NCBI GenBank assembly: GCA_024653205.1
Contig: JANLFO010000004.1
Location: 1 to 64,000, forward strand
Length of the DNA: 64,000 bases
Origin: Clostridia bacterium
GTDB lineage: Bacteria; Bacillota; DSM-521; Neomoorellales; SLTJ01
Direction: 5' to 3'
The position numbers were made by a program, and so were the translations under genes. The notes under the pieces were generated by a model. That model worked only from the letters and a program-made list of their open reading frames with translations, was not told where the DNA came from and made no database searches. Shown here piece by piece: positions 1 through 64,000 of the stretch; position 1 is the stretch's first letter, and each line of letters begins with the position of its first letter.

Positions 1-30
1 GACCGGTACGAGGGGGAAACCAGCACTGCC
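1..30 (+). repeat. Tail of an interspersed structured repeat (type A), cut by the window edge
   Basis: These bases match the right end of the repeat whose full copies lie at 13995-14202 and 38012-38224, including the shared stretch ACCGGTACGAGGGGG and a terminal arm ending in CACTGCC. Only the 3' end is inside the window, so the pairing 5' arm cannot be checked. Confidence 0.7.
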
Positions 31-67
31 CCGGGACGAACTGGGGATAACTCAGTAGCATTTGGGG

Positions 68-96
68 TTGTTTTTTGGGCTTCGTTCGGCTAGAAT
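68..96 (+). promoter_or_regulatory. Possible sigma-A promoter of the ABC transporter operon
   Basis: TTGTTT (68-73) and TAGAAT (91-96) are separated by 17 bp and lie about 150 bp upstream of the permease start at 244. Both hexamers are imperfect. The rest of 31-243 is GC-rich with no gene that I can support. Confidence 0.35.
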
Positions 97-243
97 TAAC
101 ATAACGTTTAGGTCAGAGTCGGCCGGGGAGCCACAGGAAAGCAGCAGCAAGATTCGGGGCGCCATCGGGTGCGGCGGGTGCGGCCGGACCGCAGGCCGGG
201 CCGCGCCCGACGGAGCCGCCCGCGGGAGGGGCGGCGGACTAGC

Positions 244-948
244 ATGGAATTCGTTCTGCAGGGGCTGATCCGGGGCTTTCACCTGTTGTTCTCCCTGGAT
301 CCGGAGGTGGTGGACATCACCCTCCGGACGTTACAGGTTACCGGTAGCGCCACTCTGGTGAGCGTGCTCCTCGGTGTACCGCTGGGCGTTTTTCTTGCCC
401 TAAAGCGCTTTTGGGGCCGTGGAGCCCTGCTCAGCCTGGTCTACAGCGGCATGGGGCTGCCGCCCACGGTGGTAGGCTTATGGGTCAGTCTCTTTCTCTG
501 GCGTTCGGGCCCGCTGGGCGATCTCAAATTAATCTATACGCCTGCTGCCATGGTGATCGCGCAGGCGGTTATCGCCACTCCGCTGGTGGCGAGCCTCACC
601 GCCGCCGCCCTGCAGCAGCTGCCGCCCAAACTGCGGTTGCAGATACTGGCCCTGGGCGCCTCGCGCTGGCAGTTGATCTTCCAGCTGCTGCGGGAGGCGC
701 GTCTGGGCATTCTGGCCGCGGTGATCGCCGGATTCGGGGGCGTGGTTTCCGAGGTGGGGGCGGCGGCCATGGTGGGCGGGAACATCGTGGGCGAGACCCG
801 GGTGCTCACCACGGCCATCATGCTGGAGGTCTCCCGCGGCAACTTCGACCTGGCCATCGCCCTGAGCTTCATCCTGCTCGCCCTGGTATACGCGGTGGTG
901 GCGCTTCTGGCCCGGGCCCAGCAGCCGTATCGGAGTCCCGGGAGCTGA
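244..948 (+). CDS. ABC transporter permease, tungstate TupB-like
   Basis: A 234-residue inner-membrane protein with about five or six hydrophobic segments and a cytoplasmic EAA-type loop near residues 140-160 (GASRWQLIFQLLREARLG), the site that docks the ATPase. Length and loop fit the single-permease TupB/ModB class, not the PstC/PstA pair. ATG 244 is preceded by GGGAGGGG at good spacing; an in-frame start at 169 has no comparable site. The gene heads a set with a binding protein (1191) and an ATPase (2302). Because the binding protein is PstS-like, the oxyanion carried (tungstate, molybdate or phosphate) is uncertain; the transporter class itself is clear. Confidence 0.8.
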   Translation: MEFVLQGLIRGFHLLFSLDPEVVDITLRTLQVTGSATLVSVLLGVPLGVFLALKRFWGRGALLSLVYSGMGLPPTVVGLWVSLFLWRSGPLGDLKLIYTPAAMVIAQAVIATPLVASLTAAALQQLPPKLRLQILALGASRWQLIFQLLREARLGILAAVIAGFGGVVSEVGAAAMVGGNIVGETRVLTTAIMLEVSRGNFDLAIALSFILLALVYAVVALLARAQQPYRSPGS

Positions 949-1140
949 AGTCCGGAATCGGCGGGGCAAATCCCATCCCCCCCGGGTCCGGGACGTAGCG
1001 GCGGTGTGGCGGCCAGAATATCTCCTCGTTGTCGGGCGGGCGAAAGCGCGAAGAAGGGAATACGCCGGCTGAGGCGTAATATGTTATGTCCGGGAGACGA
1101 ATTCGAGGAGCGGGATGGCCCGGACGGGTTCCGCGCGCAG

Positions 1141-1167
1141 GGCCAGGCCTCGGGTGGACGCCTGGCC
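1141..1167 (+). other. Inverted repeat just upstream of the binding-protein ribosome site
   Basis: GGCCAGGC (1141-1148) and GCCTGGCC (1160-1167) form a perfect 8 bp stem ending a few bases before the GGAGGGAGG site at 1174. It could modulate translation of the binding protein relative to the permease. No named riboswitch is recognised in 949-1190. Confidence 0.35.
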
Positions 1168-1190
1168 GGGGGCGGAGGGAGGCGGCGAGC

Positions 1191-2279
1191 ATGCCGGGGA
1201 TGAATAAGTGGCGCCGGTTGATCTTGGGCTTAGTGGCAGTAGCAATGCTCTTTCTTGCCGCCGGCTGCGCCCGGCCGGTTCCGCCCTCTCAGAACGAGTC
1301 GGCCGGCCGGGTTAAACTCAGCGGCGGAGGAGCCAGTTTCCCTTACCCTCTCTACTCCAAGTGGATCGAGGAATACAAGCAAGTAGGCGCCGGGGTGGTG
1401 GTGGACTACCAGTCCATCGGTAGCGGCGGGGGAATTCGCGGCATAACCGAGGGCACCCTGGATTTTGCCGGCAGCGATGCCCCCATGACCCCCGAGGAGC
1501 GGGCCAGGGCACCGCGGGAGATAGTGCACCTGCCCGTGGTACTGGGGGCGGTGGCGGTAACCTACAACCTGCCCGGCAACCCGGTGCTCAATCTCGACGG
1601 GGAAACCCTGGCCGACATTTATCTGGGCAGGATCATCAAGTGGAACCACCCGCGCCTGCAGGCTCTCAACCCCGGGGTGGCCCTCCCCGATCAGGATATC
1701 GCCATGATCCACCGCTCGGACGGCAGCGGCACCACTTTCGTCTTTACCGATTACCTCAGCGGCACCAGCTCGGCCTGGAGGAACGGGCCGGGCACGGGCA
1801 AGTCCGTTTCCTGGCCGCTGGGTATAGGGGGCAAGGGTAACGAGGGGGTTACCGGTCAGCTCAAACTTATAGAAGGATCCATCGGTTACGTGGAGCTGGC
1901 CTATGCGGTCAAGAACAACCTGCCCTGCGCGCGGCTGAAGAACCGGGCGGGCCGCTTTGTGGGCCCCGCTACCGCCTCCATAGCCGCGGCCGCCGCCGAC
2001 GCCGCCCGAGACCTGCCCCCGGACCTGTGCCTTTCCCTGGTGAACGCCCCGGGTGCGGAAGCCTATCCCCTGTCCACCTTTTCTTATCTCCTGGTCTACC
2101 GGGAACAGGCGGATCCGGTGAAGGGAAAGGCTCTGGCCGAATTCCTGTGGTGGGCGGTGCACGAGGGGCAGCGCTACGCCGAGGAACTGCTCTATACGCC
2201 CCTGCCGGAAGCGGTGGTGGCCCGCCTGGAGAAGGAGCTGAAGACCCTGACCTGCCAGGGCAAGCCGTTGCTGGAATAG
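1191..2279 (+). CDS. PstS-family phosphate/oxyanion-binding lipoprotein
   Basis: A 362-residue extracytoplasmic binding protein. A hydrophobic signal with lipobox LAAGC anchors it to the membrane. The mature part carries PstS hallmarks that build the phosphate pocket: SGGGASFPYPLYSKW, QSIGSGGGI, FAGSDAPM and HRSDGSGTTFVFTDYLS. ATG 1191 lies 8 bases after GGAGGGAGG (1174-1182); ATG 1200 is an alternative. It sits between a Tup-like permease and a Tup-like ATPase, and phoU converges just beyond, so phosphate is the simplest ligand. A PstS-type receptor with a single Tup-type permease is unusual, since PstS normally works with PstC, PstA and PstB. No TupA-like protein is present. Confidence 0.85.
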   Translation: MPGMNKWRRLILGLVAVAMLFLAAGCARPVPPSQNESAGRVKLSGGGASFPYPLYSKWIEEYKQVGAGVVVDYQSIGSGGGIRGITEGTLDFAGSDAPMTPEERARAPREIVHLPVVLGAVAVTYNLPGNPVLNLDGETLADIYLGRIIKWNHPRLQALNPGVALPDQDIAMIHRSDGSGTTFVFTDYLSGTSSAWRNGPGTGKSVSWPLGIGGKGNEGVTGQLKLIEGSIGYVELAYAVKNNLPCARLKNRAGRFVGPATASIAAAAADAARDLPPDLCLSLVNAPGAEAYPLSTFSYLLVYREQADPVKGKALAEFLWWAVHEGQRYAEELLYTPLPEAVVARLEKELKTLTCQGKPLLE

Positions 2280-2301
2280 AGGACCGGAGGAGAGAAACTC
2301 G

Positions 2302-3387
2302 ATGGCGGAAGTCTTCCGGTTGGAAGAAATAGAGGTCTGGAAAGCCGGCCGTTGCGTGCTTCAGGTGCCGGAGCTCAGCCTGGCCGAAGGAGAGGTGCTG
2401 GGATTGATCGGTCCCAACGGCGCCGGCAAGACCACCCTGCTGCTGGTCCTGGCCGGTTTGGAGGTGCCCCACCGGGGCCGGCTCGTCTTTCGCGGCCGGG
2501 AGATCCGCGGCGAACGGGAGCGCCAGGCCCTGCGGCGACGCCTGGCGGTGGTATTTCAAGAACCCCTGCTGCTCAACACCACGGTTTACAACAACGTGGC
2601 CGCGGGGCTGCGCTTCCGGGGGATGACAGGGACAGAGATCCGGTCCCGGGTGCACCGGTGGCTGGCGCGCCTGGGCATTGCCGACCTGGCGCGGCGTCCG
2701 GCGCGCGCCCTTTCCGGCGGCGAGGCCCAGCGGGTAAGCCTGGCCCGGGCCCTGGTTCTGGAGCCGGAGATCCTGCTGCTGGACGAGCCCTTTGCCTCTC
2801 TGGACGCCCCCACGCGCGGCGGCCTGCTGGAGGAACTCAGTGCCATCCTCACCTCTACCGGTCTTACCGCCGTTTTCGTTACCCACGATTTTCGCGAACT
2901 GCCGGCGCTGGCCCACCGGGCGGCAGCCCTGCTGGAAGGCCGCATCCTGCAGACGGGAACGCCGGAAGAGGTGCTGTACCGGCCGGCCAGCCTGGAGCTG
3001 GCTGCCTTCGTGGGCGTTTCCAACCGCCTGCCGGCCGAGATGCTGGAGCGGCAGGACGGGTTTTACCGGTTGCGGGCGCCGGGAGGGCTTGAAGTTTGGG
3101 CCGGGGCCGCGGCCTCTTCCCTCCCCGGGAAGGCGGTTACCGCCCTGTGGCGTCCGGAAGAAGGCAGCCTGCTGAGGGGCGCGGCCGACTCGATGCCCAA
3201 TGCCTGGCCGGCGGTGGTGAAGAGAATCCTGCCTCTGGGGGCAGAAGACCGGGTCATACTGAGTTGCGGGGGGCACGACTTGACCGTGCTCTGTCCCCAC
3301 CATGTGGTCCGGCAGATGGCCTTGGAGCCGGGGTCAGAGGTGTGCCTGCGGGTGCCGCCGGAAAGGGTGCACCTGCTGCCGGCCTAA
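2302..3387 (+). CDS. ABC transporter ATPase, TupC-like with C-terminal regulatory domain
   Basis: A 361-residue cytoplasmic ATPase. Walker A GPNGAGKT is at residues 37-44, the signature LSGGEAQR near 135, Walker B ILLLDEPFASLD near 157 and the switch histidine in FVTHDF near 196. Roughly residues 235-361 form an extra C-terminal domain like the TOBE-type ligand-sensing domains of molybdate/tungstate importers, which PstB lacks. It starts 22 bases after the binding protein, with GGAGGAGAG before ATG 2302. Its stop overlaps the oppositely oriented phoU stop by four bases. This gene argues for tungstate/molybdate, whereas the binding protein and phoU argue for phosphate. Confidence 0.85.
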   Translation: MAEVFRLEEIEVWKAGRCVLQVPELSLAEGEVLGLIGPNGAGKTTLLLVLAGLEVPHRGRLVFRGREIRGERERQALRRRLAVVFQEPLLLNTTVYNNVAAGLRFRGMTGTEIRSRVHRWLARLGIADLARRPARALSGGEAQRVSLARALVLEPEILLLDEPFASLDAPTRGGLLEELSAILTSTGLTAVFVTHDFRELPALAHRAAALLEGRILQTGTPEEVLYRPASLELAAFVGVSNRLPAEMLERQDGFYRLRAPGGLEVWAGAAASSLPGKAVTALWRPEEGSLLRGAADSMPNAWPAVVKRILPLGAEDRVILSCGGHDLTVLCPHHVVRQMALEPGSEVCLRVPPERVHLLPA

Positions 3388-4043
3388 TCGCCGGTGGGCT
3401 TGCGTTCGCCGGTTACCTGATAGATCACCCGCTCGGCAATATTGGTCGCGTGGTCGGCAATGCGCTCCAAATACCGGCTGATGAATAAGAGGTAGGTGGA
3501 CTGCCGGATGGTGTGGGGGTCTTCCATCATGTAGGTCAGCAGTTCCCGGAATATCTGGGAGTGCAGGTGGTCCACCAGGTCGTCGTCCCGGGTGAGGGCG
3601 TGGGCAAGGTCCACGTTTTCCTCCACGTAGGCATCCAGACAGTCCTTGACCATCTTCTGGGTGATCTCCGCCATGCGGGGAATGTCGATAAGGGGCTTGA
3701 TGAAGGGCTCGTTGCCGATGCGGAGGGTAGTGCGGGCGATATCGCAGGCGTGATCGGCCATGCGCTCCAGATCTCCCACGATCTTGAAGGCGGTGCTGAT
3801 CTTGCGCAGATCCTTGGCCATGGGCTGCTGCGTGGCGATCAGCCGCACGCATTTCTCCTCGATCTGAATCTCCAGCTCATCCACCGCCTCGTCGGCGTCC
3901 AGCACCTGCTGGGCCAGTTCCTGATCCTGGCGCACCAAGGACTGGATGCTCAGGGCGATGGCCTCCTCCACCAGGCTGCCCATGCGCAGGATGTCCTGCT
4001 GTAGCTCGCGCAGGGCATTGTCGAACCCGAGTCTGGCCGGCAA
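3384..4043 (-). CDS. phoU: Phosphate signalling protein PhoU
   Basis: A 219-residue all-helical protein with the two PhoU repeats (about residues 10-100 and 115-205), each carrying the E/DxxxD-type metal-binding pattern, seen as KIVGDLERMADHACDIA and SRYLERIADHATNIAE. PhoU links the Pst importer to the PhoR kinase and restrains phosphate uptake. The start is TTG (complement of 4041-4043), seven bases after a strong GGAAAGGAGGG site. It converges with the ABC operon, tail to tail, which supports a phosphate role for that operon. No phoR or phoB is in the window. Confidence 0.95.
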   Translation of the reverse strand: MPARLGFDNALRELQQDILRMGSLVEEAIALSIQSLVRQDQELAQQVLDADEAVDELEIQIEEKCVRLIATQQPMAKDLRKISTAFKIVGDLERMADHACDIARTTLRIGNEPFIKPLIDIPRMAEITQKMVKDCLDAYVEENVDLAHALTRDDDLVDHLHSQIFRELLTYMMEDPHTIRQSTYLLFISRYLERIADHATNIAERVIYQVTGERKPTGD

Positions 4044-4067
4044 TTCTCTTCCCTCCTTTCCGAAGAA

Positions 4068-4073
4068 ATTATA
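4068..4073 (-). promoter_or_regulatory. -10 box for phoU
   Basis: The minus strand reads TATAAT here, about 25 bases upstream of the TTG start. No convincing -35 hexamer lies at 16-18 bp, so the promoter may need an activator. Confidence 0.4.
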
Positions 4074-4143
4074 TCATATGTGGGGTCGGCTCCTGTAAGT
4101 TTTAACTGAATTTTAATCTGATCCACCTCAGGAGGTGAGGGCC

Positions 4144-4998
4144 TTGCCGGAAAGCGTGACCGCGTGGGCGCGTGCCAAGCTCAATCTCACCCTGGACGTG
4201 CTCGGCCGGCGGGCCGACGGTTATCACGAACTGCTCAGCGTGATGCAATCCCTGGAGCTGGCCGACCGGCTGGTAGTGAGCCTGACTTCGGACGGGATCG
4301 AGGTGGCGGGCGGGCCGGATCTGCCGCCTCCGCGCGAGAACCTGGCCTACCGGGCGGTGGAGGTGCTGCGGGAGAAGACCGGTTTTCGGGCCGGGGTACG
4401 GGTGGAGATCGAAAAGCGCATTCCGGTGGCCGCCGGGCTGGGCGGCGGGAGCGCGGATGCGGCTGCCGCCCTGGCGGCAGTGAACCACCTCCTGGGACTG
4501 GGGCTTACCAGCCACCGGCTCGCGGTTCTGGCCGCGGAGGTGGGCTCGGACGTGCCCTTTTGCCTGGTCGGGGGCACGGCCCTGGTCACGGGCCGGGGTG
4601 AGCGGCTGAGTCTTCTCCCTTCCGCGCCCTCCATGTGGCTGGTCCTGGCCCGACCTTCCCTGGCCGTGGCTACCGTCGCGGTATACGAGGCCTGGGACCG
4701 GCACGGCCGGCCCGGGCCACCCGCCAGCCCGCGCCTGGTTGCCGCCCTCAATCGCCAGGACTTCGCCGGGATGGTGGCGGTTCTGGGCAATCAACTGGAA
4801 CCGGTGGTGCTTCAGCTCTATCCCCAGGTAGCCGCCCTGAAGGAGACACTTGCGGGTTGGGGGGCGCTCAAGGTATGGCTTTGCGGCAGCGGTCCCACCC
4901 TGGCGGCTCTGGCCGCCGGCTACGAGGCGGCCAGCGAAATCGCCCGGCGGTCAGAGGCGGCGGGTTACCAAACCTGGTTGACGCGCACTCTGGTTTAA
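4144..4998 (+). CDS. ispE: 4-diphosphocytidyl-2-C-methyl-D-erythritol kinase
   Basis: A 284-residue GHMP-family kinase that phosphorylates the 2-hydroxyl of CDP-methylerythritol in the non-mevalonate isoprenoid pathway. The N-terminal AKLNLTLDVLGRRADGYHELLSVMQ block, the glycine-rich ATP loop PVAAGLGGGSADAAAAL (about residues 90-106) and the late CGSGPTLAAL motif are intact. AGGAGGTGA (4130-4138) sits five bases before TTG 4144, so the upstream in-frame GTG at 4135, inside that site, is rejected as start. It opens the conserved Firmicute block ispE-glmU-prs; the usual spoVG between them is absent here. Confidence 0.95.
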   Translation: MPESVTAWARAKLNLTLDVLGRRADGYHELLSVMQSLELADRLVVSLTSDGIEVAGGPDLPPPRENLAYRAVEVLREKTGFRAGVRVEIEKRIPVAAGLGGGSADAAAALAAVNHLLGLGLTSHRLAVLAAEVGSDVPFCLVGGTALVTGRGERLSLLPSAPSMWLVLARPSLAVATVAVYEAWDRHGRPGPPASPRLVAALNRQDFAGMVAVLGNQLEPVVLQLYPQVAALKETLAGWGALKVWLCGSGPTLAALAAGYEAASEIARRSEAAGYQTWLTRTLV

Positions 4999-5026
4999 GA
5001 GATACTAGCAGAGGGAGTGAGCGCCG

Positions 5027-5707
5027 ATGGGTAGACTGGAGCCTATCGAGGTGGAAAGTGTTCGACCTCTGCGGGAGCTGGTGTTCGAGGCTTTGCGGGA
5101 GGCGATACTCAACGGCACCCTGGCCCCGGGGGAGCGGCTCATGGAGGTGCAACTCGCCGAGGAACTGGGCGTTTCCCGCACCCCCATAAGGGAGGCCATC
5201 CGCCGGCTGGAGCTGGAAGGGTACGTGGTGACCGTCCCCCGCAAGGGTGCCTACGTGGCCGGCATGTCCGCCAAGGACGCGGCCGACGTCTTCGAGATCC
5301 GCGCCGCCCTGGAGGGCCTGGCGGCCGAACTGGCGGCGCAGCGGATCACCGAGGAAGAACTGGAAGAATTGGAGCGGCGCCTGCACCGGGTGGCGCTCTG
5401 CGTGGAGCAGGGAGACCTGGCCGCCCTGGTGGAGGCGGATACCGCATTTCACGAGGTCCTCTACCGCGCCAGCCGCAACCAGCGGCTGAGGCAGATAATC
5501 GGCCACCTGCGGGAACAGATCCAGCGTTTTCGGACCACCTCCCTGGCTACCCCGGGGCGCATGCACGAGGCCCTGGAAGAGCACAAGAAAATCGTGGAGG
5601 CTCTGGCCAAGCGGAACGGCGTCCTGGCGCGGCGGCTGGCAGAGCGCCACATCGAGAACGCGGAAAACCGTCTGTTCCAGTACCCGGCCGAGGTAGGGGG
5701 CCGCTAG
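5027..5707 (+). CDS. GntR-family (FadR/FCD) transcriptional regulator
   Basis: A 226-residue regulator. Residues about 12-75 form the winged helix (LREAILNGTLAPGERLMEVQ and ELGVSRTPIREAIRRLELEG), and residues 85-215 are an all-helical FCD ligand domain with the metal-type histidines in DTAFHEVLYRAS and the late EEHKKIVEAL...ERHIENAE segment. FCD regulators usually sense small organic acids. It lies 28 bases after ispE and 12 before the nucleotidyltransferase, so it may be co-transcribed with housekeeping genes. In other Firmicutes purR often occupies this position; this protein is not PurR. The effector is unknown. Confidence 0.85.
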   Translation: MGRLEPIEVESVRPLRELVFEALREAILNGTLAPGERLMEVQLAEELGVSRTPIREAIRRLELEGYVVTVPRKGAYVAGMSAKDAADVFEIRAALEGLAAELAAQRITEEELEELERRLHRVALCVEQGDLAALVEADTAFHEVLYRASRNQRLRQIIGHLREQIQRFRTTSLATPGRMHEALEEHKKIVEALAKRNGVLARRLAERHIENAENRLFQYPAEVGGR

Positions 5708-5719
5708 GAGGAAGGACCC

Positions 5720-6490
5720 GTGGGTTTTCCGGTGGAAGCCCTGGTCATGGCGGGAGGGGACCGATCCGGCGGTGAGTATCGGCCGACGAAACCGTTGGCC
5801 GGCAGGCCTATGGTCGCCTACGTGGTGCAGGCTCTGCAGGGGTGTCGGGCGGTCAAGCGGCTGGCGGTGGCCGGGTCCAAGGAGGAACTGGACGGCATCC
5901 TGCCGCCGGAGGTGCTCCTGGTATCCTCGGGGGAGAACCTGATTGCCACCCTGGAGAACGCCCTGGCCGAATACTCCCCCCGAGAGTGGCTGCTGGTGGC
6001 CACGGCCGACGCACCTCTCATTACCACGCAAGCAGTCGAGGATTTCCTGGGCCGCTGCGAACCCCTGTTGAGTCGGTATAACTTCTTCTACAGCGTGGTG
6101 CGGGAGGAGACGTACCAGACCTTCTGCCCGGGCAGCCGGCGTACCTATGCCCGCCTGCGCGAAGCCAGCCTCACCGGAGGCAATCTTTTCTTGGTGCGGC
6201 CGGAGATCGCCATTCCGGCCTGCCGCCGCGGCCAGGAGATCATGCGGTTGCGCAAGAGCCCGCTGCGTATGGCCCGGCTGATCGGGCCTTGGTTTCTGCT
6301 GCGGTTTCTCTTGCGGCGGCTGCCGCTGGCCGAGGCGGAGGAGCGCTTCTCCGCCCTGCTGGGCCTGAAAGGCATCACGGTCAGCGTTCCCTATCCCGAG
6401 GTGGCCTTTGACCTGGATCATCCCGAGGATTTCGCCCTGGCGGAGAAGCTTTTGGCCGAACGGAACCGAGCGACGTCCTCTCAAAGGTAA
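5720..6490 (+). CDS. NTP-transferase (MobA/GlmU-like fold) domain protein
   Basis: A 256-residue protein with an N-terminal nucleotidyltransferase signature (ALVMAGG, then [12 protein letters not shown]) and an ATADAPLIT segment with the metal-binding aspartate near residue 95. Such enzymes transfer a nucleotide to a phosphorylated sugar, alcohol or cofactor. The middle (about residues 165-205) is basic and hydrophobic, with [20 protein letters not shown], which could be membrane-associated. GTG 5720 follows AGGAGGAAGG. It lies directly before glmU but lacks the left-handed beta-helix acyltransferase domain. The substrate is unknown. Confidence 0.75.
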
Positions 6491-6503
6491 GGAGGGGTGG
6501 CCG

Positions 6504-7898
6504 TTGGCAGAGACGGTGGCGGTAGTGCTGGCCGCCGGCCAGGGCAAGCGTATGCGCTCTCGCCTGCCGAAGGTCTTACATCCCCTGGCGGGGCGGCCGT
6601 TGATAGGGTATGTGCTGGAGGCACTGAGAGAGATAGGTATAGAAGAGCAGATAATAGTGGTGGGGCACCGGGCGGAAGCGGTCCGCGAGGCCCTGGGCGA
6701 CGGTTTCCGGTATGCGTACCAGGACCCGCCTCTGGGCACGGGGCATGCCGTGCTCCAGGCCGAAGCCCTGTTGCCGCCGGAGGCGGCTACCCTGCTGGTG
6801 GTTTGCGGCGACACCCCCTTGCTTACGGCGGACACCCTGCGCCGGCTGCTATCCGAGCACCGGGCCCGCCGCGCCCGGGCCACGGTGCTCACCGCCGTGG
6901 TGGCGGACCCTTCCGGCTACGGCCGGGTGGTGCGGGGCCAGCAGGGAGAAGTACTGGCAGTGGTAGAGGAGAGGGACGCCGGAACGGAGACAAGGGCCAT
7001 CCGGGAAGTCAACACCGGCACCTACTGCTTCGACCGGCAGGCCCTCTTTTCCGCCCTCCGGGAGGTGGGGGCGGCCAATGCCCAGGGGGAGTACTACCTT
7101 CCGGACGTGCTGGGGCTATTGGCCCGGCGGGGAGCCGTGGTCGCGGCCGTTCAAGCCCCGCCGGAGGAAGCCTTGGGGATCAACAGCCGGGTGGAGTTGG
7201 CGGCGGCCGAGGACCTGCTGCGCCGGCGCCTGAACCGTCGCCTGATGGAGCAGGGGGTGACCCTGGTCGATCCGGAGAGTACCTACGTAGAGGCCACGGT
7301 GGAGGTGGGCCCGGATACCATAATCTATCCGGGCACCATGCTGCAGGGCCGTACGCGCATCGGCGAGGCCTGCCGCGTCGGCCCGTACGTAACGGTGCGA
7401 GACTCGCGGATAGGCCGGGAGGCGGAGGTGCGCTACGCCGTAGTGGAGGAAAGCGAAATCGGGGACGGTTGCCGCATCGGTCCCTTTGCCTACCTCCGGC
7501 CCGGTACGCGCCTTGCGGCGCGGGTAAAGGTAGGGGGTTTCGTGGAGATAAAGAAGTCCGAGATCGGTGAGGGCAGCAAGGTGCCCCACCTTTCCTACGT
7601 CGGAGATGCCGTGGTGGGTAAGGAGGTGAACATCGGCGCCGGTACCATTACCTGCAACTACGACGGTGAGCGCAAGTGGCCCACCTACATAGAGGACGGC
7701 GCCTTCATCGGCAGCAACACCAACCTGGTGGCGCCGGTGCGGGTGGGCCGGGGAGCCTACGTGGGCGCCGGTTCCACCATCACCCGGGACGTCCCCCCGG
7801 GCGCCCTGGGGGTGGCCCGCAGTCGGCAGACGGTCATCGAGGGTTGGCCGGTGCGGAGGGGAAGGATAAGACGCCGGGAGCGCGAAAAGGAAGCTTAG
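6504..7898 (+). CDS. glmU: Bifunctional GlmU: N-acetylglucosamine-1-P uridyltransferase / glucosamine-1-P acetyltransferase
   Basis: A 464-residue cytosolic enzyme that makes UDP-GlcNAc for peptidoglycan. The N-terminal half has the uridyltransferase motif [21 protein letters not shown], the CGDTPLL metal site and GYGRVV. The C-terminal half is a left-handed beta helix of hexapeptide repeats, with acetyltransferase residues in [23 protein letters not shown] and [12 protein letters not shown]. The start is TTG 6504 with GGAGGGG at 6491-6497; the longer in-frame reading into the preceding gene is rejected. Followed by prs, the standard glmU-prs pair. Confidence 0.97.
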
Positions 7899-7946
7899 CT
7901 CCGGGGCCTGCCCCAGGCGGGCCGCCGGCTCCAGGAGGGTAGAAAC

Positions 7947-8885
7947 ATGTACGATCGCCTTAAGGTCTTTGCCGGTAACGCCAACCGGCCCCTGGCCGAG
8001 GAGATCGCCGCCTACGTGGGGACCTCCTTGGGCCTGGCCGAAATAAGGCGGTTCAGCGACGGCGAGATCAGCGTGGCCATTGAGGAAAGCGTGCGCGGCG
8101 CGGATGTGTTCGTAATCCAGCCCACCTGCTACCCGGTCAACGAGAATCTAATGGAGCTGCTGATAATGATCGACGCCGTCCGCCGGGCTTCGGCCAGGCG
8201 GATAACCGCGGTGATTCCCTACTACGGATATGCCCGACAGGAACGCAAGACCAGGGGACGGGAGCCCATCTCGGCCAAGCTGGTGGCCAACCTTCTGGTT
8301 CAGGCCGGTGCCAGGAGGGTGTTGGCGGTGGACCTGCACGCCGGCGCCATCCAGGGCTTCTTCGACATCCCGGTGGATCACCTGCCCGGGGTGCCCATAC
8401 TGGCCGACTACTACCGGGGCCTGGGGCTGAACAACGTGGTGGTGGTTTCGCCCGACGTGGGCGGGGTGACCCGGGCGCGGGACCTGGCGGCCCGCATCGG
8501 GGCGGAGATCGCCATCATCGATAAGCGGCGGCCGGCGCCCAACGTGGCGGAGATCATGAACCTCATCGGTCAGGTGAGCGGCAAGACCGCCATCCTGATC
8601 GACGACATAATCGACACCGCCGGCACCATCACCCAGGCCGCCCAGGCCTTGAAGGAGCGGGGCGCCAAGACGGTGTACGCCTGCTGTACCCACCCGGTGC
8701 TTTCCGGGCCGGCGGTGGAGCGGCTTAAGGAGTCCTGCCTGGAGGAATTGGTGGTTACCAACACCATTCCCCTGCCGCCGGAGAAGCTCTGGCCCAAGGT
8801 GCGGGTACTCTCGGTAGCTCCCCTGCTGGGGGAGGCCATAGTGCGCATCCACCGCGACCTTTCGGTCTCCCAGCTTTTCGACTAG
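7947..8885 (+). CDS. prs: Ribose-phosphate pyrophosphokinase (PRPP synthetase)
   Basis: A 312-residue class I enzyme that makes PRPP from ribose 5-phosphate and ATP for nucleotide, His and Trp synthesis. It has the flexible-loop segment [21 protein letters not shown], the ATP-site histidine in [12 protein letters not shown] and the PRPP-binding loop [16 protein letters not shown] 7947 follows AGGAGGGT at ideal spacing, 48 bases after glmU. Length is typical. It ends one base from the convergent PRC-barrel gene. Confidence 0.97.
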
Positions 8886-8886
8886 G

Positions 8887-9480
8887 TCAGTCTTGGGCTT
8901 CGGGGGGCGGGCCCGGCCGGTCCTTCCCCGAGCCCAGGAACCTGCGCCAAGCCTCCTGAATATTCTTGCCGGCTCCTCCTTCCCACCGGATTGCTTCTGC
9001 CGCTTCTGCCCGCACGATGAGGCTCGCCGGCCCGGCGCTGCGTACCGCGTGGGCGGGCAGAATTCCTTTTCCTCTTGCCAGGGAGCGCCAGGTCCCGGGG
9101 TGCACCAGGAAATGATCGATGTTTCCCCGCTGGTCCAAGAAGTACTCCTCGGTATGGCCCCAGAAACGGCCGTCCTCGCTGATTACCTTCGAGCCCAGCA
9201 GACTTAGCGGTTGACGCACCAGCGGCGCCAGTTCCGGAGCTTCCGAGAGGCGCCTTACCGCCTCGGCGTGCTCCACGGTCACCGCGTCCTCGCCTATGCT
9301 CCGCACTGCGGCAAAGGGAATCACGCGCTGCTCCCGAAAGAACCCGCCCGCATCCAGGGCCAGCGCCACTACGGTCAGGTTCCTGGGATCCACCACCGGC
9401 AGGCGGACGCGGCCGACCTGCTGGCCGTCGGCCAGGCTCACCACCGGCAGGCCCAGGAGTCTGCGACTCCGTATGAGCAC
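8887..9480 (-). CDS. PRC-barrel domain protein
   Basis: A 197-residue soluble protein with two PRC-barrel-like halves: residues 1-75 (LLGLPVVSLADGQQVGRVRLPVVDP) and about 90-165 (LLGSKVISEDGRFWGHTEEYFLD). PRC barrels, named for the photosynthetic reaction centre H subunit and RimM, mediate protein or RNA contacts; double-barrel versions are common and uncharacterised in spore formers. GTG start at the complement of 9478-9480 with GGAGGTGGGAG upstream. It separates prs from the germination operon. The role is unknown. Confidence 0.75.
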   Translation of the reverse strand: MLIRSRRLLGLPVVSLADGQQVGRVRLPVVDPRNLTVVALALDAGGFFREQRVIPFAAVRSIGEDAVTVEHAEAVRRLSEAPELAPLVRQPLSLLGSKVISEDGRFWGHTEEYFLDQRGNIDHFLVHPGTWRSLARGKGILPAHAVRSAGPASLIVRAEAAEAIRWEGGAGKNIQEAWRRFLGSGKDRPGPPPEAQD

Positions 9481-9677
9481 GGTCTCCCACCTCCACTGGC
9501 CATATTATGCCGGCGGCGGGCAAATATGCCGCAGACGGCGAAGCAGGCGGCACGAAGGCTGGGGTATCGCCGCCTTTTCGAGGGCAGAGCTGGTTTCGCC
9601 CGAGTACCTAAAGCGCATAAGGAGACTGGCGGCCGCCTACACTAATTTCTAGCCCCACCGGAAGGCGGTACCGAGAG

Positions 9678-11255
9678 ATGGCGCCTAGGCCCCTGAAGAA
9701 GCCCCTTCCCCTCAACCCGAAGAAGAGCGAGGAAAACGGGAAGCAGCCTCCGGAGCCGGAGCTGGCTCCTGAGCTTTCGCGGAACCGGGAACTATTGGGG
9801 ACCTACCTCGGGGGCAGCGACGACGTGGTCTTTCGCCCCCTGGAGGTGGCCCGAACCCCGGTAAAGGCCCTGGCGGTGTACGCCGACGGCCTGGTGCGGC
9901 GGGAAACCATAGAGGAGCAGGTGCTGAAGCCGCTCATGCTGGAGCTGGCCATGGCCGAACCGCGCCAGACCCCGGCTTCCGGAGGGGAACTGTTGGAGTT
10001 CCTGGAGCGGCGGGTGCTGAGCGTGGGGGAGGTGCGCCGTACCGCCGGGGTCATGGAGATCGTGGTGGCGGTGCTTTCCGGGGATACGGCCTTTCTGGTG
10101 GACGGCGCCGCTGCGGCCTTGATAGTCAACACCCGCGGGTGGGCCGGCCGGGCGATAGAAGAGCCGGTGACCGAGTCCCTGGTACGTGGCCCCCGGGAGG
10201 GCTTCACCGAGACCCTGCGCACCAATACCGCCTTGCTGCGGCGCCACCTGCGCGATCCCCACCTCAGGATCCGGCAGTTCCGGTTGGGCCGCCGGGGCCA
10301 GACCGATTGCGCCCTGGCCTACCTGGAAGGGGTGGTCCGGCCGGAAGTAGTGGAAGAGGTCGGGAAGCGCCTCCAGACCATAGACATCGACTGCCTGCTG
10401 GAAACCGGCGAGGTGGAGCAGTTTATCGAGGACAGCCCCTTTTCGGTTTTTCCCCAGGTTCAGTACAGCGAACGACCGGATAAGGTGGTGGCGGGGCTCC
10501 TGGAGGGCCGGGTGGCGGTGCTGGTGGACGGGACCCCGTTTGTCATCATGGTGCCCGCGGTCTTCGGCCACTTCTTTACCAGTCCCGAAGACTACTACGA
10601 GCGCTGGGTGATCGGGTCGCTCCTGCGTTTGCTGCGCTACCTGGCCTCCTTCGTGGCCACCTTCCTGCCGGCCACCTACGTGGCCCTTACCAGCTTTCAC
10701 CCCGGTCTCTGGCCCACTCCCCTGGCTTTGGCCATTGCCGCGGGCCGCGAGGGCATACCTTTTCCTTCGGTGGTGGAGGCCCTGCTCATGGAGCTGGCCT
10801 TCGAGCTGCTGCGCGAGGCCGGGGCCCGCCTGCCCCGGCCCATCGGCGCCACCATCGGCATCGTGGGCGGCATCATCATCGGCGACGCGGCGGTGCGGTC
10901 CAAGCTGGTAAGTCCTATAATGGTGGTGGTGGTGGCCCTCACCGCCATCGCCTCCTTCACCATCCCCTCCTACAACATGGCCATCGCCTTCCGGATCCTG
11001 CGCTTTCCCATTACCCTGGCCGCGGGCGTGCTGGGGCTTTACGGGGTGGTGCTCAGTTTCATCCTGCTAAACGTGCACCTGGTCTGCCTCAAGAGCTTCG
11101 GGGTGGTCTATCTGTCCCCCCTGGTGCCCTACCGGCGCCAGGACTGGAAAGACGCCGTTTTCCGGGCGCCGCTGCGGGTGATGGTGAGCCGGCCGGTGAT
11201 GTTGCGGCCCGTCGACCGGCGGCGGCAGGTCAACCGCAAGCGGGGGGGCTGGTAG
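9678..11255 (+). CDS. gerA: Spore germination protein, GerA family (A subunit)
   Basis: A 525-residue inner spore-membrane subunit of a nutrient germinant receptor. The N-terminal roughly 300 residues are the hydrophilic GerA domain (GGSDDVVFRPLE near 38, then SVGEV, VEQFIEDSPFSVFPQVQYSERPDKV). The C-terminal part has about five transmembrane helices, including LPATYVALTSFHPGLWP and LPRPIGATIGIVGGIIIGDAAV, which are diagnostic for the family. It has a short proline/lysine-rich N-terminal tail. First gene of a gerA-gerB-gerC operon, so these three probably form one receptor. The cognate germinant cannot be told from sequence. Confidence 0.95.
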   Translation: MAPRPLKKPLPLNPKKSEENGKQPPEPELAPELSRNRELLGTYLGGSDDVVFRPLEVARTPVKALAVYADGLVRRETIEEQVLKPLMLELAMAEPRQTPASGGELLEFLERRVLSVGEVRRTAGVMEIVVAVLSGDTAFLVDGAAAALIVNTRGWAGRAIEEPVTESLVRGPREGFTETLRTNTALLRRHLRDPHLRIRQFRLGRRGQTDCALAYLEGVVRPEVVEEVGKRLQTIDIDCLLETGEVEQFIEDSPFSVFPQVQYSERPDKVVAGLLEGRVAVLVDGTPFVIMVPAVFGHFFTSPEDYYERWVIGSLLRLLRYLASFVATFLPATYVALTSFHPGLWPTPLALAIAAGREGIPFPSVVEALLMELAFELLREAGARLPRPIGATIGIVGGIIIGDAAVRSKLVSPIMVVVVALTAIASFTIPSYNMAIAFRILRFPITLAAGVLGLYGVVLSFILLNVHLVCLKSFGVVYLSPLVPYRRQDWKDAVFRAPLRVMVSRPVMLRPVDRRRQVNRKRGGW

Positions 11256-12359
11256 GTGCAGGACCGGGGTTTTGCCGATCGCATTACCGACCTGCAATTG
11301 AGCTTCCTGACCCTCTTCGTGATCATGGGGGGCAACTATCTTATCATGCCCCGCGGGGTAGTGGTGCTGGCCGGCCGCGACGGGTGGCTGGCCCTGCTGT
11401 TGGCCGGGGCAGTGATCACTCTGGCCGCCGGCTCCGTAGTCCGGCTGCAGCTGCGTTTTCCCGGCCAAACGGCGGTGAGCTACAACCGGGTATTGCTGGG
11501 TCCGGTGCTGGGCCGGATCTTAAGCCTCTGGCTCCTGGCCCACTTCACCCTCGCCGGCAGCTATCAGGTGCGCCTGCTTCTGGACAGTCTGAAACTCTAC
11601 CTGCTCCCCCATACTCCGCTGGAGGTCACCCTGGCCGCCTTGCTCTTCACCTCCGCCTACGCGGTGCGGCACGGCCTGAACATCCTGGCCCGACTCAGCG
11701 AGGTGTTCTTCCCCCTGGTGGTGGGGTTCCTGCTGGTGATCTTCCTGCTCCTGCAGGTTACCGCCGACTACCGCAACCTGCTGCCGGTGGCCGCGCAGGG
11801 GATCAAACCGCTGGCCCTGGCGGCGTTGAGCGGGGCCACGCTCTATCAGGGCTTCGGGCACCTGGTCTTTACCACGGCCTTCCTGCACCGGCCGCAGCAG
11901 GCGGTAGGGGCGGTCTGGCGGGGACTGGCACTGGTCACCGGCCTATACGCTTTTACCTACGCCGTGGCCGTTGCCGTGCTGGGGCCGGATCTGCTGGCGC
12001 ACCTGCTTTACCCGCCGCTAGACCTGACCCGGGCGCTGGACTTTCCTGCGCTGCTGTTCGAGCGGGTAGAGGTGCTGATGCTGGTGGTGTGGATGCTGGC
12101 CGCCTGCCTGGCCTTCAGCCTGGCCTTCTACCTGGTGTCCCTGGGCGCCACCCAGTTGCTGCACCTGGAAAAGCACGACCCCGTGGTATTTCTGCTTATA
12201 CCGGTCTTCTACTTCCTGGCCCGGCTCCCCGAGGACCTGGCCGCCCAGGAAGCGCTCAACCGCTTGGTACGGGTAAGCTTCGTGCTGCTGACTGTCACCT
12301 ACGCGGTAATCTTGCCGGTGACGGCCCGGCTGCGCGGCCGGGGTGGCAGCGGTGGTTAG
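11256..12359 (+). CDS. gerB: Spore germination protein, GerB family (B subunit, permease-like)
   Basis: A 367-residue polytopic membrane protein of the GerAB/amino-acid-permease type, with about ten hydrophobic segments; the first (LQLSFLTLFVIMGGNYLIMPRG) carries the substrate-channel GxN-like break. It is the subunit thought to bind the germinant. GTG 11256 begins directly after the gerA stop codon, so translation is probably coupled. Its end overlaps gerC by 17 bases. Length is normal. Confidence 0.92.
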   Translation: MQDRGFADRITDLQLSFLTLFVIMGGNYLIMPRGVVVLAGRDGWLALLLAGAVITLAAGSVVRLQLRFPGQTAVSYNRVLLGPVLGRILSLWLLAHFTLAGSYQVRLLLDSLKLYLLPHTPLEVTLAALLFTSAYAVRHGLNILARLSEVFFPLVVGFLLVIFLLLQVTADYRNLLPVAAQGIKPLALAALSGATLYQGFGHLVFTTAFLHRPQQAVGAVWRGLALVTGLYAFTYAVAVAVLGPDLLAHLLYPPLDLTRALDFPALLFERVEVLMLVVWMLAACLAFSLAFYLVSLGATQLLHLEKHDPVVFLLIPVFYFLARLPEDLAAQEALNRLVRVSFVLLTVTYAVILPVTARLRGRGGSGG

Positions 12360-13524
12360 GCGGCCGGGGCGGTGGGTGGCAGGGCTGGTGCTCGCCGGCA
12401 TTTTCCTGGGAGGCTGCTGGGATCGGCTGGAGGTGGAGCACCGGGCCTTTGTGATGGCCATCGCCGTAGATCGGGCAGAGGAGAAGCCCGGCGGGGCGGC
12501 AACCGATCCGCCCAGGCTGCGCCTGGCCTTCCAGATTGCGAATCCCAGCAAGCTCGCGGGCGGGGGGCAGGAGGCCTCGGGGAAGGGCGGCGGCACGGAG
12601 CCGGCCTTCTGGAATCTGGCCACCGTGGCCTCGGGGGTATTCCTCGGGGCGAGGGAAGTGTGTACCCGATTGGACCGCGTGCCGTACTTCGAGCACCTGC
12701 AGCTGGTTCTGGTCGGGGAGGAGCTGGCCCGCGAGGGCCTGGAGCCGGTGCTGGACTTCTTCCGGCGCAACTCCGAAATGCACGGCCGGGTGGAGGTGGC
12801 CATCGCTGCGGGAGAGGCCGGAAAGGTGCTGGAGGTGGCACCCCGGCTTCAGCCCTTGCCCGCGCTGTACCTGGCAGACGTGCTCCGCACCGGCCAGCGC
12901 CGCACCGGCCACCAGGTGGCCGCTCAGGATCTGATCCACGTGTTCTCCCGGTTGGCCTCCGGAGCGTCCATGGTGCTGCCCCGCATAGAGGCGGCCGAGA
13001 AGGAAGTGAAGGTGGCCGGGGGAGCGGTGCTGCGGCAGGGCCGCCTGGTGGGCTGGCTCGGAGAAACCGAGGCCGAAGGCTTTCGCTGGCTGCAGGGTGA
13101 GCCCCGGGGGATCATAGTGGGCGCGCGTCTGCCCGGTACGGGAGCGGTGGATGCCTTTGAGGTCTGGCACGCACGTACCCGGATCGTTCCCCAGGTAACC
13201 GGAGGCCGCGTCTCCGTAAGGGTGGTGATTCAGGCCGAGGGCGGAATCTCCGAGCACGCCGGGACCGGTTCGGTGGCGCAAGCGGCACACCTGGCAGTGG
13301 CGGAAGAAGAGGTGGGACGGACCATAGCCCGGCGGGTTCAGGCAGCACTTAGAGAGCTAAAGCGTCTGAGGGCCGATGCCGCCGGCTTCGGGCAGGAGAT
13401 AGAGAGGCACCACCCCCTTATGTGGGAGCGGCTCAAGCAACGGTGGGAAGAGGAGATTTTTCCCACCGTTCCCGTGCAGGTGGAGGCGCAGGTCCGCATA
13501 CGCCAGGTCGGTCTTTACCGCTAG
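12343..13524 (+). CDS. gerC: Spore germination lipoprotein, Ger(x)C family
   Basis: A 393-residue lipoprotein subunit of the germinant receptor. The signal ends in FLGGCWDR; the cysteine followed by W-D-R is the family hallmark. Later landmarks are the PYFEHLQLVLVGEELAREG segment (about residues 110-130) and the C-terminal QRWEEEIFPTVPVQVEAQVRI strand. GTG 12343 lies inside the 3' end of gerB. Compared with relatives, the 45-75 region holds an extra Gly/Ala-rich insertion. A hydrophobic small ORF follows. Confidence 0.92.
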   Translation: MAAVVRRPGRWVAGLVLAGIFLGGCWDRLEVEHRAFVMAIAVDRAEEKPGGAATDPPRLRLAFQIANPSKLAGGGQEASGKGGGTEPAFWNLATVASGVFLGAREVCTRLDRVPYFEHLQLVLVGEELAREGLEPVLDFFRRNSEMHGRVEVAIAAGEAGKVLEVAPRLQPLPALYLADVLRTGQRRTGHQVAAQDLIHVFSRLASGASMVLPRIEAAEKEVKVAGGAVLRQGRLVGWLGETEAEGFRWLQGEPRGIIVGARLPGTGAVDAFEVWHARTRIVPQVTGGRVSVRVVIQAEGGISEHAGTGSVAQAAHLAVAEEEVGRTIARRVQAALRELKRLRADAAGFGQEIERHHPLMWERLKQRWEEEIFPTVPVQVEAQVRIRQVGLYR

Positions 13525-13608
13525 GACGGTAAGTACGGTGTTCCGCGGTTGCCGGCTGGCGGGCTCACCGGCGCGAGAACAGCGGGGGTTTCCCCCGGGA
13601 GGGGTGCA

Positions 13609-13836
13609 ATGCTCTGGGGAGTCTTGGCGTGGCTGGAAGACAATTTTGACTGGGCCGTTACTCTGGTGGCTGCGGCTGCCGGAGCCTGGAATTTCTGGTT
13701 CGTGGGTCCGGCCCTGGCCGAGCGCGGCTTCCCGGCCGAGGCCCGCCTGGCGGCCTGGGGAGGGCTGCTCACGCTGGCCGGTTCGGTGCTGTTCTTCCTG
13801 CTGCTCCAGCTTCTGGGTTACTTCCGGCCGATGTAG
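13609..13836 (+). CDS. Small two-helix membrane protein downstream of ger operon (CLC_0170-like)
   Basis: A 75-residue protein with two hydrophobic helices (about residues 14-32 and 46-68) joined by a short charged loop containing AERGFPAEARLAAWGG. Small membrane proteins of this layout often follow ger operons in clostridia, and the loop pattern resembles the CLC_0170 family, which is my tentative placement. ATG 13609 follows GGGAGGGG; an upstream in-frame ATG at 13549 has no ribosome site. Function unknown; probably part of the germination operon. Confidence 0.6.
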   Translation: MLWGVLAWLEDNFDWAVTLVAAAAGAWNFWFVGPALAERGFPAEARLAAWGGLLTLAGSVLFFLLLQLLGYFRPM

Positions 13837-13994
13837 GGGGTTCAGGGCGGCCGCGCCCGGTCGGGACCGGCCCGGACCGCCCGGTACCCCTTGGGCGCAC
13901 CCGGTTCTGTCCGGGGCCCGGCTTCGAGGGCATAAGCCGGACCCGACCTCAGTTAGACACGGCGCGTTTGGGGTGCTGGGGCCGTTTTATGGCC

Positions 13995-14202
13995 CCGGCG
14001 GGCCTGGTTTCACCGCGTACCTGAAGCGTGCCGGGCACCGAACTCGGTGAGGGCGAGGGCGGAGGCGGGCCGGAGGCCACGGACGGCCGAAGCGGCGGGG
14101 CGCCACGGACGGCGCCTCCGCCGGGAGCCCGCCGGAGCGCGACGCTCGAGCCGTAGTTCGGTCGGCTAAGCGACCGGTACGAGGGGGAACCAGGCCCGCC
14201 GG
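13995..14202 (+). repeat. Interspersed structured repeat, type A
   Basis: A 208 bp element in the 526 bp gene-free stretch before pth. A perfect 15 bp terminal stem (CCGGCGGGCCTGGTT with its complement) encloses an inner stem ACCGAACT/AGTTCGGT and a central GCGGGC/GCCCGC stem. That stem caps two hairpins, GGCC and GGCGCC, each with loop ACGGAC. Copies at 27111, 34250, 38012 and 47151 keep the pairing while changing the bases. 13837-13994 shows only a weak hairpin around 13919-13940 and no gene. Confidence 0.85.
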
Positions 14203-14234
14203 GTCAGCCGGTACCAACTGCACGGCGGGGCTTC

Positions 14235-14263
14235 TTGGAGGCAGGGCCCGGTTGTGGTATGCT
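14235..14263 (+). promoter_or_regulatory. Probable sigma-A promoter of pth
   Basis: TTGGAG (14235-14240) and TATGCT (14258-14263) are 17 bp apart, with a TG just before the -10. They lie 100 bp upstream of the pth start and just outside the structured repeat. Confidence 0.5.
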
Positions 14264-14362
14264 TAAAGCTGCCTGAAGCTGGAGGGCCTTTGCCGGGCTG
14301 CCCTCGGCTAGAGCCGCTGGCGGCCGGCACGGGCTCTTGAGCATGCGACGGGGGAGGCAAGC

Positions 14363-14929
14363 GTGCTGCGGCTGGTCGTGGGTCTGGGCAACCCCGGCCG
14401 TCGTTACCGGCGCACCCGGCACAACCTGGGCTTTGCCGCGGTGGAGCTTCTGGCCGCGCGCCTGGGGGCCGGGTCCTGGCGCCGTGAGGGCCGGGCCGAG
14501 GTCGCGGGTCTGGTTCTGGCCGGACGGGAAATAGTCCTGGCCAAGCCGATCACCTTCATGAACCTGAGCGGCGAGGCCGTGGTCCCGCTGGTGTCCCGGC
14601 TGGGAGCGGCGCCGGAGGAGGTAGTGCTGGTCCACGACGACCTGGACTTGCCGGCGGGAAAGATCCGGGTGCGGCCGCAGGGGAGCGCCGGCGGTCACCG
14701 GGGGGTGGCATCGGTGCTGGAGTCTTTGGGCACGGACCGCGTCGGCCGGGTAAAGCTCGGAATCGGACGCCCCCCGCCGGGAGTAGATCCGGCAGACTAC
14801 GTGCTGGAGCCTCTCTCCGGGCAGGAGTGGGAGGTTTTTTCTCTGCCGTTGGAGCAGGCGTCAGACGCCCTGGAGTTCCTGCTGCGGGGCGGCTCCTGGG
14901 CAGAGGTCATGAACCGTTTTAACGGGTGA
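14363..14929 (+). CDS. pth: Peptidyl-tRNA hydrolase
   Basis: A 188-residue enzyme that frees tRNA from peptidyl-tRNA dropped by ribosomes. It has the N-terminal GLGNPGRRYRRTRHNLGF motif with the catalytic histidine near residue 20, the FMNLSG segment, DDLDLPAGKIRVR with the essential aspartate near residue 93, and GSAGGHRG. GTG 14363 follows GGGGGAGG. It lies upstream of mfd as in Bacillus (spoVC-mfd), but a transporter and a repeat now separate the two. Confidence 0.97.
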   Translation: MLRLVVGLGNPGRRYRRTRHNLGFAAVELLAARLGAGSWRREGRAEVAGLVLAGREIVLAKPITFMNLSGEAVVPLVSRLGAAPEEVVLVHDDLDLPAGKIRVRPQGSAGGHRGVASVLESLGTDRVGRVKLGIGRPPPGVDPADYVLEPLSGQEWEVFSLPLEQASDALEFLLRGGSWAEVMNRFNG

Positions 14930-15086
14930 GTGAAGCTTTGCCCCGAGACTTTTTCGGTAGGTCGGTGAGCCAGGGCCGGACGCCCAAGACGAGGGAGGGT
15001 GTAACCGGGTACAGGAAATCAGGACTCGGAGACGAAACCGGTAATCGGGGCCGGGAAGCCGGGTTGGATCGCAGGAAGGGCCGGGG

Positions 15087-16223
15087 TTGAGGGTTGCGGT
15101 GAAAACAGCTAACCGCTACGACAGGTGGGAGTGGGCGGGCGCCTTTGGCGACCTGGGTACGCTTATTCCCTTTGTGCTGGCCTATGCTAACATTGTCAAG
15201 CTGGACCCCGTGGGCATAATTTTTGTGTTCGGCGCGGCCAAGATAGCCGTGGGCCTTTACTACCGCACCCCGGTGCCCGTCCAGCCCCAGAAGCTGGTCG
15301 GCGCCGCCGCCACGGCCCAGGCAGGCGCTTTCTCGCCCGAGGCAGTGTGGGCCGCGGGGCTTTTCTCCGGGGCGGTGTGGTTGCTCCTGGGGGCAAGCGG
15401 CGCCATCGGTCTGGTGGCGCGACTGGCCCGCAAACCGGTCACTCAGGGTATCATGCTGGGATTGGGCTTCAGCTTCATGCTCGAAGGCCTGCGTTGCATG
15501 CAGGCCGACTGGCTCCTGGCAGGTGCCGGTTTTCTTCTGGCTCTGTTCCTGCTCGGCAACGGAAAGATTCCGGCCATGCTGGCACTGCTGGTTCTGGGGG
15601 TGACGTGGGGCGTCGCGGCTTCACCACCTGACTGGCAGGAGGTGGGGGCTAACGTGGGCCTGCACTTCCCCCGCCTGCTGCTTCTTCACATTGACGACCC
15701 CGCCGCAGCCCAGGGCATATTGCTCCTGGCGCTTCCCCAGTTGCCGTTGACCCTGGGCAACGCCGTCATCGGGATTGTAGCCGAGAACAATATGCTCTTT
15801 CCCCACCGGCGACTTGCCGAAAGGGAGGTGGCCATCTCTACCGGTATCATCAACCTGGTGGCGCCTTTCTGGGGAGGCGTTCCCATGTGCCACGGCGCCG
15901 GAGGCATGGCGGGTCACGTGCGCTTCGGCGCGCGAACCGGTGGAGCGCTGGTAATTCTCGGTTCCCTGCTGGTGGTGCTGGCCCTTTTCTTCGGAGGGGC
16001 CATAACCGTTCTGTTCGCCCTCTTCCCCCGAGCGATACTCGGCACGGTGCTGTTTTTTGCCGGGCTGGAACTCGCCCTTACCGCCTGGCGCCCGGGTGAA
16101 GGGCGCAGCGAGACGGGTATTGCCCTGATTACTGCGGCCTTAACCGTTTGGAATGCCGGGGTTGCTTTTGCCCTGGGCATCTTCCTGGCCTGGGCTACCG
16201 AAAAGGGTTGGATTCGGCTCTAG
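15087..16223 (+). CDS. Putative molybdate/sulfate transporter, MOT1-like
   Basis: A 378-residue protein with about ten to twelve membrane segments. The two hallmark motifs of the MOT1 branch near the SulP superfamily are present: GAFGDLGTLIPFVLAYAN (about residues 20-37) and PMCHGAGGMAGHVRFGARTGG (about 265-285). Family members import molybdate with high affinity. TTG 15087 follows AGGAAGGG; GTG 15099 is possible. It is inserted between pth and mfd, is not part of the usual block, and could supply Mo/W enzymes. The 157 bp upstream shows no riboswitch I can name. Confidence 0.85.
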   Translation: MRVAVKTANRYDRWEWAGAFGDLGTLIPFVLAYANIVKLDPVGIIFVFGAAKIAVGLYYRTPVPVQPQKLVGAAATAQAGAFSPEAVWAAGLFSGAVWLLLGASGAIGLVARLARKPVTQGIMLGLGFSFMLEGLRCMQADWLLAGAGFLLALFLLGNGKIPAMLALLVLGVTWGVAASPPDWQEVGANVGLHFPRLLLLHIDDPAAAQGILLLALPQLPLTLGNAVIGIVAENNMLFPHRRLAEREVAISTGIINLVAPFWGGVPMCHGAGGMAGHVRFGARTGGALVILGSLLVVLALFFGGAITVLFALFPRAILGTVLFFAGLELALTAWRPGEGRSETGIALITAALTVWNAGVAFALGIFLAWATEKGWIRL

Positions 16224-16300
16224 ACAAAGAAGGACGGTCGGAATTAGGATGACGCCAGACCCTCGGGTACCGGTCTGGTGGATCCCCACTTTGCCTTGCC

Positions 16301-16370
16301 GGCAGTCCTGGTTCCCCCTCGTACCGGTCGACCCGACACGCTTTAGGTACTCGGCGAAACCAGGACTGCC
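16301..16370 (-). repeat. Short deleted copy of the structured repeat (type A ends only)
   Basis: 70 bp with arms GGCAGTCCTGGTT and AACCAGGACTGCC. It keeps the outer blocks found in the copy at 27111-27314 (GTACCGGTCG on one side, CACGCTTTAGGTAC on the other) but lacks the whole middle from the inner ACCGAACT stem inward. The deletion joins the two sides close to the inner-stem border. Confidence 0.75.
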
Positions 16371-16404
16371 GCCAGGGTAAAGGATACGTCAGGCGGGCCG
16401 TTCC

Positions 16405-16433
16405 TTGACCCGTGCGTCCGGGTACACTATAAT
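16405..16433 (+). promoter_or_regulatory. Sigma-A promoter of mfd
   Basis: TTGACC (16405-16410), 17 bp, TATAAT (16428-16433). Transcription should begin near 16440, which places the TTG 16507 start downstream and excludes the longer reading frame that begins inside the promoter. Confidence 0.75.
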
Positions 16434-16506
16434 GGGGACACGACGGACGGCTTCCCCGGCGGACACGGGGTGGCGTGTGCCCATTTCTTGCCGAGGTGGT
16501 GTTTCC

Positions 16507-20100
<3,594 letters not shown>

Positions 20101-20277
20101 GTCGGCGCCAAGTGAGGCATATTTAAGGTGACATCCTTGGAGGTCCGGGGCAGAGAGGAAGCGGCAAGGCGTCGAGGTGGATAAGCAATAGAAATACGTC
20201 GCCGGGGAGAGAAAGGATAAGCCCGGACGACTTGACAAGCCCCAGTCGGTCCAGGGGTTGGATAATGGAAAAAAATG

Positions 20278-20306
20278 AATAACCGTGGGAAAGGGGCTAT
20301 ATACTA
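20278..20306 (+). promoter_or_regulatory. Putative sigma-G promoter of spoVT
   Basis: GAATA (20278-20282), 17 bp, TATACTA (20300-20306) fits the forespore sigma-G consensus (GHATR, 17-18 bp, CATNNTA) with one mismatch. In Bacillus subtilis spoVT is sigma-G dependent. It also implies that the ATG at 20310 is too close to the transcription start to be used. 20101-20277 holds no gene I can support. Confidence 0.5.
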
Positions 20307-20336
20307 ACCATGAAAAACGGAGAAAGGGAGGGCAGA

Positions 20337-20909
20337 TTGGACGTGAAGGCCACGGGTATCGTCAGGAGGATAGACGATCTCGGCCGCGTGGTGATACCCA
20401 AGGAGATCCGCCGCACCCTGCGCATCCGCGAGGGAGACCCGCTGGAGATCTTCGTGGATCGCGAAGGGGAGGTCATTCTTAAGAAGTACTCACCCATCGG
20501 CGAGTTGGGTGATTTCGCCAAGGAGTACGCGGATTCCCTGCACGAGGCCGTGGGTCACATCGCCTGTATCGCCGACCGCGACAACATCATTGCCGTGGCC
20601 GGGGCCCCAAAGAAGGAGTTTCTCAACAAACCCGTCGGTCCCGCGGTGGAGAAGGTGATGGAAGAGCGTAAACCCGTGCTGATAAACACTCCGGGCGAAC
20701 ACCTGCTGTGTAGAGACTGCGCCGTACGCGCGGAAGAGGAAGAGGGCTGCCCCTTCAGCGCCGAGGTGATCGCCCCCATCGTGGCCGAAGGCGATCCCAT
20801 AGGAGCGGTAATCCTCTGCTCTCGGGAGCCGGGGGTCAAGATGGGCGAACTGGAGCTGAAGCTGGCGGAAACCGCGGCCGGGTTCCTGGCCAAGCAGATG
20901 GAACAGTAG
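20337..20909 (+). CDS. spoVT: Stage V sporulation transcriptional regulator SpoVT
   Basis: A 190-residue forespore regulator. The N-terminus is an AbrB-type swapped-hairpin DNA-binding domain (KATGIVRRIDDLGRVVIPKEIRRTLRIREGD in two short runs), and residues about 55-185 form a GAF-like domain with a CRDC...C cysteine cluster. GGGAGGG (20326-20332) supports TTG 20337; GTG 20343, giving the usual MKATGIV start, is nearly as likely. It follows mfd as in Bacillus. Confidence 0.95.
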   Translation: MDVKATGIVRRIDDLGRVVIPKEIRRTLRIREGDPLEIFVDREGEVILKKYSPIGELGDFAKEYADSLHEAVGHIACIADRDNIIAVAGAPKKEFLNKPVGPAVEKVMEERKPVLINTPGEHLLCRDCAVRAEEEEGCPFSAEVIAPIVAEGDPIGAVILCSREPGVKMGELELKLAETAAGFLAKQMEQ

Positions 20910-20986
20910 GCGGCCCGAAGCCCCCTAGATCGGCCGTATATGCTAGAATCGAGGAGGTGGACAAATAGGGGCCGGAGGGGATCTTG

Positions 20987-22504
20987 TTGGGCACAATATG
21001 GGTCGTAGGGCTGGGTCCGGGGGATGAGCGCCTGCTGCCGCCGGCCAATTTTTCCTTGCTGCAGAAGATTCGGCCGGTATTTCTGCGCACTGCCCGGCAC
21101 CCGCTGGTTCCCTGGCTGGAAGCCCAGGGAATCGCCTTTGCCAGCTTCGACGTCTATTACGAAGAGCAGCCCACCTTTGAAGCGGTTTACCGGGCGATCG
21201 TGGACACCCTCCTCGAGGAAGCCCGGTGCCGGGGAGAGGTGGCTTACGCCGTGCCCGGTCATCCTTTGGTGGCCGAGGAAACGGTGCGCCTGATCCTGGA
21301 GCGTTCTCGGCAGGGAGAGGTAAGGGTAAATCTCCTCCCGGCCATGAGTTGTCTGGACGCCGTCTTTGCCGCCCTGGAAGTGGACCCGGCAGGCGGGCTG
21401 GCCGTACTGGAAGCCGGCAGGTTGGAGCAGGCCGATGTCCGGCCGGAGTTAGGTCTGGTGGTACTTCAGGTATACAATCGTCTGGTAGCGTCACAGGTAA
21501 AGCTGGCCCTGCTCCCGGTCTACGGCGACGAATGGCCGGTCTGTCTGGTGCGGGCAGCCGGAGTGCCCAAAGAGGAGAAAGTCTGCTCCCTCCTCCTACA
21601 CGAAATAGACCGCCAGCCCTGGCTTGATCACCTCACCACTCTGTACGTGCCGCCCCAACATGCCGCTCACGGCCTGGGCCCTCCCGGTTCCTTTTCCACC
21701 CTGGAGGCGGTCATGGCCCGCCTGCGGGGACCGGAGGGATGCCCCTGGGATCGGGCCCAAACCCACGCCAGCCTGCGGCGCTATCTCTTAGAGGAATGCT
21801 ACGAGGTCCTGGAAGCCCTGGACGAGCAGGACCCGCACCGCCTGCGGGAAGAACTGGGGGATCTGTTGCTGCAGATAGTGTTTCACGCCCGGATCGCCCA
21901 GGAGGCAGGACATTTTGACCTCCGCGAGGTGGTGGCCGGCCTGGTGGAGAAGCTGTACCGCCGTCACCCGCACGTTTTCGGGAAGGGAAGGGCCGACACC
22001 GCCGAAGAGGTCCAGGAAAACTGGCAGAAGATCAAGGAGGCCGAAAAGGGGGGCCGGCGGCGTTCGCTGTTGGACGGAGTTCCCCTGGAGCTGCCGGCTC
22101 TGGCCCGGGCCCAGAAGATCCAGGAGCGGGCGGCGGCGGTAGGGTTTGACTGGCCCGAGGTGTCGGGAGTATGGGCCAAGGTGCGCGAGGAAGAGCAGGA
22201 AGTGGCGGCGGCGGTCGCCACCGGGGAGAAACGGCAGGTGGAGGCCGAACTGGGCGATTTGCTCTTTGCGGTGGTGAACCTGGCCCGGTTCCTGGGCGTG
22301 GATGCGGAGAGCGCCCTGCGGACCAGCACCGCCCGGTTTGCCCGCCGCTTCGGCTACCTGGAGGAGCGGTGCCGGCAGGCCGGCCGGAAACCGGAAGAGC
22401 TTAGCCTAGACGAATTGGACGAGCTTTGGGAAGAGGCCAAGGCCCGCGGAGACAAAAATTTTTCCAGGGCGAGACCGCGACAGAAGGAGAATCCTCGCCG
22501 GTAG
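20987..22504 (+). CDS. mazG: MazG-family nucleoside triphosphate pyrophosphohydrolase with N-terminal methylase-like domain (YabN)
   Basis: A 505-residue two-domain protein. Residues 1-225 resemble tetrapyrrole methylases ([26 protein letters not shown]), and residues about 250-490 are two MazG halves with metal-binding ExxE patterns ([47 protein letters not shown]). MazG hydrolyses NTPs to NMP and pyrophosphate. CGGAGGGG favours TTG 20987; TTG 20984 is equivalent. Its place after spoVT matches yabN; the murJ-like gene that lies between them in Bacillus is missing. Confidence 0.93.
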
Positions 22505-22556
22505 CGAAGCATATAGCTTAGTTCTTACCAGACTCCGCCAAAGGAGTGATGGGTTG

Positions 22557-22832
22557 ATGAACAAGATGGATCTGGTTAACAGCGTGGCCGAGAAGACAGA
22601 AATGACCAAGAAAGACGCCGAAAAGGTCATCAATGCCGTCTTCGACAGCATCGGCGAAGCCCTGGCCAGCGGTGAGAAGGTGCAGTTGGTGGGGTTTGGC
22701 ACCTTTGAGGTCAGAGAAAGGGCCGCCCGCACCGGACGCAACCCGCGTACCGGCCAAGAGATCTCCATACCCGCCACCCGGGTGCCCACTTTCAAGCCGG
22801 GCAAGACGCTGCGGGATACCGTAGGGGCCTAA
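22557..22832 (+). CDS. hup: DNA-binding protein HU
   Basis: A 91-residue histone-like protein that bends and compacts DNA as a dimer. The N-terminal helices ([20 protein letters not shown]) and the beta-arm signature [18 protein letters not shown] with GKTL near the C-terminus are complete. ATG 22557 follows AAAGGAG; TTG 22554 is an alternative one codon upstream. It ends immediately before rqcP (TAA then TTG), a common clostridial pairing. Confidence 0.97.
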
Positions 22833-23096
22833 TTGCGTCTGGACAAGTTTCTCCAGATAGCACGCCTCCTCCGGCGGAGGGCCCTGGCCAAGGAGGCGTG
22901 CCTGGCGGGGAGGGTTCGGGTTAACGGCCGGACCGCCAAGCCGGGCACGGAGATAAAGGCCGGAGATGTGGTAGTCATCGACTGGGGCCACAGGGTCCTG
23001 GAGATAGAGGTAGTCAGGGCGGGCCCGGCTTCCAAGGCCGAGGCCTCTTCCCTGTATCGTGTCTTGCGCGACAGCAGGCAGGATTTGTCGTCATAG
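22833..23096 (+). CDS. rqcP: S4-domain RNA-binding protein RqcP (YabO)
   Basis: An 87-residue protein consisting of one S4 domain (LRLDKFLQIARLLRRRALAK, then GRVRVNGRTAKPGTEIKAGD). RqcP binds the 50S-peptidyl-tRNA complex and supports alanine tailing by RqcH in ribosome quality control. TTG 22833 abuts the hup stop codon, indicating translational coupling. Gene order mazG-hup-rqcP-yabP supports the assignment over the related Hsp15. Confidence 0.92.
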   Translation: MRLDKFLQIARLLRRRALAKEACLAGRVRVNGRTAKPGTEIKAGDVVVIDWGHRVLEIEVVRAGPASKAEASSLYRVLRDSRQDLSS

Positions 23097-23140
23097 TTTT
23101 CTTATCTCGCCCGCCAAACTAGAAGGGGAGGTAGGAAAGC

Positions 23141-24067
23141 GTGAAACGGCGAGTCCTGCTTATTTTGTGCCTGGCGGCGGCAGCGGCCGCGGGACTGATC
23201 TGGTACTATGCCCGTCGCCCCGGTCTGCCGACCGAAGAACCGCTGATCACCCTTTACGTGAAGGAAAGGGACGCGGTAGAGAAGATCAGGCTGGAGGACT
23301 ACCTGGTAGGGGTGGTGGCGGGCGAGATGGACCCGAACTGGCCGGTCAACGCCCTGGCCGCCCAGGCCATCCTGGCGCGCACCTTTACCCTGAAGAAGAT
23401 GGCGGAGGGCGGGGTCGAGGCCCACGGCACGGATGCCTCCACGGACGAGAAGGAGTTCCAGGCCTACGCGCCGGAGAAGGCTTCCGAGGCGGTCCGCCGG
23501 GCGGTGAGTATGACCCGGGGTCTGGTATGTACTTATCGCGGTCGATACATTAACGGGTGGTTTCACGCCGACTCCGGCGGCCGTACCGCGGCCAGTGCCG
23601 CCGAAGGTCTGGATTACGATCAGGAACCCACACCCTACGTGCAGAGCGTGCCCGATCCCGGCTATTCCGCCTCTCCCCCGGAAAACCGGGCCTGGAAAAC
23701 GTCGTTTCCCTGGGCAGAGGTTAGGGCGGCGGTCAGGGCCGCAACCGGGCGGGACCCCGGGGCCGAGCCTTCGGCCGAGGTGGTCGCGCGCGGGCCGTCG
23801 GGGCGGGCGACCCGCGTCCGGATAGGGAAGGTGGCCCTTAGCGGTCCTTCCCTGCGCCTGGCCCTGGGCAGCGAGAGAATGCGGTCCACCTTGCTGACCC
23901 GCCTGGCGGTGAGCGACGGCAGCCTGGTGGCGGAAGGCCGGGGTTTCGGCCACGGGGTGGGCATGAGCCAGTGGGGCGCGAAAGTCCTGGCCGAGCAGGG
24001 CAGGAGCCCGGAGGAAATCATCCGCTACTTCTTCCGGGACGTAAAGGTAGAGAGAGCCTGGAAGTAG
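23141..24067 (+). CDS. spoIID: SpoIID/LytB-domain sporulation protein
   Basis: A 308-residue peptidoglycan lytic transglycosylase-like protein anchored by one N-terminal membrane helix (residues 4-23). The SpoIID domain shows LEDYLVGVVAGEM with the catalytic glutamate near residue 67, LAAQAILARTFTLKK, and the C-terminal GRGFGHGVGMSQWGA. It thins septal wall during engulfment. GTG 23141 follows GGGGAGGTAGG. Whether it is the engulfment enzyme itself or a paralogue cannot be settled here, because SpoIIQ/SpoIIP partners are not nearby. Confidence 0.85.
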   Translation: MKRRVLLILCLAAAAAAGLIWYYARRPGLPTEEPLITLYVKERDAVEKIRLEDYLVGVVAGEMDPNWPVNALAAQAILARTFTLKKMAEGGVEAHGTDASTDEKEFQAYAPEKASEAVRRAVSMTRGLVCTYRGRYINGWFHADSGGRTAASAAEGLDYDQEPTPYVQSVPDPGYSASPPENRAWKTSFPWAEVRAAVRAATGRDPGAEPSAEVVARGPSGRATRVRIGKVALSGPSLRLALGSERMRSTLLTRLAVSDGSLVAEGRGFGHGVGMSQWGAKVLAEQGRSPEEIIRYFFRDVKVERAWK

Positions 24068-24107
24068 CCGTGCGGGGGCGGGCTTGCTCCTGCGGTCCTG
24101 GCGGGTC

Positions 24108-24983
24108 TCACGGCCCGGTGACCGATCCGGATTGACCGCTCCCGCGGTGCAGGATGAGCAAAGCTATTTCCGGCGGGCAGAAGAGGCGGAAGGGAAGGGC
24201 AGTGGTGCCCAGGCCTCGGCTGGTGTAAACCTGAGTGTCGGTTCCGGGAACCCGGCGCAGGCCGCACGGGTACCGGCGGCTGAGCGGCGGGGTGTAGACC
24301 GGGCGTTCGCCCGGCAGGCGGATCTGCCCGCCGTGGCTGTGGCCCGAAAGCTGAAGGTCGATACCCGCCTGGGCCGCCCGGGGCGCAACGTCCGGGGCGT
24401 GAACCAGGAGTATGGTGAACTCGCCCTCGGGAACGCCGGCCAAGGCGGAAGAAAGGTCGGGATGCCCGGTGAGAGGATCATCTATGCCCGCCAGCCAGAA
24501 GCCGGTGCCGTTTCTTTCCAGTCTCAAACTCCGATTGGTCAGCACTCTCACCCCCGAGGTTTCCAGCGAGCGGGAGATTACGTCCGGGCCGAAACGATGG
24601 TCGTGGTTACCCAGCACCGCATACACTCCCAGGGGAGCCGAGAGTCCGGCGAAAGGCCGGGTTGCGGGCAGGCGGGGATCGGCAGTACGGTCCAGCAGAT
24701 CGCCGGTGAACACTATCAGTTCGGGCCGCAGAGACCCGACCATCTCAAGCAGGCGCGAAACCGCCTCCTGCCGGCGGAAATGCCCGAAACCGTAATGGAG
24801 GTCGCTCAGGTGTACTATCGTCAATCCCTCCAGGCCAGGCGGAAGCCCGGGAAGGTGCAGATCCACTCTTTCTACCACCAGGGCCGAGGAGGTCCGAGCC
24901 AGGCTGTAAATGACGACCGCCGCCGCCACCGCCGTTCCCCAGAGTGCTGAAAGGACCCTTCTCTTCACGATTTTCACCGGCAT
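24108..24983 (-). CDS. Membrane-anchored metallophosphoesterase (YaeI/YkuE-like)
   Basis: A 291-residue calcineurin-like phosphoesterase with an N-terminal membrane helix (about residues 9-27). The metal motifs are complete: HLSDLHYG (58-65), FTGDLLD, GNHDH and the late GHSHGGQIRLPG. YkuE-type members are cell-envelope hydrolases; the substrate here is unknown. It is convergent with spoIID, and its upstream region carries a minus-strand TATAAT at about 25003-25008. This gene interrupts the sporulation block. Confidence 0.85.
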   Translation of the reverse strand: MPVKIVKRRVLSALWGTAVAAAVVIYSLARTSSALVVERVDLHLPGLPPGLEGLTIVHLSDLHYGFGHFRRQEAVSRLLEMVGSLRPELIVFTGDLLDRTADPRLPATRPFAGLSAPLGVYAVLGNHDHRFGPDVISRSLETSGVRVLTNRSLRLERNGTGFWLAGIDDPLTGHPDLSSALAGVPEGEFTILLVHAPDVAPRAAQAGIDLQLSGHSHGGQIRLPGERPVYTPPLSRRYPCGLRRVPGTDTQVYTSRGLGTTALPFRLFCPPEIALLILHRGSGQSGSVTGP

Positions 24984-25050
24984 GGCCTTCTCCTTTGCCT
25001 CATTATAACACAGGCCTATCCCGGCGCCGGTATTTACCGGAGGGCGGCGA

Positions 25051-25058
25051 CATATAAT
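25051..25058 (+). promoter_or_regulatory. Possible sigma-E -10 box of the yabP operon
   Basis: CATATAAT matches the mother-cell sigma-E -10 (CATACAHT) at all but one base, and yabPQ is sigma-E dependent in Bacillus subtilis. The upstream GTATTTA at 25030-25036 is a poor -35. The box also resembles a sigma-A TATAAT, so the assignment is tentative. Confidence 0.35.
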
Positions 25059-25086
25059 GTTGTCGGGCGATCGGGGGGTGGATGGG

Positions 25087-25356
25087 GTGGAGGGCAGGCA
25101 CGAGCTTACCCTTAGCGCCCGGCGGGAGCTGACCGTTACCGGCGTTACCCATGTGGATCACTACCACGGCCGCGAGGTGGTGGTGGCTACCGGCATGGGC
25201 TTCCTGGTGGTAACCGGGGAAGAACTGAGCATCGACCACCTCAGCCTGGAGGAAGGTCTCCTGAAACTGAAGGGACTGATCACCGGTCTGGCCTATACCG
25301 AACAGGAAAAGAGCACGGCCCGCTCCCAAAGCGTCTGGCGCAAGCTCTGGCGCTAG
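25087..25356 (+). CDS. yabP: Sporulation protein YabP
   Basis: An 89-residue small protein of the YabP/YqfC family (EGRHELTLSARRELTVTGVTHVDHY, in two runs, then LSLEEGLLKLKGLITGLAYTE), made in the mother cell and needed for spore coat/cortex formation. GTG 25087, giving the usual start just before EGRH, lies downstream of the likely promoter; ATG 25057 overlaps the -10 box and is rejected. yabQ follows four bases later. Confidence 0.88.
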   Translation: MEGRHELTLSARRELTVTGVTHVDHYHGREVVVATGMGFLVVTGEELSIDHLSLEEGLLKLKGLITGLAYTEQEKSTARSQSVWRKLWR

Positions 25357-25360
25357 CGCC

Positions 25361-25648
25361 ATGGGTGACGGACTTCTGCTGTTGGCGGTAACCTGCGCCT
25401 GGGGTCTGATCGCAGGCGGGCTGTTCGAAGTAGGGCGGCGGCTGACCCGGCGCTGGCGCCGAGGCGCCCGGGCGGCGGCCGATTTTTTCTTTTGGGTGTT
25501 GCTGACCGCAGGTACCCTGACGATTCTGTTCCTGCTGGGGGCCAGCCAGGTGCGCTTTTCCCTCCTCCTGGGTCTTGCTTTGGGCTGGTGGCTCTACCGC
25601 CGGTGCGTGGCCGCCCGGTTCCCGGCAGGGAGAAAAAGTGCGGGATGA
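25361..25648 (+). CDS. yabQ: Spore cortex biosynthesis membrane protein YabQ
   Basis: A 95-residue protein with hydrophobic segments at about residues 4-22, 42-58 and 66-82, matching the short YabQ family, which is required for spore cortex. It carries the family's GLFEVGRRLTRRWRR-type amphipathic loop. ATG 25361 sits four bases after yabP. The next gene begins after a 57-base gap. Confidence 0.85.
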   Translation: MGDGLLLLAVTCAWGLIAGGLFEVGRRLTRRWRRGARAAADFFFWVLLTAGTLTILFLLGASQVRFSLLLGLALGWWLYRRCVAARFPAGRKSAG

Positions 25649-25705
25649 GCCGGCGGTCGGAAGGAGAACCGGACCGAAGGTCGAAGGATATATTCTGTCC
25701 GTATT

Positions 25706-25975
25706 TTGTACTCAATTTGTAATCACTTTGCTGGGGGTGGCCTTCTGCGCCTGGAAATACGCGGACTGGAAAGGCTGAGCTTCCGCGAGCGGCAGGTGGT
25801 GGCGCTGAAGGAGATGGGTTTGAGTAACGAGGAGATCTCCCGGCGCCTGGGCATAGGCGCGGCCTCGGTGGCCACCCTGTACCGCCGGGCCAGAACCAAG
25901 GGCTACGAGGTGGTTCTGGTATTGCCCGGAGAACGCCTGGGGCTGTTCGAGGAGGAAACGGAGGAGCCGACATGA
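25706..25975 (+). CDS. Small sigma-region-4/GerE-like helix-turn-helix protein
   Basis: An 89-residue protein whose middle (LSFRERQVVALKEMGLSNEEISRRLGIGA in overlapping runs, about residues 24-53) is a clear helix-turn-helix as in sigma factor region 4 and LuxR/GerE regulators. No other sigma region is present. The start is uncertain: TTG 25706 is the only common start, has a weak ribosome site, and yields an unusual N-terminus; a CTG near 25746 after GGGGGTGG is possible. The stop overlaps the divIC-like start (ATGA). Probable small regulator in the sporulation/division cluster. Confidence 0.6.
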   Translation: MYSICNHFAGGGLLRLEIRGLERLSFRERQVVALKEMGLSNEEISRRLGIGAASVATLYRRARTKGYEVVLVLPGERLGLFEEETEEPT

Positions 25976-26355
25976 GGCGCGGACAGATGGCGGTGAAAGC
26001 TCGACCGTCAGAAGGCGCGGGCCACGTTTTTCCGGTGGTCTCCTCCGCTGCCACCGCCGGGGAGAGGCGGAAGCGGCGCCGGTGGTTGCGGGGACGTACC
26101 CTGCTGGTCATGCTGATCATAGGCTATTGTGCGGTTCTGAGCCTGCGCGCGGAGTGGCAAATACATACTCTAAATAGGGAACTGGCCCGGGAGGAGGCCA
26201 CCCGGAAGGAGTTGTTGCAGTTGCGGGAAAGCCTGGAAACGGAGAAGCGGCGCCTGAACGATCCCGCCTATTTGGAGCAGGTAGCCCGGGAGGAATTGGG
26301 TCTGGTCCGGCCGGGAGAAGTGCTGGTGGTTCCCGGAGACCGGTTGAACCCCTGA
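25972..26355 (+). CDS. divIC: Septum formation initiator DivIC/FtsB-like
   Basis: A 127-residue bitopic membrane protein. A basic cytoplasmic N-terminus (to about residue 43) is followed by one membrane helix (TLLVMLIIGYCAVLSL) and an extracytoplasmic coiled coil (about 60-95), ending in the DPAYLEQVAREELGLVRPGE motif typical of FtsB/DivIC. It works with FtsL and DivIB in the divisome. It overlaps the preceding gene by four bases and has the position of divIC in Bacillus, upstream of yabR and spoIIE. Confidence 0.9.
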   Translation: MRRGQMAVKARPSEGAGHVFPVVSSAATAGERRKRRRWLRGRTLLVMLIIGYCAVLSLRAEWQIHTLNRELAREEATRKELLQLRESLETEKRRLNDPAYLEQVAREELGLVRPGEVLVVPGDRLNP

Positions 26356-26367
26356 AACGGGAAGCCC

Positions 26368-27045
26368 GTGAGAAGGTGGGTGGCGGTGGAGGCGCGGGGG
26401 GATCTGGGGCGCATTCGGGTTCGCGGGGTCGGGGAAGTCTCGGTTGAGCCCGACCTGCTGCAGGCGGAGATCGGCGTGGTAGCCGAGGACAAGAAGCTGG
26501 AAGGGGCCCAAGAGAAACAGCGGCAACAGTTGGCCAGGGTGCTTTCGGCGCTTAGGGCTCACGGGGTGGAGAGGTCGGATCACCGCACCGTGAGCTTCCA
26601 GGTGGCCCCGGTTTACGAGCCGCGTGTGGCCCCGGAAAGCAGGGTCGCCAGGCCGATCGGGCACCGGGTAGAGCAGGTCCTCGGCCTGTGTCTAAGGGAC
26701 CTCAAGCGGGCGGGTCGCATTCTGGATGCCGTGGTAGAGGCGGGAGCCAACCGGGTGTACTCGGTACGCTTCGGATTGTCCGAGGAGGGGCGGTGGCGCC
26801 GGAAGGCTCTCAGACTGGCCGTGAAGGAAGCCTGGGAAAAGGCCCGGGCTGCGGCTTCGGCCCTGGGCAGGGAACCGATAGCCCTGGAGAGCCTGGAAGA
26901 AGAGGTGGCGGAGTTCCCCCGGCCCATCCAGACTCTGACGGTAGGAACGGAAACGCCGGAGACGGTGCTGGAACCGGGGATGCTTACCATAAGGGCGGAG
27001 GTGAGGGCGGTTTTCCTCGTCCCGGGCCGCCTGAGCAACTCCTGA
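26368..27045 (+). CDS. SIMPL-domain (DUF541) protein
   Basis: A 225-residue protein formed by one SIMPL domain (RVRGVGEVSVEPDLLQAEIGV at the N-terminus, then RAGRILDAVVEAGANRV and LRLAVKEAWEKARAAASALG). Family members are often extracytoplasmic with unclear function; no signal peptide is visible here, so it may be cytosolic. Several in-frame GTG codons (26368, 26380, 26386) make the start uncertain. It follows divIC by 12 bases and is followed by a structured repeat. Confidence 0.75.
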   Translation: MRRWVAVEARGDLGRIRVRGVGEVSVEPDLLQAEIGVVAEDKKLEGAQEKQRQQLARVLSALRAHGVERSDHRTVSFQVAPVYEPRVAPESRVARPIGHRVEQVLGLCLRDLKRAGRILDAVVEAGANRVYSVRFGLSEEGRWRRKALRLAVKEAWEKARAAASALGREPIALESLEEEVAEFPRPIQTLTVGTETPETVLEPGMLTIRAEVRAVFLVPGRLSNS

Positions 27046-27110
27046 AGACCGTAGCCGCCAAAGTACCAGCGGGCCAGCACTGCGGTGCAAACGTGGTGCG
27101 CCTGCGGACG

Positions 27111-27314
27111 GGCAGTCCTGGTTCCCCCTTGTACCGGTCGCTTAGCCGACCGAACTAGGGTTCGATCTTCGCGCTCCGGCGGGCTCCCGGCGGAGGCGCC
27201 GTCCGTGGCGCCCCGCCGCTTCGGCCGTCCTTGGCCTCCGGCCCGCCTCCACGCTCGCTCTCACCCAGTTCGGTGCCCGGCACGCTTTAGGTACACGGTG
27301 GAACCAGGACTGCC
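27111..27314 (-). repeat. Interspersed structured repeat, type A
   Basis: A 204 bp copy in reverse orientation relative to 13995-14202. Terminal arms GGCAGTCCTGGTT and AACCAGGACTGCC pair perfectly. The inner stem ACCGAACT/AGTTCGGT and two central hairpins are kept, with loops GTCCGT and GTCCTT as read on the plus strand. It fills most of the 381 bp between the SIMPL gene and the S1-domain gene. Confidence 0.85.
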
Positions 27315-27354
27315 GCTCCGGAGGACATGAGAGGCGGCTACCCGTTGCGCCGTA

Positions 27355-27383
27355 TTGACAGCCGGGGACCGGCCCCGTATAAT
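27355..27383 (+). promoter_or_regulatory. Strong sigma-A promoter of the S1-domain gene
   Basis: TTGACA (27355-27360), 17 bp, TATAAT (27378-27383), a perfect consensus. Transcription should start near 27390, which fixes ATG 27427 as the start codon. Confidence 0.85.
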
Positions 27384-27426
27384 CAAGCTGCTAGCTCGAT
27401 TTTGGTTAGGGGGAATCTTCGGCAAC

Positions 27427-27810
27427 ATGGCCCTGGCAGTCGGCTCGGTGGTTGAGGGAGTGGTAACCGGAATTACCAAGTTTGGCGCCTTCGTACAACT
27501 CCCCACGGGAGAAACCGGACTGGTCCACATTTCCGAGGTAGCCAACACCTACGTCAAGGACGTAAAGGACTACCTGAAAGAGCAGGATCGCGTAAAGGTG
27601 AAGATCATCCACATTGACGAGCGCGGCCGTATAGGCCTTTCCATCAAGCAGGCCGACCCGGCCTACGAGGCCCGACCGCGGCGCCAACGTCCCAGTTACA
27701 ATGCTTCCTTTGAGGAGAAGCTGGCGCGGTTCCTCAAGGAAAGCGAAGATCGGTTGCAGGACCTGAAGAGAAGCGTGGACGCCAAACGCGGCGGTCGCGG
27801 CGCGCGATAG
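27427..27810 (+). CDS. yabR: S1 RNA-binding domain protein YabR
   Basis: A 127-residue protein. Residues 4-75 form a single S1 domain (VGSVVEGVVTGITKFGAFVQ, GLVHISEVA, VKVKIIHIDERGRIGLSIK), and the basic tail (about 80-127) ends in KRGGRGAR. Its position between divIC and spoIIE matches yabR (general stress protein 13 family); the function is RNA- or ribosome-associated. It has its own consensus promoter and a terminator, so it is transcribed alone. Confidence 0.9.
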   Translation: MALAVGSVVEGVVTGITKFGAFVQLPTGETGLVHISEVANTYVKDVKDYLKEQDRVKVKIIHIDERGRIGLSIKQADPAYEARPRRQRPSYNASFEEKLARFLKESEDRLQDLKRSVDAKRGGRGAR

Positions 27811-27817
27811 CCGATCG

Positions 27818-27848
27818 GCCCTCCTGGATAAGGAGGGCTTCAGTTTTT
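27818..27848 (+). terminator. Rho-independent terminator after yabR
   Basis: GCCCTCC and GGAGGGC form a stem with a short loop, followed by TTCAGTTTTT. It separates yabR from the phosphatase gene. Confidence 0.85.
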
Positions 27849-27874
27849 CCGGAGCAAGGTGTAATGGAGCGGGA

Positions 27875-28777
27875 ATGCTGGTGGGTAGCGAGATCCGGGC
27901 CTCGGTGGATATAGGCACCAATTCCGTTCGCCTGCTCGTGGCCCGGGTGGAAAAGGATGCCCTGACCCCTCTTTGCCGGCAACTGGCCAGCACCCGGCTG
28001 GGCGAGGGAATACAGGTCTCGGGCAGGCTGGAGTCCGATGCCTGGCGTCGCACCCTGGAGGCCCTTGGGGGTTTCGCCCGCATCATCTCCGCCTACCTTC
28101 CGGACGAGGTAACCGCGGTGGCCACCAGTGCGGTCCGCGAGGCGGCCAACGGTAGCGAGTTTGCGGCCGCGGCCGGACGGGTCCTGGGGGCGCCGGTAAA
28201 GGTGCTGACCGGGGAGGAGGAAGCCCGGCTGAGCTACCTGGGCGCGGTGCGCGGCCTGGGCTGGGAGCGGGCGGTGGTGGTGGACATCGGCGGTGGCAGT
28301 ACCGAGCTGACCTATCCGGCCGGGGATACGCTGGTATCGCGTTCCCGTCCCGTGGGGGCGGTACGCTGTACGCAGGCGCGGTCCTCGCGGGCAGACATTA
28401 CCCGGGAGCTCGAACTCCTGACCGCCGGAGTCCCCCAGGGGCTTCCCCTGATAGCGGTAGGGGGCACGGCGACCACCCTGGCGGCGGTAGAAATGTCCCT
28501 CACGCCTTACGACCCGGATAGGGTGCACGGCCACCGCCTCAGCGTCCGGCAGATAGACCGGCTCTACGCGCGGCTGGCCGCCCTGGATCTCGCCCAACGC
28601 CGGCGGGTGCCGGGGCTGCAACCGGAGCGCGCAGACATCATTCTGGCGGGAATCGCCATCTTGCAGGAGGTACTGGCCCTGCTGTCCCGAGAGGAAGTAA
28701 TAGTGAGCGAGGCCGACCTGCTCTACGCACTACTCTTGGAGCCGGAAGCGGCCGCCTCGGCATCGGATCGGAGTTGA
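27875..28777 (+). CDS. Ppx/GppA-family phosphatase
   Basis: A 300-residue ASKHA-fold enzyme with phosphate-1 motif ASVDIGTNSVRLLVA (about 9-23), ATSAVREAANG, the catalytic region VLTGEEEARLSYLG, phosphate-2 VVDIGGGSTELTY and AVGGTATTLAA. The family cleaves polyphosphate or pppGpp 5'-phosphate. At 300 residues it lacks the C-terminal HD-like extension of long exopolyphosphatases. The last 55 bases overlap the 3' end of the convergent L,D-transpeptidase gene. Confidence 0.88.
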   Translation: MLVGSEIRASVDIGTNSVRLLVARVEKDALTPLCRQLASTRLGEGIQVSGRLESDAWRRTLEALGGFARIISAYLPDEVTAVATSAVREAANGSEFAAAAGRVLGAPVKVLTGEEEARLSYLGAVRGLGWERAVVVDIGGGSTELTYPAGDTLVSRSRPVGAVRCTQARSSRADITRELELLTAGVPQGLPLIAVGGTATTLAAVEMSLTPYDPDRVHGHRLSVRQIDRLYARLAALDLAQRRRVPGLQPERADIILAGIAILQEVLALLSREEVIVSEADLLYALLLEPEAAASASDRS

Positions 28778-29559
28778 CGCTGCAACTCCGGGGTGAGTTC
28801 CCCGTTGGCTTCCAGGCCCCGCAGCAGCTGCCAGTAGGACACCGCCCGTGCGGTTTGGGCGCCGTAGCGACCGTCCGCGTATGCCCAGTAGAGCCCCAGG
28901 GCCTTTAGCGCCGTCTGTACCTGCACCACGTCCGGCCCCACCGAGCCGTTCTTGAGGCGGCGGGGAGAGAAACGCGGCGGCAGCTTGGGCTCGCCCACTA
29001 TTCTTACCGGTGTGCCCAGGGCGACCCAGGAATACAATTGTTCTACGTCCCGGTTATGCATACGTACGCATCCGTGGGATTCGGCGCGGCCGATCGACTG
29101 CGGACGGTTGGTTCCGTGGATGCCGTAGATTCCCCAGGGTACGTTCAGGCCCAGCCAGCGGCTTCCGAAGCCTCCTCCCCAGCTCAGGCTCTTATGCACG
29201 ATGCGCCACTCTCCTACCGGAGTGGGGGTGCTCGGTTTGCCTACGCAAACCGGATAGGTCTTGAAGGGCCTGCCGTCGGCCAGTACGGTCAGGGTGTGGC
29301 GGCTGATGTCGATAAGCAGACTGATCTCGCCCTGCGGGCCTTTGGCGGCCGGTTTTTCCGCGCCGCTTTTTGGTTCCCCGGTGGCCTGGCCGGCAGGGGA
29401 AAGCGCCGAAGGGGGGGTCAGGAACTGCTGGACTTCCGGGCAGCCGCCGAAGGTGAAAAGCCCGGTGGCCGCAGCCGCAGGGGCCGCAAGGAAGTTGAAA
29501 CCTGCAATCATAAGGATAAGGCCGGAAATGGCCAGGCTGCGAACCCGACTGAAGTGCAA
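28723..29559 (-). CDS. Secreted L,D-transpeptidase (YkuD) with peptidoglycan-binding domain
   Basis: A 278-residue exported protein: signal peptide to about residue 30, a variable linker, a YkuD domain (about 78-190) with catalytic motif SHGCVRMHNRDVEQLY, and a C-terminal peptidoglycan-binding repeat (GSVGPDVVQVQTALKALGLY, DGRYGAQTARAV). Such enzymes make 3-3 cross-links in cell or spore wall. It overlaps the phosphatase gene tail-to-tail by 55 bases, with both frames intact. Confidence 0.92.
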   Translation of the reverse strand: MHFSRVRSLAISGLILMIAGFNFLAAPAAAATGLFTFGGCPEVQQFLTPPSALSPAGQATGEPKSGAEKPAAKGPQGEISLLIDISRHTLTVLADGRPFKTYPVCVGKPSTPTPVGEWRIVHKSLSWGGGFGSRWLGLNVPWGIYGIHGTNRPQSIGRAESHGCVRMHNRDVEQLYSWVALGTPVRIVGEPKLPPRFSPRRLKNGSVGPDVVQVQTALKALGLYWAYADGRYGAQTARAVSYWQLLRGLEANGELTPELQRQLRSDAEAAASGSKSSA

Positions 29560-29672
29560 GCGGTTACCACCCCGGTACCTAAGATAACCCTACGCCGAGC
29601 AGATTATGCCGGGCCCGGGTGAGCCGCCCGCCTCCGGGTAATACTAGGAGCGAAAGGAGAGGCAGCCACGAG

Positions 29673-30113
29673 ATGAGTGTCCGGATGATGTTCCTGGTTC
29701 TGGCCGGCCTGGCCGGTGCGGCCATGGCCCTGCAGGGCTCGATCAACAGCGTGTTGGGCAAGGTGATCGGGCCGAAGCAGGCCACGCTGGTGGTGCATGC
29801 GGTGGGCGCGGTCAGCGCCGGCCTGCTGCTGTTGCTTCCGGTGGGAGGGGGCAACCTCGGCCGCCTGCCGCAGGCTCCCTGGTATACCTACCTGGGCGGG
29901 CTTTTAGGGGTGCTGATAGTGTACGCCGTGGTGGCCAGTATACCAAGGCTGGGAGTGGCCACGGCCACCACGGCCATAATCGTCGGCCAGGTCGGGCTGG
30001 CGGCAATCATAGACCACTGCGGGTTTTTCGGGTTACAGAAGGTGCCCTTCACCTGGGTTAAGCTCGGCGGCCTGGCCCTGCTGGCCGCCGGGGCGCGTCT
30101 GCTGCTCGGTTGA
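29673..30113 (+). CDS. YdcZ-type (DUF606) DMT-family membrane protein
   Basis: A 146-residue protein with five hydrophobic segments, starting MMFLVLAGLAGAAMALQGSINSVLGK, which carries the DMT half-repeat hallmark of a glutamine/asparagine-rich first helix. Single-domain DUF606 proteins are half-size drug/metabolite-type transporters, probably dimeric; the substrate is unknown. ATG 29673 follows AAAGGAGAGG; the earlier in-frame start at 29619 has no ribosome site. It lies just before the tRNA promoter. Confidence 0.8.
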   Translation: MSVRMMFLVLAGLAGAAMALQGSINSVLGKVIGPKQATLVVHAVGAVSAGLLLLLPVGGGNLGRLPQAPWYTYLGGLLGVLIVYAVVASIPRLGVATATTAIIVGQVGLAAIIDHCGFFGLQKVPFTWVKLGGLALLAAGARLLLG

Positions 30114-30131
30114 TGCGGGTGGCAAATGCGC

Positions 30132-30160
30132 TTGACAAAGCGGCCGAGGTCGCACATAAT
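30132..30160 (+). promoter_or_regulatory. Sigma-A promoter of tRNA-Met
   Basis: TTGACA (30132-30137), 17 bp, CATAAT (30155-30160), ending 15 bases before the mature tRNA. Confidence 0.85.
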
Positions 30161-30175
30161 CTTGTATGGAAACGT

Positions 30176-30252
30176 GGCGGTGTAGCTCAGTTGGTTAGAG
30201 CGCACGGTTCATACCCGTGGTGTCGCAGGTTCGAATCCTGCCACCGCTACCA
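30176..30252 (+). tRNA. tRNA-Met (CAT anticodon), elongator type
   Basis: A 77-base cloverleaf with acceptor stem GGCGGTG/CACCGCT (one G-T pair), D arm GCTCAGTTGGTTAGAGC, anticodon CAT at 30210-30212, T arm CAGGTTCGAATCCTG and encoded CCA. It lacks the initiator's C1-A72 mismatch and triple G-C anticodon stem, and the sequence is close to the Bacillus elongator tRNA-Met. The lysidine tRNA-Ile2 shares the anticodon but has a different acceptor stem. Confidence 0.95.
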
Positions 30253-30263
30253 AACGAAGACGG

Positions 30264-30296
30264 GCCCGGCGAGCGGCCGGGCTTACTTATTTCTTG
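30264..30296 (+). terminator. Terminator after tRNA-Met
   Basis: GCCCGGC (30264-30270) and GCCGGGC (30276-30282) form a hairpin followed by a T-rich run (TTACTTATTTCTTG). Confidence 0.75.
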
Positions 30297-30334
30297 TTTC
30301 TTGTCGCACTCTGTTGTTCGGCCTTCGGCTCCCC

Positions 30335-30368
30335 TCGACAGCCACCGTCCTCGGGACCGGCTTATAAT
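30335..30368 (+). promoter_or_regulatory. Putative Spo0A-controlled promoter of spoIIE
   Basis: TCGACA (30335-30340) and TATAAT (30363-30368) are separated by 22 bp, too far for ordinary sigma-A use. Bacillus spoIIE and spoIIG promoters have the same abnormal 21-22 bp spacing and need Spo0A. The -35 overlaps a reverse 0A-box-like TGTCGAG (complement of 30334-30340), and TGTCGCA lies at 30302-30308. The -10 overlaps ATG 30367, so that codon cannot be the start. Confidence 0.55.
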
Positions 30369-30411
30369 GTCTTTCGGGGAGAAACGGTCCTACGTTGGAG
30401 GAGGAGAAACG

Positions 30412-32790
30412 GTGGCGGAGGGCATAGAGGTCTATCCCTATCGGCGTTTGACGGGCAGATCGCGTTCCCGAAGGCGCCGGGTGGGGCCGGTGGCGGTAAT
30501 GCCCGGCCTGACCGCGCTCTTCTGGTGCGGTGCCGCCTTTCTGCTCGGCCGGGCCACGGTGTTCGGCGAGCTTCATCCTTTCGGTTCCGCCTTTTACGCT
30601 GCCCTGATGGCCGCCCGGCCCGGCCATTGGGGCCTGGGTGTGGCGGTGGCACTCGGACTGGCCACTGCCGTCCGGGGTCCGGATTGGTGGTGCGGCGTGG
30701 TGGGACTGGCGGCGATAGGACTGGCCTTGGGCCGCCTCGGGCGGCGGGAGAAGGGGGTCTCCGCCGGCGCCACTGTGGGCGTGGCCGCGGCCGGGATCCT
30801 GGTGCCCAGGGGTATATACCTGGCCGCAGCGGGAGCGGAACTGGAGCAGGTCCTGGCCCTGGGTACCGAAGCGGTGCTGGCCGGCCTCCTCAGCCTGGCC
30901 TTCGGGGTGGTGCTGGCCAGCGGCGCCCGCCGCGAGGTCGGTGCGCCTATAGGCGAAGAGGTGGCCTGCTGGCTGCTTTTCCTGCTGGGACTTCTGGTGG
31001 GCTTGGACGAGCTGAAGTTGTTGGGCGTGCCGGTGACCAAGGTGGGCGCCGGGGTACTGGTGCTCCTGGCGGCACTGAGCGGGGGTGCGGGTGGAGGCAC
31101 GGTTGCCGGGGTTGCGGTAGGAGTGGTACCCTTTCTGACCCTCCTGGAACCGCCGACCTGGATCTCTCTGTACGCGGTGAGCGGTCTGCTGGGAGGAGTG
31201 CTGGCCTCCTTTCGGCGGGCAGGAGTAGTCCTGGGCTTCCTCTCCGGAGTGCTGATCATGTCGGTATACTTCTTCGAGCGGCCGGCCATCGTGGAAAGCC
31301 TGGAAGCGGCTCTGGCGGCGGCGGCGATCTTTTGTCTGTTGCCGGAATCTTTGATCGAGAAAGTCGATTGGTTGCCTTTGGCGGGAGAGCGGGCGGAGGA
31401 CTACTGGCGGCGGCGGCTGCGGCGGGGGCAGGAATTGGTACGGGAGCAGTTGGGTCAGCTCAAGGTGATGTTCCGGGACCTGGGCGAAAGCTTCCGCCAG
31501 GCTCAGCGCCGGGGCGGCAAGGAGGCGGTCGAGCCGATTCCCCAGTGGTCGGAAATGGTCGCCAAGGTCTGCGCCAGCTGTCCGGCGCAGGAACTGTGTA
31601 TGGAGCGGGAGGGGGCGGCTACCCACCAGGCCCTTCAGGAGGTTCTGCCCGTACTGCGGGACAAGCAGCGGGTAGAGGTGGAGGACCTTTCGCCGGTGCT
31701 GCGCGGGAAGTGCATCCGGCCGAGAGAACTGGTGGCGGGCTTGAACCGGACCTGGGAAACGTACTGCCGCTACCTGGGGTGGCAGAGGCAAATGGAGCAG
31801 ACCCGGGACCTGGTCTCCGAACAACTCTTTCAGGTGGCGGGTCTGATCGGCGAACTGGAAAGGCGCGTCACCCTGCCCGGCGAAGGCGACCGCCAGACGG
31901 CCGTGGCCGTTAACCAAATCCTGCGCCGGGAAGGTATTGCCGTCCAGGAGGTAGAGGTGTTGTTGGGGCGTGACGGACGCCCGGAGTTGCGCCTGGTCCT
32001 ACCCCGCTGCGAAACGCGGGGGCTGTGCCGGCAGCGGTTACGGGAACTCCTAAGCCGGGTGCTGGAGCAGAGGCTGGCGGTAGACGATGCCCAGTGCCCT
32101 TGGAAGGTGGGGGGCAAGACCTGTTACCTCCGCCTTCTGCCGGCGGGAGCCCTCAGACTGGGTACCGGCCTGGCGCAGGCCGCGCGCGACGGCTGCGCCT
32201 TCTGCGGCGATACCTGGGCGGCCATGGCGCTTCCCGGCGGCTACTACTTCCTGGGACTGAGTGACGGCATGGGTTCGGGCCGTCAGGCGGCCCTGGAGAG
32301 CGGCAAGGCCATGTCCCTGGTAACCCGGCTGCTGGGCCTGGGCTTTTCCCCGGAAATTGCGGTGCGAACGGTGAACAGCCTGCTTCTGCAACCGGGTGAG
32401 GCAGACAAGTACGCCACCATGGATCTGGCCTTCATCAATCTCTACACCGGTGAGGGGCGACTGGTGAAGGTGGGTGCGGCACCCAGCTTCCTCAAGCGCG
32501 GGGAACAGGTGTGGGTCCTGGAAGGGGGCACGCCGCCGGCGGGGATCCTGCCCGAGGTGAACTTTTCCGTGCTCACGCGCTGGCTGGAGCCCGGAGATCT
32601 GTTGCTGCTGGTCACCGACGGGGTGCTGGTAAAGGGTGAGGAATGGCTGCGCCAGGCCCTGGCCGAGCTGAGGATGACCGAGCCCCAGGCGGTGGCCGAC
32701 CTCCTGCTGCACCAGGCCGTGGCCCTGGCCGGCAACCGGCTCCGGGACGATATGAGCATACTTGCCGCCCGACTGGAAAGGGTGGCCTAG
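30412..32790 (+). CDS. spoIIE: Stage II sporulation protein E (SpoIIE) phosphatase
   Basis: A 792-residue membrane phosphatase that dephosphorylates SpoIIAA in the forespore to release sigma-F. The N-terminal region (about residues 35-320) has roughly ten membrane helices, followed by a cytoplasmic coiled-coil/oligomerisation region with a CASCPAQELC cysteine pair, then a PP2C domain (about 580-790) with LSDGMGSGRQAALES and the final RLRDDMSILAARL metal motif. GTG 30412 follows GGAGGAGGAG; the frame extends upstream through the tRNA terminator but only this start fits the promoter. tilS is 39 bases downstream. Confidence 0.95.
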   Translation: MAEGIEVYPYRRLTGRSRSRRRRVGPVAVMPGLTALFWCGAAFLLGRATVFGELHPFGSAFYAALMAARPGHWGLGVAVALGLATAVRGPDWWCGVVGLAAIGLALGRLGRREKGVSAGATVGVAAAGILVPRGIYLAAAGAELEQVLALGTEAVLAGLLSLAFGVVLASGARREVGAPIGEEVACWLLFLLGLLVGLDELKLLGVPVTKVGAGVLVLLAALSGGAGGGTVAGVAVGVVPFLTLLEPPTWISLYAVSGLLGGVLASFRRAGVVLGFLSGVLIMSVYFFERPAIVESLEAALAAAAIFCLLPESLIEKVDWLPLAGERAEDYWRRRLRRGQELVREQLGQLKVMFRDLGESFRQAQRRGGKEAVEPIPQWSEMVAKVCASCPAQELCMEREGAATHQALQEVLPVLRDKQRVEVEDLSPVLRGKCIRPRELVAGLNRTWETYCRYLGWQRQMEQTRDLVSEQLFQVAGLIGELERRVTLPGEGDRQTAVAVNQILRREGIAVQEVEVLLGRDGRPELRLVLPRCETRGLCRQRLRELLSRVLEQRLAVDDAQCPWKVGGKTCYLRLLPAGALRLGTGLAQAARDGCAFCGDTWAAMALPGGYYFLGLSDGMGSGRQAALESGKAMSLVTRLLGLGFSPEIAVRTVNSLLLQPGEADKYATMDLAFINLYTGEGRLVKVGAAPSFLKRGEQVWVLEGGTPPAGILPEVNFSVLTRWLEPGDLLLLVTDGVLVKGEEWLRQALAELRMTEPQAVADLLLHQAVALAGNRLRDDMSILAARLERVA

Positions 32791-32829
32791 GCGGGAGGAG
32801 GAACGTAAGCGGCGTAGAAAAGTTGCTTC

Positions 32830-34233
32830 ATGGAAGAAAAGGTCAGGGCGGCGCTCGCCAGGCACCGGCTGTTTAGGGGTGGAGAGAGGCTGGTGGTGGC
32901 CGTGTCCGGGGGACCGGACTCGGTGGCCTTGCTCCACCTTTTTTGCCGTCTCCGGGAGGAGTGGGGCTGGCGGCTGCACGTGGGTCACCTCAATCACGGC
33001 CTGCGGCCGGAGGCAGAGGAGGAGGCCCGGTTCGTGTGGAGTCTGGCCCGCGATTGGGGCCTGGGGATCAGCCTGGGCCGGGAAGAGGTCCGGGCCCGGG
33101 TGCAACCGGGCGATTCGGTCGAGGACGTGGCCCGCCGGGTAAGGCGGGAGTTCCTGCTCCGGGTGGCCCGGGCCGTGGGTGCGGAAAAGGTGCTCCTGGG
33201 CCACCACGCCGAGGATCAGGCGGAGACCGTGTTGCTGCATCTCCTGCGTGGCGGCGGTGTTACCGGTTTGGCCGGAATGGCCTGGCAGCAGGGGGCTTTC
33301 GTCCGGCCGCTGCTGGAGGTAACGCGGGCGGAAATCGACGGCTACTGCTTGCGGCACCGTCTCCCTTTCGTTCGGGACCCTTCCAATCTCGATCCTTCCT
33401 TTTGGCGGAACCGCATCCGCCGGGAGCTTCTCCCCCTGCTCCGCAACCGGTTCAATCCGCGGATAGTCGAGGCTCTGGGCCAGACGGCACAGGTACTGGC
33501 CGAGGAAGATCGTTTTCTGGAGGCCGAACTGGATCGCATCTGGCCGGATCTGTCTCCGGAGGTGGAGCCCGGGCGGGTGGCACTGGGGCGGCCGGCGCTG
33601 GCAGCGCTTCCCCAAGCCCTGCAGCGGCGGGCGGTGCGGCGTGCCTTTTTCCTCCTGGTGGGCCGGGAAAACAACTTTCTCACCTACCGCCAGGTGGAGG
33701 AGGTGCTTGCCGTCCTGCTGCCTTGTGCGGGCAAGCAGCTTTCCCTACCCCAAGGAGTCACCGCCCAGAGCGAGGGAGAGCGCCTGGTGCTGAGCCGGGA
33801 GCGGCCCTCGCCTCTACGGGAGGACCCCCCTTGGCCGCCCTGCCGGCGGCTGCCGGTACCGGGAAGGGTGCAGATGGGAACGTGGGAGATAGGGGCGGAA
33901 ATACCGGAGAGGGGGAAAGAGGGCGGGACCGGCGGGGGCCGGTGGCAGGTAGAATGCGATTTCGAGCGCCTTCCCCGGCCGCTGTTCGTGCGTTACTGGC
34001 AGCCGGGCGACTACTTCTGGCCCCTCGGCCTGGGCGGGAGGAAGAAGCTTCAGGATTTCTTCGTGGACGCCAAGGTTCCCCGGCCCGAGCGCCACCGGAT
34101 ACCCCTGGTGGTCTGCCCGGAGGGAATCGTATGGGTGGTGGGTTTGCGGCCGGACGAACGCTGGAAGGTAGGACCGGCTACCGTCAAGGTGCTGCGCCTG
34201 TATGCCCGGCAGGTGGAGGAGGCGGAACGGTAG
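32830..34233 (+). CDS. tilS: tRNA(Ile)-lysidine synthetase
   Basis: A 467-residue enzyme that modifies C34 of tRNA-Ile(CAU) to lysidine so that it reads AUA. The PP-loop AVSGGPDSVALLHL is at about residues 24-37, HLNHGLR and GHHAEDQAETVLLHLLRG follow, and C-terminal TilS domains include RYWQPGDYFWPLGLGGRKKLQDFF (overlapping runs). The ATG 32830 ribosome site is weak; GGAGGAGG lies too far upstream (about 32794). In Firmicutes hprT usually sits between tilS and ftsH; here a structured repeat does. Confidence 0.93.
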   Translation: MEEKVRAALARHRLFRGGERLVVAVSGGPDSVALLHLFCRLREEWGWRLHVGHLNHGLRPEAEEEARFVWSLARDWGLGISLGREEVRARVQPGDSVEDVARRVRREFLLRVARAVGAEKVLLGHHAEDQAETVLLHLLRGGGVTGLAGMAWQQGAFVRPLLEVTRAEIDGYCLRHRLPFVRDPSNLDPSFWRNRIRRELLPLLRNRFNPRIVEALGQTAQVLAEEDRFLEAELDRIWPDLSPEVEPGRVALGRPALAALPQALQRRAVRRAFFLLVGRENNFLTYRQVEEVLAVLLPCAGKQLSLPQGVTAQSEGERLVLSRERPSPLREDPPWPPCRRLPVPGRVQMGTWEIGAEIPERGKEGGTGGGRWQVECDFERLPRPLFVRYWQPGDYFWPLGLGGRKKLQDFFVDAKVPRPERHRIPLVVCPEGIVWVVGLRPDERWKVGPATVKVLRLYARQVEEAER

Positions 34234-34249
34234 GCGGTGTATTCCCATC

Positions 34250-34480
34250 TTGCTTCGGGTGGTACCGGGTGCTCCCCTGAGTACATTGGCACCTCGCCGG
34301 ATATCGAGCTTGGCGAGGGCGAGCGCGAAGGCGGGCCGGAGGCCACGGACGGCCGAAGCGGCGGGGCGCCATGGACGGCGCCTCCGCCGGGTGCCCGCCG
34401 GAGGGCGAAGCCGGAGCCCTAGGTCGGTCGGCGAGGTGACAGTACGAACGGGGAGCACCCGGTGCCACCCAAGGAGGCAA
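34250..34480 (+). repeat. Interspersed structured repeat, type B
   Basis: A copy with different ends from type A: GGTACCGGGTGCTCCCC pairs with GGGGAGCACCCGGTGCC, extended by TTGC/GCAA and GGGTGG/CCACCC. Blocks GAGTACATTGG and GGTGACAGTACGAACGG are shared only with the copy at 47151. The central two-hairpin core is the same as in type A. It fills the 355 bp tilS-ftsH gap together with the ftsH promoter. Confidence 0.85.
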
Positions 34481-34509
34481 ACGGCGTATAACTCAGGGAG
34501 CGGCAGTTT

Positions 34510-34538
34510 TTGAAAACGGGCTCGAATTGTGCTATAAT
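34510..34538 (+). promoter_or_regulatory. Sigma-A promoter of ftsH
   Basis: TTGAAA (34510-34515), 17 bp, TATAAT (34533-34538), 50 bases before the TTG start of ftsH. Confidence 0.8.
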
Positions 34539-34588
34539 AATCTCCCAATGGGGAGCGAGAAGCGCCATAAGGCGAGAGGAGGATATGT

Positions 34589-36553
34589 TTGAACCGCGTC
34601 TTTAAGAACGTCGCCATCTACCTGCTGCTGGTACTAATGGCGGTATCGGCAATGCGGATGATGGGCACTCCGGTAGTGCCTGCGGTTCAGGAACTGAGCG
34701 TCAGCGACTTCTACCAGGCGGTGACTCAGGGCCGGATCCGCGAGGTTACCATTACCGCCCAGGAAGGGATTTATCACCTGGAAGGCGCCATGACCGACGG
34801 CAAACCCTTTACGGTCAACGTTCCCCGAGAAGAGGGTTTCGTCCGCGATCTGGTGGACCACAACGTGCAGGTAACTTCCGCGAAGGCGGGAGGCACGCCG
34901 TGGTGGAGCAGTCTTCTGGGTACCCTCCTGCCGGTGCTGCTCCTGGTGGGTCTGTTCGTATTCATGCTGCAGCAGACGCAGGGAGGCGGTAGCCGGGTGA
35001 TGCAGTTCGGCCGCAGCCGGGCTCGCCTTCTGAGCGAGGATAAGCGCCGCGTAACCTTTGCCGACGTGGCCGGGGTAGACGAGGCCAAGGAAGAGCTGGA
35101 GGAGGTAGTGGAATTCCTGCGCAGTCCCCGCAAGTACGCCGAACTGGGGGCCCGGATTCCCAAAGGAGTGCTGCTCTTCGGCCCGCCGGGCACGGGCAAG
35201 ACCCTGCTGGCCAAGGCGGTGGCCGGGGAAGCGGGGGTGCCCTTTTTCAGCATTAGCGGTTCGGACTTCGTGGAAATGTTCGTGGGCGTAGGCGCGGCCC
35301 GGGTGCGAGACCTCTTCGAACAGGCCAAGCGCAACGCCCCCTGCATCGTATTCATCGACGAGATCGACGCCGTGGGCCGCCACCGGGGCGCAGGACTGGG
35401 CGGGGGTCACGACGAGCGGGAGCAGACGCTCAACCAGCTCCTGGTGGAGATGGACGGTTTCAATCCCAACGAAGGCATCATTATCATGGCCGCAACCAAC
35501 CGGCCGGACATTCTGGACCCGGCCCTGTTGCGTCCCGGTCGTTTTGACCGGCAGATAGTGGTAGACGTTCCGGACGTTCACGGCCGGGAGGAGATCCTGA
35601 AGGTACACGCCCGGGGCAAGCCCCTGGAGAGCAACGTGGACCTCAACGTGCTGGCCCGGCGTACGCCCGGGTTTACCGGCGCGGACCTGGCCAACCTCTT
35701 TAACGAGGCGGCGCTGTTGGCCGCGCGCCGGGGTCACAAGCGCGTAGGGATGGAGGAGCTGGAAGACGCCATCGAACGGGTCATAGCCGGACCGGAGAAG
35801 AAATCGCGGGTGATCAGCGAGTTCGAAAAGAAGCTGGTGGCCTACCACGAGGCCGGGCATGCCCTATTGGGCCACTACCTGCCCCACACCGATCCCCTGC
35901 ACAAGGTATCGATAATTCCGCGGGGCCGGGCGGGAGGCTACACCCTGCTCCTGCCCAAAGAGGACCGGCGTTACATGACCAAGTCCCAGATCCTGGATCA
36001 GGTAACCATGCTCCTGGGCGGACGGGTGGCCGAGGCTCTGGTGCTGAAAGAGATCAGCACCGGCGCCCAGAACGACCTGGAGCGGGCCACCGAGCTGGTT
36101 CGCAAGCTCATTACCGAATTCGGCATGTCCGAGGAGTTGGGCCCCCTGACCTTCGGCCACCGGAACGATCAGGTATTCCTGGGCAAAGACATCGCCCGGG
36201 ACCGCAATTACAGCGAGGCCGTGGCTTTCTCCATCGACCGCGAGGCCCGGCGCATTATGGACGAGTGTTATAACCGGGCCAAGCAGATTCTGGAGGAACA
36301 CATGGATAAGCTCCACCTGGTGGCCCAGACCCTGATGGAGAAGGAGACTCTGGAGGCGGAGGAATTCGAGGCCCTAATCGAGACCAGTTCCCTCCCCGAG
36401 AAGGCGGAGAAGGCGGAGAAGGCGGAGCCGGCGGAGCGCACCAAGGAAACCGCGGCCTTCTGTCCGGCGCCGGTGGCCCTGGAATCGCGGGAGACGCCCA
36501 AGCGCTTCCTCAAGCTCTGGTTCAGCTACGAACCCGGCTTCGACTACGCATAA
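34589..36553 (+). CDS. ftsH: ATP-dependent zinc metalloprotease FtsH
   Basis: A 654-residue membrane AAA+ protease that degrades misfolded membrane proteins and short-lived regulators. Two N-terminal helices (residues 7-25 and about 108-128) flank an extracytoplasmic loop; the AAA module has GPPGTGKT (about 202), the pore loop [14 protein letters not shown] and second-region homology [20 protein letters not shown]; the zinc site is [12 protein letters not shown] (about 428). The C-terminus carries a [12 protein letters not shown] repeat. TTG 34589 follows GAGAGGAGG. ndk follows. Confidence 0.97.
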
Positions 36554-36576
36554 TCCCGAACACGGAGGGAAGAAAG

Positions 36577-37026
36577 GTGGAGAGGACGCTGGTAATGGTC
36601 AAGCCCGACGGCGTGCAGCGCGGCCTGGTCGGGGAGATAATCTCGCGCCTGGAACGTCGCGGTTACCGGCTGGTGGGCATCAAGATGCTCCGGCTCAGCC
36701 GGGAGATGGCGGAAGAGCACTATGCCGAGCACCGGGGCAAGTCCTTCTTCGAAGGCCTGGTGCGCTACATCGGTTCCGGTCCGGTGGTGGCCATGGTCTG
36801 GGAAGGCAGGGGCGTGGTAGCCGGGGTGCGGCAGCTCATGGGGAGCACCGATCCGGCCAAGGCCGCGGCCGGGACCATGCGGGGCGATCTGGCGGTTGAC
36901 GTGGGCCGCAACGTGGTGCACGGCTCGGACTCGGTGGCCAGCGCGGAAAGGGAGATCGCCATTTACTTCCGGCCGGAGGAACTGGTGGAGTACCGTCGCG
37001 CCGGCGAGGAGTGGCTGTACGAGTGA
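36577..37026 (+). CDS. ndk: Nucleoside diphosphate kinase
   Basis: A 149-residue enzyme that transfers gamma-phosphate between nucleotides through a phosphohistidine. [18 protein letters not shown] opens the protein, and the active-site histidine is in [16 protein letters not shown] (about residue 115). Length is normal. The start GTG 36577 lies just after GGAGGGAAGAAAG. Its stop overlaps the next start (GTGA), indicating coupled translation. Confidence 0.95.
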
Positions 37027-37970
37027 GCCCGGCGATGACCACGCGCGAGGCTTACGGGCTGGCCCTGGCCGAGCTGGGGGCGGAAAACCCGGATGTAGTG
37101 GTGCTGGACGCCGACCTCTCCAAATCTACGCGTACGGAGATTTTTGCCGCTCGGTTTCCCGAGCGCTTTTTTAATGTGGGCATTGCCGAGCAGAACCTCA
37201 TGGGCACGGCCGCCGGCCTGGCCCTGGCGGGCAAGATCCCCTTTGCCAGCACCTTTGCCGTATTCGCCACGGGAAGGGCTTTCGAGCAGGTCCGCAACTC
37301 CATCTGCCACGCCCGCCTCAACGTAAAGATAGTGGCCAGCCACGCCGGCATCACCGTCGGAGAAGACGGCGCCTCCCACCAGGCCGTAGAAGACATCGCC
37401 CTCATGCGCGCCCTGCCGCACATGACGGTGATCGTGCCCGCGGACGCGGTTCAGACCGCCCAGGCGGTGCGGGCGGTGGCCGCCTACCAGGGGCCGGTGT
37501 ACCTGCGCCTGGGGCGGATGGCGGTTCCCCAGGTATACGAAGAAGGCTACCGCTTTCGGTGGGGCCAGGCGGACGTGCTGCGAGAAGGCGGACAGGCCAC
37601 CGTGGTCGCCTGCGGGCTGATGGTGGCCGCCGCCCTGGAGGCGGCCGAGACCCTGGCCCGAGAAGGCATTGAAGTCACCGTGCTCAACATGGCCACGATC
37701 AAGCCCCTGGACGTCCCTACCCTGGTAGAGGCGGCCCTCCGCACCGGCGCGGTGGTAACCGCCGAGGAGCACAGCATAATCGGCGGCCTGGGCAGCGCGG
37801 TGGCCGAGGCTCTGGCGGAGCACTGCCCGGCTCCGTTGCTCCGGGTGGGGCTGCCCGACGTCTTCGGGGAGTCCGGCCGTCCCGAGGAACTGCTGGAGAA
37901 GTACGGTCTATCCGCCCGACACCTGGTAGAGGCGGTGCGCCGGGTGTTGGCGCGCAAGGCGGGCCGGTGA
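37023..37970 (+). CDS. Transketolase C-terminal subunit (split transketolase), partner absent
   Basis: A 315-residue protein containing the pyrimidine-binding half and C-terminal domain of transketolase. [34 protein letters not shown] (with the cofactor-activating glutamate), [19 protein letters not shown] and [21 protein letters not shown] are intact. The thiamine-diphosphate-binding N-terminal half with GDG...N is not here or in either neighbour. Split transketolases usually have the two genes side by side; here the gene follows ndk with a 4-base overlap, so the partner must be encoded elsewhere. GTG 37023 is chosen; ATG 37035 is possible. Confidence 0.88.
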
Positions 37971-38011
37971 GCAAAACCCGGACCCGGGACCAAACGGTGT
38001 GCTTTTTGGTA

Positions 38012-38224
38012 CCCCGGCAGCCCTGGTTTCACCGAGAACCTAAAGTCTCGCCGGGCACCGAACTTGGCGAGAGCAAGGGTGGAGGCGGGCCGGAGGCCAT
38101 GGACGGCCGAAGCGGCGGGGCGCCACGGACGGCGCCTCCGCCGGGAGCCCGCCGGAGCCCGAAGCTCGAGCCCTAGTTCGGTCGACGAAGCGACCGGTAC
38201 GAGGGGGAACCAGGGCTGCCGGGG
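38012..38224 (+). repeat. Interspersed structured repeat, type A
   Basis: A 213 bp copy with arms CCCCGGCAGCCCTGGTT and AACCAGGGCTGCCGGGG, inner stem ACCGAACT/AGTTCGGT, central GGCGGGC/GCCCGCC stem and two hairpins with loops ATGGAC and ACGGAC. It occupies the middle of the 471 bp gap before ftsE. Confidence 0.85.
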
Positions 38225-38312
38225 AACAGGTCGGGATCGCCGGGAAGCGGAACGAGTGGACGTGCCCGCCGGGGCGCGACCCGGGAGATCTCGGGGCGCC
38301 GGCGGGTTGTCA

Positions 38313-38362
38313 GGCGGACCCTGCGCGATCGCCGGAAGGCGGCGGCAGGGTCCGCCTTTCTT
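38313..38362 (+). terminator. Strong hairpin with T-run upstream of ftsE
   Basis: GGCGGACCCTGC (38313-38324) and GCAGGGTCCGCC (38345-38356) form a perfect 12 bp stem closing a GC-rich 20-base loop, followed by TTTCTT. It probably ends the ftsH-ndk-transketolase transcript, or acts as an attenuator before ftsE. No clear sigma-A promoter for ftsE is seen between it and 38442. Confidence 0.7.
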
Positions 38363-38441
38363 GTCGGGCAGGGAAAAGGATTCTGGAGCCGGGTGTCGAA
38401 AACAGACCTAAACCGGGGAGGAACACGGGAGGAATGGCGCC

Positions 38442-39128
38442 TTGATCCAGCTTTACAACGTTTCCAAGATCTATCCGGGCGGAATCCAGGCGTTACTGGA
38501 CGTCACCGTGCACATAGACAAGGGCGAGTTCGTGTTTCTGATGGGACCCAGCGGTGCGGGCAAGTCCACCCTGCTGCGTCTGCTGCTGCGGGAGGAGACG
38601 CCCACGCGGGGCCAGGTACTGGTGGGAGGACGCAGCCTGGCCCGGCTCAAGCCGCGCGAGGTGCCGCTTCTGCGGCGGAGTATAGGCATGGTCTTTCAAG
38701 ACTTCCGCCTGCTGGAGGAGCGCACGGTGTACGAGAACGTGGCCTTCGCCCTGGAAGTACTGGAGTATCCCCGGGAGGAGGTCAGGCGCCGGGTGCCGGC
38801 CCTGCTGGAAATGGTGGGCCTGGCCGAGCGAGGCCGGGCCTTTCCCCGCCAGCTTTCCGGCGGCGAGCAGCAGCGCGTGGCCATCGCCCGGGCCATCGCC
38901 AACAACCCGCCCATAGTCCTGGCGGACGAGCCTACGGGCAATCTGGATGCCAAGACGGCGTGGGAAGTGATGGGCCTGCTGGACAAGATAAATAAGCGGG
39001 GAGCCACGGTAGTGGTGGCCACCCACAATCGGGAGATTGCGGGCGCCATGCAGCGCCGGGTCATAACCCTGGAGCGCGGTCGGGTGGTCCGGGACGAGCC
39101 GAGGGGAGCGGTACGCCTTGAGGCTTAG
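38442..39128 (+). CDS. ftsE: Cell-division ATP-binding protein FtsE
   Basis: A 228-residue ABC-type ATPase that pairs with FtsX and drives septal or lateral wall hydrolases. Walker [10 protein letters not shown] (about 35-43), the signature [14 protein letters not shown], Walker [12 protein letters not shown]-type [11 protein letters not shown] and a switch histidine in VVATHNREI are present. TTG 38442 follows GGGAGGAA. It overlaps ftsX by 11 bases. The ftsE-ftsX-ctp-minJ order matches Bacillus. Confidence 0.95.
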
Positions 39129-40005
39129 CACCCTGGGCTACTATCTCCGTCAGGCCGGTTTGGGGCTGCGCCGGAGCGGCTGGCTCACCGTGGCGGCCGT
39201 CGCCACCGTGAGTATTTCCCTCTTCCTGCTGGGGCTTTTCGTGCTCCTGGTCCTGAATCTTAACCTGATCGTCAGTTCACTGGAATCGGAAGTGGAGGCG
39301 GCGGTGTTCATCCGCCCGGATGCGCCGAGGGAGGTGCTGCCGGAACTGGAGGCGGCCCTGCGACGGCTGCCGGGCGTGAAGGAAGTCATACTGGTCCCCA
39401 AGGAGGAGGGCTTGCGGCGCCTGGCCGAGCAGTTCGGGCCGCAGCACGACCTGATTAAGGCCTTAGGCGGCAATAATCCCCTGCCCGACTACTTCCGGGT
39501 TCGCACCACCCGGCCGGAGGACGTGCCCACGGTGGCGCGGGCGGCGGAGAAGCTGCGCCACGTAGAAGAGGTACGCTACGGTCAGGGCCTGGTAGAGCGC
39601 CTGTTCCAGCTGACCGGCTGGGTGCGGGTGCTGGGCACCTCGGTAATCGTGCTGCTGGGTGCGGCGGCGGTGGGCCTGATAGCCATAGCCATTCGCATGA
39701 ACGTGTTCGCCCGGAGGCGGGAGATCAGCATCATGAAGTACGTGGGCGCAACCGACTGGTTCATCCGCTGGCCCTTCTTTCTGGAGGGAATGTTCCTGGG
39801 GATTATCGGGGCGGGGATCGCCGGCTTGAGCCTGCACGCCGCCTACTCGGTGCTCATCGCCCGGCTGAAGGTAAGTCTCGCCTTCCTGCCCTTGCTCACC
39901 AACCCGGGCCAGGTGTGGGAACTGGTGGCCGCCCTGGTTCTGGGGGGCTTGGTCCTGGGCTCTCTGGGCAGCCTGATTTCCATTCGGCGTTTTCTTCAGG
40001 TGTAA
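39118..40005 (+). CDS. ftsX: Cell-division membrane protein FtsX
   Basis: A 295-residue protein with four membrane helices (about 24-48, 168-190, 215-240, 263-290) and an extracytoplasmic domain between the first two, the standard FtsX layout. The [21 protein letters not shown] loop is diagnostic. TTG 39118 lies inside the end of ftsE. In Bacillus, FtsEX activates the endopeptidase CwlO and affects entry into sporulation; no CwlO-like gene adjoins here. Confidence 0.94.
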
Positions 40006-40119
40006 AGGCTCATAAGCGCGGCGCAAGGGGCATAAGTACCATAAGGTGGCAAGGGTATTCCTAAAGTACGGGATGGTGAGGCGGCTCTGGAGAAGTGGCG
40101 GCGAGCGGGTAAGATCGTT

Positions 40120-41262
40120 TTGGCCATCGTCCTGGCCTGGTGCGTGTTGGTGGCGGCGGGCCTGACTTTTTTTGTCTTTGCCCACTACGGGGAAGTAACC
40201 CAGTTGCTGCGGGTGGTTTCCCTGATACAGACCCAGGCCCTGGAGCCGGCCGATACCGGTCGGCTGCTCCAGGGGGCCACCCGGGGGCTGGTGGAAGCTC
40301 TGGACGACCCTTACTCGGTCTACCTGGACCGGGAGCAGTACCGCAGCCTGACCCAGCAGATAACCGGTAGTTACGGCGGGGTGGGCCTGGTGATCGGGGT
40401 GGACGAGGAGGGCCGAATCAAGGTAATTACTCCCTTCAAGGGTACGCCCGCCCACCGGGCCGGCATTCAGAGCGGGGACCTGATAGTGCGGATAGAGGAT
40501 CGCGATGCCCGCACCCTTAACCTGGAGGAAGCGGCCCGCCTCTTACAGGGTGAGCCCGGCACGCCGGTCTCCCTGGCCGTCCAGCGGCCGGGCGACGGCA
40601 TACGAGAGTTCAGGATAGTCCGGGAAAGAATCGTCATCCCCACCGTGGAAGCGCGGGTGCTGGACGGGCACCCCGGCATCGCCTACCTCAACATCACTAC
40701 CTTCAGCGAGCAGACACCGCAGGCTCTGGCCGCCGCCTTGAAGGAGATAGGTACCGAAAACCTGCGGGGGATCGTACTGGACCTGCGCAACAACCCCGGG
40801 GGAGAACTCACGGCGGCGGTAGAAGTAGCGGGGTACTTCGTTCCCGCCGGGCCGGTGGTGTACACCGTGAGCCGCCAGAAGTCCACCCCCTACCCTGCCT
40901 CCGGCCGCAAGCTGGACCTGCCGCTGGTGGTGCTGGTCAACGGCGGTACGGCCAGCGCGGCGGAGATCGTGGCCGGGGCGGTGAAGGATACCGGAGCCGG
41001 CCTTCTGGTGGGAGAGAAGACCTTCGGTAAGGGACGGGTGCAGAAGGTGTTCCGGTTGGACGGGGGGGCGGGCCTGAAGCTCACTACCGAAAAGTATCTT
41101 ACCCCCGCCCGGCGGGATATCGACGGGAAGGGCATCGAGCCCGACCTGGTGGTAACCATGACGGCGGAGGAAACCGCCCAGGCCCTTCTTGCCGCGCCGG
41201 ATCCGGCGCGCGACCGGCAGCTGCTGAAGGCGGTGCAAATCCTCGAGGGTGCCAAATCCTAG
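40120..41262 (+). CDS. ctpB: C-terminal processing peptidase (S41 family, CtpA/CtpB-like)
   Basis: A 380-residue membrane-anchored serine protease: N-terminal helix (about 3-22), PDZ domain (about 85-170) and S41 catalytic domain with LDLRNNPGG, the nucleophile in VNGGTASAAEIVAGAVKD and lysine in GEKTFGKGRVQ. In Bacillus, CtpB between ftsEX and minJ cleaves SpoIVFA to activate sigma-K; that role is inferred from position. The start is uncertain: TTG 40120 has a weak ribosome site and CTG 40087 after GGTGAGG is plausible. Confidence 0.88.
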   Translation: MAIVLAWCVLVAAGLTFFVFAHYGEVTQLLRVVSLIQTQALEPADTGRLLQGATRGLVEALDDPYSVYLDREQYRSLTQQITGSYGGVGLVIGVDEEGRIKVITPFKGTPAHRAGIQSGDLIVRIEDRDARTLNLEEAARLLQGEPGTPVSLAVQRPGDGIREFRIVRERIVIPTVEARVLDGHPGIAYLNITTFSEQTPQALAAALKEIGTENLRGIVLDLRNNPGGELTAAVEVAGYFVPAGPVVYTVSRQKSTPYPASGRKLDLPLVVLVNGGTASAAEIVAGAVKDTGAGLLVGEKTFGKGRVQKVFRLDGGAGLKLTTEKYLTPARRDIDGKGIEPDLVVTMTAEETAQALLAAPDPARDRQLLKAVQILEGAKS

Positions 41263-41279
41263 GGGAAGGAGCGCCTCCC

Positions 41280-42494
41280 TTGTCCTGGCTCAGTTTGGTG
41301 TCCCTGGTGCTGCTGACCTTGCTCCGTGCCCTGGCCAACCCCTTCTTCTGGCTGGTGATGCTGCTGGTAGCCGCCCAGCATTTCCGGCTGGCGCGCACCA
41401 AGAGCCGTCTCCTGGGGGTGCCGACCGAGCCTTTCTGGCTGCCGACCCTGTATTCCGCCCTCTTGGGAATAGTGGGGGGACTGGTAGGCAGCGTTCTGCT
41501 GGTGCTGCTGGGTGTCTCCCTCAGCAATACCGGGCTGGCCTATCTGTGGCCGCTGGCCATTCTCCTGATGCTGATCAGCCCCCACCTCCTGTGCTTCTCT
41601 TACGCCGGGGGCCTGCTGGCCCTGAGTTCCCTGCTCTTTGGCTTTCCGCGCCTGGAAGTGGCGCAGCTGGTGGCCCTGGTGGGGGCCCTCCACCTGGTAG
41701 AAAGCCTGCTTATCCTGCTGAGCGGGCACCTTGGAGGCATGCCCGTGTACCTGCGCCTCCCTCGGGGCGAGGTGGTAGGCGCTTTTAACCTCCAACGTTT
41801 TTGGCCCATTCCCCTGGTGGCAGGAGCCCTTTTGGAACTGCCCGAACTGGTGCCCTACGGCGTGGCCATGCCCGATTGGTGGCCCCTCATCCGGCCCGAG
41901 GGCATAGCCTCTCCGGACCAGGCGGTGTACGTGCTGCTGCCGGTGGTGGCCGCCCTGGGGTACGGGGATATAGCGGTGTCCTCGCTGCCCCGGGGCAAGA
42001 GCCGGCGTTCCGCACTGATACTGTGCGGTTACAGTCTCGCGGTCCTGGTCCTGGCCGTGGCTGCCTCCCGTTCGCCGTTCTGGGCCTTCCCGGCCGCCGT
42101 GTTCACCCCCCTCGGACACGAGCTTACCATAGTCCTCGGCCGGCGGGCGGAGATGCTCGGCCGGCCAAGGTTCGCGCCCCGGCCCGGCGGAGTAATGGTG
42201 CTGGACACGGTGTGGGGTTCCCAGGCCCGGCGCTGGGGGCTGGAGGCGGGCAGCGTGCTGAGGGGCGTTAACGGCCGGCCGGTAAGCTCGCGTGCGGACC
42301 TGGCCGCGGCCCTGGCGGTCTCCGGCCCGTATCTGGAACTGGAGTACACGGACGCCCGGGGCAAATGGCAGCGGTTGCACGTGCGCGGCGACGCCAGGCG
42401 GCCGCTGGGCATAATTCCGGTTCCGGAGCCGGGGGATCCTCCCCTGGTGGAGTGGGGGACGGGTTCACTATTGCGGCGGTTGTTCAGGAAGTAA
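41280..42494 (+). CDS. Polytopic membrane protein with C-terminal PDZ domain, MinJ-like
   Basis: A 404-residue protein with about eight to ten membrane helices up to residue 280 and a short PDZ-like domain (about 300-370: VMVLDTVWGSQARRWGLEAG, LRGVNGRPVSSRADLAAAL). In Bacillus, minJ, the adaptor between DivIVA and MinD, follows ctpB and has the same layout; I infer the assignment from order and architecture, since sequence conservation in this family is low. TTG 41280 is 17 bases after the protease stop. Confidence 0.72.
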   Translation: MSWLSLVSLVLLTLLRALANPFFWLVMLLVAAQHFRLARTKSRLLGVPTEPFWLPTLYSALLGIVGGLVGSVLLVLLGVSLSNTGLAYLWPLAILLMLISPHLLCFSYAGGLLALSSLLFGFPRLEVAQLVALVGALHLVESLLILLSGHLGGMPVYLRLPRGEVVGAFNLQRFWPIPLVAGALLELPELVPYGVAMPDWWPLIRPEGIASPDQAVYVLLPVVAALGYGDIAVSSLPRGKSRRSALILCGYSLAVLVLAVAASRSPFWAFPAAVFTPLGHELTIVLGRRAEMLGRPRFAPRPGGVMVLDTVWGSQARRWGLEAGSVLRGVNGRPVSSRADLAAALAVSGPYLELEYTDARGKWQRLHVRGDARRPLGIIPVPEPGDPPLVEWGTGSLLRRLFRK

Positions 42495-42609
42495 ACATGG
42501 GAAAGGAGGTAGCAGGTCCGGGTAGACGTGCACTGATCGCCTTTGTCCGGTGGTATATTTCTTGCATTAGTTTCGGGCGGTATTCTTCTCACAAAAGGAG
42601 GGAAGGGTA

Positions 42610-43392
42610 TTGAATATCGTAGTACTACTCAAGCAGACCTTCGACACCGAAGCCAAAATCGAACTAACCGCCGACGGAAAGATCAGCAGCGCGGGAGTAA
42701 ACCTCATCATAAACCCCTACGACGAATTCGCGGTGGAAGAAGCCCTCAAGCTTAAGGAGAAGTTCGGAGGGGAAGTAGTGGTAGTCAGCGTGGGCGGTGC
42801 CCAGGCCCAAGACGCCATCCGCCAGGCGCTGGCCATGGGCGCGGACCGCGGGGTGCTGGTGCAGGACCCCGCCCTGGAAGGCGCCGACCATGCCGGGGTG
42901 GCCCAGGCCCTGGCCAAGGCGGTTTCCACCCTCTCCTACGACCTCATCCTGACCGGCTGGGTGGCCATAGACGACAATGCCGCCCAGGTTCCCGGCCGGG
43001 TGGCGGAAATCCTTAACCTTCCCCAGGTCAACCTGGCGGTCAAGGTAGAGGTGGACGGCAACCGGGCCACGGTGCACCGCGAGGGAGAGGGGGCTACCGA
43101 GATCCTGGAGGTTCCCCTGCCCGCCCTCATCACCGCTCAGAAAGGGCTCAACGAGCCGCGCTATCCTTCCATGAAAGGCATCATGCAGGCCAAAAAGAAG
43201 CCCATCCAGCAGCTCAGCCTGGCCGATCTGGGTCTTTCCGCCGACGCCGTGGGAGCCGCGGCGGCCAAGGTCACCGTTACTTCTTACTCCCTGCCGCCCA
43301 AGCGGGCGGGCGGCCGGCTGCTGGAGGGAGAGCCGCAGGATCAGGCTCGGGAACTGGTGCGCCTGCTGCGCGAAGAAGCGAAGGTTATCTAA
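42610..43392 (+). CDS. etfB: Electron transfer flavoprotein beta subunit
   Basis: A 260-residue ETF beta subunit (NIVVLLKQTFDTEAKIEL, INPYDEFAVEEALKLKEKFG, ILTGWVAIDDNAAQVPGRVAE, LPALITAQKGLNEPRYPSM). It binds AMP or a second flavin and shuttles electrons between dehydrogenases and a quinone reductase or ferredoxin. TTG 42610 follows AAAAGGAGGGAAGG. Its operon partner etfA is 16 bases downstream. No acyl-CoA dehydrogenase adjoins, so the electron donor is unknown. 42495-42609 shows no consensus promoter. Confidence 0.93.
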   Translation: MNIVVLLKQTFDTEAKIELTADGKISSAGVNLIINPYDEFAVEEALKLKEKFGGEVVVVSVGGAQAQDAIRQALAMGADRGVLVQDPALEGADHAGVAQALAKAVSTLSYDLILTGWVAIDDNAAQVPGRVAEILNLPQVNLAVKVEVDGNRATVHREGEGATEILEVPLPALITAQKGLNEPRYPSMKGIMQAKKKPIQQLSLADLGLSADAVGAAAAKVTVTSYSLPPKRAGGRLLEGEPQDQARELVRLLREEAKVI

Positions 43393-43408
43393 AAGGGGGT
43401 AGGGGAGC

Positions 43409-44389
43409 TTGGCAACGGCAGTATTAGTCTTCGCAGAGCACAAGGAAGGACAGTGGCGGAAAGTCACCGCCGAGCTGCTCACCCGGGGCCGGGCGTTCGC
43501 CGACCAGCTGGGCGGCGAACTGGGGGCCGTGCTTCTGGGCCAGGGCGTGGCCGGCATGGCCGGGAGCCTGGGTCAGTACGGCGTGGACAAGGTCTACCTG
43601 GCGGACGACGAGCGCCTGGCCAACTATACCACCGACGCCTATACCTCGGTGGTGGCCGACCTGATAAAGTCCCTGCAGCCGCAGCTGGTACTCTTCGGTC
43701 ATACCGCCCTGGCCAAGGACCTGGCTCCCAGGGTGGCCCAGCGGCTGGGCGCCGGCCTGGTAACCGACTGCACCGGGCTGGAACTGGCCGGCGGCAAGGT
43801 GCGTTTCGTGCGCCCCATTTACGCCGGCAAGGCCATTACCCAGGGTGAGGTTTCGGGTCCTCCGGCCATGGTTACGGTACGGCCGAACGTGCTGGGCGTG
43901 GCCGAAGTGGGTGCCCGCACTCCGGAAGTGGTGAGCCAGCCGGTACAGCTCGATCCGGGCAGCCTGCGGCAGCTGGTCAAGGACATCGTCAAGAAGGCCA
44001 CCGGGCGGGTCGAGCTGACCGAGGCCGACATTATAGTCTCGGGCGGCCGGGGCATGAAGGGTCCGGAAAACTTCAAGATCCTGGAGGAACTGGCCGACGT
44101 GCTGGGCGCCGCGGTGGGAGCTTCCCGCGCCGCAGTGGACGCTGGCTGGCGGGATCACGATGACCAGGTGGGCCAGACGGGCAAGACGGTTTCTCCCACC
44201 CTGTATATCGCCTGCGGGATCTCCGGTGCCATCCAGCACCTGGCGGGAATGCAGTCCTCCAAGTATATCGTGGCCATCAACAAGGACCCGGAGGCGCCGA
44301 TCTTCCAGGTGGCCAACTACGGCATCGTCGGCGACCTCTTCACGATCGTGCCCCTGCTGACCGAGGAGTTCAAGAAGGCCTTACAGTAA
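43409..44389 (+). CDS. etfA: Electron transfer flavoprotein alpha subunit
   Basis: A 326-residue subunit. The C-terminal FAD domain has the family signature [20 protein letters not shown], preceded by [15 protein letters not shown] and [21 protein letters not shown], and ends [20 protein letters not shown]. Length is typical for stand-alone EtfA without an N-terminal ferredoxin domain. The start is TTG 43409 with AGGGGGTAGGGGAG upstream. A strong terminator follows at 44419. Confidence 0.94.
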
Positions 44390-44418
44390 ACCTCACCCCT
44401 CTCATGCCTCTAGATCCT

Positions 44419-44450
44419 GGGGCCGTTTTCAATACGGCCCCCCCTTTTTC
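44419..44450 (+). terminator. Terminator after etfBA
   Basis: GGGGCCGT (44419-44426) and ACGGCCCC (44434-44441) form a hairpin followed by CCCTTTTTC. Confidence 0.9.
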
Positions 44451-44586
44451 TAAGGGTGCGGTGTCGAACAGGCGGGGCTATCGGCAGCAGCAGGCGGTTT
44501 CGGCACTGGCACCGCCTTCCCGCCCCGCATACGGCGCTGCGGGGGCCAGAGGCCGCCGGCCGAGGTCGGACCGGTCTGGGCAGGGG

Positions 44587-44615
44587 TTGAAGCCGAGGCA
44601 TTTTGTGGATATATT
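44587..44615 (+). promoter_or_regulatory. Sigma-A promoter of the small gene and CBS-GGDEF gene
   Basis: TTGAAG (44587-44592), 17 bp, TATATT (44610-44615), 41 bases before ATG 44657. 44451-44586 holds nothing I recognise. Confidence 0.6.
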
Positions 44616-44656
44616 TAGGGCTGGTACGGCATCAAATTTTGGAAGGAGTCAACCTG

Positions 44657-45004
44657 ATGAAAGCCAGCGCATCCGAGCGCCGGGCGGAGATCACCCTTCG
44701 GCTCTCGGAATTCGAGTTCCCGCCCATGCAGGACGTGCTTCTGGTGGGCAAACGGGCGCCCATCGGGCCGGAGGCGGCCAGACGCATGGTAGACGCCCTC
44801 TCGCCCGAGCAGTACGAGGTTCTGCCCCTGGATCACGCCGTGCTCGAGGCGGCGGTTATCCGCAAGAATCTGTTGCGCATGGTGCCGGCGGAGAAGCTCC
44901 TGCCCTTCCTGCTGGAAGAAGGGGGGAAGATCGCCCACGAAAGCGCCATAGTCAAGGCCCAGGTGACCGTAACCGTCGAGGCCACTAGGACGGTGGAGCT
45001 ATGA
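44657..45004 (+). CDS. Uncharacterised 115-residue protein
   Basis: A small soluble, mixed alpha/beta protein that I do not recognise. It opens with charged residues and has an FEFPPMQDVLLVGKRAPIGP segment followed by two helices and a beta-rich tail (AQVTVTVEATRTVEL). No cysteines, signal or membrane segment. ATG 44657 follows GGAAGGAG, and the end overlaps the CBS-GGDEF gene by four bases, so the two are translationally coupled and the product may work in the same c-di-GMP signalling unit. Confidence 0.7.
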   Translation: MKASASERRAEITLRLSEFEFPPMQDVLLVGKRAPIGPEAARRMVDALSPEQYEVLPLDHAVLEAAVIRKNLLRMVPAEKLLPFLLEEGGKIAHESAIVKAQVTVTVEATRTVEL

Positions 45005-45861
45005 GCGCCTCGGTAGCCGATATCATGTGCCGGGAAGTCATTACCGTAGGCCCCCTGGAGAGCGTGGCCCGGGCGGAGGGCCTGATGCGCGCCCACCGGA
45101 TCGGCGGGCTTCCGGTGCTGGAAGACGGCCGGTTGGTCGGCATCATCACCTCCCGGGACGTCCGCGCTTCCCACCCCAACCGCCTGGTGACGGATGCCAT
45201 GACCCGCAATCCCGTCGTCGTTTCCCCCCAACTCTCCCTTTGGGAAGCCAAGGAAGTGCTGGAAAAGAACCGGATCGAAAGGCTCCCCGTGGTCGAGGGC
45301 GGCCGGCTGGTGGGCATCGTCACCAAGGCTGCCCTTTACGCGGAGCTGGGCAAGTATTGGGACGCCCTCACCGGCCTGAGCAAGAGCGAGTACCTCCTGG
45401 AAAGGGCCAGGTGCTTCTTGCTTCAGGGACGGGAGATAGCGGTCCTGTTTTTCGACCTGGACGATTTCGGCCGGGTGAACAAGCTGTACGGCCACGCCGT
45501 GGGGGATGAGGTCATCCGCCAGACCGGCGGGCTCCTGCAGGCTCTGATGCCCCCGGAGGCCGGCCTCTGCCGTTACGGCGGGGACGAGTTCGCCGCTGTG
45601 CTCGGCGCTACGCTGGATCAGGCTCGGGAGCTGGGCCTGCGGGCGGTGGCCCGGGTGGAGGAAGCCGAGTGGCCGCTGGGAATAAGGATCAGCTTGTCCG
45701 TGGGCATTGTCGGCGGAAGGCGCGCCGCGGCACGGCCGGACGGAAACTGGCGCTTCGGGGTAAAAGAGCTGCTCAATCTGGCCAGCCTGGCCTGCACCCG
45801 GGCCAAGCGCCAAAAGAGCCGGATAGCGGTGGCCGACACTCTTCAGCTCGTCAGGGGCTGA
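45001..45861 (+). CDS. CBS-pair diguanylate cyclase (CBS-CBS-GGDEF)
   Basis: A 286-residue cytosolic signalling protein. Two CBS motifs (residues 5-60 and 65-115) form a nucleotide-sensing module, followed by a GGDEF domain (about 140-285) with FFDLDDFGRVNKLYGH and an intact RYGGDEF active-site loop. It should make cyclic di-GMP under control of an adenine nucleotide or similar ligand. No RxxD product-inhibition site is evident upstream of the loop. It ends two bases before the convergent glycosyltransferase gene. Confidence 0.88.
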   Translation: MSASVADIMCREVITVGPLESVARAEGLMRAHRIGGLPVLEDGRLVGIITSRDVRASHPNRLVTDAMTRNPVVVSPQLSLWEAKEVLEKNRIERLPVVEGGRLVGIVTKAALYAELGKYWDALTGLSKSEYLLERARCFLLQGREIAVLFFDLDDFGRVNKLYGHAVGDEVIRQTGGLLQALMPPEAGLCRYGGDEFAAVLGATLDQARELGLRAVARVEEAEWPLGIRISLSVGIVGGRRAAARPDGNWRFGVKELLNLASLACTRAKRQKSRIAVADTLQLVRG

Positions 45862-45863
45862 AC

Positions 45864-47042
45864 CTAACCCGGCCGCCGGAGAAGGGCGACCGAGGCACCC
45901 GAAATCAGGCGCTGGTAGTGCTCGGCCAGGCGCTGCGCCGTGCGTTCGGCGGAGAATTCTTCTACCGTGACCTGCGTCTGCCGGGCCATGGCCGCGCGCC
46001 GGGATTCGTCGCTTACTAGCTCTGCCACTCGGGCGGTAAATTCTTCTAGGTTGAGGGCGGTAAGGTAGCCGTCCACCCCCGAGTTCACCATGTCTCTTAC
46101 CCCGGCGGCGTCCACCGCCACCACCGGCAAACCGGCGGCCTTGGCCTCGGCCAGGACCACCCCCTGGGTTTCGGTGACGGAAGCAAAGACGAATAGATCG
46201 GCGCCGGCGTAGCAGTGCACCACCTCTTCCGGCGGAAGGGTGCCGGTGAAAACGGTCTCCTCCGCCACTCCCAGCTCCGCCGCCAGCCGCTTGGTTTCCT
46301 CCTCGGCGTTGCCACCTCCCACCAGCACCAGCCGCAAGGGCGGAAGGCCGGCCAGGCGCCGCAGACGGGCGAAGCTTTTCAGCAGGAAGGGCAGGTTTTT
46401 CTCCCTGCCCAGGCGACCCACGTAGAGCAGGATCTTGGCCTCCGGCGGCAGGGTGTAGCGTTGCCGCAGTCGATTGCGGTCGCCCCGGCGGAAGCGTTCC
46501 AACTCGATCCCGGTAGGCACTACCGCCAACGGCGCGGTTACTCCTTGGCGGCGCAGCAGGTCGGCAATCTGGGTAGTGGGGGTGATCACCAGGTCGCAGC
46601 GGTTGCAGAAGCGGCGGGTATACTGACGCACCACTCGCCGGGATAGTTCGGGGAAGAAAGGCACGTAGTGAACGTACTGATCGTAAAGGGTATGATAGGT
46701 AAAGACCAGGGGAAGACCGTGCCGCCGGGCGGCGTCCGCTCCCAGGGAGCCCAGAAGAAAAGGCGAGTGCACGTGAATTAGGTCTAGTTTCAGCCGGCGC
46801 ACCGTGTTTCCCAGGCTCAGGGATAGGGGCAGGGCCAGGCGGAAGTCGCGCTGGGTGACTGCGGGCACACTGGCGAACCGGAACACTCCTTCTTCCGGCG
46901 GCGCGTTGGGGTAGCGGGGGGCGAAGATATACACCCGGTGACCCAGGCGACGCAGGTGGGCGGTGAAGGTTTCGATGGAGCGAACCACGCCGCTGGTATA
47001 AGGCCGGTAGCTGTCGGTGAAAAAGCCAATGGCCAGGCTCAC
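45864..47042 (-). CDS. GT4-family glycosyltransferase
   Basis: A 392-residue GT-B fold enzyme. N-terminal IGFFTDSYRPYTSGVVRSIE and the HVHSPF and TYHTLYDQYVHY motifs bind the acceptor; the C-terminal half has YVGRLGREKNLPFLLKSF and the E(x7)E signature in ASVTETQGVVLAEAKAAGLP. The pattern fits diacylglycerol glucosyl- or mannosyltransferases of Gram-positive glycolipid synthesis, though the acceptor is not certain. GTG start at the complement of 47040-47042. It stands alone between a repeat and a signalling gene. Confidence 0.85.
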   Translation of the reverse strand: MSLAIGFFTDSYRPYTSGVVRSIETFTAHLRRLGHRVYIFAPRYPNAPPEEGVFRFASVPAVTQRDFRLALPLSLSLGNTVRRLKLDLIHVHSPFLLGSLGADAARRHGLPLVFTYHTLYDQYVHYVPFFPELSRRVVRQYTRRFCNRCDLVITPTTQIADLLRRQGVTAPLAVVPTGIELERFRRGDRNRLRQRYTLPPEAKILLYVGRLGREKNLPFLLKSFARLRRLAGLPPLRLVLVGGGNAEEETKRLAAELGVAEETVFTGTLPPEEVVHCYAGADLFVFASVTETQGVVLAEAKAAGLPVVAVDAAGVRDMVNSGVDGYLTALNLEEFTARVAELVSDESRRAAMARQTQVTVEEFSAERTAQRLAEHYQRLISGASVALLRRPG

Positions 47043-47150
47043 CCCGGTTCCCCCTCTTTCCCCTGCCGATTCTCAAGGTCGGTTCGCACGCGCTCCTTGA
47101 GTTTGCCCGGCCGGCGCTCCTGGCTCACTGGCGGGTCACCGTCTCGCCTG

Positions 47151-47363
47151 GGGCGGTTACGGGTGCTCCCCGTTCGTACTGTCACCCCGCCGGCCAAGCT
47201 AGCGCTCGGTCTTCGCCCTCCGGCGGGCTTCCGGCGCAGGCGCCGTCCGTAGCGCCGCGCCGCTACGGCCATCCATGGCCTACGGCCCGCCTCTGAGCTT
47301 GCCCTCGCCAAGCTCGGCACCCGGCGAGGTTCCAATGTACTCCGGGGAGACCCGTAACCGCCC
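47151..47363 (-). repeat. Interspersed structured repeat, type B
   Basis: A 213 bp copy, reverse orientation. Arms GGGCGGTTACGGGT and ACCCGTAACCGCCC pair. Type-B blocks CGTTCGTACTGTCACC and CCAATGTACTCC match the copy at 34250. Central hairpin stems differ in sequence from the other copies yet still pair (GGCCATCCATGGCC; GGCGCC with GGCGCT on the opposite side). It takes up most of the 383 bp between the glycosyltransferase and uvrB. Confidence 0.82.
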
Positions 47364-47425
47364 GCCGACCCAAAACCGGGAAAACTTAGGAGCGTCGGCC
47401 CGGTCTCCCACCCGCCGAAGCCCTG

Positions 47426-49468
47426 CTAGCGTCGCCGGCCACCGGCGGCCCTGCGGGCCTGACCCCCGCTTTTTCTTTGCGCCCGGCCGGCTTCCTCGGC
47501 CTGATGCCGCAGCTCGATGATGGCATCGCGCAGCTCTGCGGCGCGCTCAAACTCTAAGTTCTTTGCCGCCTGGCGCATCTCCTGCTCCAATTTCTTGATT
47601 AGGGCCAGCAACTCCTGCCGGCCCTTAGCCTCCCGGGCCTCGGTAAGATAGTGCACCCGGGGCTCGGCCACCTTGGAGATCTCCAACAGGTCCCGGATGC
47701 CCTTCTGCACCGTTTGGGGGGTAATGCCGTGCCGGCGGTTGTATTCCATTTGCAGCCGGCGCCGGCGTTCGGTCTCCTCTATGGCCCGGCGCATGGACTC
47801 GGTAACCGTGTCCGCGTACATGATCACCGTGCCCTCGGCGTTGCGGGCGGCGCGGCCCATGGTCTGGATCAGAGAGCGCTCGGAGCGGAGGTAGCCTTCT
47901 TTGTCCGCATCCAGTATGGCCACCAGGCCTACCTCGGGCAGGTCCAGCCCCTCCCGCAAGAGGTTGATGCCCACCAGCACGTCGAATTCTCCCAGCCGCA
48001 GGTCCCGGATAATCACCATGCGCTCCAGGGCGTTGATCTCCGAGTGCAGGTAGCGCACGCGGATGCCGGCCTCCTGCAGGTACTCGGTCAGGTCCTCGGC
48101 CATGCGCTTGGTCAGGGTGGTGACCAGCACCCGCTGCTTCTTGGCCACCCGCTTGCGGATTTCGCCTATGAGGTCGTCTATCTGGCCCCGGACCGGCCGC
48201 ACGTGGATCTCCGGGTCCACCAGGCCGGTGGGCCGCACGATCTGCTCCACGATCTGCCGGCTGTGGGCGAGCTCATAAGGGCCCGGGGTGGCGGAAACGA
48301 AGACTACCTGGTTGATGCGGGCCTCGAACTCTGCGAACTTTAGAGGCCGGTTATCTAAGGCCGAGGGCAGGCGAAAGCCGTAGTCCACCAGGGTTTTCTT
48401 GCGGGAGTAGTCGCCCTCGTACATGCCGCCGATTTGGGGCACGGTGATGTGGGACTCGTCGATGAACAGCAGCATGTCCTCGGGGAAGTAGTCCAGCAGG
48501 GTGTAGGGCGGCTCCCCCGGCAGCCGGCCGGTGAGGTGGCGGGAGTAGTTCTCGATGCCCTTGCAGAAGCCTATCTCCCGCATCATTTCCAGGTCGTAGC
48601 GGGTGCGCTGCTCCAGCCTCTGGGCCTCAAGCAGCTTGCCCTGGGCACGAAGCTCGGCCAGACGCTCCTCCAGTTCCTCTTCTATGGCCGCCAGAGCCCG
48701 CTCCATCTTGTCCTGAGGAGTGACGTAGTGGCTGGCCGGGAAAACCACCGCGTGTCGAAGCGCGCACAGCACCTCGCCGGTGAGGGGGTCGAACTCCAGG
48801 ATGCGCTCCACTTCGTCGTCGAAGAACTCGATCCGCAGGGCCCGCTCGCTAAAGGAAGCCGGGTAAATCTCCAGCACGTCCCCCCGCACCCGGAAGGTGC
48901 CCCGTTTGAAGTCATAATCGTTGCGGTGGTACTGGATGTCCACCAGCCGCCTTAGGACCGCGTCCCGGTCGTAGCTTTGGCCCTCCCGCAGCGAGAGCAT
49001 CAGGTCGCGGTAGTCCTCCGGCGAACCCAGGCCGTAGATGCAGGACACGCTGGCCACGATGATCACGTCGCGGCGCTCGAAAAGCGCTGCCGTGGCCGAA
49101 TGCCGCAGCTTGTCTATCTCCTCGTTGATGGAGGAGTCTTTCTCGATGTAGGTGTCGGTCTGGGGGATGTAGGCTTCGGGCTGGTAGTAATCGTAGTAGC
49201 TCACGAAGTACTCCACCGCGCTGTCGGGGAAGAACTCCTTGAACTCGCCGCAGAGCTGGGCGGCCAGGGTCTTGTTGGGCGCGATTACCAGGGTGGGCCG
49301 CCGCATCTCGGCGATGACGTGGGCCATGGTAAAGGTCTTGCCCGAGCCGGTGACGCCCAGAAGGGTCTGCATGCGGTAACCCTTTCTTAACCCCTCCACC
49401 AGTTGGGCAATGGCCTTGGGCTGGTCCCCCCGGGGCGCCAGATCGGTTTTCAGCACAAACCGACCCAT
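47426..49468 (-). CDS. uvrB: Excinuclease ABC subunit B
   Basis: A 680-residue damage-verifying helicase of nucleotide excision repair. Walker [13 protein letters not shown] (about 39-50), the damage-probing beta-hairpin [23 protein letters not shown] (overlapping runs), [29 protein letters not shown] and a C-terminal UVR domain (about 625-660) that binds UvrC. The last 20 residues are a basic Arg/Gly tail. ATG at the complement of 49466-49468. uvrA is not in the window. Confidence 0.97.
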
Positions 49469-49486
49469 GGCGTCACCTCCAAAGCT

Positions 49487-49515
49487 ATTCTAGCCTCTCC
49501 GGCCTGGAAGGGCAA
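49487..49515 (-). promoter_or_regulatory. Sigma-A promoter of uvrB
   Basis: On the minus strand TTGCCC (49510-49515), 17 bp, TAGAAT (49487-49492), about 20 bases from the ATG. Confidence 0.6.
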
Positions 49516-49524
49516 CCCGTCCGC

Positions 49525-49893
49525 CTAGCTTGCCCCCTTGGAAACGAACAACACGCTCGGAAGCCCCTCAAAGTGAGAGTCGCTAGTTATGACCTGGGCT
49601 TGGTGAGCCTGGGCGGTGGCGTACACCACCGCGTCGGCCAGAGGCAGTTTCCACCGGATCGAGGTTTCGGTGGCGGCCAGGCTTAGCCGAAAGTCTAAGG
49701 GAACGATCCTGGTCTGATGCATTGCTTCTATCTGAGCCCGTGCTTCTGCTAGTTCTGCTGCCTCTTCGGGACTGATCTCTTCAAGCGGCCAGACCATGGA
49801 TTCCAGGATGATCCACAGAGCCTGCACCTGCTCATCGGCTAGCCGATCAATAAGGGCTTTGACGTGTTCGCGCGGAACTTCCCCTAGTCTCAC
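49525..49893 (-). CDS. Antitoxin N-terminus fused to a truncated PIN-toxin C-terminus (TA remnant)
   Basis: A 122-residue frame made of two unrelated pieces. Residues 1-60 look like a small antitoxin (EHVKALIDRLADEQVQALWIIL, then SPEEAAELAEARAQIEAMHQ). Residues 61-122 are the second half of a PIN ribonuclease (RIVPLDFRLSLAATETSIRW, LPLADAVVYATAQAHQAQVI, TSDSHFEGLP). The first half of the PIN domain, with its first catalytic aspartate, is missing, so nuclease activity is unlikely. It looks like an internal deletion that joined a VapBC-type pair. GTG start; TATAAT lies close upstream on the minus strand (complement of 49910-49915 region). Confidence 0.65.
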   Translation of the reverse strand: MRLGEVPREHVKALIDRLADEQVQALWIILESMVWPLEEISPEEAAELAEARAQIEAMHQTRIVPLDFRLSLAATETSIRWKLPLADAVVYATAQAHQAQVITSDSHFEGLPSVLFVSKGAS

Positions 49894-49999
49894 CCCAGGG
49901 CATTATAGCACGCCCTCACCCCGCCTACCACCGTCACGGGGCAGACGAACCCTTGGCTCCTTCCCGCCGTCATCAAGTCAACAGGCAGGGCCGGCTGGC

Positions 50000-50914
50000 T
50001 CAGCGCTCCTGCGTGGTCTCCCTACCGATTTCCTCCTGAAGGAACATGCTCAAAAGGCGCCCCTCCTCGCTTTGTCGGGACCGGGGCCGAACCACCTGGT
50101 AGGCCAGCAAGGGGAGATCTACGGGTGGGCGCAACTCTACCAGGTGGCCATGGCGGATGTCCTCTTCCACGGCGATACGGTGGGTCACCGCCGCCACTTT
50201 GGAGGTCTTCGCCGTGGCCTTCACCGCCTCCGGGTGGCTGGCCTCCAGGAGCACCTTGGGCCTTACCCCCAGGCCGTCAAAATAGGCGTCGATTACCCGG
50301 CGAACGAAGGTGTTCTCGATGGGGAGCACCAGGGGAAGCTGCTCCCAGTGGGGGGACAGGAAGGGATCGGAATCGGCCAGGGCCGGGTTGGCCACCACGG
50401 TGAGCGCCTGGGTGAACACGAAGTCCTGGATCACGTCCGGAACCGCCACCTGGGTAGGGAACACGGCGACGTCGTACCGGTGCTGGCGGAACGCGGTCAT
50501 CATAGTGGCGGCGTCGGTTTCCACTATCACCCGGACGGATAGGCTGGGAAAGCGGGCCTGAAACTCGCCCAAAAGCTTGGGCAGGAGGTAGATGCCTATG
50601 GTGGTATTGCTGGCTACGGTAATGGTGCGGCCGCCCGCCTCGCCCACGGCGTTCAGGTAGCGGAGATCGGTAGTGAGCTGCTCCAGGCTGTTCAGCACTT
50701 TGGTGGCTACCTGGTACACCAGTTTTCCGGCGCCAGTCAGCTCTACTCCTTTGGTGCCGCGGTGGCGCGCGAACAGCGGATGGCCTAGCTCTTCTTCAAG
50801 AGCCTTAATCTGGGCGCTTATGGCGGGCCGCGAGATGTGCAGGTTATCGGCGGCGCGGCCAAAACTCGCAGTGCGCACAATTTCGCAGAATACGGCCAGC
50901 TGGTGCAGGGTCAT
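50000..50914 (-). CDS. LysR-family transcriptional regulator 1
   Basis: A 304-residue regulator. Residues 1-62 form the winged helix (LAVFCEIVRTASFGRAADNL, ISRPAISAQIKALEEELGHP), and residues about 90-295 the two-lobed effector domain. It is divergent from a second LysR gene and its promoter region contains the two-part motif shared by the island's promoters, so it is the best candidate to control the pathway. ATG at the complement of 50912-50914. The effector is unknown. 49894-49999 contains nothing I recognise. Confidence 0.9.
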   Translation of the reverse strand: MTLHQLAVFCEIVRTASFGRAADNLHISRPAISAQIKALEEELGHPLFARHRGTKGVELTGAGKLVYQVATKVLNSLEQLTTDLRYLNAVGEAGGRTITVASNTTIGIYLLPKLLGEFQARFPSLSVRVIVETDAATMMTAFRQHRYDVAVFPTQVAVPDVIQDFVFTQALTVVANPALADSDPFLSPHWEQLPLVLPIENTFVRRVIDAYFDGLGVRPKVLLEASHPEAVKATAKTSKVAAVTHRIAVEEDIRHGHLVELRPPVDLPLLAYQVVRPRSRQSEEGRLLSMFLQEEIGRETTQER

Positions 50915-50932
50915 GTCGGCTACCTCTACAAA

Positions 50933-50999
50933 GGTAACTTTTTGGTTACCGATCCCATTATAACAAATTGCAATAGACGCTTCAATATTCCTGAATTAA
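50933..50999 (+). promoter_or_regulatory. Shared two-part operator, copy 1 (between the LysR genes)
   Basis: GGTAAC-N6-GTTACC (50933-50950), a perfect 6 bp inverted repeat, followed 39 bp later (start to start) by AATAGACGC (50972-50980) and then TTCAATATTCCTG. The same layout recurs at 52086 and 63219. Here the AATAGACGC block lies within the spacer of the LysR-1 promoter, fitting autoregulation. Confidence 0.7.
50957..50985 (-). promoter_or_regulatory. Sigma-A promoter of LysR regulator 1
   Basis: On the minus strand TTGAAG (50980-50985), 17 bp, TATAAT (50957-50962). The predicted transcription start falls at the GGTAAC-N6-GTTACC dyad, so a bound regulator would block it. Confidence 0.65.
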
Positions 51000-51142
51000 C
51001 ATCCTGTTTAAACAAGGAACTGCCATAGCGGGGCATGAGGCGGCGGACGGTCTACTCTACGGCCCAGTGCCCGGGACGGCTGCCACTTTGCTCTACCCTG
51101 CCCAGACCGGGAATGCCCGGCTTAAGAAAGAGGTGGTAGACG

Positions 51143-52072
51143 GTGACGCTTCACCAATTCCTGGTCTTTCTCACCGTGGTGGACGAAGGTAGTTTCTCGA
51201 ATGCCGCCCGTAGGCTGAACATATCCCAGGCTGCTGTGAGCGCCCAAATCAAGGCCCTGGAGAAGGAATTGGGGCAGGTTCTGCTGGCAAGGAGGGCGGG
51301 GGTAGGTAAACCCAAGTTGACTCCGGCGGGAAGGCTGACCTACAAGGCGGCGGCCACAGTGGTCAGGGTAGTCGGTGGTCTGGCAACTCAGCTCAAGGGA
51401 CTGGAGACCGGAATAACGAAGGAACTGCCGGGAGAGCGGATTGCAGTGGCGGCCGATCCCTTGGTGGGGCTGTATCTCCTTCCTCGGCTGGGCGCGGAGT
51501 TCCGCCGTTGTCATCCGGGCGTAGAGGTGCGGGTGCTGACCGATACCGACCTGGAGGCCGTCTGGGGAGTCTTGCGCCGGGGAGGATGCGACCTGGGCGT
51601 GGTTCCCGCGGACCTTTCTACCCCTGGCTGTGCCGTGGAAGGCAGCCTTAGCCTAGAGCTTGTGGCCGTGGCCAACCCGCGGTTGGTGGGCTCCGAAGGG
51701 GTCCTTGATTGGTCGCGCCTGCCCATGGTGTTGCCGTCCCGGGGAACCGCGCTGCGACAGATACTGGACGCCTACTTGGCTTCGCTGGGCATAGAGCCCC
51801 GCCTGGTGGCCGAGGTAAGTCACCCCGAAGACGCACGCAAGGCGGTGAAAGGCCGCGCCGCGGCCACGGTAACGCATGCTGTAGTAGTGGAGGAGGAACT
51901 GGCGCTAGGGGGCCTGGTTAAAGTGGAGCCTCCCGCTCCTCTTCCTGCGTACGAATACAAAGTGGTACGCCCCCGCACCCGTTTTCGAGTGCCCGTCCAG
52001 GAGTTCTGCCGGTTTCTCCGTGAGCGTTTAGGGGGCCGGTCCCTGGGGAAGGGCCCCGATACGGAAGGCTGA
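51143..52072 (+). CDS. LysR-family transcriptional regulator 2
   Basis: A 309-residue regulator with winged helix at residues 1-62 (LVFLTVVDEGSFSNAARRLN, ISQAAVSAQIKALEKELGQV) and effector domain beyond 90. It resembles regulator 1 in N-terminus and effector-domain layout, so the two are probably diverged paralogues. GTG 51143 follows AAAGAGGTGG. It reads toward the mutase operon, whose operator begins 14 bases after its stop codon. Two LysR genes for one island suggests two inputs or heteromeric control. Confidence 0.9.
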   Translation: MTLHQFLVFLTVVDEGSFSNAARRLNISQAAVSAQIKALEKELGQVLLARRAGVGKPKLTPAGRLTYKAAATVVRVVGGLATQLKGLETGITKELPGERIAVAADPLVGLYLLPRLGAEFRRCHPGVEVRVLTDTDLEAVWGVLRRGGCDLGVVPADLSTPGCAVEGSLSLELVAVANPRLVGSEGVLDWSRLPMVLPSRGTALRQILDAYLASLGIEPRLVAEVSHPEDARKAVKGRAAATVTHAVVVEEELALGGLVKVEPPAPLPAYEYKVVRPRTRFRVPVQEFCRFLRERLGGRSLGKGPDTEG

Positions 52073-52085
52073 CGGCAGCGCAAAA

Positions 52086-52150
52086 GGTAAGCAATCGGTT
52101 ACTACTTCGTTAGAGCAAGCTGTAATAGACGCCTTAATATTCTTGCATTA
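52086..52150 (+). promoter_or_regulatory. Shared two-part operator, copy 2 (mutase operon)
   Basis: GGTAAG-N6-GTTACT (52086-52103), then AATAGACGC at 52124-52132 (38 bp start to start) followed by CTTAATATTCTTG. It matches copy 1 in both halves and in the flanking AATATTC-TTG/CTG block. It ends about 85 bases before ATG 52236; TAATAT (52135-52140) may be an activator-dependent -10. Confidence 0.7.
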
Positions 52151-52235
52151 CAATTTATCCTGCCACGAGCGGCGGCCGGCGCTTGACCACGAGGGACCGC
52201 GGATATTAACCAGAGCCGAAGCAGGGAGGAAGCAT

Positions 52236-53708
52236 ATGGAAGTAAGGGTAAGGCAAAAGCGCATCGACGAAGATGAATTCTTGAAGATGCGGGAAAGTGT
52301 GCTCTCCTTGTGGCCTACCGGCAAGGAAGTGGACCTGGACGAGGCGGTGGAGTACCAGAAGTCCCTTCCGGACAGCAAGCGGTTTCACAAGGTGCTGGAG
52401 CGGCTGCGGGCGCAAGGAAAGACGGTGGTTTTCCCCCGGGCGGGCACGCCGCTGGTGGAAGACGAAATCGAGCTGGTTCAGGCCCTGGTGGCCTCCGGGG
52501 TGCCGCTCATACCTGTGACCACCGACAGCTACACCCGGAACCTGCAGTTTGAGAAAGTGGAGCAGGCCCTGGAAGAGAGCAAGAAGCGGGGCAAGCCCAT
52601 GCTCAACGGTTACCCCATTATTAACCACGGGGTTAAGACTACACGCAGGGTGGTAGGGGCTTGCGACGGCGCCTTCAATCCCCGCTGCTCCATGAAGGCA
52701 AACAGCCTGGTGGCGGAAATCGCCTTCGCCTCGGGCATGACCGCCATGCCCTCTAGCTTTTTCGCCTGGTTCGGCAGCTACGAGAAAAAGGCCACCATCG
52801 AGGAGTGTATCCAGACCGCTCAGTACGCCTTCCGCCTCATGGGCTATTACGCCGACCGGGGGGTAATCATCTCTACCGACTGCCACGGCTGGCTACCCAA
52901 CGGCGTTTTCCCCATAAGCGTGAACGCCGCCTGCCTGATAATCGAGGCCCTGGTGGCGGCGGAGCAGGGGGCAAAAAGCGTTATCCCCCTGGTGGAGTGT
53001 CACGGTTACCTGCCCCAGGACCTGGCCTGGATCCGGGCCGTGCCGCGACTGCTTAGAACCTATCTGGACCGGCTCGGGTACACTGAGGTAATGATCCCGG
53101 GCACCATCGCCTGCCAGGTGCCCTTGTACGCCGTGCCCCAGGACCTGGGCATGGCCTTCGGCTATCTCACCTACACGGCCCTGGTAGGCGCCCTGGCCAA
53201 AGTGGAAGCGGTTTCGGTGCGGACGGTGGACGAGGGGGTGGGCGTGCCCACCAAGGAGGCCCACGAGAGCAGCTACCGGGCGGCCAACTGGATATTCGAG
53301 GTGGTGCGGACCCAGAAGCTGGCCGATCTAGACGACGAGGACATCCGGCTGGAAGAAAAGATCACCGAGGCCGAGATCACCGCCATCCTGGACCGGGTGC
53401 TGGACCTGGGCGACGGGGACATAGTGGTGGGCGCGATAAAGGCGGTAGAGGCCGGGGTCTTAGACTCGCCCTTCCCGCTGAACGTGCATGCCAGGGACCG
53501 GGTGCTGGGCGTGCGAGACCTACGCGGCGCCTGCCGTTACGTGGAGTTCGGCAACCTGCCGATCCCGGAGGAGATCAAGGACTTTCACCGGCAGAAGGTG
53601 GCGGAAAGGGAGCGGGCGGAGGGTAGGAAGATGGACTTTTACGTAGCCGTAGAAGACTTCTGGGCCTTCAGCCAGGGAAGGATCCTCGGGGTACCGGCCC
53701 GCAAGTAG
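52236..53708 (+). CDS. Glutamate-mutase-like epsilon (catalytic) subunit with altered amino-group site
   Basis: A 490-residue TIM-barrel B12 mutase subunit. LWPTGKEVDLDEAVEY, PRAGTPLVEDEIEL, LNGYPIINHGVK and GVPTKEAHESS match methylaspartate mutase GlmE. Aligned by eye to my recollection of the Clostridium cochlearium sequence, the arginines that clamp both substrate carboxylates are kept (R68, R101, R150 for R66, R100, R149), but E171, which contacts the amino group, is P172, and Y177 is W178; Y181 is Y182. So a dicarboxylate other than glutamate is likely. ATG 52236 follows CAGGGAGGA; the longer frame from 52143 overlaps the operator. Partners mutS and mutL follow. Confidence 0.85.
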   Translation: MEVRVRQKRIDEDEFLKMRESVLSLWPTGKEVDLDEAVEYQKSLPDSKRFHKVLERLRAQGKTVVFPRAGTPLVEDEIELVQALVASGVPLIPVTTDSYTRNLQFEKVEQALEESKKRGKPMLNGYPIINHGVKTTRRVVGACDGAFNPRCSMKANSLVAEIAFASGMTAMPSSFFAWFGSYEKKATIEECIQTAQYAFRLMGYYADRGVIISTDCHGWLPNGVFPISVNAACLIIEALVAAEQGAKSVIPLVECHGYLPQDLAWIRAVPRLLRTYLDRLGYTEVMIPGTIACQVPLYAVPQDLGMAFGYLTYTALVGALAKVEAVSVRTVDEGVGVPTKEAHESSYRAANWIFEVVRTQKLADLDDEDIRLEEKITEAEITAILDRVLDLGDGDIVVGAIKAVEAGVLDSPFPLNVHARDRVLGVRDLRGACRYVEFGNLPIPEEIKDFHRQKVAERERAEGRKMDFYVAVEDFWAFSQGRILGVPARK

Positions 53709-53735
53709 CCCCGGCGGTAGGGGAGGTGCGCAACG

Positions 53736-54161
53736 GTGAAAGATCGGCCCACGGTAGTGACCGGCACGGTAGGAGTAGACGCCCACGTAATCGGAACCAA
53801 GATCCTCTCCCGCGCTCTTAGGGAGGCCGGGTTCAACGTGGTGGAACTGGGGGCCCAGACTCCGCCGGAGGAGTTCATCAAGGCCGCCCAGGAGACGGAC
53901 GCCGACGCCATCCTGATGAGTTCCCTGTACGGCATGGCCGAACTCGACCTCCAGGGTTTTAAGGAGAAGTGCATAGAGGCGGGGCTGGAGGATGTGATTC
54001 TCTACATCGGCGGCATCCTGGGGATTTCCCGGCACGACTTCAAGGAAGACGAAGAAAAGTTCAAAAAGCTGGGCTTCGACCGGGTTTACCCGCCGGACGT
54101 GGACATCCAGGCGGCCATAGAAGACCTGCGCCGGGATCTCAAGGCCAGGGGCAAGCTTTAA
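53736..54161 (+). CDS. Glutamate-mutase-like sigma subunit (B12-binding)
   Basis: A 141-residue cobalamin-binding Rossmann protein. The base-off/His-on motif D15-A-H17-V-I-G20, SSLYG (62-66) and the GG near residue 92 that contacts the nucleotide tail are all present, as is the DRVYPP segment shared with GlmS. It supplies adenosylcobalamin to the 52236 protein at their interface. GTG 53736 follows GGGGAGGTG, 27 bases after the catalytic subunit. Overall it looks closer to genuine GlmS than the catalytic subunit does to GlmE. Confidence 0.9.
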   Translation: MKDRPTVVTGTVGVDAHVIGTKILSRALREAGFNVVELGAQTPPEEFIKAAQETDADAILMSSLYGMAELDLQGFKEKCIEAGLEDVILYIGGILGISRHDFKEDEEKFKKLGFDRVYPPDVDIQAAIEDLRRDLKARGKL

Positions 54162-54174
54162 AGGGGAGCCCGGT

Positions 54175-55545
54175 ATGGGCGAAGTTCGGGTATTCATCGA
54201 CTTCGGCAGCACCTTCACCAAGGTAGTGGTCTTTGACCTGAGCAAAGAAGAGCTGCTGGCGCGGGTTCAGGTTCCCTCTACCGTGGACCGGGACATCACC
54301 ATCGGGCTGGAGGAGGCCTGGAGACTGGTCCGCGCCGAGGTGGGCCTGGGCGAAGAAGAGCTAAGGCAGGCCGTGGCCTGCAGCAGCGCCGCCGGAGGCC
54401 TGCGGGTGGCCTGCGTGGGTCTGGTCCCGGAATACACCACCGAGGCCGCCCGCCTGGCCGCCCTGGGCGCCGGAGCGAAGATCGTGGGCGTGTACTCCTA
54501 CGAGCTTTCGGAGGCGGAAGCGGCGGAGGTGGAGGAGCTGGTTCCGGACATCGTCCTCCTGACCGGGGGCACGGACGGCGGCAACCGGAAGGTCATCCTG
54601 CACAACGCCCGCCTCCTGGCCCGGACAGGCGACCGGATAAAGAATATCGTGGTGGCGGGCAACAAGGCGGCCCACGACGAGGTCAGGCAGATCCTCGGCG
54701 GGGCGGGAAAAAACGTCATTCTCACCCGCAACGTGATGCCGGAATTCGGCCGGCTGGAGGTAGAGCCCTGTAACCGCACCATCCGGGAACTCTTCTTAAG
54801 CCGCATTACCGAGGCCAAGGGTATAGCCCGGGTGCGAAGCCTGATCCGGGGCGTGGTCATGCCCACCCCGGCGGCGGTGCTGGAGGCGGCCCGGCTTCTG
54901 GCGGAGGGCGCGGGCGACTGCCCCGGCCTGGGGGAACTGCTGGTAGTGGATGTGGGCGGCGCCACCACCGACGTCTACTCTGTGGCCAGGGGGCTGCCCA
55001 CCAACCCGGCGGTGGTTACCGTGGGTCTGGCCGAGCCCTACGTCAAGCGCACCGTAGAAGGCGACCTCGGAATGGTGCATAATCTCGAAACCTTAAGGGA
55101 AATCGTGGGCGCGGGGGAAGAGCCGGAGGGCTTTGCCGAGGCTCTCGGCGATCTGGCGGCCCGGAGCGGCATTCCCCGGACGGAGAGAGAGGTAGAGACT
55201 CAGATAATGCTGGCCCGCGCCGCGGTAAAGACGGCGGTGGACCGCCACGCTGGCCGGCTGGAGGCGCGGGTTTCGCCTCAGGGCGAGTTTCTGCTGCAGC
55301 GGGGCAAGGACCTAACCGGGGTGGGCTGGGTGGTGGGCACCGGCGGTCCGGTGGCCTTCTCGGCGGCACCCCGGCGGGTGCTGGAAGGGGCGCTCTTCCG
55401 GCCGGAGGAGCCCATGCTGCTCAAGCCCAAGGCCCCCCGGTTCTTGGTGGACCACCACTATATAATGTTCGCCCTGGGGTTGCTGGCTCAGGCCGAACCG
55501 CTCAAGGCGGCGCGGCTGATGCGAAAGTACCTGGTGCCGATATAG
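54175..55545 (+). CDS. MutL/GlmL-like ASKHA ATPase, mutase chaperone
   Basis: A 456-residue protein of the MutL family found between the S and E genes of glutamate mutase operons. ASKHA motifs are present: FIDFGSTFTKVVVFD (7-21), LLTGGTDGGNRKVI (about 127) and VVDVGGATTDVYSVA (about 258). The family probably repairs or reloads inactive mutase, by analogy with reactivases; no direct proof is known to me. It starts 13 bases after the sigma subunit. Gene order here is E-S-L, not the usual S-L-E. Confidence 0.9.
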   Translation: MGEVRVFIDFGSTFTKVVVFDLSKEELLARVQVPSTVDRDITIGLEEAWRLVRAEVGLGEEELRQAVACSSAAGGLRVACVGLVPEYTTEAARLAALGAGAKIVGVYSYELSEAEAAEVEELVPDIVLLTGGTDGGNRKVILHNARLLARTGDRIKNIVVAGNKAAHDEVRQILGGAGKNVILTRNVMPEFGRLEVEPCNRTIRELFLSRITEAKGIARVRSLIRGVVMPTPAAVLEAARLLAEGAGDCPGLGELLVVDVGGATTDVYSVARGLPTNPAVVTVGLAEPYVKRTVEGDLGMVHNLETLREIVGAGEEPEGFAEALGDLAARSGIPRTEREVETQIMLARAAVKTAVDRHAGRLEARVSPQGEFLLQRGKDLTGVGWVVGTGGPVAFSAAPRRVLEGALFRPEEPMLLKPKAPRFLVDHHYIMFALGLLAQAEPLKAARLMRKYLVPI

Positions 55546-55592
55546 CGCGTTTCGGCGGTGGGAATACCTGGTACGCCAAAGGGGGCGCGAGA

Positions 55593-57764
55593 ATGGGCTT
55601 CTACGTAGGAGTGGACGTAGGCGGGACCTTCACCGACGGCGTGGCCCTGGATGATGCCGGAAGGCTCTACCACGCCAAGTCTCCTACCACCCGGGAGGAC
55701 CCAGTGGCGGGCATGCTCAACACTCTGGCGGTACTGGCCGCCGAGTGCGGCCTGAGCCGCGAGGAGTTTCTAGCCTCAACCGTTCGGCTCAGCCTGGGCA
55801 CCACCATCGGCACCAACCTCATCGTGGAGCGCAAGGGCGCCCGCACCGGGCTCCTGGCTACCGCCGGTCATGGCGACGCCATCCTTATGATGCGGGGCTC
55901 GGGCCGCACGGTGGGGCTGGAGCCGGAAATGTACTTTCACCCCCAGACCACGGACAAGCCGGAGCCGCTGGTACCGCGTAACCTCATCCGGGAGATCAAC
56001 GAGCGCATCGACTACGCCGGCCGGGTAATAGTGCCTCTGAACCCGGAGGAAGTAGAGGCGGCGGTGCGGAGCCTGGTCGAAGAGGGCGGAGTAACCGCCA
56101 TCGCCATCGCTTTCCTATGGTCCTTCAAGAACCCGGTACACGAGCGGCAGGCGGCGGAAATCGTCCGCCGCGTAGCCCCGCAGGTGTACGTGTCCTGCTC
56201 GCACGAGGTGGCACCGCGGCTGGGCGAGTACGAGCGCACGGTGGCCACGGTCATCAATTCCTACATTGACCCGCCCTCGGCCGCCTACCTGGCCGGCGCT
56301 GCCGAGCGCCTGAAACAAGCCGGCCTGAAATCCCCGCCGCTGGTGATGCAGGTTTCGGGCGGGGTGGTGCCGGCAGAGGCGGCGGCCTCGGTTCCCCTTA
56401 CCTCCTTGGGATCGGGTCCGGTGGGCGGCCTAATGGGGGCGGCGGCCCTGGCGCGGCGGCTGGGCCACGACTACGTGGTGGCCACCGACATGGGCGGCAC
56501 CTCCTTCGACGTGGGCCTGATCGTCCAGGGCGAGCCGCTGGGCACCGAGGACAACGTAATCAACCGGTACCGCTACCGCTTGGCCCAGTTGCAGGTGACC
56601 TCTATTGCCTGCGGGGGCGGAAGCATAGCCCGGGTGGACCCTTACAGCCGTTCCCTGCGCGTGGGGCCGGAGAGTGCGGGCTCCAACCCCGGGCCGGTCT
56701 GCTACGGCCGGGGCGGGAGCGAGCCCACGGTCACCGACGCCGACCTGGTGGTGGGCCTGCTCTCGGCGGAGAGCTTCCTGGGAGGGCGCATGCCCTTGGA
56801 CAAGGATGCCGCCGTGCGGGCCCTGGCCGCCCTGGGCCGGCAGGTGGGACTGGAGCCGGAAGAAGCTGCCGCCGGCATCCTGCGGATAAACAACACCAAG
56901 GCGGCGGAGCTGATCCGGCAGCGGACCGTGGTTCGCGGTTACGATCCCCGCGACTTTGTAGTCTACGCCTATGGGGGTGCAGGTCCGCTGCACGCCTTCG
57001 CCTTCGCGCCGGAACTGGGGGTTAAGGAGGTAGTGATCCCCCTGGGCAACGGCGCCTCTACCCTTTCCGCCTACGGGTGCGCCACCTCGGACCTGGTGCG
57101 GGTGCTGGAGGCCGAGGAGCTGTTCTCCCATCCCTTTGACCTAGACGGGCTGAACCGGGTCTTGAGCCGCCTGGAGGCCGAGGCCCTGGCGGCCATGGCC
57201 CAAATAGGCCAGGACCCCGGGGGGGTGGAACTGGAGCGCTTCGGCCTGATGCGCTACCGGGGCCAGTGGCTGCACCACTTACTGATACACCTGCCCGGGG
57301 GATACCTGGGGCCCGACGAGGCGGACAAAGTGGTGGAAGACTTTCGCACCACCTACGACCGCCTTTACGGAAAGGGCGCGGGCCTGGTTTCCCAGGGTAT
57401 AGAAATGTTTACCGTCCGGGTGCGGGCCCGGGCGCGACTGGGCCGTCCGCTGCTGGCGGGTCGGGAGGAGACGGAGGCCGGAATACCGGAGCAGGCCCGG
57501 CGGGAATCGCGGCCGGTGCTTTGGCCGGAGAGCCTGACCTGGTTGGAAACCCAGGTGTATGACGGCAGGCTTCTCCAACCCGGTAACGAGGTGCCCGGAC
57601 CGGCGGTAGTGGAACTCCCCCATACTTCGGTTCCGGTAGCGGCCGGTCAGAAGCTGATATGCGACTCGCTGGGCAATTTGGTGTTGCGGTTGGAGGCAGA
57701 TACTATCGGCGAAGACTTCGGTATCCGCAACGAGAAGGCTGCCGGATTGGCGGGGGAGGCATAG
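55593..57764 (+). CDS. HyuA/AcxA-like subunit of an ATP-dependent carboxylase or hydantoinase
   Basis: A 723-residue ASKHA-fold protein of the hydantoinase A / acetone carboxylase beta family: VDVGGTFTDGVALDD (8-22), SLGTTIGTNLIVERKGA, TDMGGTSFDVGLI (about 303) and GGGSIARVD. It should phosphorylate the substrate or bicarbonate for the partner at 57768, three bases downstream. HyuA/HyuB pairs include 5-oxoprolinase, N-methylhydantoinase, caprolactamase and acetone/acetophenone carboxylases; the zinc ribbon on the partner favours the carboxylases. ATG 55593 lies 47 bases after the mutL-like gene. Confidence 0.88.
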   Translation: MGFYVGVDVGGTFTDGVALDDAGRLYHAKSPTTREDPVAGMLNTLAVLAAECGLSREEFLASTVRLSLGTTIGTNLIVERKGARTGLLATAGHGDAILMMRGSGRTVGLEPEMYFHPQTTDKPEPLVPRNLIREINERIDYAGRVIVPLNPEEVEAAVRSLVEEGGVTAIAIAFLWSFKNPVHERQAAEIVRRVAPQVYVSCSHEVAPRLGEYERTVATVINSYIDPPSAAYLAGAAERLKQAGLKSPPLVMQVSGGVVPAEAAASVPLTSLGSGPVGGLMGAAALARRLGHDYVVATDMGGTSFDVGLIVQGEPLGTEDNVINRYRYRLAQLQVTSIACGGGSIARVDPYSRSLRVGPESAGSNPGPVCYGRGGSEPTVTDADLVVGLLSAESFLGGRMPLDKDAAVRALAALGRQVGLEPEEAAAGILRINNTKAAELIRQRTVVRGYDPRDFVVYAYGGAGPLHAFAFAPELGVKEVVIPLGNGASTLSAYGCATSDLVRVLEAEELFSHPFDLDGLNRVLSRLEAEALAAMAQIGQDPGGVELERFGLMRYRGQWLHHLLIHLPGGYLGPDEADKVVEDFRTTYDRLYGKGAGLVSQGIEMFTVRVRARARLGRPLLAGREETEAGIPEQARRESRPVLWPESLTWLETQVYDGRLLQPGNEVPGPAVVELPHTSVPVAAGQKLICDSLGNLVLRLEADTIGEDFGIRNEKAAGLAGEA

Positions 57765-57767
57765 GGT

Positions 57768-60074
57768 ATGGGCGAGAACCCGGCTATCGTATGGGACGGA
57801 AAGGCCCGCGGCTATCTGCCGCCGGAAACCCTGCGCATTAGTCCTAGCCTGCGCCTGCACACCTCCGGGGCGCAGGAGGTGGACCCCATCACCTACGAAG
57901 TAATTCGCAACACCCTAATGGGTATTAACTTTGAGCATGGCAATACCATCCAGAAGCTAAGCATTTCTCCTATTACCATGATCACTCGCGATTTTCAATG
58001 CACTCTACTAACCGAAAGCGGGGAAGTGCTCTGCCTGGGCCCCTATCTCCTCTACCTGGGCGTAACCTTGAGCTTCGGGACCCGGTGGATACTGGAGAAC
58101 CGGAGCGCCGAACCGGGCATCGAGGAAGGCGACGTCTTTCTCTGGAACGACCCCTACGTGGGGACGGCCCACCAGCAGGACACGGCTCTGGCCGGGCCGG
58201 TGTTCTGGGAGGGAGAACTCTTCTGCTGGGTGGCTAATTGCCTCCATCTCACCGACGTGGGCGGCGCGGTCTCGGGCAGCTTCTGCGTGGGAGCCAAGAA
58301 CTTTTGGGAAGATCCACCCAGCTTCCCTCCGGTGAAGTTGGTGGAGCGGGGGAAGCTGCGGGTGGACGTGGAGGACGCCTTCGTGCGCCAGTCCCGGCTC
58401 CCCAACGCGGTGCGGATGGACCTGCACGCCGCCCTGGCGGGAATTAATGTCGCCCGGGAGCGGGTGCTCCAACTGGTGCGGCGCTACGGGGCCGCCACGG
58501 TAAAAGGGGTGATGTACCGGCTCCTGGAGGCCGCAGAACGGGCCTTCCTGGAAAAGTTGCGGCATATTCCCGACGGGAGGTGGTCGGAACGGGTATATAC
58601 CGAGGCGGCACTACCCGGCGACGAGCGGGTTTACGTGAGCCAAGTCAACATTACCAAGCAAGGCGACTACCTGGTGGCGGATAACGAGGGGACCTCGCCG
58701 CAAATAGGCTCGATCAACAACACCCTGGCCGGCTTTGCCGGCGCCGTGCTCCTGGCCCTTACCCTGATGTTAGGTTATGACCTGGGCGGCGCTTGCGGGG
58801 GTCTCTACCGGCGGGTAAAGTTCCGGCCGGTGCCGGGTACCATTACCTGCGCCGACTTCCCGGCGGCGGTAAGTCCTGCCGGCCAGTACAACATGCCCAT
58901 GGTGGCCTCTACCGCCGTGGGAGCGGTGGCCAAGATGGTGGCCTGCGCCGACGATCCCGAGCTGAGGGCCAAAGCCCTTACCATGGTGGACGTCCACGCC
59001 GTGGGCGGAATCATCTTTAACGGAACCGACCGGCGCGGGGACTACTTCGTGGCCATGAACCCGCTGCTGGCCATTGGCGCCTTCCCGGCTTCGCCGGCTC
59101 GGGACGGGATAGACACGGGAGGAAACTACCTGGTACCCGGGATGGAGGCGGCCAACGTGGAGGAGAACGAGCTGGCCTGGCCGGTGCTCACCCTATACCG
59201 CCGTCAGAGCCCGGCCGGCGCCGCGGGCGCGGGCCGCTTCCGGGGCGGCCTGGGAGTGGAAGAGGCCATAGTGTTGCACGGGACGGAAGCGGTGGAAATG
59301 GCCATCTATATGAACGAGAGCTTCGCCAAAGGTCAGGGCCTCCTGGGCGGCAACCCCAGCGGCCGGGGTTTCTTCCGGGTGAAGCGCAACAGCAACGTTT
59401 GGGAGCTGCTGGCCGACGGGCGAGTGTCGCGCAGTCTGGGGGAAATTCAAGGGGAGGAGGTGCCAATCAGCTTCAAGGGACCGGCCATTATTCTGCGCCC
59501 CGGCGACGTCTGGAGCAACAACTTCCCCAACACCCCGGGCGTGGGCGATCCCCTGGACCGGGACCCGTATCGGGTGGCCCGGGACGTGGCGGAGGGGAAG
59601 TTAACACCCGAAGAGGCCAGGGGGGTCTACGGGGTGGTGATGGCCTCACCCTCCGAGCCCGACCTGGAAGCTACCGCCTCCTACCGGGAGGAAGCTCGCA
59701 GGAGGCGGGTGGATGGCGCGGGCAACGAGGAGAAGGGAGGTGGTCAAACGGCGCAACCGGGAACCGGGTACGCAGTGGCCGGCGGCCTCCTTAGGCTTGA
59801 GGACGGCCCGGCGGGCCCCGTCTACCGCTGCCGGTGCGGCCGTATCCTGGGACCGGCCAAGGCGAACTACAAGGATTACTGTCGGGTGAACGAGATTCCC
59901 GCTTCCGACATCGGTCCGGCATACGCCTCCTCGGACCCGGGAGCGGGCACGGCGATGCGCTTCAGGGAGTTCTTCTGTCCGAGTTGCGGAACCCGTTTGG
60001 CCACAGAGCTGGCGCGGGCTGGGGACCCGTACCTTTGGGATATCGCTCTTGACTGTTCCAATTTCGCCGATTAG
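57768..60074 (+). CDS. HyuB/AcxB-like subunit fused to an acetone-carboxylase-gamma-like zinc ribbon
   Basis: A 768-residue protein. Residues 1-640 are a hydantoinase B / acetone carboxylase alpha domain (DPITYEVIRNTLMGINFEHG, LWNDPYVGTAHQQD, FRGGLGVEEAI). A Gly/Glu-rich linker (about 641-668) leads to a C-terminal 100-residue domain with C688, C690, C705, C737 and C740 in a CxC...CPxCG ribbon, like the small zinc subunit (AcxC) of acetone and acetophenone carboxylases. The linker DNA holds GGGAGGTGG (59735-59743) and, four bases later in frame, ACG 59748, which looks like the lost start of a once separate gene. ATP-dependent carboxylation is the favoured role; hydantoinase activity is not excluded. 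Confidence 0.82.
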   Translation: MGENPAIVWDGKARGYLPPETLRISPSLRLHTSGAQEVDPITYEVIRNTLMGINFEHGNTIQKLSISPITMITRDFQCTLLTESGEVLCLGPYLLYLGVTLSFGTRWILENRSAEPGIEEGDVFLWNDPYVGTAHQQDTALAGPVFWEGELFCWVANCLHLTDVGGAVSGSFCVGAKNFWEDPPSFPPVKLVERGKLRVDVEDAFVRQSRLPNAVRMDLHAALAGINVARERVLQLVRRYGAATVKGVMYRLLEAAERAFLEKLRHIPDGRWSERVYTEAALPGDERVYVSQVNITKQGDYLVADNEGTSPQIGSINNTLAGFAGAVLLALTLMLGYDLGGACGGLYRRVKFRPVPGTITCADFPAAVSPAGQYNMPMVASTAVGAVAKMVACADDPELRAKALTMVDVHAVGGIIFNGTDRRGDYFVAMNPLLAIGAFPASPARDGIDTGGNYLVPGMEAANVEENELAWPVLTLYRRQSPAGAAGAGRFRGGLGVEEAIVLHGTEAVEMAIYMNESFAKGQGLLGGNPSGRGFFRVKRNSNVWELLADGRVSRSLGEIQGEEVPISFKGPAIILRPGDVWSNNFPNTPGVGDPLDRDPYRVARDVAEGKLTPEEARGVYGVVMASPSEPDLEATASYREEARRRRVDGAGNEEKGGGQTAQPGTGYAVAGGLLRLEDGPAGPVYRCRCGRILGPAKANYKDYCRVNEIPASDIGPAYASSDPGAGTAMRFREFFCPSCGTRLATELARAGDPYLWDIALDCSNFAD

Positions 60075-60118
60075 GGAAATCCGGTAGCACCTAAACGCCT
60101 GGAGAGGAGGACTTGAGC

Positions 60119-61210
60119 ATGAAAGGTCATCGCCAACTATCTGGGGTAATCCTGGCCGGGGTGCTGGCTGCCTGTGTCGGCCTGTGGAGCTGCGGCAAGG
60201 CGCCCAGCTCTCCCCAGGGAACCTCCGGCTCCCAGCAGCCCACGGAAACCAAACCCATCGAGCTAAAGATGGTAATGTTTGCCCCGGATAAGCCGCCGGG
60301 GAACACCTGGTCGCGGCAGTTTGCCCAACGGGTCGAGGAGTTGTCTAACGGTCGGCTTAAGATCAACCTGATCGGCGGCCCGGAAGCCATCCCCGCCGAC
60401 GAGGCCCCGGCGGCGGTCCAGCGGGGCGTGGTGGATATGGCCGAGGCTCTGGGCTACGCGCTTAACAAGTTGGTCCCGGGATTTGACTCCGTGCATATGG
60501 CCGAGTACACTCCTGCGGAGCTACGGGAGCGGGGGCTGACCGCCTACCTGCAGGAGCAGTTCGCCGCTCAGGGGCTTTACTACCTGGGAGTATGTAAGCC
60601 GGCCGAGCCCCATGTAGTAAACATCTTTGGCTTCCGCAAACCGGTAACCAAGCTGGCGGACTTCAAGGGGCTGAAGATCGCCACCGACGGAGCGGCGGCG
60701 GCGGCCTTCGTCAAGGAATTGGGGGCCACGCCCGTGGCCATACCTCTTACGGAGTACTTCACCGCTATGGAGCGGGGCACCATAGACGGGTATACGTGCG
60801 GGATTCCGCCGGTCATAGATTTTGGTCTGGGGCCGGTCACCAAGTTCATATTGGAGGAGTCCATCTTTTCTTCCGGAGGCATGGTCTACGTAGTGAACCT
60901 CAATACTTGGAACAAACTTCCTGCGGATCTACAAGAGGTGCTGACCCAGGCGTCGATCGAGCACGAAAAGAACACCAAGCTTTGGGATGATATAGTCGCC
61001 CAAGCCAAGGCCGAGCTGGTCAAGCAGGGAGTTCAGTTCGGTAAACTTCCGCCGGACGAGGCCTTGGCTTATTACGAGGCCTTCCGCAAGACCATAATGG
61101 AGCAGGACTACCAGATCGGCAAGCGAGAGATCGTATCCAAGATCCACGAGCTCATTCTCAACCCCGATTTCTACCGGCTGAAACTCGACTACTACCAGAA
61201 GAGACAGTAA
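60119..61210 (+). CDS. TRAP transporter solute-binding lipoprotein (DctP family)
   Basis: A 363-residue extracytoplasmic receptor with a lipobox LWSC (C25). The DctP fold shows in FAQRVEELSNGRLKINLIGG, DFKGLKIATDG and EYFTAMERGTIDGY. In most family members the GLKIR arginine pairs with the substrate carboxylate; here the position is A188 (KIAT), so ligand recognition probably differs. ATG 60119 follows GGAGAGGAGG at ideal spacing; TTG 60113 is rejected. It lies 44 bases after the carboxylase gene. Confidence 0.9.
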   Translation: MKGHRQLSGVILAGVLAACVGLWSCGKAPSSPQGTSGSQQPTETKPIELKMVMFAPDKPPGNTWSRQFAQRVEELSNGRLKINLIGGPEAIPADEAPAAVQRGVVDMAEALGYALNKLVPGFDSVHMAEYTPAELRERGLTAYLQEQFAAQGLYYLGVCKPAEPHVVNIFGFRKPVTKLADFKGLKIATDGAAAAAFVKELGATPVAIPLTEYFTAMERGTIDGYTCGIPPVIDFGLGPVTKFILEESIFSSGGMVYVVNLNTWNKLPADLQEVLTQASIEHEKNTKLWDDIVAQAKAELVKQGVQFGKLPPDEALAYYEAFRKTIMEQDYQIGKREIVSKIHELILNPDFYRLKLDYYQKRQ

Positions 61211-61260
61211 CCGGGACCACCAGTCTCTCTTGCTCAGGCCGGCAAGTCCGGTAGGGAGGC

Positions 61261-61292
61261 GGTCCGGCGGGCGCCCTAGTCGGGGCCGGACC
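61261..61292 (+). other. Hairpin between the receptor and membrane genes of the TRAP operon
   Basis: GGTCCGGC (61261-61268) and GCCGGACC (61285-61292) form a perfect stem in the 139 bp gap between dctP and dctQ. Without a T-run it is not a classic terminator; such hairpins often protect the receptor mRNA and give an excess of binding protein. Confidence 0.5.
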
Positions 61293-61349
61293 GGGCCGCC
61301 GATCCGACCGGACGAGAGCGGTGATTGAAAGCGGGGAGGAGAGGATAAG

Positions 61350-61883
61350 TTGGAGCCTCGGCAGCGCTTTTGGGTTGCGTTCGAGCGACTGGTAGACGCT
61401 TTCCTGGGGCTGGCGGCTCTGCTGGTGCTGTTCGATGCCCTGGCAGTTTCTGCCGACGTCCTGGTGCGCTACGGCGCCGACAAGAGCTGGGCAGGACTGT
61501 TTGAAATCACCGAGTACAGCCTGGTATGGATGACCTTCCTGGGGCTGGCCTGGGTAATGAGGCAGGACGGCCACGTGAGCATGGAGCTCCTGGTCCGCCG
61601 GTTAAATCCCCGGCCCCAGGCTGGTCTACGTACCTTTAGCCTCGTGGTGGGGGCAGCGGTGCTGGCGGTGGCGAGCTGGCTGAGCCTACTGGTAGTAGTC
61701 CAGGATTTCCGGGCGGCCACGCCCATGGTGAGCATTCTGCGGCCGCTCCGGTGGCCGATAGAGGCGGTAATTCCTGCCGGCCTGGTGCTGCTATTGGTGG
61801 AAACGCTGAGGAAACTGTACGGTCACCTGCGGGCGCAAGGAAACAACCCGCCCGAAGGAGAAGCCGCGACCGGGGGGCGCTAA
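61350..61883 (+). CDS. TRAP transporter small membrane subunit (DctQ family)
   Basis: A 177-residue protein with four membrane helices (about 16-40, 50-72, 92-115, 135-155). EYSLVWMTFLGLAWVMRQDGHVSME (overlapping runs, about 52-76) is the DctQ hallmark. It forms the membrane complex with DctM and docks the receptor. TTG 61350 follows GGGGAGGAGAGG. The next gene starts four bases after its stop. Confidence 0.9.
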   Translation: MEPRQRFWVAFERLVDAFLGLAALLVLFDALAVSADVLVRYGADKSWAGLFEITEYSLVWMTFLGLAWVMRQDGHVSMELLVRRLNPRPQAGLRTFSLVVGAAVLAVASWLSLLVVVQDFRAATPMVSILRPLRWPIEAVIPAGLVLLLVETLRKLYGHLRAQGNNPPEGEAATGGR

Positions 61884-61887
61884 AGCC

Positions 61888-63204
61888 GTGGATTGGCTGT
61901 TCGTTCTGGTATTCAGCTTCGTCTGCCTTTTCCTATGCATGTTAACCGGCATGCCCATAGCCCTGAGCTTCCTGCTCACCTGCATGATCGGCGGCTACCT
62001 GTGGTGGGGCGGGCTTAGCGGCCTTGCTCAACTGGCCACCGGGCTTTATAGCCCCGTAGCCAGCTTCACCCTGCTGCCGGTGCCCATGTTCATTCTCATG
62101 GGCGCGCTGATCTTCGAATCCGGGATGGGTACCCGGGTGGTTGACGTCCTGGACCGCCTGTTGGGCAAGCGGGTTCCGGTACGGTTGAGCGTACTGGCGG
62201 TAGGAGCCGGGGCGATACTAGGGGCCCTGATCGGGATCAGCGGCGCCTCGGCCAGTATACTGGGCAAGACCCTGCTGCCGGAGATGCTCAGGCGCGGTTA
62301 CCGGGGAGAAACGAGCCTCGGGCCCATAGTGGCCAGCGGCACTCTGGCCACCATGATACCTCCTTCGGCCCTGGGCATCCTGGTGGGGGCCATGAGCGGG
62401 GTCTCCATCAGCGGGGTCCTGCTGGGAATTATTCTTCCCGGTCTACTCCTGGCCGGCCTCTATCTGGCCTACCTCTTGGTGCGGTACCGGAAAGCGCCGG
62501 TATCCGCGCCTGACGAGCGATCGGACGTTTCCTTTTCCGAGAAGGTGGTAGTGTTCGTGCGCGACCTTCTCCCCCTGGCGCTCATCATGTTCGCGGTGGT
62601 GGGAACCATCTTCATCGGCGTCGCTACTCCCTCGGAGGCGGCGGCCCTAGGGGTGGTGGCCTGCCTATTACTGGCGGCAGCCTACAGGCGCCTTAACTGG
62701 AAGGTTCTGTGGAACTCCCTGGTGAGCACCGTACACATCACCAGCATGGTCTTCTTCATCGTGGTAGGAGCGGTATGTTTCAGCCGGATCCTGGCCAGCA
62801 GCGGGGCGCTTCGCGGTTTGGTAGATCTGGCCACCTCGCTCAGCCTTCCTCCCATGTTGATCGTGGCCGCCACCCTGGCGGTAGTGTTCATTTTGGGCTG
62901 CTTCATGGACGCGGCCAGCATTACCATGGTGACCGTGCCGCTGTTCACGCCCCTGGTTTCGGCCCTAGGCGTGGACCTGCTGTGGTATGCGGTGGTTTAC
63001 TTGCTGGTGGTGCAGCTCGGGCTCATAACCCCGCCCTTCGGTCTGGACGTCTACACGGTTAAGGCGGTGGCCCCGCCGGAGGTCACGCTTACCGAAGCCT
63101 TTCGGGCCGCCATGTCCTTCCTGGTGGTGGGTCTGGTGGTGGCGGCCTTGCTGTTCGCCTTTCCCAGGCTGGCCCTGCTCTTGCCGGCGATGGCGAAGGC
63201 GTAG
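61888..63204 (+). CDS. TRAP transporter large membrane subunit (DctM family)
   Basis: A 438-residue protein with about twelve hydrophobic segments; GALIFESGMGTRVVDVLDRL, ISGASASILGKTLLPEMLRRGY, SGTLATMIPPSALGILVGAM and ITPPFGLDVYTVKAVAP are DctM signatures that build the sodium-coupled elevator. GTG 61888. It ends the operon that begins at 52236; the next operator begins 14 bases after its stop codon. Confidence 0.93.
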   Translation: MDWLFVLVFSFVCLFLCMLTGMPIALSFLLTCMIGGYLWWGGLSGLAQLATGLYSPVASFTLLPVPMFILMGALIFESGMGTRVVDVLDRLLGKRVPVRLSVLAVGAGAILGALIGISGASASILGKTLLPEMLRRGYRGETSLGPIVASGTLATMIPPSALGILVGAMSGVSISGVLLGIILPGLLLAGLYLAYLLVRYRKAPVSAPDERSDVSFSEKVVVFVRDLLPLALIMFAVVGTIFIGVATPSEAAALGVVACLLLAAAYRRLNWKVLWNSLVSTVHITSMVFFIVVGAVCFSRILASSGALRGLVDLATSLSLPPMLIVAATLAVVFILGCFMDAASITMVTVPLFTPLVSALGVDLLWYAVVYLLVVQLGLITPPFGLDVYTVKAVAPPEVTLTEAFRAAMSFLVVGLVVAALLFAFPRLALLLPAMAKA

Positions 63205-63218
63205 TCGGCCGGCTCGGT

Positions 63219-63270
63219 GGTAACCGATTGGTTAACGCGCCGTTACGGGGAATTGTAATGGACGCTCTCA
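63219..63270 (+). promoter_or_regulatory. Shared two-part operator, copy 3 (glycyl-radical enzyme)
   Basis: GGTAAC-N6-GTTAAC (63219-63236), then AATGGACGC at 63257-63265, 38 bp start to start as in copy 2. The downstream AATATTC block is not kept. It lies about 100 bases before the enzyme's start, as in copy 2. Confidence 0.65.
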
Positions 63271-63296
63271 TGCCCTGGGGCTAAGATTAGTCTAGG

Positions 63297-63320
63297 GGGT
63301 TTCCCAAAACTGTGAAACCC
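63297..63320 (+). other. Leader hairpin of the glycyl-radical gene
   Basis: GGGTTTC (63297-63303) and GAAACCC (63314-63320) form a 7 bp stem with a 10-base loop, 30 bases before the ribosome site. No T-run follows, so it may stabilise the mRNA or be a regulator site. Confidence 0.4.
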
Positions 63321-63369
63321 TCGCTACAGTAAGTTTGTGGTACTACCGCGAGGGGAGGTAATGGGCGAG

Positions 63370-64000
63370 ATGACAGCGGTAGCGCTAGATACTGCGGCCA
63401 GAGGGAACGTTACAGGTACGCCCCAAGTTAACGGGGAAGAAATCAGAAGACTAAGCGTCGTCACGAACCGGGTCAAGAAGCTCAAGCAGGAGTGGGAAGA
63501 GGCCAGGCCCATCATTTACGTGGACGATACCCTGCTCTTTACCAAGTCTTGGAAGGAGACGGAGGGGCTCCCGGTCGACCTGCGCTGGGCTAAGGCCTTC
63601 GAGAAGAGGCTCAAAGAGTGCCCCATTACCATCCGGGATGGAGAGTTGATCGTGGGCTCGCTCACCAAGTTCGTTAAGGGAGTAAACCTCCTGGCGGCCA
63701 TGAAGCCGCGCGAGGTCCTCGACATGCTTAACCGGGGACTGTTTGACCGCAAGCTCAGCGACACCGTCCCGGCGGAGATCTCGGAGGAGGACGCCCGGCG
63801 GCTCAGGGAAGATTGCGAGTACTGGGTGGCCAACATGCCCCCCAGCTACATCAACGCCGCTCTGAAGGAAACCCTGGGCGAGGATCACTTTGACCTCTTG
63901 ATGGACCGGGCCATGATTTTTGAGGGCCGGGGGGTAAGGGTGGAGCCGGACCGGGGCCTGTTCGAGAACTGGGGCGCCATGGGCGGAGGCACCCCCCAGC
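63370..64000 (+). CDS. Glycyl-radical enzyme (pyruvate formate-lyase-like), N-terminal part, cut by the window
   Basis: About 210 residues of an open frame running off the end. The N-terminus fits the diol-dehydratase/decarboxylase/X-succinate synthase class: RRLSVVTNRVKKLKQEWEEA, FTKSWKETEGLPVDLRWAKA, ITIRDGELIVGSLTKFVKG, YWVANMPPSYINAALKE. The usual ERAxLxTE block reads VDDTLLFTKSW, a divergence from common subfamilies. The catalytic Cys-loop and C-terminal glycyl loop lie outside the window, so the reaction cannot be assigned. ATG 63370 is best spaced from GAGGGGAGG; ATG 63361 is in frame. Its operator ties it to the mutase operon. Confidence 0.88.
   Translation, partial: MTAVALDTAARGNVTGTPQVNGEEIRRLSVVTNRVKKLKQEWEEARPIIYVDDTLLFTKSWKETEGLPVDLRWAKAFEKRLKECPITIRDGELIVGSLTKFVKGVNLLAAMKPREVLDMLNRGLFDRKLSDTVPAEISEEDARRLREDCEYWVANMPPSYINAALKETLGEDHFDLLMDRAMIFEGRGVRVEPDRGLFENWGAMGGGTPQ

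Follow-up and report, generated by a model that had tools for sequence, protein, structure and literature searches.

What could a bacterium do with a B12-dependent mutase, a carboxylase-like enzyme, a TRAP importer and a glycyl-radical enzyme (GRE) encoded side by side? The question is raised by a window of 64000 bases, which is the first part of a contig of 165241 bases in a genome of 2.46 Mb (51 contigs, 98.8% complete). A sequence-only reading of the window had joined these four parts into one pathway and knew of no characterised pathway with all of them. Full-text literature searches, largely of papers outside subscription journals, found no description of the gene combination, and to this extent the statement holds; the definition by four parts is not supported. 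The most far-reaching reading, to which we give a probability of about 0.55, is an undescribed CoA-free catabolic pathway, in which a GRE of a new functional class, a new AdoCbl mutase for an unaminated free dicarboxylate and an MmgE/PrpD protein would act in one substrate chain.

In profile searches, every gene named in the sequence-only reading is an intact open reading frame where that reading had placed it, with a strong family match. The gene set is completed past the window edge on the same contig by an MmgE/PrpD protein (66158-67579, with both family domains), a zinc alcohol dehydrogenase (67591-68709), an aldehyde:ferredoxin oxidoreductase, AOR1 (about 68790-70657), which is similar to the classical aldehyde oxidoreductase 1aor, a second zinc alcohol dehydrogenase (71147-72268), a radical-SAM GRE activase (72317-73252) and a second AOR (73308-75020). 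A search for the activase past position 64000 had been proposed, and it is found there, while MmgE/PrpD, the alcohol dehydrogenases and the AORs had lain out of view of the earlier reading. After the second AOR come a small cupin-like frame, the large subunit of a molybdenum hydroxylase standing by itself, and several frames that look like a type III CRISPR module. An Rfam search gave no match to a tungsten/molybdenum-cofactor riboswitch either before MmgE or after AOR1; what precedes MmgE is an interspersed repeat, with further copies at several places, and was rejected as a riboswitch.

Linkage of the mutase and GRE operons

Do the two operons belong together? They form distinct transcription units in the window genome, and might be two adjacent independent modules, a mutase/carboxylase/TRAP operon and a GRE operon, serving different substrates. 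Two boundary cases have one without the other: genome G409 has a MutE of 52-54% identity and no GRE or MmgE ortholog, and in G401 the GRE stands alone on a 3-kb contig of a genome that has no close MutE or MmgE.

Against independent modules stands an operator common to both operons, found from an 11-mer that their fronts have in common. It reads GGTAA-N6-GGTTA, then 18-19 bases, then yTGyAATrGACGC. One copy (50933..50980, plus strand; GGTAACTTTTTGGTTA...TTGCAATAGACGC) lies between two genes for LysR-type regulators, each with PF00126 and PF03466, at 50000..50914 on the minus strand and 51143..52072 on the plus strand. The second (52086..52132, plus strand; GGTAAGCAATCGGTTA...CTGTAATAGACGC) lies ahead of MutE and thus of the mutase operon, and the third (63219..63265, plus strand; GGTAACCGATTGGTTA...TTGTAATGGACGC) ahead of the GRE. 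When the 2.46 Mb of the genome are searched with GGTTA-N17..21-nTGnAATnGACG, exactly three sites match, all at this locus, against one for the same pattern written backwards as a control; the GGTAA half was outside the genome-wide pattern, yet it is present at all three sites. The earlier claim that the GRE follows under the same operator is thus borne out, as a two-part site, and there is good evidence, from these motifs, that the two operons are co-regulated.

Is the linkage kept in other genomes? Among about 85,000 species genomes, a pattern scan picked out 6 loci with a MutE 52-72% identical to that of the window. One more (G109, 70%) came from 399 genomes of the phylum, in which the remaining full-length MutE matches are at most 41% identical. 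Two other groups, scanned in 297 and 400 genomes, yielded no further close MutE, and the mutase clade is therefore rare. Six related MAGs of Bacillota and Actinomycetota carry a close mutase ortholog (62-71%). Each of the six also encodes orthologs of the GRE (63-75%, against at most 43% for other GREs) and of MmgE (58-69%, against at most 34% for full-length paralogs), so that the genes are indeed conserved together elsewhere. The carriers are few in number and most are fragmented MAGs; for example in G405 the GRE is split over two contig ends that are probably neighbours. The genes of G410 are arranged as GRE-activase-MutE-MutS-MutL and those of G109 as GRE-activase-MutE-MutS-MmgE-HyuA-HyuB-AcxC-SDR-DctP-DctQM-AOR, the first four being contiguous in both, with variant arrangements in G405, G406, G407 and G408. 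The pairs G408/G109 and G405/G406 are recovered in both the GRE tree and the mutase tree, and in both the window groups with G410, which the long-branched G409 sequence also joins in the mutase tree. Given these matching trees, GRE and mutase have apparently been passed on as a pair. With the operator, the contiguous genes of G410 and G109 and the agreement of the trees all against them, two independent modules are improbable. The gene set probably forms one regulon for anaerobic use of a small organic acid, in a pathway of free acids rather than CoA esters, with two different radical enzymes.

Which parts of the set are constant? GRE, mutase and MmgE/PrpD are present in 7/7 genomes. The HyuAB pair was found in 5/7, most of the carriers being fragmented MAGs, so that the proposed co-occurrence of GRE, mutase and HyuB-AcxC holds in full for the first two, while the third was not found in G405 and G407. 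The TRAP importer of the window consists of a solute-binding protein DctP (60113..61210; PF03480), a small membrane subunit DctQ (61350..61883; PF04290) and a large membrane subunit DctM (61888..63204; PF06808), all on the plus strand. Identity to it is just 22-29% for the TRAP importers present in G408, G109 and G407, and MFS or ABC importer genes adjoin other copies of the set; judged by these comparisons, the importer is exchangeable. With the carboxylase not found in two genomes and the TRAP proteins so divergent, a definition by GRE, mutase, carboxylase and TRAP is not supported. The relatives have an SDR where the window genome has zinc alcohol dehydrogenases, and those with a long enough locus have an aldehyde oxidiser, which is an AOR or, in G407, an ALDH. 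The CoA enzymes that had been expected past position 64000 are outside the core; an AMP-forming ligase was seen in a single operon, that of G109. The core thus comprises the GRE, the mutase, MmgE/PrpD and the oxidoreductases.

The mutase and the enzymes beside it

The mutase is encoded on the plus strand by genes for a MutE-like catalytic subunit (52236..53708; PF06368, 468 bits), a MutS-like B12-binding subunit (53736..54161) and a MutL/GlmL accessory protein (54175..55545). This set resembles glutamate mutase GlmES with GlmL of the 3-methylaspartate pathway, and MutE was aligned to the solved glutamate mutase E subunit. We take Arg66, Arg100 and Arg149 of that enzyme to form a claw for the two carboxylates of the substrate, and Glu171 to contact its amino group. 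The three arginine positions are Arg in 8/8 aligned sequences, so the two-carboxylate clamp suggested before is retained by alignment. The Glu171 position, however, is Pro in seven sequences and Gly in L027; Tyr177 is replaced by Trp and Phe216 by His, while Tyr181 is kept. From these residues the substrate is likely a dicarboxylate without an alpha-amino group.

An unaminated dicarboxylate is also the substrate of the 2-methyleneglutarate mutase in nicotinate fermentation, where hydration of the branched product follows. Might the locus be a variant of this pathway? In such a variant a molybdenum hydroxylase and reductions would open the ring, the mutase would form 3-methylitaconate from 2-methyleneglutarate, MmgE/PrpD would stand in for dimethylmaleate hydratase, and a lyase of the PEP-mutase family would cleave dimethylmalate. 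The arginine clamp suits it, and one and the same dehydration is known to be done either by an MmgE/PrpD type or by an aconitase type of enzyme. The window contig, G109 and G408 have xanthine-dehydrogenase-type subunits close to the gene set, and a PEP-mutase-family frame lies at contig position 89521; this frame is however outside the conserved set. The PrpF-family 3-methylitaconate isomerase (PF04303) is absent in 8/8 genomes, with matches in two control genomes, and the set has a carboxylase and a GRE. To our knowledge, nicotinate fermentation as known has no need of a GRE. A nicotinate-type pathway is thus unlikely and was rejected for want of the isomerase. The MmgE/PrpD protein itself belongs to an orthologous group. 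Its family includes B. subtilis MmgE, cis-aconitate decarboxylase and iminodisuccinate epimerase; the nearest to it are the B. subtilis MmgE/IRG1-like protein and iminodisuccinate epimerase, and the best solved match is 7bra (143 bits). Against the methylcitrate dehydratase model it has 35 bits, far from the cut-off of 950.

Could the enzyme simply be a usual glutamate mutase that serves the methylaspartate pathway and stands among genes unrelated to it? The window MutE is 39-41% identical to canonical E subunits. Three relatives pass the curated cut-off of TIGR01503 (390 bits) narrowly, with 391.9, 399.5 and 391.4 bits, and MutS (NF002612, 199 bits vs 110) and MutL (NF040745, 534 bits vs 475) pass theirs. 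But the window MutE itself, with 379 bits, is under the cut-off. A tree of 37 sequences separates the clade with 100/100 support, and its branch is long, with 1.4 changes per site. By tblastn, a methylaspartate ammonia-lyase adjoins 3/3 canonical glutamate mutases, while none was found in 22 loci of the clade and the genome. On pocket, tree and neighbours this explanation was rejected as very unlikely, and the replaced pocket residues in particular argue against membership in glutamate mutase. An in-frame TAG has been reported for a second MutE copy. The open frame of this copy, 518 aa, is longer than the protein, and the TAG is therefore probably the normal stop codon of the gene, reached where the alignment ends.

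Between the mutase and TRAP genes, on the plus strand, lie HyuA (55593..57764; PF05378, PF01968 and PF19278) and HyuB (57768..60074; PF02538), the subunits of an ATP-dependent carboxylase-like enzyme. Their best solved relatives are the gamma and delta subunits of acetophenone carboxylase (5l9w_B for HyuA and 5l9w_A for HyuB), and residues 686-766 of HyuB match the AcxC-like domain PF08882 (acetone carboxylase gamma). A gamma-type subunit is considered to separate acetone carboxylases from hydantoinases (PMC4959651). Unlike in the known Acx and Apc enzymes, the gamma domain is here fused to HyuB, and the pair is far under the Apc and caprolactamase equivalog cut-offs (ApcC 386 vs 1500; ApcD 162 vs 1500). 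As HyuAB was not found in 2/7 genomes, it cannot be assumed to be the source of the mutase's dicarboxylate, and the order of steps proposed from the window, GRE, then carboxylase, then mutase, is unsupported.

The glycyl-radical enzyme

The GRE gene (plus strand, 63337..64000 in the window) is complete at 65943 on the contig, with ATG near 63361 a more likely start than 63337. Its product of 868 aa has the features of the superfamily, which are the PFL-like and glycine-radical domains (PF02901 and PF01228), an invariant Cys506, the glycine-radical motif RVGGYSA and the radical-SAM activase. Does it match any enzyme of known function? The best curated score is 520 bits vs 678, for PFL2-3 of the broad PFL2 subfamily; models of defined enzymes give at most 497 bits with cut-offs of at least 1000, and two orthologs behave alike. 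A match to a known unrelated function, which would have spoken against the proposed pathway, is thus not seen at any curated function cut-off.

The glycyl-radical dehydratases and lyases (GldH, HypD, CutC, HpsG, IslA) resemble it in both domains, the catalytic Cys loop and the activase. However, the Cys loop of the orthologs reads ASGCL[AG]Y[NH]L[DE], with no Glu at the second position past the catalytic Cys; the aligned GldH, HypD and IslA sequences do have this C-x-E motif. In a tree with BssA, GldH, HypD and IslA as references, the orthologs form a separate clade at 100/100, and the nearest to it are three GREs of G409 and G410 that likewise have no Glu. An AlphaFold model of the GRE made from five sequences had a mean pLDDT of 44 and was unusable.

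It is very improbable that the GRE is one of the X-succinate synthases, which would join fumarate to a hydrocarbon or a compound of that kind, with the mutase rearranging the free alkylsuccinate: a GRE beside a carbon-skeleton mutase is reminiscent of alkylsuccinate pathways, the benzylsuccinate and alkylsuccinate synthases have the same glycyl-radical fold and likewise no dehydratase Glu, and G109 and G408 have true benzylsuccinate-synthase-like GREs elsewhere in their genomes, but it was rejected as the GRE is outside that clade (100/100), is without the CMSPG loop and the Arg508 position, and no BssB/BssC-like small open reading frame was seen beside it. Both radical enzymes are thus, by sequence comparison, outside the characterised subfamilies, with active sites unlike those of every characterised relative compared.

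A possible CoA-independent route

What reactions would the preferred reading, the CoA-free pathway for an unaminated dicarboxylate, consist of? The substrates of MmgE/PrpD, AOR and glutamate-mutase-type enzymes are aldehydes or free acids, and the core contains no CoA enzyme; a CoA-independent route is therefore most likely. Comparable mutases are known from two pathways, the methylaspartate and the nicotinate (2-methyleneglutarate) pathway. In both, the mutase adds a methyl branch to a dicarboxylate, and ammonia loss or water addition then readies the molecule for C-C cleavage. The best reading of the locus is by likeness to the methylaspartate pathway, as a CoA-independent route for an unaminated dicarboxylate.

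By analogy, the steps might be arranged as follows. The importer, here of the TRAP type, would take the acid up, and the alcohol dehydrogenases (an SDR in the relatives) with the aldehyde oxidiser would set its oxidation state. The GRE would abstract a hydrogen, after which a bond in the acid may be made or broken; in this way it may either produce the dicarboxylate of the mutase or work on the mutase product. The AdoCbl mutase would interconvert a linear and a methyl-branched unaminated dicarboxylate, both carboxylates being held in the arginine claw, and the simplest example would be a shift of the 2-hydroxyglutarate/3-methylmalate type. The MmgE/PrpD protein may then hydrate, dehydrate or decarboxylate the branched acid, so that it could be cleaved. 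HyuAB-AcxC probably carboxylates a ketone intermediate or a co-substrate with ATP, where the substrate requires it.

The evidence of linkage is strong, and the gene set is best seen as a new variant assembled from known enzyme families, with the GRE and mutase subfamilies at its centre. One consequence concerns annotation, as mutases of this clade that are barely above the glutamate-mutase cut-off would get the name methylaspartate mutase. Another concerns the discovery of reactions. It is seldom that a new reaction turns up for a GRE or a B12 carbon-skeleton mutase, and here two subfamilies linked by operator, synteny and common descent make a small, testable gene set, for which the mutase constrains the substrate to two carboxylates with no amino group at the usual place.

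Surroundings of the pathway genes

Downstream of the pathway genes, at contig positions 76124-78565, a xanthine-dehydrogenase-type molybdenum subunit is encoded alone. Its relative (59%) in G109, one of the genomes compared, lies at L062 6-3777, where all three subunits are present and the three-subunit set is placed after the pathway operon. Just 3' of the pathway genes there is also a run of ORFs (contig positions 79671-87086), whose translations, inspected by eye, resemble a type III (Cmr-like) CRISPR module, and which is put forward as a candidate for one. An imperfectly palindromic interspersed repeat of roughly 100-220 bases has several copies on the same contig. One of them separates the genes of the glycyl-radical enzyme (GRE) and MmgE (contig positions 65944-66165), and the others are found in the window at about 14000-14200, 16280-16390, 27110-27315 and 38010-38226.

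Related loci and further GREs

On another contig of the window genome (L029; C25), the stretch 3337-9233 encodes a second MutE (39%) with its own MutS and SDR, a TRAP importer and two proteins of the URO-D family. In the alignment to glutamate mutase its residue at the place of Arg66 is Gly, and position 171 is Ala, so this MutE seems to represent a third mutase subfamily in which the arginine claw is broken. A related catabolic island on contig C26 of this genome (L030 and L058) has MutL with no MutE nearby, two MmgE/PrpD paralogs, an AOR, two 2-hydroxyglutaryl-CoA-dehydratase-type subunits, an OYE-type flavoenzyme and a cupin-like ORF. TRAP importers and LysR regulators are encoded there as well.

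Additional GREs in which the C-x-E motif is absent occur in the genomes G409 and G410 (L073, L074, L076, L080 and L081), and some of them have this cupin-like ORF or else an AOR as a neighbour. On the tree, three of these GREs group together as sister to the window GRE.

Automated naming of the new mutase clade

The MutE genes of L101, L062 and L138, which belong to the new mutase clade, score just over the curated glutamate-mutase cut-off (TIGR01503, 390 bits). Therefore automated annotation will name them methylaspartate mutase.

Follow-up and report, generated by a model that had tools for sequence, protein, structure and literature searches.

Glutamate mutase is the textbook example of one protein fold for one reaction. 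Its product, 3-methylaspartate, is the substrate from which methylaspartase, the next enzyme of the pathway, takes off ammonia; glutamate mutase itself also turns over 2-hydroxyglutarate, slowly. According to a 2022 crystallographic study, the catalytic subunit GlmE holds its ligands with an arginine claw formed by R66, R149 and R100, while a partial hydrogen bond links E171 with the glycyl amine and acrylate is held by R100 together with Y177, which hydrogen-bonds it (PMC10947579). Because E171 contacts the amine and Y177 the acrylate, only the loss of E171 concerns the amino group, and loss of Y177 affects the surroundings of the other carboxylate.

Here we compare with this system a locus in a window of 64,000 nucleotides from a Clostridia bacterium. 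A gene at 52236..53708 (+ strand) encodes a GlmE-like catalytic subunit of 490 amino acids (E; protein 52236-53705), with its ATG at 52236 closely preceded by a good ribosome site. In Pfam the protein hits PF06368 (467 bits) and no other family, the MM_CoA_mutase domain not being its best match, and it aligns by phmmer with the solved GlmE of Clostridium cochlearium (6h9e/1cb7) at E = 4e-100 and 36-39% identity. A structure was predicted from seven alignment rows (mean pLDDT 63) and served fold recognition only, the active-site segments 62-75, 94-105, 124-151 and 167-183 having pLDDT under 50. Foldseek placed this model closest to 1cb7_B (E 9.9e-25), methylmalonyl-CoA mutase structures reaching just about 1e-4 against 1e-24 for GlmE. 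Together with its S subunit and the accessory protein GlmL, E would constitute an adenosylcobalamin-dependent carbon-skeleton mutase whose claw grips both carboxylates of a short dicarboxylate and which does not bind an amino group at C2, a reading to which we assign a probability of about 0.74.

The phmmer alignment with GlmE is gapless from R149 through Y181. It pairs R68, R101 and R150 (codons 52437..52439, 52536..52538 and 52683..52685, + strand) with R66, R100 and R149, and Y182 with Y181; P172 (52749..52751, +) takes the place of E171 and W178 (52767..52769, +) that of Y177, two assignments also seen in the alignment of its close relatives. The initial annotation had proposed the same three arginines, which the alignment identifies unambiguously, and had placed P172 and W178 by eye, a pairing that is now confirmed. 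The span from which it read the pocket, 52656-52790, covers residues 141-185 and holds R150, P172 and W178, but R68 and R101 lie upstream of it. Its statement that E171 touches the substrate amino group agrees with the glycyl amine contact in the crystallographic study; Y177, which it had counted among the amino-group contacts, is ruled out as such by the same study, where this tyrosine hydrogen-bonds acrylate with R100 (PMC10947579).

Scanning GTDB contigs revealed six relatives of E (52-72% identity) in two Actinomycetota, a Peptococcaceae bacterium, a Desulfotomaculum, an unclassified Bacillota bacterium and a Dehalococcoidia bacterium. A search of 398 genomes of the phylum found a further member in just one genome (G090), which carries both a canonical copy (L043) and a paralogue 70% identical to the window E; 296 genomes in the phylum of G399 contained no additional member. 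The Dehalococcoidia protein is divergent, with G at 171 and H at 177, and was set aside. The remaining relatives and the window E make up seven proteins, found in Bacillota and Actinomycetota and 61-81% identical to one another, which have proline and tryptophan at positions 171 and 177 of GlmE (P/W) in common, along with R66, R100, R149, Y181 and E330. All seven thus keep the claw and lack the residues that contact the amine and the acrylate, and the conservation of P172 and W178 among homologues with similar gene company, suggested earlier as a check, is borne out. E171 and Y177 were present in 29 of 29 canonical GlmE proteins in our first alignment. The branch leading to the P/W proteins is long (1.43 changes per site) and has 100/100 support; the seven sequences are one clade and do not represent independent origins. 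This clade is rare.

Reading P172 and W178 as isolated specificity swaps is ruled out by the extent of change around them: out of 162 columns invariant among canonical enzymes, 70 are kept in the clade, including the claw arginines, and 60 are completely changed. Pocket changes in GlmE numbering comprise H150 to C, S or T, E171 to P, Y177 to W, E214 to D, F216 to H and P218 to W; H291 was left out of the signature since its column moves between alignments (A/G in one, Q in the other). The changed positions include strand ends that we take to face the active site in the GlmE fold. The P/W pair therefore marks a whole pocket remodelled around a retained claw.

In such a pocket an amino group could be held instead by a different polar residue, such as the invariant H217 or D215, and the clade would then consist of divergent glutamate mutases still interconverting glutamate and 3-methylaspartate. 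The fold, claw, S subunit and GlmL are all the same in both, and the clade straddles the equivalog cut-off of TIGR01503 (390.1 bits): the window E falls below it with 379 bits, the other members score 387-403 bits and five of the seven pass by a few bits. A canonical GlmE, however, reaches about 800 bits (796), and genome content also argues against this reading. In a census of 398 genomes of one phylum, GlmE-like sequences were found in 77 genomes (E <= 1e-60) and methylaspartase in 72. When the full glutamate-mutase signature was read as R-R-R-H-E-Y-Y-H-E, 69 of 69 full-signature mutases occurred in methylaspartase-positive genomes, and E171, lost in the P/W clade, is invariant in all 69 of these methylaspartase-linked copies. 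Most sequences that deviate at 171 or 177 come from genomes lacking methylaspartase, with two exceptions: G111, and G090, which retains the canonical copy and has the P/W copy as a second paralogue alongside it. The window genome (G000, 98.8% complete) gave no methylaspartase match, not even a weak one, and the enzyme is missing from the other P/W genomes without a canonical mutase (G398, G399, G400, G401 and G403), searches of G398-G403 returning at most matches at the level of the enolase superfamily (E >= 7e-7). Some of these genomes are incomplete bins in which a single absence counts little; absence from six of six P/W-only genomes counts more. The presence or absence of methylaspartase in a genome thus separates the E171/Y177 state from the P/W state, and with neighbouring genes foreign to glutamate fermentation (see below), a divergent glutamate mutase seems unlikely.

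Seven other departures, not of the P/W type, are GlmE genes without an adjoining S or GlmL gene (L087-L093, in genomes G038, G111, G116, G081, G080, G033 and G075). In the loci read, most of them lie between genes for glutamate racemase (MurI, profile-checked in L087 only) and RNase PH. Six of the seven keep E171 and have A, S or T in place of Y177; the protein of G081 has V171 and keeps Y177. By this comparison E171 tends to stay where a neighbour acts on glutamate, which fits its role as the amino contact. Several of these loci also have neighbours resembling 2-hydroxyglutaryl-CoA dehydratase.

Another GlmE-like gene of the window genome, P0002, comes with an S subunit of its own (L005:7270-9221, contig C25) and lies next to a LysR gene and to genes for two URO-D family proteins, two TRAP systems and a short-chain dehydrogenase (SDR). 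Here the R66 site is not arginine, E171 is replaced by A and Y177 by D, yet the protein scores 3 bits above the TIGR01503 cut-off. The SDR of this cluster is 58% identical to that of the P/W clusters, and G398 encodes a URO-D family protein (L085:1524-2909), 45% identical to one on C25, in the same gene set as the AOR and SDR genes of its P/W module, which connects both window-genome clusters. In Chloroflexota, other GlmE-like proteins (L059, L061, L062 and L064) have unusual residues at 149, 171 and 177, and they suggest that the fold may support more reactions.

The genes around E in the window all run in the same direction (+ strand). Upstream lies a LysR-type regulator recognised by profile (51143..52072). 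Downstream follow a GlmS-like B12-binding subunit S (53736..54161; NF002612 199 bits, cut-off 110) and a GlmL/MutL accessory protein (54175..55545; NF040745 534 bits, above the cut-off of 475). The cobalamin-binding motifs DxHxxG, SxL and GG are intact in S, reading DAHVIG, SSLYG and GG in the window and in its relatives. That many canonical-invariant residues are gone from E could mean that the subunit is degenerate and has lost catalysis; with 70 of the 162 invariant columns, the claw and E330 retained over two phyla, and S and GlmL intact and syntenic, we regard this as highly improbable.

After GlmL come a HyuA-type subunit of the acetone/acetophenone carboxylase and hydantoinase superfamily (55593..57764; PF05378, PF01968, PF19278) and a HyuB-type subunit fused to an acetone-carboxylase gamma-like zinc domain (57768..60074; PF02538, PF08882), whose best PDB match is the delta subunit of acetophenone carboxylase. 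The pair thus contains hydantoinase A and B and acetone-carboxylase gamma domains (PF01968, PF02538 and PF08882), with scores far under every NCBIfam equivalog cut-off. A TRAP transporter is encoded next, as DctP (60113..61210; NF037995), DctQ (61350..61883; PF04290) and DctM (61888..63204; PF06808), followed by the start of a glycyl radical enzyme gene (63337..64000; PF02901/PF01228) that continues past the window (L004:138-2744). Beyond it the order is MmgE/PrpD, alcohol dehydrogenase, AOR, alcohol dehydrogenase, glycyl radical activase, AOR, cupin and an XDH-type subunit. The nearest relatives of the MmgE/PrpD protein are cis-aconitate-decarboxylase-like proteins and iminodisuccinate epimerase, its second-best PDB relative group, whereas methylcitrate dehydratase is more distant. 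About 16 kb past the window end, genes that look like CRISPR Cmr/RAMP genes begin (from L004:16472-19801; judged by look).

A similar set recurs in the other P/W genomes. In G090 the order is glycyl radical enzyme, activase, E, S, PrpD, HyuA, HyuB, gamma protein, SDR, TRAP, AOR, MoaD-like protein and CoA ligase; the Bacillota bin G403 has glycyl radical enzyme, activase, E and GlmL, with HyuB on a different contig. In the Actinomycetota bins the module is divided among contigs. In G398 one contig carries the glycyl radical enzyme and its activase with S and GlmL, while E is found on a second one beside PrpD, SDR and AOR; in G399 the contig of the glycyl radical enzyme also holds GlmL with a cupin, a flavoenzyme and an AOR, E lying on a separate contig with PrpD, HyuB and AOR. 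PrpD is near E in six of the seven genomes and HyuB was found in five. The P/W clade therefore travels with a glycyl radical enzyme, MmgE/PrpD, HyuA/HyuB, SDR, AOR and transporters; no glutamate-fermentation genes occur in its neighbourhood, and its neighbours are unrelated to that process. We found no description of this cluster in open papers. Cupin, SnoaL-like, two-domain OYE/BaiCD-like flavoenzyme and AOR genes also adjoin mutase genes in two Actinomycetota bins and one Dehalococcoidia bin (L079:6064-12000, L081:1-6685 and L040:1-5868), the two Actinomycetota having an SDR gene as well.

An amino-free dicarboxylate, as the initial annotation had suggested, is thus supported along three lines that we counted as independent: E171 is lost and R66/R100/R149 are kept throughout the clade; methylaspartase is absent from the P/W-only genomes, with G090 holding both mutases; and the neighbourhood is without glutamate-fermentation genes. 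The P/W enzyme probably rearranges a diacid without an amino group, though databases call it glutamate (methylaspartate) mutase.

Orthologues of the glycyl radical enzyme (63-75% identity) are present in all seven P/W genomes and in only 3 of the 398 genomes of the phylum, and a search of 22 genomes of the class matched the window genome alone. In two of the seven P/W genomes the gene and its activase adjoin E. The protein has a PFL-like domain and the glycyl radical motif RVGGYSA, and it scores under every NCBIfam equivalog cut-off. The CXE motif, a conserved feature of glycyl radical eliminases (PMC8473560), is absent from all seven orthologues, which have GC-L-[AG]-[YH] (GCLAY or GCLGY) in its place, GCLA in the window gene. 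The product of L004:138-2744 may possibly represent a new class of glycyl radical enzyme.

Absence of the eliminase-defining CXE glutamate (PMC8473560), the occurrence of this enzyme in seven of seven P/W genomes, adjoining E with its activase in two, and the epimerase relatives of PrpD would all be consistent with a CoA-free pathway resembling alkylsuccinate degradation, in which the glycyl radical enzyme adds its substrate to fumarate, MmgE/PrpD acts as an epimerase and the mutase rearranges the resulting substituted succinate. This sequence of steps is nevertheless improbable: the enzyme scores 271-290 bits with BSS/MasD, far under the eliminases (up to 411 bits), and small BSS-type subunits were not recognised nearby. 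Moreover, a plain alkylsuccinate yields no stabilised migrating radical. The broader proposal of a new B12 rearrangement acting on a free (non-CoA) substituted succinate or glutarate made by a new CXE-less glycyl radical enzyme is doubtful, if somewhat less so.

By homology with glutamate mutase, the P/W enzyme would use radical chemistry. Binding of the substrate would set off homolysis of the Co-C bond in S, the substrate would lose a hydrogen to the resulting 5'-deoxyadenosyl radical, a carboxylate-bearing group of two carbons would migrate within the claw by the route of glutamate mutase, and the hydrogen would be given back to the rearranged product. The mutase would act within a catabolic cluster containing the CXE-less glycyl radical enzyme, MmgE/PrpD, an acetone-carboxylase-like enzyme, SDR and AOR. 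As for the substrate, glutarate/methylsuccinate is chemically the least favourable of the proposed pairs, as nothing would stabilise the carboxymethyl radical that migrates; a hydroxyl, oxo or methylene group at C2 is therefore more plausible.

Tentatively, the substrate may be a C5 dicarboxylate whose C2 carries an oxygen function, the mutase interconverting 2-hydroxyglutarate and 3-methylmalate. MmgE/PrpD would then dehydrate 3-methylmalate, standing in for methylaspartase, as one candidate among several; its cis-aconitate-decarboxylase-like and iminodisuccinate epimerase relatives weaken this guess about dehydration. Rearrangement of 2-methyleneglutarate to 3-methylitaconate, which would make E a convergent counterpart of the nicotinate-pathway enzyme of Eubacterium barkeri, is a rather doubtful possibility. 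This compound is the closest amine-free isostere of glutamate (=CH2 for NH2), P172, W178 and F175/F176 render the amino side more hydrophobic, and XDH-type molybdenum subunits occur downstream in the window genome and, as read from sequence, near the G090 cluster; however, no enamidase or other nicotinate-pathway gene was recognised by reading through the genes near the cluster.

These comparisons suggest that the GlmE fold serves as a scaffold for dicarboxylate mutases in general and supports one or more reactions not yet known. PF06368 and TIGR01503 pass the name of glutamate mutase to all relatives and, because five of seven members pass the TIGR01503 cut-off, most of the clade is automatically named methylaspartate mutase, a common annotation that is probably wrong. 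E, S, GlmL, the glycyl radical enzyme, PrpD and HyuA/HyuB provide a short gene list for a possible new anaerobic pathway. If the proposal of a new CXE-less glycyl radical enzyme supplying the mutase is true, two radical enzymes in series would form a new anaerobic degradation pathway common to Bacillota and Actinomycetota.

Among known systems, the 2-methyleneglutarate mutase of nicotinate fermentation in E. barkeri acts on an amino-free C5 dicarboxylate, as the window E would, a likeness by analogy only. That enzyme belongs to the methylmalonyl-CoA mutase superfamily, from which the window E differs in matching PF06368 only. The glycyl radical eliminases (glycerol dehydratase, HypD, IslA and CutC) share the PFL-like domain and RVGGYSA with the window enzyme, but they have the CXE that it and its orthologues (7/7) lack. 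HyuA/HyuB share the hydantoinase A, B and gamma domains of acetone and acetophenone carboxylases (AcxABC, ApcA-D) and differ from them in falling far under the equivalog cut-offs and in being genetically tied to a B12 mutase. Glutamate mutase GlmES (EC 5.4.99.1; 1CCW/1CB7/1I9C/6H9E) shares with the window enzyme its fold, length, claw, Y181 and E330, a separate B12 subunit with DxHxxG and the accessory protein GlmL; the clade differs from it by E171 to P, Y177 to W, H150 to C/S/T, E214 to D, F216 to H and P218 to W, and the window enzyme stands in a different operon of a genome without methylaspartase. Thus, the window E appears to work like glutamate mutase on the same fold, yet it should not be filed as glutamate mutase, because two pocket features and the pathway partner are missing and its score stays below the equivalog cut-off.
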